This document shows, one piece after another, positions 1-44,093 of a DNA stretch of 44,093 nucleotides. The DNA is from an uncultured Bacteroidales bacterium (GTDB lineage Bacteria; Bacteroidota; Bacteroidia; Bacteroidales; P3), in assembly GCA_900315935.1 (NCBI GenBank), contig ONBB01000015.1, positions 1-44,093 of the forward strand, read 5' to 3'. The notes below the pieces were generated by a model. It ran no database searches. It saw only the letters and a list, made by a program, of their open reading frames with translations, and was not told the origin of the DNA. Position 1 is the stretch's first letter. Each line of letters starts with the position of its first letter. Made by a program: the position numbers and the translations under genes.

Positions 1-1157
1 AGCAGCAGCACGTCCTTCACCTCGCCGGTGAGCACACCGCCCTGGATGGCGGCGCCGATGGCGACCACCTCGTCGGGGTTGACGCCCTTGCTGGGCACCC
101 TTCCAAAGAACTCTTCGACCTTCTTCTGCACAGCGGGGATACGGCTGGAGCCGCCGACGAGGATGACCTCGTTGATGTCGCTGTTGCTGAGGCCAGCGTC
201 GCGCATAGCCTGACGGCAGGGTTCGATGGTGGCGCGGATCAGGTCGTCGCAGAGCTGCTCGAACTTGGCGCGGGTGAGCTTCATCACCAGGTGCTGCGGC
301 ACGCCGTCGGCCACGGTGATATAGGGCAGGTTGATTTCGGTCTCCATCGAGCTGGAGAGCTCGATCTTGGCCTTCTCGGCAGCCTCTTTCAGGCGCTGCA
401 TGGCCATGGGGTCCTTGCGGAGGTCGATGCCCTTGTCGCTCTGGAAACTGTCGGCCATCCAGTTGATAATCTTGCGGTCGAAGTCGTCGCCGCCGAGGTG
501 CGTATTGCCGTTGGTGCTCTTCACCTCGAAGACGCCGTCGCCGAGGTTGAGGATGGAGATATCGAACGTGCCGCCGCCGAGGTCGAACACGGCCACGTTC
601 ATGTCCTGGTTCTTCTTGTCGAGGCCGTAGGCGAGGGCGGCAGCGGTAGGCTCGTTGACGATACGGCGCACCTTGAGGCCTGCAATCTCGCCGGCCTCCT
701 TGGTGGCCTGACGCTGGCTGTCGTTGAAGTAGGCGGGGACGGTGATGACGGCCTCCGTCACCTCGGTGCCGAGGTAGTCTTCGGCGGTCTTCTTCATCTT
801 CTGCAGCACGATGGCGCTGATTTCCTGCGGGGTGTAGTTGCGGCCGTTGATATCGACGCAGGGGGTGTTGTTGTTGCCGCGCACCACCTTGTAGGGCACA
901 GCCTCGATTTCCTTCTGCATCTGGTCGAAGCCTTCGCCCATGAAGCGCTTGATGGAGTAGACGGTGTTGTGGGGGTTGGTGATGGCCTGGCGCTTGGCGG
1001 GATCGCCCACCTTGCGGTCGCCATTCTCGAGGAAGCCCACCACGCTGGGGGTGGTGCGGTTGCCCTCGCTGTTAGCGATAACTACGGGTTCGTTACCTTC
1101 CATGACGCTGACACAGCTGTTGGTTGTGCCGAGGTCGATTCCGATGATTTTTGCCAT
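1..1157 (-). CDS. dnaK: Chaperone DnaK (Hsp70), N-terminal part, cut by window edge
   Basis: ATP-dependent cytosolic chaperone that folds and protects proteins together with DnaJ and GrpE, both encoded at 15.4-17.1 kb. Translating the minus strand from the ATG at 1157 gives [18 protein letters not shown], the phosphate-1 motif of the Hsp70 ATPase. Further on are [23 protein letters not shown] and DLGGGTFD, all hallmarks of the nucleotide-binding domain. About 385 codons are present; the end of the ATPase domain and the substrate-binding domain lie beyond position 1. No frameshift is visible. No TAnnTTTG promoter box was found upstream. Instead the leader carries a palindrome (1313-1325), a hairpin (1279-1311) and an 11-bp-period array (1338-1409), which suggests regulation different from ordinary housekeeping genes. 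Identification is certain; the regulation is inference. Confidence 0.98.
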
Positions 1158-1278
1158 AATATGTTTCCTTTCTTTATTTTGATTTCTTGGTTCTCCTGCT
1201 CGCTCCGCTCACGAAATCTCGTAAATCTTGTAGATTGTTTCGCTTCGCGGATTGGGCGTTACACCCCCTTTACAACAA

Positions 1279-1311
1279 CATCCGTGCCAACGGCTGGGAC
1301 TGACACGGATG
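1279..1311 (-). promoter_or_regulatory. Hairpin in the dnaK leader region
   Basis: CATCCGTG (1279-1286) pairs perfectly with CACGGATG (1304-1311); the 17-base loop region can form a short inner CCA/TGG stem. It lies about 120 bases upstream of the dnaK start and next to the palindrome at 1313-1325. It could be a leader RNA structure or part of an extended operator; the transcription start is unknown. Confidence 0.4.
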
Positions 1312-1312
1312 C

Positions 1313-1325
1313 TGACAAAATGGCA
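1313..1325 (-). promoter_or_regulatory. Imperfect palindrome TGACAAAATGGCA upstream of dnaK
   Basis: Read on the coding strand this is TGCCATTTTGTCA, two TGNCA half-sites separated by three bases. The same arrangement, as a perfect palindrome, lies upstream of grpE at 17209-17221, and both are flanked by a CCGACTGCCA sequence. Co-occurrence at two genes of one chaperone machine suggests an operator for a shared stress regulator. It is not the CIRCE element of HrcA. The binding protein is unknown. Confidence 0.5.
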
Positions 1326-1337
1326 GTCGGGTACGGA

Positions 1338-1409
1338 GGGGTTCTCTAGGGGAATGGTAGGGGAACGGTAGGGGAATACAAAGGCTCTGGAAGGATATGG
1401 AAGCTTATG
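1338..1409 (-). repeat. 11-bp-period array upstream of dnaK
   Basis: On the plus strand the array reads GGGGTTCTCTAGGGG, then units AATGGTAGGGG and AACGGTAGGGG, then a degenerate tail ending GGAAGCTTATG. The same sequence, inverted and with one additional 11-bp unit, occurs at 33630-33710 upstream of purA; the core matches with about two substitutions. The boundary box GGGGTTCTCTAGGG recurs exactly at the lon array (11510-11523). The period close to one helical turn puts every unit on the same DNA face. Confidence 0.8.
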
Positions 1410-1679
1410 ACCCAAATTCCAGTTACAAACCCATCAAACTCATCCGGCAACACCTACCCAACTGAAGCGTTTTCCACTCTGTATCTGACGATTACATACT
1501 CCATGTGCAAGCCGAACAGGATTAAGCTCTTGAACGTTTCCTCCCAAAGACATAGAGTCTTGCTGCCCTTGCACAACGGTGTTGCACTTGGCAGTTGAGT
1601 CCACGCGTTTTTTTTCTGTCTGCCATCATACTAAAAAACCACCTTTCGCGTTTTTCAAAAAATTGGAAACAAACAAAAA
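1410..1679. other. Intergenic region without recognisable gene
   Basis: About 270 bases between the dnaK array and the next plus-strand gene. No codon-biased reading frame, no TAnnTTTG box in either direction and no strong hairpin were found. The last 60 bases are AT-rich and probably hold the promoter of the gene at 1680, in a form not matching the consensus. Confidence 0.5.
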
Positions 1680-2486
1680 ATGAGACGAATTATACTTATA
1701 ACCCTCACCGCCCTGATGGCAGCCCCCCTGGCGGGTCAGGAGGTGGACAGCGTGGCCAGGGAGCACTCTGCCTACGAAGAACCCTTCATCGACCATCGCT
1801 CCTATGGAGATCAGTACGAAGCAGCGCGAAAAGAGGCGCGACGCGTCAAACGAGAGCAGCGCAAGGCTGAAATCGGGCGTGGACTGCGCTTCGAGCTCGC
1901 TCCCAACCTGGGCATCAGCGGCAACACCTACCTCGGCCACCGCGGCGATGCCTACAGTCACCACAGCTTCGACATCGGGGGGGCACTGCTGATGCACTGG
2001 ACGCTGAGCCGCCGGTTCGACCTCAGCATCGGCCTCGGCTACCGCCTGACGCACACCGCTCTGCACAACTCGGTGCAGTTCGACACCGCGAGCGGGCAAC
2101 TTGTGGGCTACGACCTGACCGGCTGGCGCGGATACCGCAACTGGACAACCGACCGCAGCATCTACGTTCCGATGCGGGTGAACGTAGTCACCAACCAAGA
2201 CTACAGTGTCTACCTAGGTCTCAACATGGCCTACCGGTTGGGCAACACCTTCACCTATGAGCGCATGGCCGAGAACGACACCTGGACCCCTGTGGACGAG
2301 CTGGCGATGAACAATATCGAAACCCTCGGGCATTGGCGTATCGAGGTAGCCGTCGGAATGACCTACCCTCTGTGGTGGATCCTGCGCTGGGGCTGGGAAG
2401 TCTACTACAGCCTGACACCCACCTTCAACACATCGCTCCCCAACGTCCCCACCACACACGAATTCGGACTAAGACTGAACCTATGA
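1680..2486 (+). CDS. Predicted outer-membrane beta-barrel protein
   Basis: 268 residues. An N-terminal signal peptide (MRRIILITLTALMAAPLAGQ, cleavage near residue 19-20) is followed by a charged Lys/Arg/Glu stretch (residues about 45-62), then alternating hydrophobic/polar segments rich in Gly, Tyr and Trp with strand-turn-strand spacing, ending in LRLNL. This is the profile of a small Bacteroidota outer-membrane barrel of the porin/PorT-like type. The 3' end overlaps murF by 4 bases (ATGA), so the two are translationally coupled, although no functional link is evident. I recognise no specific family and the function is unknown. Confidence 0.7.
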   Translation: MRRIILITLTALMAAPLAGQEVDSVAREHSAYEEPFIDHRSYGDQYEAARKEARRVKREQRKAEIGRGLRFELAPNLGISGNTYLGHRGDAYSHHSFDIGGALLMHWTLSRRFDLSIGLGYRLTHTALHNSVQFDTASGQLVGYDLTGWRGYRNWTTDRSIYVPMRVNVVTNQDYSVYLGLNMAYRLGNTFTYERMAENDTWTPVDELAMNNIETLGHWRIEVAVGMTYPLWWILRWGWEVYYSLTPTFNTSLPNVPTTHEFGLRLNL

Positions 2487-3898
2487 TTCAAAAAATCTAC
2501 CAAGCCTACTTGGCTTCGCACACCGTAACCACCGACTCGCGGGCCATCACCCCCGGCTGCATCTTCTTTGCCTTCAAGGGCGAACATTTCGACGGCAACA
2601 CCTTCGCGCCGCAGGCGCTGGAGCAGGGTGCGGCGCTCTGTGTGGTGAGCGGGAAATGGAAAGCGGAAAGCGGAAAGTGGAACGACGACCCGCGCATCAT
2701 CGGGGTGGACGACGTGCTGGCGACCCTCCAGGCGCTGGCGCAGCACCACCGGCGGCAGCTGGAGATACCGTTCATCGGCATCACCGGCACCAACGGCAAG
2801 ACCACGACGAAGGAGCTGGTGCACGCCGTGCTCGCCAAGCGCTACCGCACCTCGGCCACCCGCGGCAACCTCAACAACCACCTCGGCGTGCCGCTCACCC
2901 TGCTGGCCATCCCCGAAGGCACCGAGCTGGCCATCGTCGAGATGGGGGCCAACCACCCGGGCGAGATCGAGGCCCTGTGCCGCATCGCCGACCCCGACTG
3001 CGGCCTCATCACCAACGTGGGGCGCGCCCACCTCGAGGGCTTCGGCAGCTTCGAGGGCGTGGTGCAGACCAAGACCGAACTCTACCGCTGGCTGGCGGGC
3101 AAGAACGGCCTGGTGTTCACCAACGCCGACAACGAACGCCTGATGCACGAGGCCGAGCGGCTGGCCACCATCCCCGGCCTGCGCTCCTTCATCCCCGCCT
3201 ACGCGCCCGACAACCCCGCCTTCGTGCCCTCGGCCATCGAGAAGACTCCGCTCTCCATGCTCACCTACGGCCGCACCCACGAGGCCGACATCCGGGGCAC
3301 GCTCGTGGGCTGCGACCCTTACCTGCGCTTCTACTTCGAGGTGGGCGACAACGTCTACAACGTGCGCACCCGCCTGCTGGGCGACTACAACTTCGACAAC
3401 TGCATGGCCGCCGTGGCCGTGGGGCTGCACTTCGGCGTGGAACCCTTCGACATCAAGGAGGCCATCGAGCAGTACACCCCCACCAACCAGCGGTCGGAAT
3501 ACAAAGAGACCGCCCGCGGCAACCGCCTCTACCTCGACTGCTACAACGCCAACCCCTCCAGCATGGCCGCCGCCATCAGCAGCTTCCACACTCTCAACAT
3601 TCAGCACTCAACACTCACCACTAAAAAACTCGCCATCATCGGCGGCATGCACGAACTGGGGCGCGACGAGCGCAAGGAGCACGAGCGGCTGGTGGAACTG
3701 CTGGCGGAGTGCCGCCTGGACGACTGCCTGCTCGTGGGGCCCAAGTTCCAGGGCATCGCCCTCCCCCACCCCATGCGCCACTTCCTCGACACCGACAGCG
3801 TTCGCGCCTGGCTGCAGGCGAACCCCGTTGCCAACGCCACCATCCTCATCAAAGGCTCCAACAGCAACCGCCTGTGGACACTGGAAGAATTGCTGTGA
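2483..3898 (+). CDS. murF: UDP-N-acetylmuramoyl-tripeptide--D-alanyl-D-alanine ligase
   Basis: Cytosolic Mur ligase that adds D-Ala-D-Ala to the UDP-MurNAc-tripeptide, completing the peptidoglycan precursor. 471 residues, normal length. The N-terminal domain carries TTDSRAITPGCIFFAFKG; the P-loop GITGTNGKTTTKE begins near residue 99; EMGANHPGEIE, TNVGRAHLEGFGS and the carbamylated-lysine region TKTEL follow; the C-terminal domain has LDCYNANPSS and GGMHELG. The ATG at 2483 is chosen because it overlaps the upstream stop (ATGA) and restores the family N-terminus; an in-frame upstream ATG would lie inside the previous gene. Two low-complexity inserts (2647-2682 and 3586-3625) encode GKWKAESGKW and the NIQHSTLTTK segment. 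A second MurF, fused to alanine racemase, lies at 11.7-14.2 kb. Confidence 0.96.
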   Translation: MIQKIYQAYLASHTVTTDSRAITPGCIFFAFKGEHFDGNTFAPQALEQGAALCVVSGKWKAESGKWNDDPRIIGVDDVLATLQALAQHHRRQLEIPFIGITGTNGKTTTKELVHAVLAKRYRTSATRGNLNNHLGVPLTLLAIPEGTELAIVEMGANHPGEIEALCRIADPDCGLITNVGRAHLEGFGSFEGVVQTKTELYRWLAGKNGLVFTNADNERLMHEAERLATIPGLRSFIPAYAPDNPAFVPSAIEKTPLSMLTYGRTHEADIRGTLVGCDPYLRFYFEVGDNVYNVRTRLLGDYNFDNCMAAVAVGLHFGVEPFDIKEAIEQYTPTNQRSEYKETARGNRLYLDCYNANPSSMAAAISSFHTLNIQHSTLTTKKLAIIGGMHELGRDERKEHERLVELLAECRLDDCLLVGPKFQGIALPHPMRHFLDTDSVRAWLQANPVANATILIKGSNSNRLWTLEELL

Positions 3899-3907
3899 GT
3901 TAAAAAA
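3864..3907 (+). repeat. Duplicated murF 3' end, copy 1
   Basis: The last 35 bases of murF plus following bases are repeated exactly (44 of 44) at 4509-4552. The offset of 645 bases equals the distance between the starts of the two lipoprotein genes (3999 and 4644), so this is one edge of a tandem duplication. Confidence 0.9.
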
Positions 3908-3998
3908 AGTTAATATCCGCAGACACTGTAAGATTTCGCCATACGAAAACGTCTATTATTAAAACATAGTTTAATTCAACCTTAAAAAACAAACCACA

Positions 3999-4457
3999 AT
4001 GAAAACTGCAAAAAACATCCTGGCCATGTTCTTCGTGGCAACCACCATGCTTTTCGCCTCATGCGGCGACAAAGAAGAGAAAACCCTGACAGCCAACGAC
4101 CTGAACGGAACATCATGGGAAGCCAACATCGTCAATTCGGCATCGCAAGGCGGTGTCCAGATGAACATCGACCTCCATTTCGCATTGGACTTTACCAGCA
4201 CCACGGAGTACGAAATGTTCATGGACCTCAACCTAGAGGTGCCGACCTACCCCGCGGCGAACCAGCGCATGAACGAGACGGATGCGGGCACCTACACCAT
4301 TGACGGAAACAAACTGGTGATGACCAGTACCGATGGGACCAACGAGGTGCTGACCTACAACAGCAAGGACGACACTTTCTCTATGAGCATACCCGACGAG
4401 GAGGAACTGCACGAGATGCTCGGTGCCGACAAAGTGATATTCCATCGCACCCGCTAA
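3999..4457 (+). CDS. Small lipoprotein, paralogue of the next gene
   Basis: 152 residues with a lipoprotein signal peptide: basic start, hydrophobic core and lipobox LFASC with Cys22 as lipidation site. The mature part (about 130 residues) has a TSWEA start, alternating beta-type segments and a final VIFHRTR, a pattern suggesting a small beta-barrel or lipocalin-like fold. It shares with the gene at 4644 the signal peptide, Cys22, the TSWE motif, a FTST/FNDAT-EMFM(D/N)-EVP block and the end motif. Both genes stand directly before a C10 protease. In Bacteroides fragilis, C10 proteases are encoded next to small inhibitor proteins, so an inhibitor role is a reasonable hypothesis, not shown by this sequence. 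No match to a named family is claimed. Confidence 0.75.
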   Translation: MKTAKNILAMFFVATTMLFASCGDKEEKTLTANDLNGTSWEANIVNSASQGGVQMNIDLHFALDFTSTTEYEMFMDLNLEVPTYPAANQRMNETDAGTYTIDGNKLVMTSTDGTNEVLTYNSKDDTFSMSIPDEEELHEMLGADKVIFHRTR

Positions 4458-4508
4458 CTCGGCAACAGCTGGACTGACTCCGCAAATACGGCGGAGAACG
4501 CTACGCCG

Positions 4509-4552
4509 GCAACCGCCTGTGGACACTGGAAGAATTGCTGTGAGTTAAAAAA
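4509..4552 (+). pseudogene. Vestigial second copy of the murF 3' end
   Basis: Exact 44-base copy of 3864-3907, still encoding NRLWTLEELL and a stop in one frame but with no upstream murF sequence. It sits between the two lipoprotein genes. It has stayed identical while the adjacent lipoprotein genes diverged strongly. Confidence 0.85.
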
Positions 4553-4643
4553 GGTTAAAAAGCACAAAATCGGATACCCGCTGTAGTTTTTTGCCCCATT
4601 GTATCGTTTATTGTGTGTAAAACAAAATTTAAAACACACAAAA

Positions 4644-5147
4644 ATGAAAACAACATCAAAACTGCTGGCCATGCTGCTCATGGCAACGACAATGGTATTC
4701 GCCGCCTGCGAAAAAGACTCAACCGACAAGCCGGAGAATCCAATCGACAACCCCAGAAACGAGAACATCAATCTGGCCGAAACCTCGTGGGAGGGTATGG
4801 CGGAAAGCGACTACCTCTACCAGGGGCGAGTGAATATACACATCACCTGCACCGTTACCCTCGACTTCAACGACGCGACAGCAGGTGAGATGTTCATGAA
4901 CGTGGACATCGAGGTGCCCCAGGATCCCTCCGCCAACCAAAACCAAAACGAGACATTCCCGTTCACCTATACTTTCAACGGCAAAACCTGCACCCTCCGC
5001 GATGCCAACAAGCCGACAGAACTTCTTTCCGAAATCCAATACAACGCTGCCAACAAAACATTCACCATGACCATTGAAGATGCTGCAACGGTAGAAATGC
5101 TCGGCACGAATACCATAGTGCTCCATCTGACACGTGGCACACTTTAA
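4644..5147 (+). CDS. Small lipoprotein, paralogue of the previous gene
   Basis: 167 residues. The start at 4644 is chosen because it begins a proper lipoprotein signal (MKTTSKLLAMLLMATTM, lipobox VFAAC, Cys22) that matches the paralogue at 3999; a frame-compatible ATG at 4599 adds an unrelated extension. After the lipid Cys comes a short polar linker, then LAETSWEGM, TVTLDFNDATAGEMFMNVDIEVP and a C-terminal TIVLHLTRG that parallel the first copy. The stop lies only 10 bases before the C10 protease start, so co-transcription and joint regulation with the protease are likely. A surface or periplasmic-face inhibitor or chaperone for that protease is the working idea; function is unproven. Confidence 0.75.
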   Translation: MKTTSKLLAMLLMATTMVFAACEKDSTDKPENPIDNPRNENINLAETSWEGMAESDYLYQGRVNIHITCTVTLDFNDATAGEMFMNVDIEVPQDPSANQNQNETFPFTYTFNGKTCTLRDANKPTELLSEIQYNAANKTFTMTIEDAATVEMLGTNTIVLHLTRGTL

Positions 5148-5157
5148 TTCCAACACC

Positions 5158-7131
5158 ATGAAGAAATCACTTGCAACATGTGCGCTGGCGCTGCTGGCAT
5201 GGGGGTGGGCACAGGCCGGCCCCGTAACGCCCGAGCGCGCCGCAACTGTGGCCAAGGCATTCTGGTCCTCCTCGCTCAACGGCAAGGGGGACCTGAATGC
5301 TGTCGGGCCGCTTGAAGGATGGCCCTACGACGGCATCCACCTCTTCACCCACACGGGCGGAGGCTTCGTGATGGTGGCCGGCGACGACGCCTCGCGCCCC
5401 ATTCTGGGCTACTCCGCCTCCGGGCGCCTCGAGCCGGGAAACCTGCCGGTGCAGCTGCGCGAATGGCTGGATGGCTACCAACAGCAACTGGACTACCTGC
5501 GCGAGCAGGGCGGAACGCCCTACCCGGCCGATGCCGAGGCATGGGCGTGCCTGGAATCCGGCAGCGGCATGAAAGATGGCGAAGGAGTTGGCCCCTTGCT
5601 GACCACCCGATGGGACCAGTCCGACCCCTACAACGACCTCTGCCCTGCCGGCACGGCAACGGGCTGCGCTGCCACGGCACAAGCCCAGCTGATGAAGTAC
5701 TGGAATCACCCGGCCTTCGGCACCGGCAGCCACAGCTACACGCATGACACCTACGGCCAGCAGGCGGCCGACTTCGCCCATACACTCTACGACTGGGACC
5801 ACATGCCCGACATGCCGAACTGGGCATCGAGCAGCCAGGAGCGGCTGGCGGTGGCCACGCTGATGTACCACTGCGGCGTTAGCCTGGAGATGCACTACGC
5901 GCCCGCCTATACTGGCGGAAGCTCGGCGCTGGGGCTGGTCGGCATGCCCGGCTACAGCAGCATCGACAACTCGCTGCAGAACTACTTCGGCTACAGCCGC
6001 CAGATGCAGGTCATCATGCGGGACGCGGGCTACACCAACGAGCAGTGGCGCGCGGCACTCATCGCCGAGCTTGACCAAAGGCATCCCATCGTCTACTGCG
6101 GTGCCGCCGAGGCCGGCGGACACGGCTTCGTATGCGACGGCTACGACAGCCGCGGCTACCTGCACTTCAACTTCGGCTGGAGCGGCCTGGGCGACGGCTA
6201 TTACACCGTGGACAGCATCAGCCCGGGCGTGGGAGGTATCGGTGGCAACGGCACCTACACCTTCAACTTGAACAACACCGCCCTCCTGGGTGCGGTGCCA
6301 GTGTATGAGATACGCGTGAGCGACACCCTCGTCAACTACGGACGCGATGGCGGCACAGACTCACTGCTGTTCGGCATCAACGAGCAGGTAGATGCCCCGT
6401 GGAGCGTTGAGAGCAGCGCCACATGGCTTACCGTGGACGAAGCCACCTTCACCCGTGCTGGATGGGTATACCTGCATGCGGAACCCATCACCGACGGAAC
6501 GCTGGAGCGCACAGCCACACTTACATTCCGCCAAGGCAGCGAGAGCGCCACGGTTCGCGTTACACAGACCGGCTACAGCAACGAAGACCTGTGCCCTGTA
6601 ACGGTAGTGATGGAATCCACCCGCGGCAACGGCTGGCAGGGCAACGCACACCTGACCCTTGAATCGGCCGGAGGCTACATATTCGGCACCGCACGGCTGA
6701 CCAACAGCCAACGCGATTCGGTGGAGATACTGGTCCCATCCAGCGAGGTGCTGTCGGTGTGGCACAGCGGTGGCGGCACCGACCGCTACATCAACTACTA
6801 CGTGCGCAACCAGCATGGCGAGAACATCGTGGAAGCCGAATACGCCTACCGCACCGGCGGAACCCACCTCATCGAGCGGCCCTGCGCATCGGTAGGCATT
6901 GACCAAGCGACACAATCCAGCAACTGGACCGTCTATCCCAACCCGGCCACCCATCAACTGCACATCGGAGCCGAGGGACTGCTGCGTGCAGAATTGCGCG
7001 ATATGACAGGTCGCATTGTGGCCACCACTACAAGCCACACGATGAATATCGAACCCCTGCCCGCAGGAGCCTACATCCTGAGCATCACCACCGCAACCGA
7101 CTACACCGCGCGGCGCATCATAAAACAATAA
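5158..7131 (+). CDS. C10 (streptopain-like) cysteine protease with BACON domain and T9SS tail
   Basis: 657 residues. Domains in order: signal peptide (1-20, ending AQA); propeptide beginning TPERAATVAKAFW; C10 papain-fold catalytic domain with ATGCAATAQAQLMKYW (nucleophile Cys170) and GGHGFVCDGY (His322) followed by FNFGWSG; a BACON-type Ig-like domain near residues 407-470 (PWSV..ATWLTV...ATLTF); and a C-terminal T9SS type-A sorting domain from about residue 590 (VYPNPATHQLHIG ... LPAGAYILSI). Both catalytic residues are present, so the protease should be active after propeptide removal, either cell-surface bound or secreted. The start at 5158 begins the signal peptide; the upstream in-frame ATG at 5134 lies inside the lipoprotein gene. 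The T9SS tail fits with porK/porP at 18.7-21.4 kb. Confidence 0.93.
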   Translation: MKKSLATCALALLAWGWAQAGPVTPERAATVAKAFWSSSLNGKGDLNAVGPLEGWPYDGIHLFTHTGGGFVMVAGDDASRPILGYSASGRLEPGNLPVQLREWLDGYQQQLDYLREQGGTPYPADAEAWACLESGSGMKDGEGVGPLLTTRWDQSDPYNDLCPAGTATGCAATAQAQLMKYWNHPAFGTGSHSYTHDTYGQQAADFAHTLYDWDHMPDMPNWASSSQERLAVATLMYHCGVSLEMHYAPAYTGGSSALGLVGMPGYSSIDNSLQNYFGYSRQMQVIMRDAGYTNEQWRAALIAELDQRHPIVYCGAAEAGGHGFVCDGYDSRGYLHFNFGWSGLGDGYYTVDSISPGVGGIGGNGTYTFNLNNTALLGAVPVYEIRVSDTLVNYGRDGGTDSLLFGINEQVDAPWSVESSATWLTVDEATFTRAGWVYLHAEPITDGTLERTATLTFRQGSESATVRVTQTGYSNEDLCPVTVVMESTRGNGWQGNAHLTLESAGGYIFGTARLTNSQRDSVEILVPSSEVLSVWHSGGGTDRYINYYVRNQHGENIVEAEYAYRTGGTHLIERPCASVGIDQATQSSNWTVYPNPATHQLHIGAEGLLRAELRDMTGRIVATTTSHTMNIEPLPAGAYILSITTATDYTARRIIKQ

Positions 7132-7150
7132 ACATTCCCCAAAAAAGAGA

Positions 7151-7177
7151 AAGGCCGTCGGCAATACCGACGGCCTT
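7151..7177. terminator. Rho-independent terminator
   Basis: Perfect 11-bp stem AAGGCCGTCGG / CCGACGGCCTT with loop CAATA, followed by T residues on the plus strand and preceded by A residues. It ends the protease transcript and can also stop the tRNA-Pro transcript coming from the right. Confidence 0.9.
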
Positions 7178-7188
7178 TTTAACAATTG

Positions 7189-7262
7189 TCGGGGTGAAAA
7201 GACTCGAACTTTCGACCCCTTGCACCCCATGCAAGTGCGCTAGCCAACTGCGCCACACCCCG
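7189..7262 (-). tRNA. tRNA-Pro, anticodon GGG
   Basis: The 74-base cloverleaf on the minus strand has acceptor CGGGGTG/CACCCCG with discriminator A, D-stem GCGC/GCGC, anticodon stem CTTGC/GCAAG with loop ATGGGGT (anticodon GGG, reading CCC/CCU), and T-arm GAAAG-TTCGAGT-CTTTT with one G-U pair. CCA is not encoded. Its promoter is at 7335-7366. Confidence 0.95.
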
Positions 7263-7334
7263 AACAATTAATTGAAAATTGAGAATTGAAATTCGCATCC
7301 CATTTTCGGAGATTTCTGCTTTTGAAATCGGGTG

Positions 7335-7366
7335 CAAAAGTACTAACATTTTAGATACTGACCAAA
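7335..7366 (-). promoter_or_regulatory. Promoter of tRNA-Pro
   Basis: On the minus strand, TTTG (7363-7366) and TACTTTTG (7335-7342) are separated by 20 bases, a perfect Bacteroidota vegetative promoter. Initiation would fall about 65 bases upstream of the tRNA. Confidence 0.8.
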
Positions 7367-7434
7367 TTTTTTTTCAAGTTTTTTGCTTTTTCAACAAACA
7401 AGCATTAAGAATCAATGCGTTGCAGAAAAATAAA

Positions 7435-7460
7435 TCGCCAGCGGCAAGTGCCACTGGCGA
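7435..7460 (-). terminator. Terminator of the lon / PorE-like operon
   Basis: TCGCCAGCGGC and GCCACTGGCGA form an 11-bp stem with one mismatch and a 4-base loop. Read on the minus strand it is followed by a T-rich run (TTTATTTTT). It lies 40 bases beyond the stop of the 7500-9002 gene. Confidence 0.8.
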
Positions 7461-7499
7461 TATAAATCGGAACAACAAGGTACTTGAAAATCGTGTTTT

Positions 7500-9002
7500 T
7501 CACTCCTCGACAATCACCATCAGTCGCGACAAACCCGAAGCATTCGAGCAACCACTGACACCGGCACATCCGTTGGCGATGGTAACCTTGACCGTAGGCG
7601 GAATGAGGGGATAGAGGTAGGTCTGCAGCGACTGGATGCGCTGGTCGGTAAGAAGGCGATTGAAGGTGCGGTCATCGGTGAGGTCGTTGGTGAGCGACAT
7701 CTGAAGCGAAGTGGAGGGATTGTCATTCAGGAAGCGGACGAGCGGAGCCAGTTTGTCCATGCCATAGTCGCTGAGCTCAATGTCGACATTGGGGCCGAAG
7801 AGGTCATCCAAATAGATGCGTTCACCCATAGGAAGACGGTCCATGCGCACATCGCGGCGCGCCTCGGCGATGAGAAGCTCGCCATCGGTCTTCTCTGTAT
7901 TGACTGTTTCGAAGGCAACGAAGTAGTTGTCAAGCTGGAATGATAGGTCGTAATATTGACCGCACTGGAGGTACATACGGTAGAAACCGTCTTGGTCGGT
8001 GAAGGTGTTGCAGACCACTTGGTCGCCTTGTCTGGCGGTAACGCGGACACCGGCAAGCGTATGCTCAAAGGGGTCGGTGACCAACCCCCAAAGGAGCACC
8101 CCGTCGAGGGCACCGACGAAGGAAAAAAGCTGCGAATCGGAAGAGCCAGCATTGCGCGAGGACACCCAATAGCCATAGCCCGAGGCAGTGTCGATGGCCA
8201 TGTCGAAATCGTTCCCAGAGGCCACATTGAAGGGCTCCGGGAGCTTTTGCACACGGCTACGGCCGATGTTGAGCATGCCCACGGTGTCGCTCTGCATACG
8301 GTCGGAGATTAGGCGGGTGGCATAGATGTTATGCTTTCCACCATCGTCCTTGTGTCCGTTGGAGGCAAAGAGGAGGCAGTCACGGTAGATAGAGGGTGTG
8401 ATTTCGTCACCGGCGGAGTTGATGCGCTTGCCGAGGTTTTCGGGCTTGGCCCAGCGCTTGCCATCGAACTGCGAGTACCAAAGGTCATAGCCACCTTGAC
8501 TGCGCGGCTTGTCGGCCGAGGAAAAAATCAAGATGTTGCCATCAGTGGTGAAGGTGGGATGATGGACGGTCATGCCCTTGCTGAAGAAGAATCCTGCACC
8601 GAGGCGTACCTGCTTGACAGAGTACTTGTCGCCCTCCTGGGTGCCGCAGTAGAGATAGGAACGGCCTTTCTTGTCGCGCAGGGTAAAATAGAGGTGCCCC
8701 GACTGGGGATGGCGGACCACATAGTCGATACCTTCGGAGAACTTGGAGAATGCAGTGTCGGCCCAGAATCCGAGGAGCTGCTGGCCGCTGCGCTGCGCCC
8801 GGAGGAGAACCTCAGAAGAGAAACAATAGAGGTTGCCGTCAACGACCGAGACATTGCTGACCCGCCCCGGAAGAACAGCCATTGACTGCTGGTTGGCCGA
8901 GAAGGCCGATTCCTGGGCTCCACAGGGGGTGAATGATGAAACCTGAAGACCCAAAATCAGGCTGACGCCTATGACGGTTAACCGATGGAGTTTATTTTTC
9001 AT
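7500..9002 (-). CDS. PorE-like protein: PD40 propeller, carboxypeptidase-regulatory-like and OmpA-like domains
   Basis: 500 residues. Signal sequence at residues 1-30, then WD40-like (PD40) propeller repeats recognisable by HPTFTTDGNILIFSSAD, GGYDLWYSQFDGKRWAKPENLGKRINSAGDE and TPSIYRDCLLFASNG. A carboxypeptidase regulatory-like beta-sandwich follows (LWGLVTDPFEHTLAGVRVTA...DQDGFYRMYL), then a C-terminal OmpA-like segment (SDYGMDKLAPLVRFLNDNP ... TDQRIQSLQTYL). This order resembles PorE of the Porphyromonas T9SS, but without the TPR region, and the OmpA part lacks the usual peptidoglycan-binding HTD motif. It overlaps the end of lon by 11 bases and is probably co-transcribed with it. A T9SS or envelope role is inferred from architecture and the nearby por genes. 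Confidence 0.7.
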   Translation of the reverse strand: MKNKLHRLTVIGVSLILGLQVSSFTPCGAQESAFSANQQSMAVLPGRVSNVSVVDGNLYCFSSEVLLRAQRSGQQLLGFWADTAFSKFSEGIDYVVRHPQSGHLYFTLRDKKGRSYLYCGTQEGDKYSVKQVRLGAGFFFSKGMTVHHPTFTTDGNILIFSSADKPRSQGGYDLWYSQFDGKRWAKPENLGKRINSAGDEITPSIYRDCLLFASNGHKDDGGKHNIYATRLISDRMQSDTVGMLNIGRSRVQKLPEPFNVASGNDFDMAIDTASGYGYWVSSRNAGSSDSQLFSFVGALDGVLLWGLVTDPFEHTLAGVRVTARQGDQVVCNTFTDQDGFYRMYLQCGQYYDLSFQLDNYFVAFETVNTEKTDGELLIAEARRDVRMDRLPMGERIYLDDLFGPNVDIELSDYGMDKLAPLVRFLNDNPSTSLQMSLTNDLTDDRTFNRLLTDQRIQSLQTYLYPLIPPTVKVTIANGCAGVSGCSNASGLSRLMVIVEE

Positions 9003-11469
9003 GCTTTCTCCTTTCTTTCTTTACGGCCACCAGCGCAAGGGGCAGCGCCTGGCTCATCTCATTGATATAGTGGAACTGAAGGCCGGCGAGGTAATTCTGC
9101 TCTATATCCTCGATGTCGCGGCGGTTTTCCTCGGAGAGTATGATGTCGGTGATGCCGGCACGCTTGGCGGCCAATATCTTCTCCTTGATGCCGCCGACAG
9201 GTGTTACATTGCCGCGCAGGGTGATTTCACCAGTCATGGCCACGGTGGGCAACACCTTGCGGTGCGAGAAAGCCGAGAGCATGGCAACGAACATGGTGAT
9301 GCCTGCCGAGGGGCCATCCTTGGGGGTGGCACCTTCGGGCACGTGGATGTGCAGGTTGCTTTCTTCGAGCTGCTTGGTATCAATGCCAAACTGGGGAGCG
9401 TTGGACTTGATGTATTCGAAGGCGAGGGTAGCCGACTCCTTCATCACATCACCGAGGTTCCCGGTCATGGAGAGGGAGCCCTTGCCCTTGCTGAGGGATG
9501 CTTCGATGAAAAGTATCTCGCCACCGACGGGGGTCCAGGCTAGACCCGTAACGACACCCTCGCGGGGCTGGCGCTGGCGGCGTTCGCTGCTGTGGATAGG
9601 TAGACCTAGCACCTGGTGCATTTCGGCGGCATCGACCGCAGCCTTGCTCTTGGTGCCGGTTTCGAGGAGAACCACTCGGTGGCGCACCAGCTTGGAGAGC
9701 TGCTTCTCGAGCTGGCGCACACCAGCCTCGCGGGTGTAGTCGTTGATGAGGGTGCGCAGCTGGTCGTCGGAGAAACGGAGGGTGCGGCCGTCCAGCACAT
9801 TGTCGCGCATGACTCGCGGCAGGATGTGGCGGCGGGCTATCTCAAGCTTCTCCTCGATGACGTAGCCGGAGAAGTCGATGACCTCCATGCGGTCGAGCAA
9901 GGCGGGCGGTATGTCGGAAAGCGAGTTGGCTGTGGCGATGAAGAAGACGTGGGAGAGGTCGTAGTCGAGGTCGACGTAGTTGTCGTGGAAGTGGCAGTTC
10001 TGCTCGGGGTCGAGCACTTCAAGCAGGGCGGAGGCGGGGTCTCCGTGGAAGGAGGCATGCTGCACTTTGTCGATTTCGTCGAGGACAAAGACCGGGTTGG
10101 AGGTCTTGGCCTTGACGATTTCCTGCATGATGCGGCCGGGCATGGCGCTGACGTAGGTACGACGGTGGCCGCGTATCTCGGCCTCGTCGTGCAGGCCGCC
10201 GAGGGCTACACGGCGGTAAGGACGGCCGAGGGCGTCGGCGATGGAGCGGCAGATGGAGGTCTTGCCGGTGCCGGGAGGGCCAACGAGGCAGAGCACCTGG
10301 GCTTTCGACTGGCGGCCGCGCTCGGCTTGGCGCTTGCGCACGGCGAGGTATTCTATGATGCGCTCCTTGACCTTCTTGATGCCGAAGTGGTCGCGGTCGA
10401 GGATGCGGCGGGCTTCGGCAATGTCGTATGTCTCGGAGGTGGCGGTGGTCCAGGGGATGTCGAGGAGGGTCTCGAGGTAGGTGAACAGCACCGTGTAGTC
10501 GGACGACTGGGGGTGGATGCGGGCCATTTTGGAGAGTTCCTTGGAGAAAGCCTGCATGACGTACTCCGGCAGCTGGAGGCTGTCGGCGCGCTTGCGCAAT
10601 TCCTCGACGTCGGGTGCAGCCTCTGGGCTGAGGGCCTGGGTGCCAAGTTCTTCCTGAATGACGCTCATCTGCTGGCGGAGATAGTACTCGCGCTGCTGGC
10701 GATCCAGCTCCTCGCGGGTCTTGGTGTCGATGGCGCGGCGCAGCTCGTCGAGGCCGCGGAGGGTGCTCAAATGCTCCAGCATGAGGTCGACACGGGCGGG
10801 ATAGTTGTCGCAGACCAGGAGGTCGTACTTCTGCTTGGCCTCGACATCGAGGTGTGTGGCGGCGAAGTTGACGAAGATTTTGTCGCTGCCGATGCCGGCG
10901 AGCATGGGAGCGATGTCCTCGTCGCCCATACGCGGGCGCATGACCTCGATGAATTGCTTGCGGAGCAGCTTCATCTTGCGCTGGAAGTCGCGCGCGTCCA
11001 TGCCGACGGTGGACTCGGGAGCCAAGGCGACGGTGCCGCGGAGGTAGGGAACCGTGGAGTTGATCCAAAGGGAGTGGCAGCGGGTGATGCCCTGAAGGAT
11101 GGCGACCGAGATGTCGTCCCTGAAGGTAAACACCTTGAGAATCTTGGCGACCACACCCACGGGGCAGAGGTCGTGCATCGAGGGTTCCTCGACGTCGTTG
11201 AGCTGGGTGAAGACAGCCACGTGCGACTGCGTGCCGCCGAGGTCGTCCAAAAGGCGGCGCGACTTGGCACGCTGTGCCGCAATGGGAATGATGACGCCGG
11301 GGAAAAGCACTTGGTCCATCACCGGCAGCACGGCCAGTTCGGACTCGATGCTGTCGTCGGTGAGCAGCACGTCCTCGTCGATTGAGTCAATCATCGGGAC
11401 TATATTGGCGCGGACGTTGATGTCCTTGGATATCATATTGGCTAGGTCGTCGAGGGTCATTTTCTTCAT
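8992..11469 (-). CDS. lon: ATP-dependent protease Lon
   Basis: 825-residue cytosolic AAA+ protease that degrades misfolded and regulatory proteins. LON substrate-binding domain from about residue 45 (LAVLPVMDQVLFPGVIIPI), coiled linker (YYLRQQMSVIQEELG), AAA+ module with Walker A GPPGTGKTS near residue 397 and Walker B FVLDEIDKV, sensor segment, and a C-terminal protease with the Ser-Lys dyad: Ser721 in DGPSAG and Lys764 in GGIKEKI, spaced 43 residues as in E. coli Lon. Complete, normal length. The leader of about 150 bases carries an 11-bp-period array (11510-11569) with the same boundary box as at dnaK. The 3' end overlaps the PorE-like gene. Confidence 0.97.
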   Translation of the reverse strand: MKKMTLDDLANMISKDINVRANIVPMIDSIDEDVLLTDDSIESELAVLPVMDQVLFPGVIIPIAAQRAKSRRLLDDLGGTQSHVAVFTQLNDVEEPSMHDLCPVGVVAKILKVFTFRDDISVAILQGITRCHSLWINSTVPYLRGTVALAPESTVGMDARDFQRKMKLLRKQFIEVMRPRMGDEDIAPMLAGIGSDKIFVNFAATHLDVEAKQKYDLLVCDNYPARVDLMLEHLSTLRGLDELRRAIDTKTREELDRQQREYYLRQQMSVIQEELGTQALSPEAAPDVEELRKRADSLQLPEYVMQAFSKELSKMARIHPQSSDYTVLFTYLETLLDIPWTTATSETYDIAEARRILDRDHFGIKKVKERIIEYLAVRKRQAERGRQSKAQVLCLVGPPGTGKTSICRSIADALGRPYRRVALGGLHDEAEIRGHRRTYVSAMPGRIMQEIVKAKTSNPVFVLDEIDKVQHASFHGDPASALLEVLDPEQNCHFHDNYVDLDYDLSHVFFIATANSLSDIPPALLDRMEVIDFSGYVIEEKLEIARRHILPRVMRDNVLDGRTLRFSDDQLRTLINDYTREAGVRQLEKQLSKLVRHRVVLLETGTKSKAAVDAAEMHQVLGLPIHSSERRQRQPREGVVTGLAWTPVGGEILFIEASLSKGKGSLSMTGNLGDVMKESATLAFEYIKSNAPQFGIDTKQLEESNLHIHVPEGATPKDGPSAGITMFVAMLSAFSHRKVLPTVAMTGEITLRGNVTPVGGIKEKILAAKRAGITDIILSEENRRDIEDIEQNYLAGLQFHYINEMSQALPLALVAVKKERRKHEK

Positions 11470-11509
11470 ATCGGTAGGCGGATGGTAGGTGTTCTGTTGG
11501 CAAATACAA

Positions 11510-11569
11510 GGGGTTCTCTAGGGCCGTTCTTCGTCTGTTCTTCGTCTGTTCTTCGTTTGTTCGTTCCTT
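11510..11569 (-). repeat. 11-bp-period array in the lon leader
   Basis: Boundary box GGGGTTCTCTAGGG (11510-11523), then GTTCTTCGTCT twice, GTTCTTCGTTT and a degenerate GTTCGTTCCTT, all exactly 11 bases. Unit sequence differs from the dnaK array but the box and the period are the same, and the orientation towards the downstream gene is the same. Confidence 0.8.
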
Positions 11570-11622
11570 TTTCTCGCGGTCGGAGTGCCTGGAGCAGAGC
11601 CAACAGGTGGGTTGGAAATTTG

Positions 11623-11630
11623 CAAAAGTA
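11623..11630 (-). promoter_or_regulatory. Probable -7 box of lon
   Basis: CAAAAGTA on the plus strand reads TACTTTTG on the minus strand, a perfect -7 box, about 155 bases upstream of lon. No TTTG lies at the expected -33 position, so it may need an activator or be weak. The array at 11510-11569 would be transcribed in the 5' leader. Confidence 0.55.
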
Positions 11631-11675
11631 CGATTTTTTCCTGAATGGGGAGTGTTAATTATTTATAAAAGATGG

Positions 11676-14156
11676 TTATTCCTGAAAATAAACACGTTTC
11701 ACACGTGGCGACACGGCAGTGAGCATCTCGTAGGGGATGGTGCCTGCGGCGGCGGCGTTGCGTTGCAGCAGGTCGCCGTGGCCAAAGATGAGCACCGGGT
11801 CGCCCTCCTGGCACGGCACACCGGTAACATCGGCGAAACACATATCCATGCAGACACTGCCGATGAGCGGCACCTCGGCACCACCCACCATCACACGCCC
11901 CTGCCCATGGCCCAGGTGGCGGTTGAGGCCGTCGGCATAGCCGATGGGGAGGATGGCGATGCGCGAAGGACGCTGGGCCTTCCAGCGGCAGTTGTAGCCC
12001 ACGCTGTCGCCCGCCGGAATGTCCTTGAGCTGCGAGATGCGCGCCACGAGGTGGCTGACGGGCAGCAATGCCTGCTGCACCCCGGGCTGCGGCGCCACGC
12101 CGTAGAGGCCGATACCGAGACGCACCATGTCCATCTGCGCCTCGGGGAAGCGCACGATGCCCGACGAGTTGAGCACGTGGCGCAGTATGCGCTGGTCATC
12201 GGCCTTGGGAATCAAACCGTCAATCCGATTTGCCCATGCGGTGAAGCTGTTGATTTGCTGACGGGTGAAGTGATCCATCTCCGCATCCTCGCTGCAGGCC
12301 AGGTGGGTGAAGATGCTGCGCACCTGCAGGGCAGGGTGCAGCTCACCGAGACGGGCTGCAAGCGCCTCGATGTCAGCCTCTCCGAAACCCAAACGGTGCA
12401 TGCCGGTATCGAACTCGAGGTGTATCGGGAACGCCTCGGTGGCGTAGATGGTCGCGTGGCGCGCAAAGAGGTCGAGTATGCGGAAAGAATAGATGTCGGG
12501 TTCCAGCCGGTAGCGCACAATGTCGTCGAAGGCGGCCTCCTCGGGGTTCATCACCATGATGGGCAGGGCAATGCCGTTGCGACGCAGCTCAACCCCCTCG
12601 TCGGCATAGGCCACGGTGAGGTAGTCCACATGGTGCTGCTGCAACACCGAAGCCACCTCGGCCTTGCCGGCCCCGTAGGACGACGCCTTGACCATGGCCA
12701 TGAGTTTGGTGGACGGCTTGATGTGCGAACGGAAATAATTGAGGTTGTGCACCATGGCGGACAGGTCAACTTCGAGAATGGTCTCATGCGAGCGGCGCTG
12801 CAGCAGCTTGGCCACCTTCTCGAACTCAAAGGCGCGTGCACCCTTGAGGAGAATGGTCTCGCTCTGGAAGAGGTTGAAATCGAAGTCGTTGATAAAGTCA
12901 GAGGTGGAGGCGTAGAACGTGGCGTTGAGCCCGGTGAAGCAGTCCTTCTGGCGGCTCAGGGCCGGCCCGATAGCCACCAGGCGGGTGATGCCTCGCTGCG
13001 CCAACAGGGCGGCCACCTGCATATAGAGCTCGTTCTCAAGCATTCCCGTCTGGAAAAAATCGCTCAAGATGAGCGTTTTGTTGAAATGCCGGCGGTCGTG
13101 CTGCAGGAAATCGAGCGCGATGGAGAGCGAGTTGAAGTCGAGCGAATAGCTGTCGTTGATGAGCATGCAGTTGCCGATGGCGTCAATAATCTCAAGGCGC
13201 ATCGTAACGGGCGTGAGTCGCGGCATGCGTTTCGAGATTTCCAACCCGCTGTAGCCAAGGTACACCATGAGTGCGAGACAGTGCATGGCGTTTTCAATAG
13301 AAGCCTGGTCGGTGAAGGGTATCTGGAAATCCTCGCAACAGCCAGCACGGAAGGTGATGTTGGTGCCGCCGCGGCCATTTTCACTGACCCGGATAATCTG
13401 CACATCGTTCTCCTCGGAGGTACCCCAGGTGAAACGCTCGATGTTGCGGAAGCCCTCGATGGAACTGATGGCGTTGTGTATCTCCTTGTGATCGGTGCAG
13501 TAGATGAGGGTCTTGCAGTGGGTAAAAAGCTGCAGCTTTTCGGCAATCTTCTGCTGCCGCGTGAGGAAATGCTCGTCGTGGGCCTGGCCCACGTTGGTGA
13601 AGATGCCGACGGTGGGGTTGATGACATGGCGCAGATGCTCCATCTCGCCCGTCTCGGAGATGCCCGCCTCGAAGACTGCCATATCGGCCTCGGGCGAGAG
13701 CTGCCACACCGAAAGCGGGACACCTATCTGCGAGTTGTAGCTCTTGGGGCTGGCCACGATGCGGTGGTCTTTCGAGAGGAGCTGCACTATCCAGTCCTTG
13801 ACCACAGTCTTGCCATTGCTGCCGGTAATGCCGATGACGGGGATGTCGAACTGGGCGCGGTGGTGGGCGGCCAAACGCTGCATCGCCCTCACCACATTGT
13901 CAACAGGCCAGTAGTTGGCATCGGCGTGCGAAGGCTCGCAGTCCTCCGGCACTACAAAGTTGCGCACTCCGGCGGCATAAAGCTCGCTGATATATCGGCA
14001 GCCGCTGTTGTTCTTGGTGGGGATGGCAAAAAAGAGCGTTCCCGCCGGCGCCGACAGCTTGCGGCTGTCGGTCAGCAGGTGGAGGATATCGGCTTCGGGC
14101 AATGCCACTTGGGGAGCCCGAGACTTGATGATGGCGGCTATTTCAGATGCTTTCAT
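11676..14156 (-). CDS. Bifunctional MurF ligase / alanine racemase
   Basis: 826 residues. N-terminal half is a MurF-type Mur ligase: LLTDSRKLSAPAGTLFFAI, P-loop GITGSNGKT (residues 109-117), FTNVGQAHDEHF and NDSYSLDFNS. The C-terminal half, from about residue 455, is an alanine racemase: EVDLSAMVHNL, PLP-lysine motif AMVKASSYGAG, then LEFDTGMHRLG and VGYNCRWKA. Alanine racemase makes D-Ala, and MurF uses D-Ala-D-Ala, so the fusion links consecutive wall steps. Such fusions are common in Bacteroidota beside a stand-alone MurF (here at 2483). The canonical EMGA motif is replaced by FEAGISETGE, so ligase activity of this half is uncertain. Start at 14156 chosen by the ATGA overlap with the upstream gene. 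Confidence 0.93.
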   Translation of the reverse strand: MKASEIAAIIKSRAPQVALPEADILHLLTDSRKLSAPAGTLFFAIPTKNNSGCRYISELYAAGVRNFVVPEDCEPSHADANYWPVDNVVRAMQRLAAHHRAQFDIPVIGITGSNGKTVVKDWIVQLLSKDHRIVASPKSYNSQIGVPLSVWQLSPEADMAVFEAGISETGEMEHLRHVINPTVGIFTNVGQAHDEHFLTRQQKIAEKLQLFTHCKTLIYCTDHKEIHNAISSIEGFRNIERFTWGTSEENDVQIIRVSENGRGGTNITFRAGCCEDFQIPFTDQASIENAMHCLALMVYLGYSGLEISKRMPRLTPVTMRLEIIDAIGNCMLINDSYSLDFNSLSIALDFLQHDRRHFNKTLILSDFFQTGMLENELYMQVAALLAQRGITRLVAIGPALSRQKDCFTGLNATFYASTSDFINDFDFNLFQSETILLKGARAFEFEKVAKLLQRRSHETILEVDLSAMVHNLNYFRSHIKPSTKLMAMVKASSYGAGKAEVASVLQQHHVDYLTVAYADEGVELRRNGIALPIMVMNPEEAAFDDIVRYRLEPDIYSFRILDLFARHATIYATEAFPIHLEFDTGMHRLGFGEADIEALAARLGELHPALQVRSIFTHLACSEDAEMDHFTRQQINSFTAWANRIDGLIPKADDQRILRHVLNSSGIVRFPEAQMDMVRLGIGLYGVAPQPGVQQALLPVSHLVARISQLKDIPAGDSVGYNCRWKAQRPSRIAILPIGYADGLNRHLGHGQGRVMVGGAEVPLIGSVCMDMCFADVTGVPCQEGDPVLIFGHGDLLQRNAAAAGTIPYEMLTAVSPRVKRVYFQE

Positions 14157-15436
14157 GAGATTTGCTTTATCACGTGGTGCCCAATGCGGCAGTCGAGGCA
14201 TCGGCGGCTGTTGCAATAGTTGGTTTTCAATTGGATAAGAGCCTGCGACTGGGCGGCATTGGCTGGCTGCAGCCCGGCATCGGTCCATTGGCGAACAATG
14301 CGGTTGTTCTCTGCGCCCATCTGCTCCAGCAGCGCCACTGCCTGATCCTTGTACTGCTGACTGCCCATCATCTCGCCGTAGACGAACAGCAGCGGCACCC
14401 AGGCATTGATAATCAACAGGTCGGCCTGCATGCGCCCCAGCTGCTTCACGGAGCTCTTGGGGGTCGGACGGTCGAAGTGATAGTGGTTGTCCCAGTAGGG
14501 AGAGGCTTGGCAGTTAAACAGACGCGCAATGGCCGCAGCGTCCGTCATGGTGAGCAGCGTGGAGAAAAGGCTCGACGTGGAAGAGAGCAAATGCGCCATC
14601 TGGCTGATGCGGATGGTCGGGAAAGCCGACGGGCGCAGGCGGAAGAAACGCCAGAGATGGCCATCGACGGGCACCAGCGAGGCACCAGCGCGCAGAGCCT
14701 CATAGTCGGACTGCAGCTGGCGGGGATAATCATCGTCGAAGTTGCCCTCCAACAAACCAGCCTGCCCCATGAGCAACGCCTCCAAGCGCTGGGGATTGTC
14801 CTTCCAGCGGGCCAAAAGGCCGGGAGTGGTGGCCTTGGCCAGGAGCTCGAACGGCAGGGCATTGACATTGCCACCGAAATAATGAGCCAACAGCCAATAG
14901 CAGGTCTGTTCCCATCCGCCGCGGCTCTCGTCGAGCAGCCGACGCACCACCTCGGACTTGGCCTGGATGCGCTCCACTGTGAGGCGGTCCAAGAACGAGT
15001 TGACCACCAGCGCCGGCACCTGCGAAAGACGCCTGGCGCAAGGGATGCCCTCGGCAATGGACGGCGTCATCAGAGAATCATAGTTGGCCACAATCGAGGG
15101 ATGCAGGAAGCGGCGCAACTCAAGGGTAGCCGGCGAGGTGCCGTTCTCCAGACGAATGTCGGCATCGTGCTCGTAGACCACATGGAGAACAACATTGTTG
15201 TATGCTTTGTCGGAAGAATGGCGATGGGCGTTCCAGTCGGAGCTACGGAGGTGAACCTCTATGTTGCCGGCCCACTCCACACCGCCAACGGCAATGCGAG
15301 CGTTGAAGAAATCGGGACCCGCATCGCGGTTGAGGGTTCCGGCACTCAAAACGACAACGGGCTGGCCATCAACGGTGGCCAGCCTCTTGTCCAGCATCTG
15401 GTGCTGCCATAGGTAGTGCAGGAACGCCTCGGTCAT
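14153..15436 (-). CDS. DUF2851 family protein
   Basis: 427 residues, no signal peptide and no membrane segment, so probably cytosolic. The beginning (EAFLHYLWQHQML, GTLNRDAGPDFFNARI, WAGNIEVHLRSSDW, NNVVLHVVYEHD) is characteristic of the DUF2851 family, which is nearly confined to Bacteroidota and has no established function. The conserved Asp/Glu/His-rich strands (NRDAGPDF, EVHLRSSDW) could suggest a nuclease-like core, but this is not proven. A Cys-rich end motif (CNSRRCLDC) may bind metal. Its start lies one base from the dnaJ stop and its stop overlaps murF-alr, placing it in a grpE-dnaJ-DUF2851-murF/alr operon. Confidence 0.85.
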   Translation of the reverse strand: MTEAFLHYLWQHQMLDKRLATVDGQPVVVLSAGTLNRDAGPDFFNARIAVGGVEWAGNIEVHLRSSDWNAHRHSSDKAYNNVVLHVVYEHDADIRLENGTSPATLELRRFLHPSIVANYDSLMTPSIAEGIPCARRLSQVPALVVNSFLDRLTVERIQAKSEVVRRLLDESRGGWEQTCYWLLAHYFGGNVNALPFELLAKATTPGLLARWKDNPQRLEALLMGQAGLLEGNFDDDYPRQLQSDYEALRAGASLVPVDGHLWRFFRLRPSAFPTIRISQMAHLLSSTSSLFSTLLTMTDAAAIARLFNCQASPYWDNHYHFDRPTPKSSVKQLGRMQADLLIINAWVPLLFVYGEMMGSQQYKDQAVALLEQMGAENNRIVRQWTDAGLQPANAAQSQALIQLKTNYCNSRRCLDCRIGHHVIKQIS

Positions 15437-15437
15437 A

Positions 15438-16589
15438 TTAACTGAACATTTCCTTCATTTTGTCGAAGAAACCTCGTTCCTGCTTGGTGGGATTGGGCTG
15501 GAAGTTGGGATGCTTACCCAACTCCTCGAGCATTTTTTTCTCTTCTTTGGAGAGGTCTTTGGGAACCCACACATTGAGGCTCACCAGAAGGTCGCCACGG
15601 CCATAGCCGTTGACCACCGGCAATCCCTTTCCGCGCAGGCGAACCACGCGCCCCGACGGAGTGCCGGCATCAATCTTTATTTTCACCTTGCCGTTGAGGG
15701 TGGGTATCTCGACAGAAGCACCGAGGGCTGCATCGGCAAAGGTAATGAAGGCGTTGTAGTAAAGGTTGGCATCCTGGCGCTCGAAGATTTCATGCTCCAC
15801 CTCCTCAACCAGCACGATGAGGTCGCCTGGCACTCCGCCACGCGGGGCGGCATTACCCTGGCCCGACACGGCGAACTGCATGCCATCCTGCACACCGGCG
15901 GGGATGTTGATGGTGATAATCTCCTCGCTCTTGACAATGCCGTCGCCATGACAGTCGTGGCATTTGTCCTTCACAATACGCCCTTCGCCTCCGCAGTTGG
16001 GGCAGGCACTTTGGGTCTGCATCATACCGAGCATGGTGCGTTTGGTTTCCATGACCACTCCCGTGCCGTGGCAGTGGGGACAGGTCTCCAACTTGCCGTC
16101 ACGCGAGCCGCTGCCGTTACATGTCTTGCACGGCACATACTTGCTGACTTTGATTTTCTTCTCGCAGCCACAATCAATCTCTTCGAGGGTGAGCTTGACT
16201 TTGATGCGCAGGTTGCTTCCCCGCATGACACGCCGTTGCGCGCCGCCGCCACCAAAGCCGCTGAAACCACGGAAACCACCACCTCCAAAGAGGTCGCCGA
16301 AGATGCTGCCGAACTGGGAGAAGATGTCGTTCATATCCATACCACCTTGACCATAGGCGCCATCGACGCCGGCATGGCCAAACTGGTCATATCGAGCTTT
16401 CTTGTCGGGGTTGCTGAGCACATCGTATGCCTCGGCAGCCTCCTTGAACTTCTCCTCGGCCTCTTTGTCGCCTGGGTTGCGGTCAGGGTGATACTGCAAA
16501 GCCAACTTGCGGTAAGCCTTCTTCAACTCATCGGCAGTAGCACTTTTGCTTACTCCGAGTATCTCGTAATAATCTCTTTTAGTTGCCAT
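15438..16589 (-). CDS. dnaJ: Chaperone DnaJ (Hsp40)
   Basis: 383 residues. J domain ([23 protein letters not shown] region, with the HPD motif in [10 protein letters not shown]), then a Gly/Phe-rich stretch (about 75-125), four zinc-finger repeats ([32 protein letters not shown]) and the C-terminal substrate-binding domains with IPAGVQDGM and GDLLV. All Zn cysteines are intact. It delivers substrates to DnaK and stimulates its ATPase. It starts 15 bases after the grpE stop and ends one base before the DUF2851 start, so it is the second gene of a tight operon. Confidence 0.98.
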
Positions 16590-16604
16590 AACTTTAACTC
16601 ATAA

Positions 16605-17147
16605 CTAGCAGGCCACAACCACTTTGGCGTAGCGGAGGACCTTGTCGTTGAGATAGTAGCCTTTCTCCACCACATCCATGACGAGCCCTTTCTGGTCTGC
16701 ATCGGTGGCAGGAATCTGGGTAACAGCCTCGTGGAGGTTCTCGTCGAACTTCTCGCCCTTGGCCTCCATGGCCTTGAGGCCCTTCTGCTCCAAAATCTTA
16801 ATCATCTTATTGTAAATAAGCAGGATACCCTCCTCCTCGCCAAGAGCCGACAGTGCTCGCTCGAAGTCATCGATGACAGGCAGGATGGCCTTCATCATAT
16901 CGCGGCTGCCATTGATCAGCAGGTCGGCTTTCTCCTGGTTAGTACGCTTGCGGTAGTTCTCATACTCGGAATAGAGGCGGAGGTACTTGTCGTTTAGCTC
17001 GGCCAGTTTCTCGCCCATTTCCTGTACCTTTTCCGTTTCGGTAGCCTCGGCGGGCTCGTTGGTATCGGGTTCGGCAGACTGCTCCACCTCGGCCACCTGC
17101 TCCTCTATGGGTTCTGTCTCTTTGCTGTGTTTATCTTTATTGCTCAT
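16605..17147 (-). CDS. grpE: Nucleotide exchange factor GrpE
   Basis: 180 residues. An acidic disordered N-terminus (residues 1-45) is followed by a long coiled coil (EKLAELNDKYLRLYSEYENYRKRT) and the beta domain with the family signature around NLHEAVTQIP and GYYLNDKVLRYAKVVV. It releases ADP from DnaK. First gene of the grpE-dnaJ operon. The upstream 70 bases hold two palindromes (17188-17204 and 17209-17221) and no TAnnTTTG box, suggesting heat-shock-type control shared with dnaK. Confidence 0.97.
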   Translation of the reverse strand: MSNKDKHSKETEPIEEQVAEVEQSAEPDTNEPAEATETEKVQEMGEKLAELNDKYLRLYSEYENYRKRTNQEKADLLINGSRDMMKAILPVIDDFERALSALGEEEGILLIYNKMIKILEQKGLKAMEAKGEKFDENLHEAVTQIPATDADQKGLVMDVVEKGYYLNDKVLRYAKVVVAC

Positions 17148-17187
17148 AAGGGTAGTTCATTTGTTTTTACACTATAATATACAAAAA

Positions 17188-17204
17188 GACTGCCATTGGC
17201 AGTC
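17188..17204 (-). promoter_or_regulatory. Palindrome GACTGCCATTGGCAGTC upstream of grpE
   Basis: Perfect 8-bp inverted repeat around one central base, 41 bases upstream of the grpE start. The half GACTGCCA also occurs as part of the dnaK upstream site. It may be an operator or a leader hairpin. Confidence 0.55.
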
Positions 17205-17208
17205 GGAC

Positions 17209-17221
17209 TGACATTTTGTCA
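17209..17221 (-). promoter_or_regulatory. Palindrome TGACATTTTGTCA upstream of grpE
   Basis: Perfect inverted repeat TGACA-N3-TGTCA, 62 bases before grpE and overlapping the stop codon of the upstream ostA-like gene. It matches the site before dnaK at 1313-1325 at all but one position. Candidate operator for a shared chaperone regulator. Confidence 0.6.
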
Positions 17222-18727
17222 CCACACGAAAACATCCTCCGGACGCCGGGGTCGGCGCTGAGGTAACCAACGGAAGCCTTTGATACGTTTCCACTCGTCG
17301 GGCACACTCAACACAGGATAGGTTTTCATATCGGGCTTGTCGTAGGTAACCACACGTTCCGGTGCGCGGGCTGTGTCGAAGTAGATGCGCATCGAAGTTC
17401 CCACTCCAACATTGGCCCCAACAAGGGCTGTACGGCCAGCAGTGTCGCTCTCGGTGATGTAATAGACCATTTCGGCATTGCCCACTATGTCGGCATACTG
17501 CGGTTCACCAGCCTTGAAGTAGACAATCCCCTGACGCCCCTTCAGCTGGTTGAATTTCTCACGGTCTACCTGCTGCAGGGCGAAACAGTTGCTGCGTAGG
17601 TACGCCCGTCGAGTACCAGCAGAGTCATGAAGTATCTCGATAGTATCCGCCGTACACTGATAGTGGCTGTACCACAAGACAGGATCAACAAAGAGCGAGA
17701 GCAAGGAGTCGGGAGCAGAATAGAAGGCAGAGTCGCACATGGCCTGAGCATCACGGCGATAGACCTTTACCTTGCGGCTGGCGCGGACAGAGTGCAGGCG
17801 ATTACTGTCGTCGGTGGTTACGTATACCGTGTCGGCATGCAGGTAGAGGGTGTCGCCCTGGTCGACAAACCGCACCAAGGCCCGGTTGGTAACAAAGGAA
17901 TAGTTGTCGGTCTGGCTGGTCTCACCATAGCGCCCCGAGCAGAAAATGTTGTTGGATGAATCAACGATGAGCACGTTACCAAACGCCTTGCCGAATCGCT
18001 GTTGATTGTCATAGAAGAGAGTGTCGCTCTCTATCATCTGTCCCTTGCCGTCGACATGCGAGGCCCGGTAGGATACAGCATAACGGGTGGCGGTGTTGTA
18101 GTCGCCCAGTTCGCTATAAATGACAGAAGAGTCGCTGTAGATAGTGGTGGGGCTTTCAAAGTGGGCCACTTCGGTACGGGTATTGTAAACGAGGGTGTCG
18201 GTGTAAAGAACCATAGATGTATCAGTCAGAACAACATCAGTATAGATATAGAACTCCTTGAGGTCGGAGTTATATTGTCCCTGACGACTGAAGAGGGTTT
18301 GGTTGCCACTGACGCCATGCCCCCAACGGGTATAATAAGCGGTAGCATTGTTGCGCTCGTAGGTGATGTGGTCAGCGATAAGCGAAGTCTGCCCGTCGAC
18401 AAGGGTAACGGTGTCATCCCAAATGTCCACGATGCGGGTGTTGCCGTCATAATAGAGCACATCGCCATAAATATATGTAGTGTCGGAAAGGGTGATGACC
18501 ACGTCGCCGAAGGCAGTAAAGCTGTTCTCTCGGGTGTTAAAATGAGCGGAGTCGGAAGTAAGCGTCATGCCCTCATGGGTGGCCTTTACACCACGGTAGA
18601 GTATCCAAATGTTGCCGTCATCAGGATCGCGAGAACCCATGCCGGCAGAGTATTCAATCAACTTCTGGGCGCCGCAGGAAACTGCGACGCCCAGAAGTAA
18701 TGTTGTTATTGCAAATATCTTTCTCAA
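17219..18727 (-). CDS. OstA/LptA-like periplasmic protein
   Basis: 502 residues. Signal peptide (MRKIFAITTLLLGVAVSCGA), then repeated short beta-strand units of the OstA type: LTSDSAHFNTRENSFTAFG, IYGDVLYYDGNTRIVDIW, LYTDTLVYNTRTEVAHFE, IESDTLFYDNQQRFGKAFG. Such repeats build the open beta-jellyroll that carries lipopolysaccharide across the periplasm (LptA/LptD N-domain), so a role in LPS transport is the family-based inference; long Bacteroidota members have not all been tested. The Cys18 region could be a lipobox (AVSCG), so it may be a lipoprotein. It follows porK after 3 bases and is probably co-transcribed with it. Confidence 0.85.
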   Translation of the reverse strand: MRKIFAITTLLLGVAVSCGAQKLIEYSAGMGSRDPDDGNIWILYRGVKATHEGMTLTSDSAHFNTRENSFTAFGDVVITLSDTTYIYGDVLYYDGNTRIVDIWDDTVTLVDGQTSLIADHITYERNNATAYYTRWGHGVSGNQTLFSRQGQYNSDLKEFYIYTDVVLTDTSMVLYTDTLVYNTRTEVAHFESPTTIYSDSSVIYSELGDYNTATRYAVSYRASHVDGKGQMIESDTLFYDNQQRFGKAFGNVLIVDSSNNIFCSGRYGETSQTDNYSFVTNRALVRFVDQGDTLYLHADTVYVTTDDSNRLHSVRASRKVKVYRRDAQAMCDSAFYSAPDSLLSLFVDPVLWYSHYQCTADTIEILHDSAGTRRAYLRSNCFALQQVDREKFNQLKGRQGIVYFKAGEPQYADIVGNAEMVYYITESDTAGRTALVGANVGVGTSMRIYFDTARAPERVVTYDKPDMKTYPVLSVPDEWKRIKGFRWLPQRRPRRPEDVFVW

Positions 18728-18730
18728 GGC

Positions 18731-20308
18731 TTACTTCTGTACGCGTGAGCCGAGACGATCCATTGCGCAACGGAAGCCAATCCACGAGGTGGACTTGTCC
18801 TGATCATAATAGCGACGGGTGCTGGACTGGAGGTAATAGGCACGATCCTTCCAACTGCCACCCTTCACCACACGAACCTTGTTGTTAACCAGCGAGGTGG
18901 TCTTTTCCTCCTTGCCAGTTACATGGCGACGGTACATCTGGTTGGTGTTGTAGTCCTCGCCACTGAGCTGGGCACCATCTTCTTCGATCTCGTCCTCATC
19001 AGCATATTCAGAGGTGCTGTCATCATCCCCCTCGCCTTCTTCTCCGTCCTCGGAATCCTTCCACATCTTGCCATCAAGGTTGGAGGAGCGGTCACCATCA
19101 AGGAAGTTGACATTGTCAGCCTGACGGTAGTTACGGCGGTTCATCTGGTAGTCCTCTTCCTCGTACTGCATCAGACCGTCTTCACCGATAAGAATCTCAT
19201 TCTCCTCATCACGGACGGGTTTGCGATAGATGTTACCACGATAGGGGTCAACATCATCAGCTCCAACGGGGCTGACAGTCTTACGATAGACATCCATGCA
19301 CCACTCGCTGACATTGCCGGCCATGTTGTAGAGGCCATAGTCGTTGGGGAAGTACCACTTGACGGGGCAGGTGTAGTCCCAGCCATCGTTGAGGTTGCCG
19401 GCCACACCCATGGCATCGCCGCGGGTACGCTTGAAGTTGGCCAGGAACTGACCATAGTATTTCTTGTTAGAGGAGCGGAGGCTCTGACCAGCCCAGGGGT
19501 AGGTCTTATGCTCGGTTACACGCTCGTCGTAGGTGTTTCCGATATGGCCGAGGGCTGCAAACTCCCACTCTGCCTCGGTCGGGAGGCGATAGTAAGGATA
19601 TAGGATACCATCGGACTTGCGCACCTGACGGTCTTCACCACCGGCATTGGGATCAAGGTTGGTGATGCCTCTCTTTGTCTCACCTTCATAGAGGCCGGCG
19701 AGGTATACATCGGTCTGGAAGGCACCGGTTCCGAGGTTTTCCTGATCAAGTTCTATGACACCCATGTCGACGAGGAGTTTCTCGTTGACGCGGTCGGTAC
19801 GCCATGTGCAGAAAGACTGGGCCTGCTCCCAAGTAACACCCACCACCGGATACTCCTGATAGGAGGGGCTCTGGAAATAGTAGTCGACAAAACTTTCGCG
19901 CCAAGCGAGTTTGTCGCGCCAAGTGGCGGTGTCGGGCATGATGGCGATAACCTTCTCGGGATACTCCTCACCATAAGCACGCTGCATCCAGTAGACGAAT
20001 TCTCCATAGGATTTGTTGCTGACCTCGGTCTCATCCATATAGAAGGAAGAGACGGTTACAGTATGGGCTACGTTGTCCCACGAGTAGCGGGTGTCTTCGG
20101 TAACATGGCCCATAACGAACGAGCCGCCCTCGATGAAGACGAGGCCGGGGGCTGTCTGTTGATTGGTGCGGTCGGAGACATCGTAGCCACCCCAGGTGGG
20201 GTCGTTGTATTTCCAACCGGTTACGTCAGATTTGCCGCTCTTGTTAGAGCAGGCGGCAAGCATTACTGTAGTGGCAAGTGCCAGACATGCGAATCTGAGA
20301 GCTTTCAT
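18731..20308 (-). CDS. porK: T9SS ring lipoprotein PorK/GldK
   Basis: 525 residues. Lipoprotein signal with lipobox MLAAC (Cys20) followed by an FGE-sulfatase/SUMF1-type fold: GLVFIEGGSFVMG, DETEVSNKSYGEFVYWM, PVVGVTWEQAQSFCTWR, YRLPTEAEWEFAA, NMAGNVSEWCMDVY, VVKGGSWKDRAYYL, IGFRCAM. PorK with PorN forms the periplasmic ring of the type IX secretion system under the outer membrane. An extra highly acidic stretch (EDGEEGEGDDDSTSEYADED and flanks) interrupts the domain before the last conserved block. porP lies upstream, but porL, porM and porN, usually next in Bacteroidales, are absent here; ostA-like follows instead. Confidence 0.93.
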   Translation of the reverse strand: MKALRFACLALATTVMLAACSNKSGKSDVTGWKYNDPTWGGYDVSDRTNQQTAPGLVFIEGGSFVMGHVTEDTRYSWDNVAHTVTVSSFYMDETEVSNKSYGEFVYWMQRAYGEEYPEKVIAIMPDTATWRDKLAWRESFVDYYFQSPSYQEYPVVGVTWEQAQSFCTWRTDRVNEKLLVDMGVIELDQENLGTGAFQTDVYLAGLYEGETKRGITNLDPNAGGEDRQVRKSDGILYPYYRLPTEAEWEFAALGHIGNTYDERVTEHKTYPWAGQSLRSSNKKYYGQFLANFKRTRGDAMGVAGNLNDGWDYTCPVKWYFPNDYGLYNMAGNVSEWCMDVYRKTVSPVGADDVDPYRGNIYRKPVRDEENEILIGEDGLMQYEEEDYQMNRRNYRQADNVNFLDGDRSSNLDGKMWKDSEDGEEGEGDDDSTSEYADEDEIEEDGAQLSGEDYNTNQMYRRHVTGKEEKTTSLVNNKVRVVKGGSWKDRAYYLQSSTRRYYDQDKSTSWIGFRCAMDRLGSRVQK

Positions 20309-20372
20309 AATGTGTATTGTATTTTTGTATTATTCTATATTAACGAAAAAGTCGTTTTTTTGTTTCATTTTT

Positions 20373-21386
20373 TTAGAAAGAGGGACAACGGATGGCGCGG
20401 ACCTTCTTTTTCTGCTCGGGGACGGGCAGCAGGAATCCAACCGTGAGCTCGTGGGCACCCGCCGTGGCGTTGGCCAATTTGGAGACGGTTACGTCGTAGG
20501 AATAACCAACCTTGAAGTGATCGTGCTGGAAGCCGGCCTGGAAGATGAACGCATCGGGATTTTCGAGGCCATGGCGGAACCATACACCGACGAGGAACGG
20601 CTGCCAGTCGAGGTAAACACCATAATTGAAGTAGTTGAAGCCATTTTGGAGCTGATAGACTACATTGGGAGAAATGATGGGCGATCCAAGACCGAGCGAC
20701 GACTGGCGACGACTTTCTTCTGCCACGTTAATCATGCCTCCAGCGTGGATGGTGAATTTCATGGGAACAGGATCCTCTGAATAGAACGCCTGGTTGGGCT
20801 GGGTGAGGTGGGCTGCAGCGAGGCCGGCATACCACTGCGAACCACTGACCAAAAGACCAGCATGGAAGTCGGGACTCCATTTGGTGAGTTTATCGGGAGG
20901 AGTAGCGCCCGTGGGGTAGGAGAAGCCCATCCGGGCATCTATCTGATCCGGGAAGAGGCAGTACTCATCCCAATTGAGATGCATGTTGACGATGGTGGCT
21001 TGCAAAGCGGCACTGACGTAAATGTCACGGCTAATCTGGAAACGGAAGGCATACATGGCACCGAACATCGAGGTGGAAAGGGCACCGTGGTCGCCCTGAC
21101 GGTCGGTGAGCAGAAGGAAGCCTAAACCACCATGCAGGTCGGGGAAGTACTGGTCGTATGACGCTGACACCGTGGTAAATGCACTGACAAGACCAGGCCA
21201 CTGGGCACGGTAGGTGAGCGAGATGCGCGGCGCTATGGCCGAGCCTGCAAATGCGGGATTAAGATATAGGGGATTGGCGTAGAACTGGGAGAACCCAATG
21301 TCCTGGGCATGCGTGGTCGCCGAAAGCAGCAACATACCACCCAAAAACGCACGTTTTAATCCCTTTTTTAGTGTTATTTTTAACAT
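20373..21386 (-). CDS. porP: T9SS outer-membrane protein PorP/SprF
   Basis: 337 residues. Signal peptide ending TTHAQ, then the diagnostic FSQFYANPLYLNPAFAGS, followed by an outer-membrane barrel with family features (PDFHAGLLVSGSQWYAGLAAAHLTQPNQ, KVGYSYDVTVSKLANATAGAHELTVGF). PorP/SprF proteins anchor the T9SS complex or its substrates at the outer membrane. Usually it precedes porKLMN; here only porK follows, 64 bases later. Normal length, no damage. Confidence 0.92.
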   Translation of the reverse strand: MLKITLKKGLKRAFLGGMLLLSATTHAQDIGFSQFYANPLYLNPAFAGSAIAPRISLTYRAQWPGLVSAFTTVSASYDQYFPDLHGGLGFLLLTDRQGDHGALSTSMFGAMYAFRFQISRDIYVSAALQATIVNMHLNWDEYCLFPDQIDARMGFSYPTGATPPDKLTKWSPDFHAGLLVSGSQWYAGLAAAHLTQPNQAFYSEDPVPMKFTIHAGGMINVAEESRRQSSLGLGSPIISPNVVYQLQNGFNYFNYGVYLDWQPFLVGVWFRHGLENPDAFIFQAGFQHDHFKVGYSYDVTVSKLANATAGAHELTVGFLLPVPEQKKKVRAIRCPSF

Positions 21387-21760
21387 ATTGATAGGCCTAT
21401 TTCAAAACGCAATATTACAAATATTTTCTAATTTGGCAGCATTTCAACAAAAAATATTTTACAACACACTGTTTTCTAGAATATTATTTTTTCACATTTC
21501 TACGTAAACAAGAGTAAAAAAAGCGGGTTCGGAGGGGTATTTTACAGAATTTTGAGGGTGTTTCAAGCCTGGTTGGGATACTATCACCATGCGCCCATAG
21601 ACCCATTTCAGCAGATCCCTATTCTCCCTGTCTGCCTGCAAGAGGCATGCCGAAACGCAAGAACCAACATTTAAAATATTTTTCCAACTGAAAATCTAAA
21701 ACTTACATCACATTTCAATGGAAAATCAGCCATCGTATCGCGCGATTTACTTTTTATTCG
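21387..21760. other. AT-rich spacer between divergent genes
   Basis: About 375 bases with no coding potential. It should contain the porP promoter on the minus strand, but no perfect TAnnTTTG box was found there. No repeat or RNA gene was recognised. Confidence 0.5.
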
Positions 21761-21768
21761 TATCTTTG
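21761..21768 (+). promoter_or_regulatory. Probable -7 box (TATCTTTG) for the 21807 gene
   Basis: Perfect Bacteroidota -7 box 39 bases before the GTG start; the -33 position lacks TTTG. It probably drives the two-gene unit 21807-23961. Confidence 0.6.
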
Positions 21769-21806
21769 CAGTTTAAAACGGAGAACCTCAAAACGCATAA
21801 CTCGCT

Positions 21807-22316
21807 GTGATTGGATGGATTATACTACTGATTATCCTGGCGACGATGTTCCTTCTTCCCATTGGCATCGTCGCACATTTCCTATCGGTGCACTACAACC
21901 GGCAGGACAAGCAGTTGCGCGACGAGGCCGAAGCTCACCGCAAAATACTAGAGGGCACCTACGACTACATTTGGAACAACATCAAACAACGCACCGGCAT
22001 CCGGGAGGAATACCGCCGCAGCTTCAACAACATCTATCCCGACCTACTGAACAAGTCAATTGACAACGAAAACTTTATCAACTGGATATTGGACTGCAAT
22101 ATCGATTTCGATCCGCAGGAGTACAAGCCTCTGCTGGAACTCATTATCATGGCACGCGAGAAATTCGTCTTCCACCAAATCCGCATGGAAAACCTTATCC
22201 GCGAACACCGCGTACTGCTCTCCGGCAAGCCCGCCAAATGGCTCATCCGCGACAAATCGGCCATCGTCTACGTGCCCATGGAAACGGACTACACCCGCTG
22301 GGGGCGTTCCATCTGA
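21807..22316 (+). CDS. Small membrane-anchored protein of unknown function
   Basis: 169 residues. One N-terminal transmembrane helix (IGWIILLIILATMFLLPIGI) is followed by a charged, mostly helical cytosolic or periplasmic domain with YDYIWNNIKQRTG and FVFHQIRMENLIREHRVLL. The GTG at 21807 is used because an in-frame TAA lies three codons upstream; an internal ATG at 21846 would remove half of the helix. The stop lies 13 bases before the M23 peptidase start, so the genes are probably co-expressed. I considered the LemA family, but the length and motifs do not fit well. Function unknown. Confidence 0.7.
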   Translation: MIGWIILLIILATMFLLPIGIVAHFLSVHYNRQDKQLRDEAEAHRKILEGTYDYIWNNIKQRTGIREEYRRSFNNIYPDLLNKSIDNENFINWILDCNIDFDPQEYKPLLELIIMAREKFVFHQIRMENLIREHRVLLSGKPAKWLIRDKSAIVYVPMETDYTRWGRSI

Positions 22317-22329
22317 ACAACACCAATTA

Positions 22330-23961
22330 GTGAAAGCATCGCGAAACATAACCCTTGTTTTCAGCCTGTTGTACACATTTGTAGCAGCATCGCAGGAGGT
22401 GCCGCAAGGTTACTTCCGCTCGCCCTTGGAGGGAGACATTGCCCTCTCGGCCACCTTCGGCGAGTTCCGCACAAACCATTTCCACGCCGGCATCGACATG
22501 CGCACCGGCGGCACCACGGGCAAGGCGGTCTACGCCGTAGCCGACGGCTACGTGCAATGCATCCGCATCTCGCCCTGGGGCGGAGGCAAAATGCTGTATA
22601 TCAACCATCCCAACGGATATCAGTCGGTCTACATGCACCTCGATAGTTACGAAGGCGAAATCGGCAAGCGGGTGCTCGCCGAGCAATACGAACAACGTTC
22701 ATACTCCATCGTCAAGGAATTCCCCGAAGGCATGCTGCGGGTGAAAAAAGGACAAGTCATAGCCCGTAGCGGCAACACCGGCAGCAGCGGCGGCCCACAC
22801 CTGCATTTCGAACTTCGACGCAACAACCTCACCATCAACCCGCTACGATTCGGACTTCCTTACACCGACAATATTGCCCCCATCATCCGTGGACTACGTG
22901 TCTATCCACTTGGTGGACAACCATTTTCCGTAGGAAAAGAGAACACCTTCAGTGTCAACGGACCGTTCTACATCGGCATCTACGCCACCGACGCCGCCGA
23001 GGGGTCCACACTTCGCAACGGTATCGATCGCATCGAAATCTATCTCGATGGTACCCTGTTCTTTAGGTACACCACCGAGTATTTCCCCTTGGACAGCAGC
23101 CGCATGGTCAACGCCCTGGTGGACTACGACCACCTCTGCGCCACACGGCAACCCTACCTCTTCACTCGCGCCCTCCCCGGTGCCGAAGGACCATGGGTGC
23201 CCCTGCGGCAGGGCGACGGCATCTTCCGGCTGGCAGCAGGAAAGACCTACCGCATTGACATCAAAGCATTTGACATCAAGGGAAACGTCACCGAACGCAC
23301 CCTCCACGTCAGTGCCAAGCCCCCTACCCCACCCTCGACCGGTGAATCCACCGGCGAACCCGTGAACTACGCCTCCGAATTCCGCATGCATACTCCCAAC
23401 TTCAGCATCGCGCTCCCGGCCTACACACTCTATGCCGACGACCGGCTGTTCTGCCAACCCGAATCCGGCGCTTTCGGCACCACGCTGACACTACAGCCCC
23501 AAGTCAACACCCTGCCACCCAACACGTGGTACTCCCTCGCGTTGCGCGGCAATGGCCGCCGCCTTCCCAAGGCGGTAATTGTCAGAACCGTAGGTAACAA
23601 ACGCTACGCCTACAAAACCACCTATGCCGACGGCTACTACTCTGCCCAAGTGCGCGATTTTGGACACTTCTCGCTCGAACTCGACACCGTGCCCCCCACC
23701 GTGCGCCCTGTCAACTTCTCCGAAAGCAAACCGCTCAAATCCACCACACTGCGAGTGAAGATAAGCGACGACCTGGCCGGCATCGACACATACCACTGCT
23801 ACCTCAACGGACAGTGGATTCTGGCCGAATACGACGGCAAAACAGCAACCCTCTCCATCGCCGCCGCCGGCAAACTGGTTGCTGGACGCAACACACTGCG
23901 CGTCGACGTAACCGATGGCGCAGGAAACACCACGGACATCACCTACTCCTTGAAAAAATAA
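22330..23961 (+). CDS. M23 family zinc metallopeptidase, periplasmic
   Basis: 543 residues. Signal peptide (KASRNITLVFSLLYTFVAAS) then a LytM/M23 domain: NHFHAGIDM supplies His52 and Asp56, and GPHLHFELR supplies His157 and His159, the complete zinc set, so an active endopeptidase cutting peptidoglycan cross-links is expected. The rest (about 180-543) is beta-rich, with an Ig-like segment near the end (TLRVKISDDLAGIDTYHCYL ... LRVDVTDGAGN). The GTG at 22330 is chosen because it begins the signal peptide; the frame is open further upstream only inside the previous gene. A terminator follows immediately. Confidence 0.88.
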   Translation: MKASRNITLVFSLLYTFVAASQEVPQGYFRSPLEGDIALSATFGEFRTNHFHAGIDMRTGGTTGKAVYAVADGYVQCIRISPWGGGKMLYINHPNGYQSVYMHLDSYEGEIGKRVLAEQYEQRSYSIVKEFPEGMLRVKKGQVIARSGNTGSSGGPHLHFELRRNNLTINPLRFGLPYTDNIAPIIRGLRVYPLGGQPFSVGKENTFSVNGPFYIGIYATDAAEGSTLRNGIDRIEIYLDGTLFFRYTTEYFPLDSSRMVNALVDYDHLCATRQPYLFTRALPGAEGPWVPLRQGDGIFRLAAGKTYRIDIKAFDIKGNVTERTLHVSAKPPTPPSTGESTGEPVNYASEFRMHTPNFSIALPAYTLYADDRLFCQPESGAFGTTLTLQPQVNTLPPNTWYSLALRGNGRRLPKAVIVRTVGNKRYAYKTTYADGYYSAQVRDFGHFSLELDTVPPTVRPVNFSESKPLKSTTLRVKISDDLAGIDTYHCYLNGQWILAEYDGKTATLSIAAAGKLVAGRNTLRVDVTDGAGNTTDITYSLKK

Positions 23962-23962
23962 A

Positions 23963-23986
23963 GGGTGCCCGTAGCGATGGGCACCC
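23963..23986. terminator. Bidirectional terminator hairpin
   Basis: GGGTGCCC and GGGCACCC form a perfect 8-bp stem with an 8-base loop directly after the M23 stop and 25 bases from the rocD stop on the other strand; serves the convergent pair. Flanking T-runs are short. Confidence 0.7.
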
Positions 23987-24011
23987 GTGAATGTTTTTCG
24001 ATGGCACTGGG

Positions 24012-25232
24012 TTATTCGAAGGAGCGGATAGCCTCCTTGATCAACTCCATGGCCTCGCGCAACTGCTGCTCGTTGATGCAGAGCGGCGGAGCAAAACGGA
24101 TGATGTGCTGGTGGGTCGGCTTGGCCAGCACACCGAGGTCGCGCATCTTGATACACACGTCCCATGCCTCCTTGCCGTTGTGGGGCTTGATAATAATAGC
24201 ATTGAGAAGACCCTTGCCGCGCACCTTCTCAACCAGCGGCGACTTGAAGTTGCCCATCTCCTCGCGGAAAATCTTACCGAGGCGGTCGGCATTCTCCATC
24301 AAACCCTCTTCCTTAATCACCTCCAGGGCGGCGATGGACACCTTGGCGGCAATGGGGTTGCCACCGAAGGTAGAGCCATGCTCGCCGGGCTTGATGTTGA
24401 GCATGATGTCGTCGTCGGCCAGCACGGCGCTGACAGGCATCACGCCGCCACCGAGGGCCTTGCCCAGAATGACGATGTCGGGACGCACGCCTTCGTGGTC
24501 GCAGGCCAGCATCTTGCCGGTGCGGGCGATGCCGCACTGCACCTCATCGGCCATGAACAGCACGTTGTATTTCTTGCAGATGTCGTAGCATTTCTTGAGG
24601 TATCCCTCATCGGGCACGTAGACGCCTGCCTCGCCCTGGATGGGCTCCAGCAGGAAACCAGCCACCTTCGAGCCGTGCTCGGCCAGCACCTTCTCCAGCG
24701 CGTCGGCATCGTTGTAAGGGATGCGGAGGAAACCGGGGGTCATCGGACCGTAGTTGGCATAGCTTTCAGGGTCGTTGCTCATGGTGATGATAGTGATGGT
24801 GCGGCCGTGGAAGTTGCCTTCGCAGCACACAATCATCACCTCGTCGTTGGGGATGCCCTTCTTCACCACACCCCAGCGGCGCGCCAGCTTCAGGGCCGTC
24901 TCGTCCGCCTCGGCGCCGGTGTTCATCGGCAGCACCTTGTCGTAGCCGAAATACTCCGTAACGTACTTCTCCCACTCGCCAAGACAATTGTTATAGAACG
25001 CGCGCGAAGAAAGTGTCAGCTCGTGGGCCTGGTCGCACATGGCCTTGACAATCTTCGGGTGGCAATGTCCCTGGTTGACTGCACTGTAGGCCGACAGGAA
25101 GTCGAAATACTTCTTGCCTTCCACATCCCAGACATAAACGCCTTCGCCCTTCGACAGGACAACGGGCAGCGGGTGATAGTTGTGGGCGCCATACCTGGCT
25201 TCCATCTCCATGAATTGTTCTGATTTCGTCAT
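24012..25232 (-). CDS. rocD: Ornithine--oxo-acid aminotransferase
   Basis: 406 residues, PLP-dependent class-III aminotransferase. It converts ornithine and 2-oxoglutarate to glutamate semialdehyde and glutamate, linking arginine and proline metabolism. Motifs: YHPLPVVL near the start, [60 protein letters not shown], and the Schiff-base Lys258 in LGKALGGG, then [10 protein letters not shown]. The YSAVNQGH and NTGAEADE motifs favour ornithine aminotransferase over acetylornithine aminotransferase. Stands alone between a terminator and a divergent promoter region. Confidence 0.93.
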
Positions 25233-25281
25233 AGTGTTTCGTTTTTATTACGTAATTACTTTTTTCGTCAGAAAAGATTTG

Positions 25282-25289
25282 CAAATATA
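25282..25289 (-). promoter_or_regulatory. Probable -7 box of rocD
   Basis: CAAATATA on the plus strand is TATATTTG on the minus strand, a perfect -7 box about 50 bases upstream of rocD. No TTTG at -33. Confidence 0.55.
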
Positions 25290-25337
25290 CACACTTTTTT
25301 CAAAACTCCTGCGTTATTTTTCAAAAAAATACATTAA

Positions 25338-27069
25338 GTGAACAAAGACAGCGTTTTAGAGGTTCGAAATTTGTCCGTTTCCTTCGGCGAAAGGTGCGTC
25401 GTGGAGGATGTCAGCTACACTCTTCGGCGAGGCGAGACGTTGGGCATCGTGGGTGAAAGCGGCAGCGGCAAAAGCGTGAGTTCGCTGGCACTGATGGGTC
25501 TGCTGCCACCGCAGGCCACCGTGCACGGCAGCGCCACGCTGGGACACACCGACCTGCTCTCGCTGGACGAACAAGGCTTCCGCAACATCCGCGGCAGCCG
25601 CATCTCCATGATCTTCCAGGAACCCATGACAAGCCTCAACCCCGTGAAAAAATGTGGCCATCAGGTCCTTGAAATGATTAAGGAGAAAGGGAAACGGGAA
25701 GAAGACAAAGAGCGTGTCATCGAACTCTTCCGTGAAGTGCACCTGCCCCGTCCCGAGAAAATCTTCGAAAGCTATCCCCACGAAATCAGCGGTGGACAAA
25801 AACAGCGCGTCATGATTGCCATGGCGCTCATCAACCGTCCCGACATCATCATCGCCGACGAACCCACCACAGCCCTCGACGTAACGGTTCAGAAAACCAT
25901 ACTCGACCTGCTCAACCAGCTGCAGCAAAAACATGGCATCAGCATCATCTTCATCACCCACGACCTCGGCGTCATCTCCCAAGTGGCCGACCACATCATG
26001 GTGATGTACCGCGGCCATGTGGTGGAACAGGGTCCGGCCGCCGACATACTGCACAACCCACAACAGCCCTACACGCGCGGCCTCCTGGCCTGCCGCCCAC
26101 CGCTCGACCACCGCCCCCACCGCCTCCCAACCGTAGAAGACTACCTCCAAGCCCCAAACTCGGAAATCATAACCCAGAAGTCAGAACTCAACCCACAAAA
26201 ACCTGAACACAAAACCTCGCTCCTCTCCATCTCATCCCTCTCCGTAACCTACACCCTCAAACGCAGCCTGCTCGGAAAACCCCTGCAGACCCTGCACGCC
26301 GTCGACGGCATCTCCTTCGACATCCATGAAGGCGAAACCCTCGGCCTGGTGGGCGAAAGCGGCTGCGGCAAAAGCACCCTCGGACGGGCGCTGCTGCGAC
26401 TCATCGACCACTCCGACGGCTCCATCCTCTACCGCGGCACACCCCTCGACCAACTCAACGGCAGACAGATGCGCGCCCTGCGCCCAAAGCTGCAGATCAT
26501 CTTCCAAGACCCCTACTCCAGCCTCAACCCACGCATCACCATCGGCGACGCCATCGCCGAACCCCTCAAAGTCCATCCGAAATCTCAGAATAATCAGAAT
26601 AATCAGAACACTCCGAACACTCCAAACACTCCGAACACTCCGAACACTCCGAACACCCCCAAAGACCAAGTCCTCACCCTCATGCAGCACGTCGGCCTCG
26701 ACCCCGACTGGTACAACCGATACCCCCACGAACTCAGCGGCGGACAGCGACAGCGCGTCTGCATCGCACGCGCACTCATCTTGCAACCCGAGCTGGTCAT
26801 CTGCGACGAAAGCGTCTCCGCCCTCGACGTCAGCGTCCAGGCACAAGTCCTCAACCTCCTCAACGACCTCAAGGAGCGCTACCACTACACCTACCTATTC
26901 ATCACCCACGACCTCTCCGTCGTCCACTATATGGCCGACCGCATCCTTGTCATGCGACAAGGGCGCATCGTCGAGTCCGGCTCCCCCGACGCACTCTTCA
27001 CCCACCCTCAAACCGACTACACCCGCTCCCTCATCGACGCCATCCCCCGCATCCCCTCCCCGCCCCAAC

Positions 27070-27083
<14 letters not shown>
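25338..27083 (+). CDS. Peptide/nickel ABC transporter ATPase, two fused ATP-binding domains
   Basis: 581 residues joining two complete ABC ATPases in the DppD-DppF (OppD-OppF) style. Domain 1: Walker A GESGSGKS, signature ISGGQKQR, Walker [13 protein letters not shown]. Domain 2: [28 protein letters not shown]. Both have the extra helical sequence [11 protein letters not shown] / [12 protein letters not shown] typical of oligopeptide importers. No permease or binding protein is nearby. Two low-complexity segments are built in: an inter-domain linker ([19 protein letters not shown]) and an Asn-Thr-Pro repeat inside domain 2. GTG start at 25338 is forced by an adjacent in-frame TAA. The stop TAG is part of the first TAGGACTTACC unit of the 11-bp array. 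Confidence 0.92.
26586..26657 (+). repeat. 9-bp tandem repeat inside the ABC ATPase gene
   Basis: Eight units from CAGAATAAT through CCGAACACT to CCGAACACC encode QNN and NTP tripeptides in frame. They lie between the Q-loop and the signature motif of the second ATPase. A 9-base period keeps the frame whatever the copy number. Confidence 0.9.
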
Positions 27084-27447
<364 letters not shown>

Positions 27448-27472
27448 GATAGGAAAAAAGACCCATACAAAC

Positions 27473-27502
27473 AAAAATCCTGCCCATTCGGACAGGATTT
27501 TT
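27473..27502. terminator. Terminator downstream of the cas2 remnant
   Basis: AAAAATCCTG pairs with CAGGATTTTT around a 10-base loop that can extend the stem by a CC/GG pair. The A- and T-tracts on both sides make it functional in both directions. Confidence 0.85.
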
Positions 27503-27555
27503 TGTTCAATTAACACTGTTCAAAACACTGAACCACTTATACTTGCACACATCGT

Positions 27556-27602
27556 GTTGTCATTTATCAGTGTCAATGTTCTCTTTTCAAGCAATTCACA
27601 AC
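27556..27602 (-). other. 47-base CRISPR-repeat-like segment
   Basis: On the minus strand it begins GTTGTGAATTGCTTGAA and ends ATGACAAC. Type II-C repeats of Bacteroidota are often 46-48 bases and begin GTTGTGATTTGCTTT or similar; the first 14 bases differ from that form at one position. Only one copy exists, 109 bases beyond the cas2 remnant, where an array would lie. The plus strand (CAAGCAATTCACAAC) also resembles a tracrRNA anti-repeat, so either identity is possible. Confidence 0.4.
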
Positions 27603-27639
27603 GTCGATACGTCGTATTTCGCCCTACTCATTTGGATCG

Positions 27640-27670
27640 CAAAGATACAACTTTTTTCCAAACCGACAAA
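27640..27670 (-). promoter_or_regulatory. Perfect Bacteroidota promoter pointing into the cas2-remnant spacer
   Basis: TTTG (27667-27670) and TATCTTTG (27640-27647) on the minus strand, 19 bases apart. No coding gene lies downstream before the terminator at 27473-27502. Confidence 0.65.
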
Positions 27671-27708
27671 ACAAATCGCATACTCCACTAGATACCAATA
27701 CAATAGCC

Positions 27709-27734
27709 GCAGCCGCCCGCGATGGGACGGCTGC
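27709..27734 (-). terminator. Terminator of the dksA-like gene
   Basis: GCAGCCG and CGGCTGC form a strong stem extended by CC/GGG across one mismatch, 50 bases beyond the stop at 27785; a moderately T-rich stretch follows on the minus strand. Confidence 0.65.
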
Positions 27735-27784
27735 AACTCTGTCAAAGGTTGGTTAAATATGATGATGTGTGAAAAGATTTCTTC

Positions 27785-28186
27785 CTAGCGGCGGCGCTTG
27801 CTGGCTTCCTTGGCCTCCACGGTCATCGTGGCGTGGGGCACTATCATCAGGCGCTCCTTGGGAATCAGCTTGCCCGAGCCCTGGCAGATGCCGTAGGTGC
27901 CATTCTCGATGCGCACCAGCGCGGCACGCAGGTCGCGGATGAACTTCTGCTGGCGCACGGCCAACTTCTGGTTCTCCTCCTTGAGCAACGTGTTGCTGCC
28001 CTCCTCGAGGGTCTTGAAGGTGGGCGAGGTGTCGCTCACATCGTTCTCACTGCCGGCCACTGCCTGCTGCAGCATTTCAAGGTCTTTCTCGGCCTTGGCT
28101 ATCTTGGAGAGGATCAACTCCTTGAACTCCTGCAATTCCTCGTCAGAATAGCGGGTCTTTTCCGGGGATTGGTCTTTTGTCTTCAT
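27785..28186 (-). CDS. TraR/DksA family regulator, zinc finger reduced
   Basis: 133 residues. An N-terminal coiled coil (YSDEELQEFKELILSKIAKAEKDLEML), a middle segment with FIRDLRAALVRIENGTYGIC, and the C-terminal GKLIPKERLMIVPHATMTVEAK identify the Bacteroidota TraR/DksA-type family. Of the four zinc-finger cysteines of classic DksA only one (in YGICQGSGK) remains, which is usual for this group. DksA relatives bind the RNA polymerase secondary channel and tune stress and rRNA transcription. Start at 28186 gives the normal N-terminus (MKTKDQSPEK); an upstream ATG at 28252 overlaps rimM. Own promoter at 28205-28239. Confidence 0.85.
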   Translation of the reverse strand: MKTKDQSPEKTRYSDEELQEFKELILSKIAKAEKDLEMLQQAVAGSENDVSDTSPTFKTLEEGSNTLLKEENQKLAVRQQKFIRDLRAALVRIENGTYGICQGSGKLIPKERLMIVPHATMTVEAKEASKRRR

Positions 28187-28204
28187 TGTGTCTAATTTTG
28201 GTGG

Positions 28205-28239
28205 CAAAAATAGGCTTTTTTTCGCTTCCGACACACAAA
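28205..28239 (-). promoter_or_regulatory. Promoter of the dksA-like gene
   Basis: TTTG (28236-28239) and TATTTTTG (28205-28212) on the minus strand with a 23-base spacer, slightly long. It lies in the short gap after rimM, allowing independent expression. Confidence 0.65.
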
Positions 28240-28251
28240 AACATTTCAACA

Positions 28252-28785
28252 CTATTTGTTAATATCACCCAGATACAAATCAATCAGCCCGTTAGGCGCT
28301 TCGATAAAGAGTGTTTTATGTTCGCGATCCACCCGTTTTATCACCGGGTCGATGACCGGGATGAGTATCTCGATGCCGTTTTTCATCACCTGGAAGAGTG
28401 GCTGCGCGGGATGGTCGATAACGGAGGCAAGGATGCCGATGTCGCCTTTCTGCTCATCTATCACGCTGAAACCCACCACCTCATGGAAGTAGAACTTATT
28501 CCCCTCAAGTTTGGGCAGCAGCGTGAGCGGAAGGTAAACCTCGTGCCCCACCAGCGCGACGGACTGTTCCGCCGAGAGATCCTCGAAGGTGATGACGGCT
28601 TTGTTGCCGTTGAGATTGTCCACATGGAAGAAGTAGGGCACCAATTTACCCTTCACTTCGACAAATGCCGAGTCGAGCTCCAGGTAGTCCTCCGGCGTGT
28701 CCACGTCGAGAAAGAGCACCACCTGCCCCTTGTAGCCCCAAGCCTTGGTGATGCGGCCCAGGTTGTAGCATTCTTCTTTATTCAT
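28252..28785 (-). CDS. rimM: Ribosome maturation factor RimM
   Basis: 177 residues. N-terminal RimM beta-barrel (LGRITKAWGYKGQVVL, then HEVYLPLTLLP) and C-terminal PRC-barrel (HEVVGFSVIDEQKGDIG, VIDPVIKRVDREHKTLFIEAPNGLIDLY). It assists 30S head assembly near S19. The order rpsP-rimM is conserved in bacteria and supports the call. Separated from rpsP by a hairpin (28807-28832), which may lower downstream expression. Confidence 0.95.
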   Translation of the reverse strand: MNKEECYNLGRITKAWGYKGQVVLFLDVDTPEDYLELDSAFVEVKGKLVPYFFHVDNLNGNKAVITFEDLSAEQSVALVGHEVYLPLTLLPKLEGNKFYFHEVVGFSVIDEQKGDIGILASVIDHPAQPLFQVMKNGIEILIPVIDPVIKRVDREHKTLFIEAPNGLIDLYLGDINK

Positions 28786-28806
28786 ATTATATAGCAGTTA
28801 TGAAAT

Positions 28807-28832
28807 AGGGAAGCGCAAGGCTGCGCTTCCCT
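28807..28832 (-). terminator. Hairpin between rpsP and rimM (attenuator or terminator)
   Basis: AGGGAAGCGCA and TGCGCTTCCCT form a perfect 11-bp stem with a 4-base loop. The following minus-strand sequence is only weakly T-rich, so partial termination that lets some transcripts reach rimM is likely. Confidence 0.65.
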
Positions 28833-28856
28833 AGGGTTTGTCTGTGTGTCAACGAC

Positions 28857-29420
28857 TTAAGCCTCGGCAGGAGCCTCGGTCTCTTCGGCGGCGGGAGCTT
28901 CGCCTTCGCCGGCTTCGGCGGCAGCGGCCTCGGCCTTGGCGGCGGCTTCAGCCTCGAGGGCGGCCTGACGCTTGGCGGCGATGGCGGTCTGCTTGGCCTC
29001 GTTGGCCTTCTTCTCGGCCTCGAGACGGGCCTTGCGGGTGTTGCGGGCCTCGTTCTCGGCCTCACTCTTCACGTTGGCAATCTTGGCCTCTTTGGCCTGC
29101 AGCCACTCGTTGAAGCGCACGTCGGCGGTCTCCTGGCTGATGGCACCCTTCTCGACACCAATCTGGAGGTGGCGGCGGAGCAGAACGCCCTTGTAGCTGA
29201 GGATACGACGCACGGTATCAGTGGGTTGCGCACCATTCTTCACCCAATTGACGGCACTGTCAAAGTTGAGTTCGATGGTGGCGGGGTTGGTCATCGGGTT
29301 GTAGGTGCCCAGCTTCTCGATAAATCTTCCATCTCGAGGTGCACGACCATCCGCAACAACGATGTGGTAGAAAGGCTGATTCTTCTTACCATGACGCTGA
29401 AGTCTAATTCTTGCTGGCAT
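28857..29420 (-). CDS. rpsP: 30S ribosomal protein bS16 with long Ala/Glu-rich tail
   Basis: 187 residues; the first 85 form the normal S16 core ([48 protein letters not shown]). The following 100 residues are a charged helical region (residues about 105-150, Lys/Glu/Ala/Arg) and a low-complexity Ala-Glu-Pro end ([19 protein letters not shown]). Most bacterial S16 proteins have 80-95 residues; extensions of this type are known in Bacteroidota. The role of the tail is unknown. A perfect promoter lies upstream at 29474-29504. Confidence 0.96.
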
Positions 29421-29473
29421 AATTGTTTGTTTTTTAGTTTGTTATTACTACTTTTTGATTATAAATCGGACTG

Positions 29474-29504
29474 CAAAGATACAACTATTTTCCGAACTGG
29501 CAAA
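29474..29504 (-). promoter_or_regulatory. Promoter of rpsP-rimM
   Basis: TTTG (29501-29504) and TATCTTTG (29474-29481) on the minus strand, 19 bases apart; a perfect consensus about 54 bases before the rpsP start. Confidence 0.8.
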
Positions 29505-29585
29505 ATTTATTTTCATTAAAATTAAAAAAGCGGCCATGCAATATTTCGCTTGCGGCAGCGTTTTGGAAGCATTAGACCCAAGCCC

Positions 29586-30626
29586 ATGATTGTCCAAGAC
29601 CACCACCCCCTGCAAACCCTCACCACCTTCGGTACCCCGGCCACGGCGCAACGCGTAGTAACGCTACAAGCCAATACCCCCGACGCCCCGTCCCGCCTCG
29701 ACCGCGACGTGGACGACTTGTTGGCCTCCGGCCTGCTCGACAGCCCCTACCTCATCCTCGGCGGCGGCAGCAACGTAGTCTTCACCCAGGACTACCCAGG
29801 CACCGTCATCAGGCTGGGAGCCGGCAGCATACAAAGCGGCAGCGGCGAGGACGGCAACTACCTCACCGCCGGTGCCGGCCTCGAGCTCGACACCGTAGTC
29901 AACCACTGCGTGGAACGCGGCTACTGCGGCGGTGTGGAGAACCTCTCGGCCATCCCCGGCACGGTGGGGGGCGCCGTGGTGCAGAACGCCGGCGCCTACG
30001 GTGTGGAGACGGGCGAGTTCGTGGAGCGCGTCGAAGCCCTCGACCTGCGCGAGCGCCGCCGTGTGAGCCTCACGCGCGAGGAGTGCCGCTTCGCCTACCG
30101 CACCTCGCTCTTCAAGGAGCAGTCCGGCCGCTACCTCATCCTCGAGGCGCACTTCCGCTTCGGCACCGCCGCCTTCGCCCCCACCCTCAAGTACCGCGCC
30201 CTGGCCGACGAGCTGCAGCGCCGCGGCATCGCCAGCCCCACGCAGCGCCAGATGCGCGACCTCATCGCCGACATCCGCTGGGCCAAGCTTCCCCGTCCCG
30301 AGGAGCACGGCTCGGCCGGCAGCTTCTTCAAAAACCCCGTGGTCGACGAGGCCGTCTACCGGCGCCTCCGCGAGCAGCATCCCGACATGCCCGAGGCGCA
30401 TGCCTCTGCCGAGGGATACAAACTCTCGGCCGGATGGCTCATCGACCGCGCCGGATGGAAGGGGCGCACCCTGGGCCGCGCCGGCGTGTGGCCGCAGCAG
30501 GCGCTCGTGCTCTACAACGCCGACCACTGCACCGGCCAGGAGGTCATAGCCCTCGCCCAGGCCATACAGGACGACGTCCTGCAAAAATTCGGCGTCGCCC
30601 TCCAACCCGAAGCCATCCTCATCTAG
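29586..30626 (+). CDS. murB: UDP-N-acetylenolpyruvoylglucosamine reductase
   Basis: 346 residues, type I MurB. It reduces UDP-GlcNAc-enolpyruvate to UDP-MurNAc with NADPH and FAD in the cytosol. Motifs: LTTFGTPATA at the start, LGGGSNVVFT (FAD), ENLSAIPGTVGGAVVQNAGAYG (FAD/substrate), CRFAYRTSLFK, and the catalytic-Ser segment GSAGSFFKNP, then KLSAGWLIDRAGWKG. The ATG at 29586 is chosen because it directly precedes the conserved N-terminus (MIVQDHHPLQTLTTFG). Its stop is 11 bases before the left repeat of the GxxExxY cassette. Other peptidoglycan genes of the window are murF and murF-alr. Confidence 0.95.
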   Translation: MIVQDHHPLQTLTTFGTPATAQRVVTLQANTPDAPSRLDRDVDDLLASGLLDSPYLILGGGSNVVFTQDYPGTVIRLGAGSIQSGSGEDGNYLTAGAGLELDTVVNHCVERGYCGGVENLSAIPGTVGGAVVQNAGAYGVETGEFVERVEALDLRERRRVSLTREECRFAYRTSLFKEQSGRYLILEAHFRFGTAAFAPTLKYRALADELQRRGIASPTQRQMRDLIADIRWAKLPRPEEHGSAGSFFKNPVVDEAVYRRLREQHPDMPEAHASAEGYKLSAGWLIDRAGWKGRTLGRAGVWPQQALVLYNADHCTGQEVIALAQAIQDDVLQKFGVALQPEAILI

Positions 30627-30636
30627 AATGTGTACA

Positions 30637-30692
30637 TTTAACGACAACGCTGACAACAAAGACAACTTGCGAAACGCCAACATGGCGTTTCG
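30637..30692 (+). repeat. Left inverted repeat with hairpin of the GxxExxY cassette
   Basis: ACGACAACGCTGACAAC starts a 28-base arm (30641-30668), then a 10-bp stem CGAAACGCCA/TGGCGTTTCG with loop ACA (30670-30692). The same arm and hairpin occur in opposite orientation at 31162-31220 and 31276-31334. Confidence 0.9.
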
Positions 30693-30710
30693 GACCAATA
30701 TCGTTCTCTT

Positions 30711-31157
30711 ATGATAAATATTGAGAAACTGAAAGAATTCAGCTATGATGTGGTGGGAGCCCTGATCTCCGTCAAAAGTGAATTGGGACCTGGGTTAAAT
30801 GAAAAAATATACCAAGAAGGTCTCGCCATGGAACTCACTTTTCAGAATATTGAATTCGAGCGAGAGAAACTAGTCCACCCTACCTATCGAGGCACACCAA
30901 TGGAATCCACTTTTTTCCTTGATTTCTTTTGCAAAAAATCCATCATCGTGGAACTCAAAGCCGTCAGTGCACTAACCAAAGAACATCGTGCCCAATTGTT
31001 CAACTATATGCGCATCGTGGAACCCAAAATAGGCATTTTGGTCAACTTTGCACCCTCATTCACCGAAATAGAACGCTACTATTATGACCCCAATTCACTG
31101 GAAATAGTCAATTCAGAAGGAAACAATATACAAGAGCGACACATGGGAACGCATTGA
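30711..31157 (+). CDS. GxxExxY family protein (PD-(D/E)xK nuclease-like)
   Basis: 148 residues. The family motif appears as LGPGLNEKIYQEGL (Gly-x-x-Glu-x-x-Tyr); the centre has FFLDFFCKKSIIVELKAV, giving the Asp...Glu-x-Lys arrangement of the PD-(D/E)xK nuclease fold, followed by QLFNYMRIVEPKIGILVNF. The biological role of the family is not established. The gene is clearly richer in A and T than its neighbours, is bracketed by inverted repeats (30637-30692; 31162-31220; 31276-31334) and sits between unrelated genes, all signs of acquisition as a mobile or transferred cassette. All motif residues are intact. No Shine-Dalgarno site. Whether it acts on the flanking hairpins is speculation. Confidence 0.88.
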   Translation: MINIEKLKEFSYDVVGALISVKSELGPGLNEKIYQEGLAMELTFQNIEFEREKLVHPTYRGTPMESTFFLDFFCKKSIIVELKAVSALTKEHRAQLFNYMRIVEPKIGILVNFAPSFTEIERYYYDPNSLEIVNSEGNNIQERHMGTH

Positions 31158-31161
31158 CACC

Positions 31162-31220
31162 CAAGAAAAACGCATGTTGCGTTTTTCAGAAGTTGTCCTT
31201 GTTGTCAGCGTTGTCGTAAA
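31162..31220 (-). repeat. Right inverted repeat with hairpin, copy 1
   Basis: 59 bases, identical to 31276-31334 and reverse complementary to the left repeat over the 28-base arm with one or two changes. Its hairpin GAAAAACGCA/TGCGTTTTTC differs from the left hairpin at several stem positions but pairing is kept on both sides, and the loop is the complement of ACA. Begins 5 bases after the GxxExxY stop. Confidence 0.9.
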
Positions 31221-31243
31221 ATAAAGGAGAAACACAATCAGAT

Positions 31244-31333
31244 ATGACAACAGAATCTCACTCAAATGCAGGCATCAAGAAAAACGCATGTTGCGTTTTT
31301 CAGAAGTTGTCCTTGTTGTCAGCGTTGTCGTAA
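31244..31333 (+). CDS. Possible 29-codon ORF formed with repeat copy 2
   Basis: ATG at 31244 preceded by AAAGGAG reads MTTESHSNAG then through the repeat to FQKLSLLSALS and stop. The last two thirds are pure repeat sequence, so it may be chance. The reading frame through the repeat is open and ends exactly at its edge. Confidence 0.15.
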   Translation: MTTESHSNAGIKKNACCVFQKLSLLSALS

Positions 31334-31334
31334 A
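31276..31334 (-). repeat. Right inverted repeat with hairpin, copy 2
   Basis: Exact 59-base copy of 31162-31220 in the same orientation, 114 bases downstream, ending 17 bases before the next gene. Two identical right ends suggest a second, gene-less insertion or a local duplication. Confidence 0.9.
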
Positions 31335-31351
31335 TTAATAGAATAAGAATT

Positions 31352-31960
31352 ATGGAAAAGACACAGACATTTTGGCAGTGGTTCCAGGACCACAACGAGC
31401 AGTTAGTCATGCTCAACGACCTCGGCGAGCAGGAGCGCACCGCCCTGGAAGAGGCGCTGCAGCAGCAACTCACCCTCTACTGCGACGGACTCACCTACGA
31501 GATGGGCGCACCCACCGCCAACGGGCGCACCCTCACCTTCACCGCCGAGGGCGACACCGACCTCTTCCGCTACGTGGTCGAGCTGGTCGACAACGCCCCC
31601 GACCTCGACTGGTGGGAGTTCGTCGCCTTCAAGCAGCCCATGGGCACCGAGCTCAAGGTGCGCTTCGACCGCTACACTTTCGAGACCCGCAAGATGTACT
31701 TCGAGCAGCTCGAGTGCGCCGAGGAGCCCGACATGCTGGGCCTGCGCATCGCCGTCGAAGGCAGCAAGCCCGACGACGAGGACTTCCAGGTGGGCGTCTA
31801 CGTAACCCTCGAGGCCCTGCTGGGCGAGTTCGACTGCGCCACCCTCCTCGGCTACGTCGAGACCGTACCACTGCCCGCCGAACCCTTCAAGAGCGGCTTC
31901 CAAGAGCTCGACGAGCTGCCCAAGTTCGTCGAGTGGTTCAAGCAGAAACGCGACGAGTAG
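31352..31960 (+). CDS. Acidic cytosolic protein of unknown function
   Basis: 202 residues, no signal peptide, no membrane helix, strongly acidic. Starts MEKTQTFWQWFQDHNEQLVML; alternating beta segments (TLTFTAEGDTDLF, WWEFVAFKQP, ELKVRFDRYTF) and ends FVEWFKQKRDE. I recognise no family with confidence. It is followed after 3 bases by the gene at 31964, which itself overlaps the sialidase gene, so the three are likely one transcript. The upstream sequence is the second right repeat of the GxxExxY cassette, which may have displaced the original promoter. Confidence 0.6.
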   Translation: MEKTQTFWQWFQDHNEQLVMLNDLGEQERTALEEALQQQLTLYCDGLTYEMGAPTANGRTLTFTAEGDTDLFRYVVELVDNAPDLDWWEFVAFKQPMGTELKVRFDRYTFETRKMYFEQLECAEEPDMLGLRIAVEGSKPDDEDFQVGVYVTLEALLGEFDCATLLGYVETVPLPAEPFKSGFQELDELPKFVEWFKQKRDE

Positions 31961-31963
31961 ACC

Positions 31964-32467
31964 ATGCCTCAGCACGACCCTCGATACCGAGGACGGCGGC
32001 GCAACGCCCCTCCCAGGCGCAAGCCAGGGCATCTGCGCACCAACTACGCCGAGGACGACATCGAGGCCTTCTCCAATGACCTGGCAGTCCTTAGGAAGGT
32101 GTGGCCGGCCGGCGTACTCGAAGCCGACAGGAAAGCCTCGTTGCGACAGGCATTAAAACAATATGCCATCATCATGGGCATCGTGATGGTACCACTGACA
32201 GCACTGACAGTGTGGGCGGTGATTGACACGGGCGCGCCGTGGTGGATGGTTCCTGCCGTACAAAGCGCCATTCTGACCTACATCCTTTTCCGCCTGCTAA
32301 TCTTACGCGACAGCCTCGAAAACGACACCCTGTTTCTCATCTACCGCGAGGCTGACCGTCGCGGGATCAAATACGTCAAGGGCGACACGCCGCTCCACCA
32401 CATCATGAACCGCCTTAACGCCGACTACAACAGCCAACTGTGGAACCGAAACTTCAAATGGAAATGA
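31964..32467 (+). CDS. Small membrane protein with two transmembrane helices, unknown
   Basis: 167 residues. A basic, Arg/Pro-rich N-terminus (RGRRRNAPPRRK), a soluble segment, then two hydrophobic helices (YAIIMGIVMVPLTALTVWAV and WWMVPAVQSAILTYILFRLL) and a charged tail (LFLIYREADRRGIKYVKGD). No family recognised. Its stop overlaps the sialidase start (ATGA), showing translational coupling. Function unknown. Confidence 0.6.
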   Translation: MPQHDPRYRGRRRNAPPRRKPGHLRTNYAEDDIEAFSNDLAVLRKVWPAGVLEADRKASLRQALKQYAIIMGIVMVPLTALTVWAVIDTGAPWWMVPAVQSAILTYILFRLLILRDSLENDTLFLIYREADRRGIKYVKGDTPLHHIMNRLNADYNSQLWNRNFKWK

Positions 32468-33600
32468 AACACATAACACTTATCCTCGCCGCCGCGCTGA
32501 CCCTGCTGGCGGCCTGCAAAGAAACCAACGAGGCCCCTGCGCCGCAACCGGAGGTGCCGTTCATCGACAGTGTATGCCTCTATCGCCCCGGCGACTACGG
32601 CTCGGCCAATTGGCGCATCCCTGCGATACTTTGTTTGGACGACGGTACACTCTTGGCTGTCAACGACAAGCGCAAATACAACGAGACCGACCTGCCCGAA
32701 GACATCGACATCGTCTGCCGCCGCAGCACCGACCTGGGGAAGACCTGGAGCGAGCCGCAGACCATCGTGTCCGGCACCGGCCACAAGCAGGGTTTCGGCG
32801 ACCCCGCCCTTGTCCAATGCGATAACGGCGATGTGCTCTGCCTCTTCGTCGGCGGCAACGGCCTATGGGCCTCCACCGAGGCCGACCCCATCCGCAGCTA
32901 TGTCTGCCGCTCGACCGACGGTGGCCTTACCTGGAGCGAGCCCGAAGACCTCACCGCCCAACTCTGGGGGAGCCAATCCACCAACACGGCCTGCCGCTCC
33001 TACAAGGCCTCGTTCTTCGGCTCCGGCAACGCCCTGCGTCTCACACAGGGGCCGCACAAAGGGCGCATCATGGTGGCCGCCGCCATGTGCCGCAAGACCG
33101 CCCAGCGGCTGGACAACTTTGTCGTCTACAGCGACGACAACGGCCTCACCTGGCAGGTCTCCGACAAGGCATACACCGGTGGCGACGAGGCCAAGCTCAT
33201 CCAGCTGAACGATGGCTCGGTCCTAATCAGCGTCCGCCAGTCGGGAGCCCGCGGGTGGAACCTCTCCACCGACGGCGGGCAAAGGTGGGGCTCGCAGTCC
33301 ACCTGGCCCGAGATGACCACCAACGCCTGCAACGGCGACATGCTCCGAGTGAACGACACCCTCATCCTCCACAGCCTTCCCAACTCCATGCAGCGCGAGA
33401 ATGTCAGCCTCTTCTCCTCCACCGACGAGGGTCGCACGTGGCATTCGCCCGTCGCCCTCTTTGAGGGTCCCTCGGTCTACTCCTCGCTCACCCTGCTGCC
33501 GGACGGCACCCTCGCCGCCTACATCGAGCAGAACCCTTCGGGTGCCTGCGAGTTGTGGTTCTACCGTTTCAACCTCGCCTGGCTGCGGCAATCCATCTGA
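32464..33600 (+). CDS. Exo-alpha-sialidase, lipoprotein (GH33-like)
   Basis: 378 residues. Lipoprotein signal with lipobox LLAAC (Cys18). The RIP motif WRIPAIL (first catalytic-site Arg) and at least four Asp-boxes of the form S-x-D-x-G-x-T-W are present: RSTDLGKTWSEP, RSTDGGLTWSEP, YSDDNGLTWQVS, SSTDEGRTWHSP; a degenerate fifth is STDGGQRWG. This is the six-bladed sialidase propeller. Surface sialidases release sialic acid from host glycans; export to the outer surface is inferred. Start at 32464 gives the signal peptide and an ATGA overlap. No sialic-acid uptake or catabolic genes occur in the window. Confidence 0.88.
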   Translation: MKHITLILAAALTLLAACKETNEAPAPQPEVPFIDSVCLYRPGDYGSANWRIPAILCLDDGTLLAVNDKRKYNETDLPEDIDIVCRRSTDLGKTWSEPQTIVSGTGHKQGFGDPALVQCDNGDVLCLFVGGNGLWASTEADPIRSYVCRSTDGGLTWSEPEDLTAQLWGSQSTNTACRSYKASFFGSGNALRLTQGPHKGRIMVAAAMCRKTAQRLDNFVVYSDDNGLTWQVSDKAYTGGDEAKLIQLNDGSVLISVRQSGARGWNLSTDGGQRWGSQSTWPEMTTNACNGDMLRVNDTLILHSLPNSMQRENVSLFSSTDEGRTWHSPVALFEGPSVYSSLTLLPDGTLAAYIEQNPSGACELWFYRFNLAWLRQSI

Positions 33601-33629
33601 AAACGAACCCCCCTCCCCCCCCACCGTTC

Positions 33630-33710
33630 CATAAGCTTCCATATCCTTCCACGGCCTTTGTATTCCCCTACCGTTCCCCTACCATTCCCCTACCGTCCCC
33701 TTAGAGTCCC
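33630..33710 (+). repeat. 11-bp-period array upstream of purA
   Basis: Inverted copy of the dnaK array: CATAAGCTTCCATATCCTTCC, the units CCGTTCCCCTA, CCATTCCCCTA and CCGTCCCCTTA, then the box TTAGAGTCCC. It has one unit more than the dnaK copy. Lies 100 bases upstream of the purA promoter and after the sialidase stop. Confidence 0.85.
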
Positions 33711-33809
33711 GTCGCCCTGCCACCCTCGCTTGCCAAGAGGAGGTGGTGGGGTGGGGATGTAGTGTATGTGCCTGTGGGAGAGGATTTAGGGCGGGTGTGG
33801 GAAAATATT

Positions 33810-33841
33810 TTTGGCTGTTTTATAAAAAAGTTGTACTTTTG
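33810..33841 (+). promoter_or_regulatory. Promoter of purA
   Basis: TTTG (33810-33813) and TACTTTTG (33834-33841), 20 bases apart, a perfect consensus 22 bases before the purA start. Confidence 0.85.
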
Positions 33842-33863
33842 CACCGCAATTAATACTGAAAAA

Positions 33864-35156
33864 ATGACAAAGATAGACGTACTCCTCGGACTGCAATGGG
33901 GCGACGAAGGCAAAGGCAAGATTGTCGACGTGCTGACTCCCGAATACGATGTAGTTGCCCGATTCCAGGGCGGTCCCAATGCGGGCCACACGCTTGAGTT
34001 CAACGGCACGAAGCATGTGCTGCATATCATTCCCAGCGGCATTTTCCACCAAGAGAAGATTAACCTCATCGGCAACGGTGTGCTGATAGAGCCGCGCATT
34101 TTCCGCCAGGAGATCGAGGCGCTGACGGAGAAGGGTGTCGATGCCACCCGCAACCTGTATATCAGCAAGAAGGCGCACCTGATACTGCCGACGCACCGCA
34201 TGATGGATGCGGCGAACGAGCAGGCCAAGGGCGGTGCGAAGATAGGGTCGACGCTGAAAGGCATCGGACCGGCCTACACAGACAAGATTGCCCGCAACGG
34301 GCTGCGGGTGGGCGATGTGCTGTCGGCGGACTTCGTGGAGCGCTACGGCCAGCTGAAGCGCCAGCACCTGATGATGGCACGCGCCATGGGGTTCGATGTC
34401 GACGCTTTCCGCATCGACGGCCTCGACTTAGGCCAGTACGAGCAGTTGTGGATGGAGAGCCTCGGCACGCTGAAGCGTTTCCGCTTCGTCAGCAGCGAAT
34501 ACTTCATCAACCAATGCCTCCGCGAGGGCAAGAAGGTGCTCGCCGAAGGTGCACAGGCGATGATGCTCGACATTGACTTCGGCACCTACCCCTTCGTAAC
34601 CTCGAGCAACACCATCACTGCCGGCGTCTGCACCGGCCTCGGCGTGGCTCCCAGTGCCGTGGGTCGTGTAATGGGCATCACCAAGGCCTACTGCACGCGT
34701 GTCGGCGCAGGCCCATTCCCCACCGAGTTGTTCGACGAGACGGGCAAGCGGCTCTGCGAGCTGGGGCACGAGTTCGGCGCCGTCACCGGCCGTCCGCGCC
34801 GCTGCGGATGGATTGACATCCCCGCGCTGCGCTACGCGTGCATGATTAACGGTGTTACCGACTTGTTTGTTACCAAGCCCGACGTAATGAACGACTTCGA
34901 GCAGGTCTGTATGTGCACCGCCTACGACATTGACGGCCGCGAGACGGAGGAGATACCTTTCGAGTACAACACGGCGGAGATACGCCCGGTGCTGACTGCG
35001 CACGCGGGCTGGCAGCAGTCGCTGCAGGGCATCACCGAATACAACGCCCTGCCGGAGCGGCTGCGCGACTACCTGGCTGAAATCGAGCGACGGACGGGTG
35101 TCCGCATCGCCGCTGTGAGCATCAGCCCCGACCGCAAGGACGTGCTGTTTAAATAA
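33864..35156 (+). CDS. purA: Adenylosuccinate synthetase
   Basis: 430 residues, normal length. It converts IMP, GTP and aspartate to adenylosuccinate, the first committed step of AMP synthesis. Motifs: LLGLQWGDEGKGK at the N-terminus (GTP-binding loop, catalytic Asp and Lys), GGPNAGHTL (catalytic His), STLKGIGPAYTDKIAR, EGAQAMMLDIDFGTYPFVTSSN, TRVGAGPFPTEL and TGRPRRCGW. The ATG at 33864 is chosen because it follows the promoter by 22 bases; an in-frame ATG at 33762 lies upstream of the promoter. The PepSY-like gene follows after 51 bases. Confidence 0.97.
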   Translation: MTKIDVLLGLQWGDEGKGKIVDVLTPEYDVVARFQGGPNAGHTLEFNGTKHVLHIIPSGIFHQEKINLIGNGVLIEPRIFRQEIEALTEKGVDATRNLYISKKAHLILPTHRMMDAANEQAKGGAKIGSTLKGIGPAYTDKIARNGLRVGDVLSADFVERYGQLKRQHLMMARAMGFDVDAFRIDGLDLGQYEQLWMESLGTLKRFRFVSSEYFINQCLREGKKVLAEGAQAMMLDIDFGTYPFVTSSNTITAGVCTGLGVAPSAVGRVMGITKAYCTRVGAGPFPTELFDETGKRLCELGHEFGAVTGRPRRCGWIDIPALRYACMINGVTDLFVTKPDVMNDFEQVCMCTAYDIDGRETEEIPFEYNTAEIRPVLTAHAGWQQSLQGITEYNALPERLRDYLAEIERRTGVRIAAVSISPDRKDVLFK

Positions 35157-35207
35157 ACCTTTTGCAAGAAAACGCCCCGAAGGCATACTCAAATAGAAAA
35201 CAACGAC

Positions 35208-36263
35208 ATGATGAAAAAGATAGCCTTAGTCCTCGCGATGCTGCTGCCCCTGGTGGCGGCTGCCCAGACGAAAGTGAAGGAGACGGCGGTGCCCCGCTCG
35301 GTAATCCTCGCATTGGAGAAGACCTACGACTCTTATAAGGTACGCACGTGGTACCAGGCCCCCGGACAGTACATCGCCGAGGTGGTGATCGACGGCCAGG
35401 ACGGCCGCGCCTATTTCACGGCGAGCGGCGACTGGCAGTACACGGCGTTCCCAATTAGGTTCGAGGAGTGCCCGACGTTGATGACGGCGTTCTTCACGGA
35501 CAACTACCCGGGCTACCGCGTGAAGAGCATCGACTACATCGAGGAGATGAACGGCGACAACTACTACCGCATGATGATTATCAAGAAGGGTATCGCGGAG
35601 CGCGACTATGAGCTGATTTTCGACACGCGCGGAAAGCTGATGAAGAGCAATGCCCCCGACCCTGCGGCGGTGAAGCGCGACTACTACACCCACACGAATC
35701 CCGACGCGACGGACGCGGAGGTGAGCAAGGCGACGAAGACGGAGACGAACCGGCAGGCGAGCCGTCCGAAGCCGCGCACAGACGAGCCGATGGTGGTGCA
35801 GTTCGCTCCCAACGAGGCGGCGGTGGCGGACTTCGAGAAGTCTATCGGCTCGAAGCGCTGCAAGACGGGTCCCGAATGGATCAACCGCAACGACGAGTAC
35901 GCTGTGGCCTACTTCACGGACAAGCAGAAGGTGGAGAAGGAGGCTGTATACGACATCCATACGGGCACGCCGATCATGATTGGCAAGGTGCTGCCCCGCG
36001 ACCGCTACAACAACGGCATCATGAAGTACCTGGCCGAGAAGTTCAACGGCGAGAAGTACAAGGTGGAGAAGATGGTGGTGTACGAGTACAATTCGAAGTA
36101 CCGCGGCGCCGACGGCAAAAAGCCCAAGCCGTACACCTACGTGGTGGTGAGCCAGAAGGTGAAAGGCTCGCGCGAACCCAAGTTCATCCGCATGGAGTTC
36201 GACAGCAAGGGTCAGTTCACCAATCTCCTTGCCCAGCCCCTCGACGAGAAGGACGTGCAGTAG
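35208..36263 (+). CDS. Periplasmic PepSY-like domain protein
   Basis: 351 residues. Signal peptide (MMKKIALVLAMLLPLVAAAQ) then beta-alpha units of the PepSY-like (BLIP-related) type common in Bacteroidota: VPRSVILALEKTYDSYKVRTWYQAPGQYIAEVVIDG with AYFTASGDW..TAFPI, and a related second half (AAVADFEKSIGSKRC ... YAVAYFTDK). A Lys/Pro-rich linker separates the halves (residues about 170-200). These proteins are thought to bind or inhibit other proteins or to sense envelope stress; no substrate can be inferred. The stop is 7 bases from the stop of convergent mfd, with no terminator between. Confidence 0.65.
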   Translation: MMKKIALVLAMLLPLVAAAQTKVKETAVPRSVILALEKTYDSYKVRTWYQAPGQYIAEVVIDGQDGRAYFTASGDWQYTAFPIRFEECPTLMTAFFTDNYPGYRVKSIDYIEEMNGDNYYRMMIIKKGIAERDYELIFDTRGKLMKSNAPDPAAVKRDYYTHTNPDATDAEVSKATKTETNRQASRPKPRTDEPMVVQFAPNEAAVADFEKSIGSKRCKTGPEWINRNDEYAVAYFTDKQKVEKEAVYDIHTGTPIMIGKVLPRDRYNNGIMKYLAEKFNGEKYKVEKMVVYEYNSKYRGADGKKPKPYTYVVVSQKVKGSREPKFIRMEFDSKGQFTNLLAQPLDEKDVQ

Positions 36264-36270
36264 GCATCCC

Positions 36271-39200
36271 CTACCCTGCCAACTCTCCTATGATGGCGAT
36301 GGCCTGGGAGATGGACACTACACGGTCGACCGACAAGCTCAAACGGTCGGCCGTTTCCTTTAGGCGTGCGCGGCGCTGGTTGTCCTGGGCGAATTTGATT
36401 ACCTTCATGAAGTTGCCGCTCTGGTAGAAGGGGCTCTGCGGGTTGCTGACCAGGTGCAGCACCATGCGTTCCTGCTTGAGCACTATTTTTTCGATGCCGA
36501 ATTCCTTGGCCATGCGGCGGAGGGTGATGGTGCGTATGAGTTCGTCTGTGGCGGAGGGTACAGGTCCGAAGCGATCCTCCAGTCGTGTGCGGTAGGCGGC
36601 GAGCTCCTCCTCTGTACTGAGGTCGTTGAGTTCCTTGTACAGCAATAGGCGCTCGGAGACGGAGGTAACGTACTCGTCGGGCAGCAGCACCTCGAGGTCG
36701 GTCTCGATGGTGCACTCGCGCACGTATTCTTTTCTCTCCTCGGCCTCGGCGGCGAAGAGCTCGGCGAAGTCGCTTTCCTTGAGTTCCTCGATGGCCTCGT
36801 TGAGGATTTTGTGGTACATGTCGTAGCCCACCTCGCTGATGAATCCGCTCTGCTCGGCACCGAGTATGTTGCCTGCGCCGCGGATGTCGAGGTCGCGCAT
36901 GGCGATGTTGAAGCCGCTGCCGATGGTGGAGAATTCCTCGATGGCCTTGAGGCGTCGCTGAGCGTCGTCGGTGAGGGTGAGATAGGAGGGGATGAGGAGG
37001 TAGCAGAATGCCTTGCGATCCGAGCGTCCCACACGGCCGCGCATCTGGTGCAGGTCGGAGAGGCCGAACTGGTGCGCATTGTTGATAATCATGGTGTTGG
37101 CATTCGGTATGTCGAGGCCGTTCTCGACGATGCTGGTGGCTACCAGCACATCGATGTCGCCTTCGAGGAAGCGCATCAGGGTCTCTTCGGCGGAAGTACC
37201 GTGGCTCCCTTCGTCGCCCAGGGACTTCCGCCCGTCCATGCGTCCGTGGGCCATAGCGACGCGTGCATCGGGTACCAGCCGCTGCACCAGTCCTGCCATC
37301 TCGGGCAGGTTCTCCACGCGGTTGCTGATGAAGAAGGTCTGCCCCCCACGGCTCATTTCGTACATGATGGCGTCGCGGATGAGTTCCTCGCTGTAGTCCG
37401 AGAGTTCGGTTTCGATGGGCTGTCGGTTGGGCGGCGGGGTCTGGATGACGGAGAGGTCGCGCGCGCCCATGAGTGAGAACTGCAGTGTGCGCGGGATAGG
37501 AGTGGCGGTGAGGGTGAGGCAGTCGACGTTGGCCTTCAGCTGCTTGAGCTTTTCCTTCACGCTGACGCCGAACTTCTGCTCTTCGTCTATAATCAGCAGG
37601 CCGAGGTCCTTGAATTTAAGGTCTTTGTTGGTGATGGCGTGGGTGCCGATGAGGATGTCAATCTTGCCACTCTCCACATCCTTGAATATCTGCGTCTTCT
37701 CTTTGGCGGTGCGGAAGCGGTTGAGGTAGTCGATGCGGACTGGCATACCTTTCAGTCGGTCGGAGAATGTGTTGTAGTGCTGGTAGGCGAGGATGGTGCT
37801 GGGCACAAGGACAGCCACCTGCTTGGAGTCGCAGCATGCCTTGAAGGCGGCGCGGATGGCCACTTCGGTCTTGCCGAAGCCCACGTCGCCGCATACCAGG
37901 CGGTCCATCGGGGCGGCATCCTCCATATCGTGCTTCACGGCAACGGTGGCCTTCAGCTGGTCGGGCGTGTCTTCATATTGGAACGATGCCTCGAGCTGCT
38001 GCTGCAGCTCGCCGTCGGCGCTGTAAGGGAAACCCCGGCTGGCCTTGCGCTTGGCGTAGAGGGCGATGAGGTCTTTGGCGATATCCTTCACCTGGCGCTT
38101 GGTCTTCTGCTTGAGCACCTGCCAGGTGTTGCTGCCCAGTTTGTTCAGCTGCGGAGCCTCGCCCTCGCGCCCCACGTAGCGGCTGATTTTGTGCAGACCG
38201 TGGATTGATATATACAGTACGTCGTTATTCTTGTATATCAGACGGATAAGCTCCTGACTCTTGCCGTTGTTGGTTACCTTCTCCAGTCCACTGAAGCGGC
38301 CTACGCCGTAGTCGATATGGGTTACGAAGTCGCCTGGCTTCAGCTCGAAAAGTTCCTTGAGCGTCATCGCCTCGTGGGCGGCGTTCAGGTTCTTGACCGA
38401 ATACTTGTGGTAGCGGCCAAACAGTTCGTGGTCGGTGTAGCAGAGCACTTTCCGCTGGTGGTCGATGAAGCCGTGGGAGAGCTGGAAATTGGATATTGAA
38501 TAGGGGAAATTGAATGATTCTCCGTTTTCGCCGAATATCTTCTGCAGGCGGCGTTTCTGGCTGTCGTTGCTGACAAGGATAAGCAGGCTATAACCCAGCT
38601 CGGCATATTGCCGCAGGTTGGATTCCAGCAGGTCGAACTGCTTGTTGAACATGGGCTGCAGCTCGCTCTGCGCCTCGATTCGTGTGGCATTGGTGAAATA
38701 GTGGCTGTTGCCGTACTCGACAATGTTCTTCTCAAGGAGCGAACGGAGCAATTCCTGCGCGCCACAGCTGATGTCGGAAGCCTCGGGCAGGGTGCCCGCA
38801 ATGGGGTGCGATGTGTCGGCCAGACGCTCATCGCGAGCGCGCTGCGTATTCTCCAGCACGCGGTCGGCGGCTTCGCAGGCTTGCATGAGGCTCTGAATCC
38901 ATACGGTGTCGGTCGAGGCCAGATAGTCGGCCAAACAGACACGGCTCTCTTCCGTCAGCCCATGCTGCACGAAGTCGGGCAGCACGTCAGCGCGGTCCAC
39001 CTGCTTGACAGAGAGCTGGGTGGCGGCATCATAAGTGCGGATAGAATCTATCCGGTCGTCGTAGAATTCGAGGCGCAGCGGCAGGTCGGAGGCGTAGGAC
39101 CATACATCCATGATGCCGCCACGGATGGCAAACTGGCCGGGCTCCACCACGAAGTCTTCACGCTCGAAGCCCCGTTCCTCCAGCCGCTCGGCCACCTCCC

Positions 39201-39663
39201 ACAGGTCGGCCTCCATGCCACGGGTGAAGCGCAGGGTGCCGGCGGTGAGGGTGCGGTTGCCCACCACCTTCTCGGCCAACGCCTCGGGCCACGTTACCAC
39301 CATCGCTGGCTCGCCACTGCCGAGGGTCTTCACCACCTCGCTGCGCATCAGCACATTGGCATTCTCGGTTTGCTCGGTATCGTAGTGGTATGCCTTGCGG
39401 TAGGAGGTGGGGAAGAGCAATGCGTTGTGCAACGCCTGCAGGTCGTTCTGCAGATAGTATGCTTCCTCCTTGGTGGGGGCTATGACGAGGTGCGATGCCG
39501 TGGGGCGGCGCAGGGCCGCGGCGGCGATGATGACAGCGGGCAGGGAGCCCGTCATGCCGTCGACGTGCAGACGAGCACCGCTGGCCTGCAGGTGATTATG
39601 AAGAGTTTCGACCAGCGCGCTGTCGCGGTAGAGGTCGGTCAAAACGGTTGCTTGCTGGCTCAT
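36271..39663 (-). CDS. mfd: Transcription-repair coupling factor Mfd
   Basis: 1130 residues. It displaces RNA polymerase stalled at lesions and recruits UvrA. UvrB-like N-terminal module (ADLWEVAERLEERGFEREDF, FAIRGGIMDVWSY), RNA-polymerase-interacting CarD-like domain (LKPGDFVTHIDYGVGRFSGL), RecG-like helicase with Walker A CGDVGFGKTEVA near residue 595 and Walker B LLIIDEEQKFGV, then ARDLSVIQTPP, GRVGRSDRKAFCYLL and a C-terminal TRCF domain. A short low-complexity insert (38486-38520, NFPYSISNFQ) precedes the conserved HGFIDHQRK. The start overlaps the MATE gene stop (ATGA), so the two are coupled. Confidence 0.97.
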   Translation of the reverse strand: MSQQATVLTDLYRDSALVETLHNHLQASGARLHVDGMTGSLPAVIIAAAALRRPTASHLVIAPTKEEAYYLQNDLQALHNALLFPTSYRKAYHYDTEQTENANVLMRSEVVKTLGSGEPAMVVTWPEALAEKVVGNRTLTAGTLRFTRGMEADLWEVAERLEERGFEREDFVVEPGQFAIRGGIMDVWSYASDLPLRLEFYDDRIDSIRTYDAATQLSVKQVDRADVLPDFVQHGLTEESRVCLADYLASTDTVWIQSLMQACEAADRVLENTQRARDERLADTSHPIAGTLPEASDISCGAQELLRSLLEKNIVEYGNSHYFTNATRIEAQSELQPMFNKQFDLLESNLRQYAELGYSLLILVSNDSQKRRLQKIFGENGESFNFPYSISNFQLSHGFIDHQRKVLCYTDHELFGRYHKYSVKNLNAAHEAMTLKELFELKPGDFVTHIDYGVGRFSGLEKVTNNGKSQELIRLIYKNNDVLYISIHGLHKISRYVGREGEAPQLNKLGSNTWQVLKQKTKRQVKDIAKDLIALYAKRKASRGFPYSADGELQQQLEASFQYEDTPDQLKATVAVKHDMEDAAPMDRLVCGDVGFGKTEVAIRAAFKACCDSKQVAVLVPSTILAYQHYNTFSDRLKGMPVRIDYLNRFRTAKEKTQIFKDVESGKIDILIGTHAITNKDLKFKDLGLLIIDEEQKFGVSVKEKLKQLKANVDCLTLTATPIPRTLQFSLMGARDLSVIQTPPPNRQPIETELSDYSEELIRDAIMYEMSRGGQTFFISNRVENLPEMAGLVQRLVPDARVAMAHGRMDGRKSLGDEGSHGTSAEETLMRFLEGDIDVLVATSIVENGLDIPNANTMIINNAHQFGLSDLHQMRGRVGRSDRKAFCYLLIPSYLTLTDDAQRRLKAIEEFSTIGSGFNIAMRDLDIRGAGNILGAEQSGFISEVGYDMYHKILNEAIEELKESDFAELFAAEAEERKEYVRECTIETDLEVLLPDEYVTSVSERLLLYKELNDLSTEEELAAYRTRLEDRFGPVPSATDELIRTITLRRMAKEFGIEKIVLKQERMVLHLVSNPQSPFYQSGNFMKVIKFAQDNQRRARLKETADRLSLSVDRVVSISQAIAIIGELAG

Positions 39664-41072
39664 ACCTCGCCGTCTTTAGGGCCTGCCTCCTTGCGGGGAC
39701 GGCGCACAGGTGCCACATATCCCGGACGGAACACCTTCAGCTGGCTCCACAGCAGGGCGGCGGCCAGCACAGCGCCCAGCACGTCGCACACCATGCAGGT
39801 AACCCAAACGCCCGTCAGGCCGTCGCCGCCAGCGTTGACCATCAGGGCGGGGATGACGAACATCAGCGGTATGAGGAACAGCACCTGCCGCGAGAGGCTG
39901 GTAGTGATGGCAATCCAGGGCTTGTCGATGCTTTGGAAGAACTGCGAGTTGGTGATGGTAAAGGCGATGAGCACCATCATCACGTTGAGGTAGCGCATGG
40001 CTGGCACACCATGGTCGAGCAGGGCGTCGCTGTCGGTGAAGGCGCGCAGGATGATGCGCGGCATGAGCAGGGCCAGCAGGGTACCCAGCAGACCAACAAC
40101 GAGCGAGACACGCATGGTGAGTGTGTAGACATGCCGCAGGCGGTGGTTGTGGCCGGCGCCGTAGTTGTAGCCTGCAATGGGCTGCATTCCCTGGCAGAGT
40201 CCAAGGATGAACATGACGAGGAACGAGAGGTAGGTGTTGACGATGCCGTAGGCACCCACGGCCAGGTCGCCGCCGTAGCGTATCAGCTGCTTGTTGAGCA
40301 GAGCCACCACGAACGAGGCGGCAAAGTTCATCAGGAAGGGGCTGAGACCGATGAGCAGTATGTTGCGGAAAATGTAAAGCTTGGGAGCCCAGATGTGACG
40401 GTGGAAGCGGATGAATGAGTTGCGGTTGAGGAAGTGCGCCACAGCCACGACGGCGGTGGTGGCCATGGAGAGGGTGGTGGCCCACGCCGCACCGGCGATG
40501 CCCCAGCCCAGCACGCTGATAAAGAGGGCATCGAGGAAGATATTGAGGATGGCGCCACCGGCCATAATCCACATGCTCTTGGTGGGGTAGCCGCTGGCGC
40601 GGATGAGGCCCGTGAGGTTGAAGGTCAGCGTGGTGAGGAACATGCCGGGCAGCACAATCTGCATGTACTGGCGGGCATAGGCGATGGTGTCCGGCGAGGC
40701 ACCGAACATCTCCAGGATGCGGTCCATGAAGAGGTAGCCGCCGGTAACGAACAGGAAACCGAAGAAAAAGGTGAGCAGCATGCTGTTGCCCAATATTTTC
40801 TCCGCCCAGCGGATGTCCTTGCGGCCGAGGACGATGCTCATTCGGCTCGAAGCGCCCACGCCCACCAGCGAGCCCAGGGCATGGATGATGTTCATGATAG
40901 GCAGCGTGATGGCGAGACCAGCGATGGCCAACGCGCCGACATACTGGCCGAGGAAGACTCGGTCCACGATATTGTAAATCGAGGCCACCACCTGCGTGAT
41001 GACCGCCGGCAGCGCATACTGCCACAACAGATGGCCTATCGGCTTGGTTTCCAGTTCTTGTATCTTGTCCAT
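39660..41072 (-). CDS. MATE family efflux transporter
   Basis: 470 residues with about 12 hydrophobic helices in two halves. N-terminal MATE signature PIGHLLWQYALPAVITQVVASIYNIVDRVFLGQ and GVGASSRMSIVLGR; second half FLMNFAASFVVALLNKQL and GICQGMQPIAGYNYGA-like LGLCQGMQPIAGYNYGAG. MATE proteins export drugs or organic cations using Na+ or H+; the substrate is unknown. The start at 41072 (MDKIQELETKPIG) gives the family N-terminus; an ATG at 41120 would add an atypical extension. First gene of a MATE-mfd operon. Confidence 0.93.
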   Translation of the reverse strand: MDKIQELETKPIGHLLWQYALPAVITQVVASIYNIVDRVFLGQYVGALAIAGLAITLPIMNIIHALGSLVGVGASSRMSIVLGRKDIRWAEKILGNSMLLTFFFGFLFVTGGYLFMDRILEMFGASPDTIAYARQYMQIVLPGMFLTTLTFNLTGLIRASGYPTKSMWIMAGGAILNIFLDALFISVLGWGIAGAAWATTLSMATTAVVAVAHFLNRNSFIRFHRHIWAPKLYIFRNILLIGLSPFLMNFAASFVVALLNKQLIRYGGDLAVGAYGIVNTYLSFLVMFILGLCQGMQPIAGYNYGAGHNHRLRHVYTLTMRVSLVVGLLGTLLALLMPRIILRAFTDSDALLDHGVPAMRYLNVMMVLIAFTITNSQFFQSIDKPWIAITTSLSRQVLFLIPLMFVIPALMVNAGGDGLTGVWVTCMVCDVLGAVLAAALLWSQLKVFRPGYVAPVRRPRKEAGPKDGEV

Positions 41073-41190
41073 AAACAGCGTTTCAGGAATGCAAATAATT
41101 ATATGATAACGCGCGCACAAGTGAAATATTGCACCTATAACAAGAATTTAGAATATCAAAAATTATATATCGCCACGGACACATCAGGAC

Positions 41191-41212
41191 ATCATTCCCC
41201 TACCGTTCCCTT
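41191..41212 (+). repeat. Short remnant of the 11-bp array family
   Basis: TCATTCCCCTACCGTTCCCT contains two units of the CCGTTCCCCTA type seen at dnaK and purA; no clear boundary box. Lies 70 bases upstream of the cobalamin-riboswitch promoter. Confidence 0.6.
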
Positions 41213-41259
41213 GGCGGCCCTGTCGAGAATATTTTTTTCGCCATATCATTTTTATTTTG

Positions 41260-41267
41260 TATTTTTG
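41260..41267 (+). promoter_or_regulatory. Probable -7 box (TATTTTTG) of the riboswitch transcript
   Basis: Perfect -7 box ending just before the predicted aptamer. TTTC instead of TTTG at about -33. Confidence 0.65.
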
Positions 41268-41275
41268 CCGCCGTT

Positions 41276-41438
41276 TTGGTCGCCCTTATGGGGTGTCAAA
41301 AGGGAAGCCGGTGCAAGTCCGGCGCAGTCCCGCTGCTGTAAGCTCGAGAGTTGAGGACCAATCTGTTACGTCACTGTGCGACGCCATAGCCGCATGGGAA
41401 GACCGGTGCCTCGCGAGCAAGCCAGAAGACCTGCCAAA
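41276..41438 (+). promoter_or_regulatory. Cobalamin (B12) riboswitch
   Basis: The conserved core reads GGGAAGCCGGTGCAAGTCC, GGCGCAGTCCCGC and CTGTAA, and ends in the B12 box AGCCAGAAGACCTGCC (41420-41435). These elements and their spacing are those of the adenosylcobalamin/hydroxocobalamin aptamer. It lies 160 bases before the secreted protein at 41601, implying repression of that gene when B12 is plentiful. The expression platform (41440-41600) was not resolved. Confidence 0.95.
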
Positions 41439-41600
41439 ACGCACATCATCGGTACCGCTTTCGAGGAAAAGTGACCCGACCGCAGTCTCTGCCCATGCTC
41501 GTTGTGTCGAGAAGACGGCCTGCGCTCTCCAGTTTTTCCCCGATTGATGTTTGCCGATACTGTGTTGGAAAACAAAGTATTAACATAAACAGTATCAAAA

Positions 41601-44093
41601 ATGGTAAAAAAACTTCTCACATTCATCCTCGGGCTGGGGCTCGCCGCAGGCGCCTCGGCCACCATCAACTTCCCGGCCTCCAGTGTCCAGTACTGGGTCG
41701 GCTCCGGCAGCAACTCGGCCGTGGTCGTCGTCGCCTGGGACGATGCCGCCACCCCCACCGCTCTGGCTTGGGGTGTCCGTTGGAACGGCACCGTTAGCGC
41801 CCTCGACCTGATCGACAGCATCCAGACCTACGACAGCCGCTTCTCCAACGGCTCCTCCGCCACCGCGGCCAGCGTTACCTACAACGACGGCACCGTCGTC
41901 CTCACTTCAGACATCAACTGGTGGTGCTATACCGTCAACGGTGCCTGGGCTACCGTGGGCTACACCGGCTACTATATGAGCGACGGCGACATCATGGAGC
42001 TCAGTGGCTCCTGCTATTTCTCCATGACCTCCGCCGTGGCCGCCACCGACCCCAACCCCGCCCCTGGTCCCGCTCCTGCGCTATGCGATTCGGTCCATGC
42101 GCTGCCTTATGCCCAGGTTTTCTCCGACTGCCCGGCCGGCCAGTCCCCTGCCAGGGCTGATGCACCCGTCCCCGAATGCTGGGCCATCTTTAGCAACGGC
42201 CGCTACACCCGCGACACCACCCCCAATGCCTACATATATTATGGCGGCATGGCCACCTCCTATTCCACCAACAACTATGGCTGCGTGACCGCCAACGACC
42301 CCTTCTTCTGCCTCATCGCCTGCCAAACCTATACGGGCACCAGCACGGGCGCCCTTAACGACATGCTTGACTTCGGCACCTGCAAGTATGCTGTCCTGCC
42401 GCCGTTCGACCAGCCCCTCTCGCAGACCCGCCTCGTTTTCGACTACCGCACCTCCAACACCGGTGCCCTCCTCCTGCTTGGCTACGTTGTCAACGACACC
42501 GCCGACTTTGTGGTCCTCGACTCGATGCCCTCGGACTACCGTGTCCTGCACCAGATGAATCTCCGTCTTGACTCGCTCGATGCCGCCATTCCCGACAATG
42601 CCCGCCTCGCCTTCTGTTGGAAGTCCACCAGCACCTCCTCTTCCTATCCTTCCAATATCTACGTCGGCATCGATAACCTCACAGTCTCCCTCATCTCTTC
42701 CGACCCTGGTAGCGGCCCTACTCCCGCTCCCGACCCCGTCGATGCCACCATCGCCTTCTCCGACATCCTCTACTGGGTGGGCTCCGGTAGCGACAGCGCC
42801 GCCCTTATAGTCAACTACGGCCAGCCCGACACCGCCTTTGCCTGGGGCTTCCTCTTCAACGGCACCACCACGGCCCAGGCGATGCTCGACTCCATCGCCG
42901 CCGCCGACCCCCGTTTCTGGTACGTCGGTTCTCCCTCGATGGGTGGCGACATCCACTTCATCCTTAACAATGGCGACACCTTGGGGCTCTCGCAAGTGGG
43001 TGCTTTGGGTTACAACTTCTGGTGGGCCAACCTCAACGGCCGTAGCGCCGGCGCCGGCATCGGTGCCACGCTGCATAACGGATACGTCTTCAAGTATGGC
43101 GACCTCAACTCGGCCATCGGCTGGGACACCCTTGGCGGCAACTGCATGGAGGAAGCCTGGATTAAGGCTCCCACCCCCGTCAACGTTCCCGACACCACCC
43201 CCATCCTCGACACCATCGTCCCGCCGCCCAGCCTTGTTGACGCCACCGTCGACTTTGCCGACATCACCTGCTGGGCAGGCTCGGGTCCCGACAGCACCGC
43301 TCTCATCGTCAGCTTCGCCAACCCTGACACCGCCTTTGCCTGGGGTGTGCTCATCAACGGCACCACCACCAGCGCCGACATGCTCGATGCCGTCATGGCG
43401 GTCGACACCAACCTCTCCATTACCGACCATCCCGACTGGGGTGACGGCCAGATTCGCTACCGCCTCGCCGACGGCACCGTCATCAGCCGCATCGGCACCC
43501 AGTGGCTCTTCAATATCAACGGTGTCGATGCCTGGGGCGACGACGATGTGATGGCCGGCGACGTCTTCAAGTTCGGCGACGCAGCCTCGGGCATCCAGGT
43601 CGGCACTTTCCAGCGCGTCTGGACCGCCGAGCCCACCATCGTGAACTTCTGCGACACCACCCCCGCCATTGACACCACCACGCCTGTAACGCCCACGCCC
43701 GTCGAGGCCACCATCGCCGCCAGCGACATCCTCTACTGGGTGGGTGAAGGCTCGAACCAGGTCGTCTTGGCCGTCAACTGGGCCGACACCGCCCTGGCCT
43801 GGGGCTACCGCTTCAGCACCGAGAGCGTAACCGTGGCCACGATGATGGCCGACATCGCCGCCGCCGACCCCCGCTTCAGTTACACCGGCAGCGGATACAT
43901 CTCCGACATCCACTACATCGACACCGCTGCCGGCATGACCGACACGCTGCGCGGCTCCAGCTACTGGGAGAGCAAGCGCAACGGCGTTACCGACGCCGGC
44001 ATGGCCCAGAGCCTGGTCGACGGCGACTTTGAGAAGTGGGGCACCCCGGCCGCCGGCGTGGTGGTGGACAGCACCTACTGGGGCGACGACTGG
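41601..44093 (+). CDS. B12-riboswitch-controlled secreted repeat protein, C-terminus beyond window
   Basis: 831 codons, open to the window end. Signal peptide MVKKLLTFILGLGLAAGASA. A domain beginning Y/C-W-V/A-G-x-G-S occurs four times, at residues 31, 391, 557 and 712, each followed by a hydrophobic strand, D-T-A-x-A-W-G-Y/V-x-F/I, then D-I/V-AAADPRF-like and, where complete, a G-x-V-F-K-Y/F-G-D end motif. Between copies 1 and 2 (residues about 165-367) lies a jellyroll resembling choice-of-anchor J/cleaved-adhesin domains (LPYAQVFSDC ... WAIFSNG ... VGIDNLTV). Linkers are Pro/Thr/Asp-rich. The repeat domain is not one I can name. Riboswitch control suggests a role in capturing cobalamin or corrinoids at the cell surface; a T9SS or anchor signal may follow outside the window. 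Confidence 0.85.
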   Translation, partial: MVKKLLTFILGLGLAAGASATINFPASSVQYWVGSGSNSAVVVVAWDDAATPTALAWGVRWNGTVSALDLIDSIQTYDSRFSNGSSATAASVTYNDGTVVLTSDINWWCYTVNGAWATVGYTGYYMSDGDIMELSGSCYFSMTSAVAATDPNPAPGPAPALCDSVHALPYAQVFSDCPAGQSPARADAPVPECWAIFSNGRYTRDTTPNAYIYYGGMATSYSTNNYGCVTANDPFFCLIACQTYTGTSTGALNDMLDFGTCKYAVLPPFDQPLSQTRLVFDYRTSNTGALLLLGYVVNDTADFVVLDSMPSDYRVLHQMNLRLDSLDAAIPDNARLAFCWKSTSTSSSYPSNIYVGIDNLTVSLISSDPGSGPTPAPDPVDATIAFSDILYWVGSGSDSAALIVNYGQPDTAFAWGFLFNGTTTAQAMLDSIAAADPRFWYVGSPSMGGDIHFILNNGDTLGLSQVGALGYNFWWANLNGRSAGAGIGATLHNGYVFKYGDLNSAIGWDTLGGNCMEEAWIKAPTPVNVPDTTPILDTIVPPPSLVDATVDFADITCWAGSGPDSTALIVSFANPDTAFAWGVLINGTTTSADMLDAVMAVDTNLSITDHPDWGDGQIRYRLADGTVISRIGTQWLFNINGVDAWGDDDVMAGDVFKFGDAASGIQVGTFQRVWTAEPTIVNFCDTTPAIDTTTPVTPTPVEATIAASDILYWVGEGSNQVVLAVNWADTALAWGYRFSTESVTVATMMADIAAADPRFSYTGSGYISDIHYIDTAAGMTDTLRGSSYWESKRNGVTDAGMAQSLVDGDFEKWGTPAAGVVVDSTYWGDDW

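What the first reader, a model, noticed from the sequence alone, without database searches (positions are those of the whole stretch)
41276..44093. B12-riboswitch-controlled secreted protein with four copies of an unrecognised domain
The protein has four YWVGxGS...DTAxAWG domains of about 150 residues and a jellyroll between the first two, preceded by a clear cobalamin riboswitch. Known riboswitch-controlled surface B12 proteins in gut Bacteroidota (BtuB, BtuG, BtuH) do not match. A multi-domain surface corrinoid collector, or a tether for one, would be a new class. The conserved Trp/Gly/Asp positions may form a ligand site present four times.
Basis: partly seen in the sequence, partly recalled or inferred. 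Interest (0 to 1): 0.78.

Follow-up and report, generated by a model that had tools for sequence, protein, structure and literature searches.

The report
Vitamin B12-controlled transcobalamin-like surface protein
An uncultured gut-type bacterium carries, behind a vitamin B12 switch, a gene for a large exported protein with four domains related to the B12-gripping half of the animal carrier transcobalamin, so it is probably a new kind of bacterial B12 collector.

Summary
Observation confirmed and extended. A complete cobalamin riboswitch (41260-41452, 109.8 bits) precedes a secreted ORF (41601) that runs off the contig end. Another contig of the genome overlaps that end by 85 exact bases and carries the frame to 1169 aa: signal peptide, domain 1, a jellyroll-like stretch, domains 2-4, a 225-aa C-terminal domain, a T9SS sorting tail. 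The "unrecognised" domain is a divergent transcobalamin-type domain (Pfam DUF4430): some relatives pass the Pfam cut-off (up to 79.7 bits), the window protein does not. The B12 link is strong: of 59 related ORFs examined, 52 lie behind a same-strand cobalamin riboswitch, 4 have their upstream cut by a contig end, 3 lack one; of 146 other T9SS tails, 1 does. In other genera and families the domain protein sits in riboswitch-btuB-btuG-btuH operons, and the domain is fused to DUF5074 (BtuG's family) propellers or DUF4465 (BtuJ-type) domains. The human transcobalamin beta domain alone binds cobalamin (published). Most likely a B12-repressed, T9SS-exported, perhaps multivalent corrinoid scavenger. 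New variant of a known kind.

The parts
41260..41452 (+). cobalamin riboswitch aptamer, complete
   Evidence: RF00174, 109.8 bits, model 1-189, E 9.1e-27
41601..44093 (+). secreted multi-domain protein, first 831 aa; continues in contig C10 (L007:2-1099) to 1169 aa in all, with a C-terminal domain (L007:182-856) and a T9SS tail
   Evidence: ORF open at contig end; 85-base exact overlap with C10; joined length computed; tail
41601..41660 (+). signal peptide, approximate (by eye from the translation; no signal-peptide program run)
   Evidence: hydrophobic N-terminus ending ASA
41652..42068 (+). transcobalamin-beta-like domain, copy 1
   Evidence: profile match; weak own DUF4430 match at aa 106-130, E 0.074, below cut-off
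42078..42705 (+). jellyroll-like stretch between copies 1 and 2, approximate limits, no family match
   Evidence: position; no Pfam or NCBIfam match
42738..43178 (+). transcobalamin-beta-like domain, copy 2
   Evidence: profile match
43236..43640 (+). transcobalamin-beta-like domain, copy 3
   Evidence: profile match; E 4e-21 with a profile that does not contain it
43701..44093 (+). transcobalamin-beta-like domain, copy 4 (cut by the contig end; completed in C10)
   Evidence: profile match; E 4e-39 with a profile that does not contain it

Best explanation
The gene encodes a cell-surface corrinoid (vitamin B12) scavenger. When B12 is low the cobalamin riboswitch lets it be expressed (shown: the aptamer; inferred: direction of control). 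The protein crosses the inner membrane by its signal peptide and the outer membrane by the type IX secretion system, guided by its C-terminal sorting tail (tail shown; export inferred). Outside the cell four transcobalamin-beta-like (DUF4430) domains and a C-terminal domain with a BtuH-like core each offer a possible corrinoid site, so one polypeptide could capture several corrinoids and pass them to the BtuB transporter encoded elsewhere in the same genome (inferred).
For: Complete riboswitch. T9SS sorting tail, 37.5 bits over a cut-off of 27. Domain family linked to riboswitches: 52 of 59 ORFs (breakdown in the full report), against 1 of 146 other T9SS tails. DUF4430 over its 23.8-bit cut-off in relatives: 79.7 and 44.8 bits, 27.0 bits over profile positions 2-68 of 72. 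Operons riboswitch, BtuB, BtuG, BtuH, domain protein in other families. Fusion of the domain to DUF5074-type propellers in L105, L107-L111 and L052, and to DUF4465 in L053-L056. The C-terminal domain is itself riboswitch-linked, 42 of 47 places, is fused to DUF4465 without the repeat domain in L114 and L115, and matches BtuH in profile comparison (probability 79%, E 1.5e-5, 38 columns). A BtuB gene, matching BtuB1 at 2e-103, lies behind another riboswitch of the same genome. Published: isolated human TC-beta binds cyanocobalamin (PMC5599065, Results read); teleost Tcn-like proteins consist of a DUF4430 domain like the C-terminus of TCN proteins (PMC4350170, one passage); bacterial transcobalamin-like SLBB domains were predicted to bind B12 (PMC1796856, abstract and passages).
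Against: No binding data and no structure. The window protein's DUF4430 match is 13.9 bits, below the cut-off; of 73 single copies 16 match at E <= 0.01, and 7 of the 80 non-redundant copies had been left out of that set. Profiles of the domain find no transcobalamin or intrinsic factor in the PDB. Neither the C-terminal domain nor its profile hits BtuH2 (7biz); of six published BtuH2 contact residues only one lies in the aligned stretch. In the distant loci the repeat-domain profile A2 mostly covers only the first 60-110 residues, so there the DUF4430 half is not shown. Three relatives with visible upstream sequence have no cobalamin riboswitch. A DUF4430 protein of the phylum lies outside any B12 locus seen (L091/L113: no cobalamin riboswitch). 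The propeller fused in L107 has 9s6c, not BtuG, as its only solved relative at E <= 0.001. BtuL and BtuK2 are B12-operon proteins of B. thetaiotaomicron for which no cobalamin binding was seen (PMC12751083, part of Results).
Confidence: 0.7

Rival explanations
1. Only the C-terminal (BtuH-core) domain binds corrinoid; the four repeats are spacers that hold it away from the cell, or contacts for BtuB/BtuG, as the PKD-type Ig domains of BtuH2 may be.
For: Repeat number varies from 1 to 5 between relatives. The C-terminal domain looks better conserved: mean column identity 58% in its 20-row alignment against 39% in the 73-row repeat alignment, though the two samples are not matched. It occurs without the repeat domain behind riboswitches (L114, L115). 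In BtuH2 cobalamin sits on the C-terminal domain, not on the Ig-like ones (PMC8941943, passages).
Against: The repeat domain also occurs behind riboswitches in ORFs without the C-terminal domain (L106, L051, L118) and is related to a domain that binds B12 alone in animals (PMC5599065).
Confidence: 0.2
2. The protein is a surface adhesin or matrix protein switched on as part of a B12-starvation response (for example to hold on to B12-making neighbours or to vesicles) and does not itself bind corrinoid.
For: Many T9SS cargo proteins are adhesins (recalled). BtuL is a B12-regulated surface protein that did not bind cobalamin and acts on vesicle release (PMC12751083, passages). The jellyroll-like stretch is of an adhesin kind by eye only.
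Against: Gene fusion to DUF5074 and DUF4465 domains and place inside btuB-btuG-btuH operons of relatives point to ligand handling.
Confidence: 0.12
3. The protein captures a host or dietary B12-carrier complex (haptocorrin or intrinsic factor) rather than free corrinoid, its transcobalamin-like domains replacing the carrier's beta half.
For: BtuG2 takes cobalamin from human intrinsic factor (PMC6143338, passages). In transcobalamin the alpha and beta halves assemble only around cobalamin (PMC5599065, Results).
Confidence: 0.05

Closest known systems
Transcobalamin / intrinsic factor beta domain; transcobalamin-like SLBB clade; Pfam PF14478 DUF4430
   Same: some relatives match DUF4430 above its cut-off; order strand-strand-helix-strand-hairpin with W..NG and GD motifs (by eye); B12 context
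   Different: no alpha/alpha toroid seen; 1 to 5 copies per protein; own N-terminal YWVGxG..AWG signature; T9SS tail; the DUF4430 model itself finds 1 of 395 sampled genomes of the phylum
BtuH (BtuH2, PDB 7biz)
   Same: riboswitch loci with btuB; C-terminal domain shares a 38-column core stretch, 42% identity
   Different: not hit by phmmer or hmmsearch; five of six B12 contact residues lie outside the aligned stretch; T9SS tail instead of a lipoprotein signal; true BtuH is a separate gene in several of the operons
BtuG (DUF5074 surface propeller)
   Same: riboswitch operon partner (L108); DUF5074 propeller fused to the domain in L107 and its likes
   Different: no propeller match in the window protein or its continuation
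BtuJ / DUF4465
   Same: neighbour or fusion partner in relatives (L052, L053-L056, L114, L115)
   Different: no DUF4465 match in the window protein or its continuation

Membership tests
DUF4430 / transcobalamin-like SLBB domain | PF14478 match above gathering score | tested here: inconclusive
   window protein below cut-off (13.9 of 23.8 bits); relatives above it: 79.7, 44.8 and 27.0 bits; 16 of 73 single copies at E <= 0.01. The window copies are tied to these relatives by profile
DUF4430 / transcobalamin-like SLBB domain | beta-grasp fold with a hairpin insert after the helix | not testable with these tools
   structure prediction switched off; PDB profile searches gave no transcobalamin
DUF4430 / transcobalamin-like SLBB domain | binds cobalamin | not testable with these tools
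   needs a bench assay
BtuH | sequence match to the BtuH2 B12-binding domain | tested here: inconclusive
   hhalign 79%, E 1.5e-5, 38 columns; no phmmer or hmmsearch match; so not filed as BtuH
BtuH | contact residues Tyr510, Trp511, Trp577, His476, Asn399, Gln333 (PMC8941943, passage) | tested here: inconclusive
   only Asn399 lies in the aligned stretch, and it is kept (ENSF against GNAF; numbering worked out); the other five lie outside the aligned 38 columns and could not be compared
BtuG (DUF5074) | DUF5074 / YncE-type propeller in the protein | tested here: not met
   no match in the window protein or its continuation
DUF4465 / BtuJ | PF14717 match | tested here: not met
   no match in the window protein or its continuation
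Cobalamin-riboswitch regulon | complete RF00174 aptamer in the 5' leader, same strand | tested here: met
   148 bases between aptamer and ATG
Cobalamin-riboswitch regulon | expression platform that links aptamer to expression | tested here: inconclusive
   no intrinsic terminator on the + strand between aptamer and ATG; fold of the leader not unusual, z -1.08
Type IX secretion cargo | C-terminal sorting domain (PF18962 / TIGR04183) | tested here: met
   37.5 bits over 27 and 39.6 over 23, on the C10 continuation

The most novel reading that the evidence does not exclude
Each of the four repeats is a working corrinoid site: a multivalent, T9SS-displayed B12 sponge made from the same beta-grasp module that animals use in transcobalamin and intrinsic factor, so that gut bacteria and their hosts compete for B12 with related binding domains, and the C-terminal domain is a further B12-binding fold.
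Probability: 0.4. Interest if true: 0.85.

Novelty: new variant of a known kind. Interest (0 to 1): 0.68.

Why it matters
The surface B12 proteins described for gut Bacteroides in the papers I saw (BtuG, BtuH, BtuJ, BtuK) are lipoproteins. This family would add a T9SS-exported, tandem-domain collector that is widespread in one Bacteroidales family (131 of 190 genomes) and reaches other families of the class. It would bring the transcobalamin-type domain into the phylum's B12 loci and give a concrete test of the 2007 prediction (PMC1796856) that bacterial transcobalamin-like domains bind B12.

Tried and rejected
Structure prediction: switched off, so there was no model for a fold search and none was tried. 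PDB profile searches with the repeat domain: chance-like hits only (fascin, E 0.8; beta-lactamase inhibitory protein II, E 8e-5 summed from weak stretches none of which passes alone). PDB searches with the C-terminal domain and its profile: nothing. A DUF4430 protein of the phylum against the PDB: nothing useful. Profile comparison of the repeat domain with BtuH and with the C-terminal domain: nothing. NF033170 (LIC_13355 lipoprotein) on the C-terminal domain: 19.9 bits against a cut-off of 120, not used as a name. PF12792 CSS-motif, 14.6 bits under a cut-off of 23: rejected. Terminator scan of the leader: one candidate upstream of the aptamer and one on the other strand. Considered and rejected: that the protein is BtuG, BtuJ or BtuH (see membership tests); that the riboswitch belongs to the divergent gene 39660-41120 (MATE-like by eye), which lies on the other strand.

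Selection in the counts. The script used one row per ORF: all 24 ORFs listed for 23 other-genus genomes, and 31 ORFs from the cut list for 28 same-genus genomes. On checking I found one listed ORF that I had overlooked (G082:C15) and three more repeat-domain ORFs of those genomes that came up (G118:C2, G022:C137, G121:C8); all four are now counted. The tables were cut, so unlisted ORFs are not in the counts. In most genomes and some only part of the riboswitch candidates were scored, so riboswitch counts are lower bounds. For the C-terminal domain I took 47 listed rows in the genomes with a riboswitch search and left out rows that match only the sorting tail. The T9SS control used the 150 listed of 464 tails in 8 genomes and allowed a wider distance (ORF length plus 10 kb). 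The 73-row alignment is 73 of 80 non-redundant copies, of 124 near-full-length, of 151 found; seven cut or divergent ones were left out.
Full report
WHAT IS THERE. The window is a whole contig (C27, 44093 bases) of a 2.29-Mb, 31-contig genome. Near its right end a complete cobalamin riboswitch (41260-41452, + strand, 109.8 bits) precedes an ORF that starts at 41601 and is open at the contig end. A search with that ORF found a second place in the same genome, the start of contig C10; the last 85 bases of the window equal the first 85 of C10 exactly. The frame continues for 366 aa in C10; the joined length is 1169 aa with a 28-aa overlap. The order last repeat, C-terminal domain, sorting tail is also found on single contigs of relatives (L041; L058; L116), so the junction is believable though not proven by reads.

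ANATOMY. N-terminal hydrophobic segment (signal peptide by eye). Four copies of a 130-150 aa domain. A jellyroll-like stretch between copies 1 and 2 without family match. A 225-aa C-terminal domain without Pfam match (called CT here; motif DFAVFEN). A T9SS sorting domain: 37.5 bits in Pfam, cut-off 27; 39.6 bits in NCBIfam, cut-off 23. After the gene the next ORFs on C10 look unrelated to B12 (by eye), so here the gene seems to stand alone behind its riboswitch.

THE REPEAT DOMAIN. A 73-row alignment shows invariant W13, G15, W36, G37, D57 and near-invariant G17, A35, I53, R59, W95, N100, G101, G115. The window protein itself gives only a sub-threshold DUF4430 match (13.9 bits). Relatives carry the argument: L042 gives 79.7 bits with four stretches and L041 44.8 bits with three, cut-off 23.8; L116 gives 27.0 bits over profile positions 2-68 of 72; of 73 single copies 16 match at E <= 0.01, best 6.8e-8. 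Against this, L058, L059, L106, L107, L112 and L047 have repeat domains but no DUF4430 match. A published passage describes teleost Tcn-like proteins as a DUF4430 domain like the C-terminus of TCN proteins (PMC4350170). Burroughs et al. 2007 placed the transcobalamin C-terminal domain in a transcobalamin-like clade of the SLBB beta-grasp superfamily, predicted B12 binding for bacterial members, and named low-GC Gram-positives, planctomycetes and some euryarchaea as hosts (PMC1796856, abstract and passages). The Pfam model finds 1 of 395 sampled genomes of this phylum, so this branch is largely unlabelled. The mapping of strand, strand, helix, insert, strand, W..NG strand and GD strand on to that fold is mine, by eye.

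HOW WIDESPREAD. The four-copy profile hits 131 of 190 genomes of the window's taxonomic family, in 8 of 12 genera. A broader 23-row profile hits 8 of 395 genomes of the phylum, the window's own included; the other seven belong to the same order (1) or class (6). Two named relatives are uncultured Bacteroidales, one from roe deer reticulum; both have the riboswitch.

B12 LINK OF THE REPEAT DOMAIN. Riboswitches were sought in 28 same-genus and 23 other-genus genomes. Of 55 domain ORFs first taken, 50 have a same-strand cobalamin riboswitch within 10 kb upstream on the contig. The five others: G012:C72 and G041:C8 run to the contig end, G003:C144 begins about 0.15 kb from it, G125:C50 lies on a 3.6-kb contig while sister genomes of its genus have the riboswitch further upstream than that; G182:C188 has 8 kb of visible upstream sequence and no riboswitch. 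Four ORFs added on checking: G118:C2 and G022:C137 have it, G082:C15 and G121:C8 do not. Total 59: 52 with, 4 cut off, 3 without. By position alone about 0.6% would be expected (27 riboswitches in 8 genomes). As a control for T9SS cargo in general, of 150 listed tails (of 464 found in 8 genomes) 5 lie downstream of a riboswitch, by a wider distance rule; 4 of the 5 belong to this family (one as a piece in another frame, G184:C31, judged by position) and 1 is another protein, so 1 of 146.

OPERONS AND FUSIONS. In genomes of other families the locus reads riboswitch, BtuB, BtuG, BtuH, domain protein in L105, L108, L109, L111 and L112. L107 has riboswitch, BtuH, domain protein; L106 riboswitch, domain protein; L110 is cut by its contig end and shows BtuH, domain protein and no riboswitch; so 7 of these 8 loci have the riboswitch. 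What was tested: the L108 BtuH matches 7biz (BtuH2) at 2e-44 and 8blw_B (the BtuG1 entry) at 1.5e-69; the L108 BtuG matches 8blw_B at 9e-42 and DUF5074; the L108 BtuB has TonB-receptor domains; BtuH in the other loci by similarity to that of L108. BtuB and BtuG in the other loci were named by position and look. Within the window's family, L041 and L046 show riboswitch, TonB receptor, propeller-like lipoprotein, domain protein; the L041 receptor matches TonB-B12 at 2.7e-21 but below its cut-off, and its propeller gene was not confirmed as BtuG. L047-L050 have BtuH, a DUF5074 protein and the domain protein (riboswitches), and L052 has BtuH, domain protein and DUF4465. Fusions: the domain with a DUF5074-type propeller in L105, L107, L108, L109, L110, L111 and L052; the domain with CT and DUF4465 in L053, L054, L055, L056; CT with DUF4465 in L114 and L115. 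The propeller in L107 is DUF5074 at 2e-120, but its only solved relative at E <= 0.001 is 9s6c, not BtuG, so 'BtuG-type' there means the Pfam family. The DUF4465 of L114 matches 9fct (BtuJ1) at 7e-8 and 4jqr at 7e-11. Eight distant DUF4465 proteins are reported to bind B12 (PMC13398666, abstract and part of Results).

THE CT DOMAIN. In a 20-row alignment the other rows are 34-79% identical to the window's copy, 57-79% in 12 of 19. It lies behind a riboswitch in 42 of 47 places; of the five others G012:C72, G041:C8, G046:C188 and G125:C50 are cut by contig ends and G121:C8 is a true miss. Compared with an 11-row BtuH alignment it gives probability 79%, E 1.5e-5, over 38 columns at 42% identity, but neither the sequence nor the profile finds 7biz. 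Of the six BtuH2 contact residues (PMC8941943, passages) only Asn399 lies in that stretch, and it is kept (numbering: 7biz chain position plus 100, worked out by me). I therefore call it BtuH-like in its core, not a BtuH.

MECHANISM. Shown: riboswitch, sorting tail, domain relationship through relatives, genomic linkage, fusions. Published for relatives: isolated human TC-beta binds cyanocobalamin and cobinamide in crystals and pairs with the alpha half only when cobalamin is present (PMC5599065, Results read); cobalamin binds the beta half first, and some organisms are said to have only the beta half (PMC11107200, passages). Inferred: low B12 raises expression; T9SS displays or releases the protein; repeats and CT bind corrinoid; corrinoid passes to BtuB. 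The same genome has a riboswitch-led BtuB (2e-103 to BtuB1) with a propeller-like lipoprotein next to it (named by look). Whether the riboswitch works by termination or translation is open: no terminator was found on the + strand between aptamer and ATG.

NOVELTY. Searches for DUF4430, transcobalamin-like domains, T9SS with cobalamin, BtuG/BtuH with transcobalamin, and SLBB (the listings hold at most 20 titles each) showed no paper that describes this family; the library holds open-licence papers only. PMC12751083 and PMC13398666 do not mention transcobalamin or T9SS in their main text. A cobalamin riboswitch before an unknown TonB receptor in a Flavobacterium is in print (PMC9723704, one passage). 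I rate it a new variant of a known kind: surface B12 scavenging is known, and the fold is known to bind B12; the lineage, tandem architecture and T9SS tail are new as far as these searches go.

Noticed in passing
L009 (G000:C18) 7709-9814 (-), riboswitch G000:C18:23916-24108 (-): Another cobalamin riboswitch of the genome stands before an anaerobic ribonucleotide reductase (NRDD), an expected B12-independent stand-in.
   Followed up: partly
L010 (G000:C8) 5724-7028 (+), riboswitch G000:C8:159382-159578 (+): Another cobalamin riboswitch precedes a 434-aa ORF that looks like a CoA-transferase or acetyl-CoA hydrolase (named by eye); an unusual riboswitch target.
   Followed up: no
L052 (G131:C84) 6666-12038 (+): A 1791-aa protein holds one repeat domain and two DUF5074-type propeller matches in a riboswitch locus with BtuH and DUF4465.
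   Followed up: partly
L043 (G182:C188) 8263-10551 (+): A relative with one repeat domain, no riboswitch and what looks like a C-terminal membrane segment: the domain is not confined to B12-controlled T9SS proteins.
   Followed up: no
L120 (G082:C15) 5508-5567 (-) beside ORF 5973-13460 (+): A SAM-II riboswitch lies on the other strand just upstream of a 2496-aa repeat-domain ORF that lacks a cobalamin riboswitch.
   Followed up: no
L060 (G018:C77) 1882-2074 and 8402-8594: Two cobalamin riboswitches on one stretch, each leading its own repeat-domain protein.
   Followed up: no
L045 (G184:C31) 1926-3326 and 3286-3501: The repeat-domain ORF and its T9SS tail lie in different frames, a frameshift in the gene or in the assembly.
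   Followed up: no
L007 (G000:C10) 2620-5673 and 5701-7824 (+): A 1017-aa protein with a T9SS-tail-like end and an OmpA-like outer membrane protein follow the gene on C10 (by eye).
   Followed up: no
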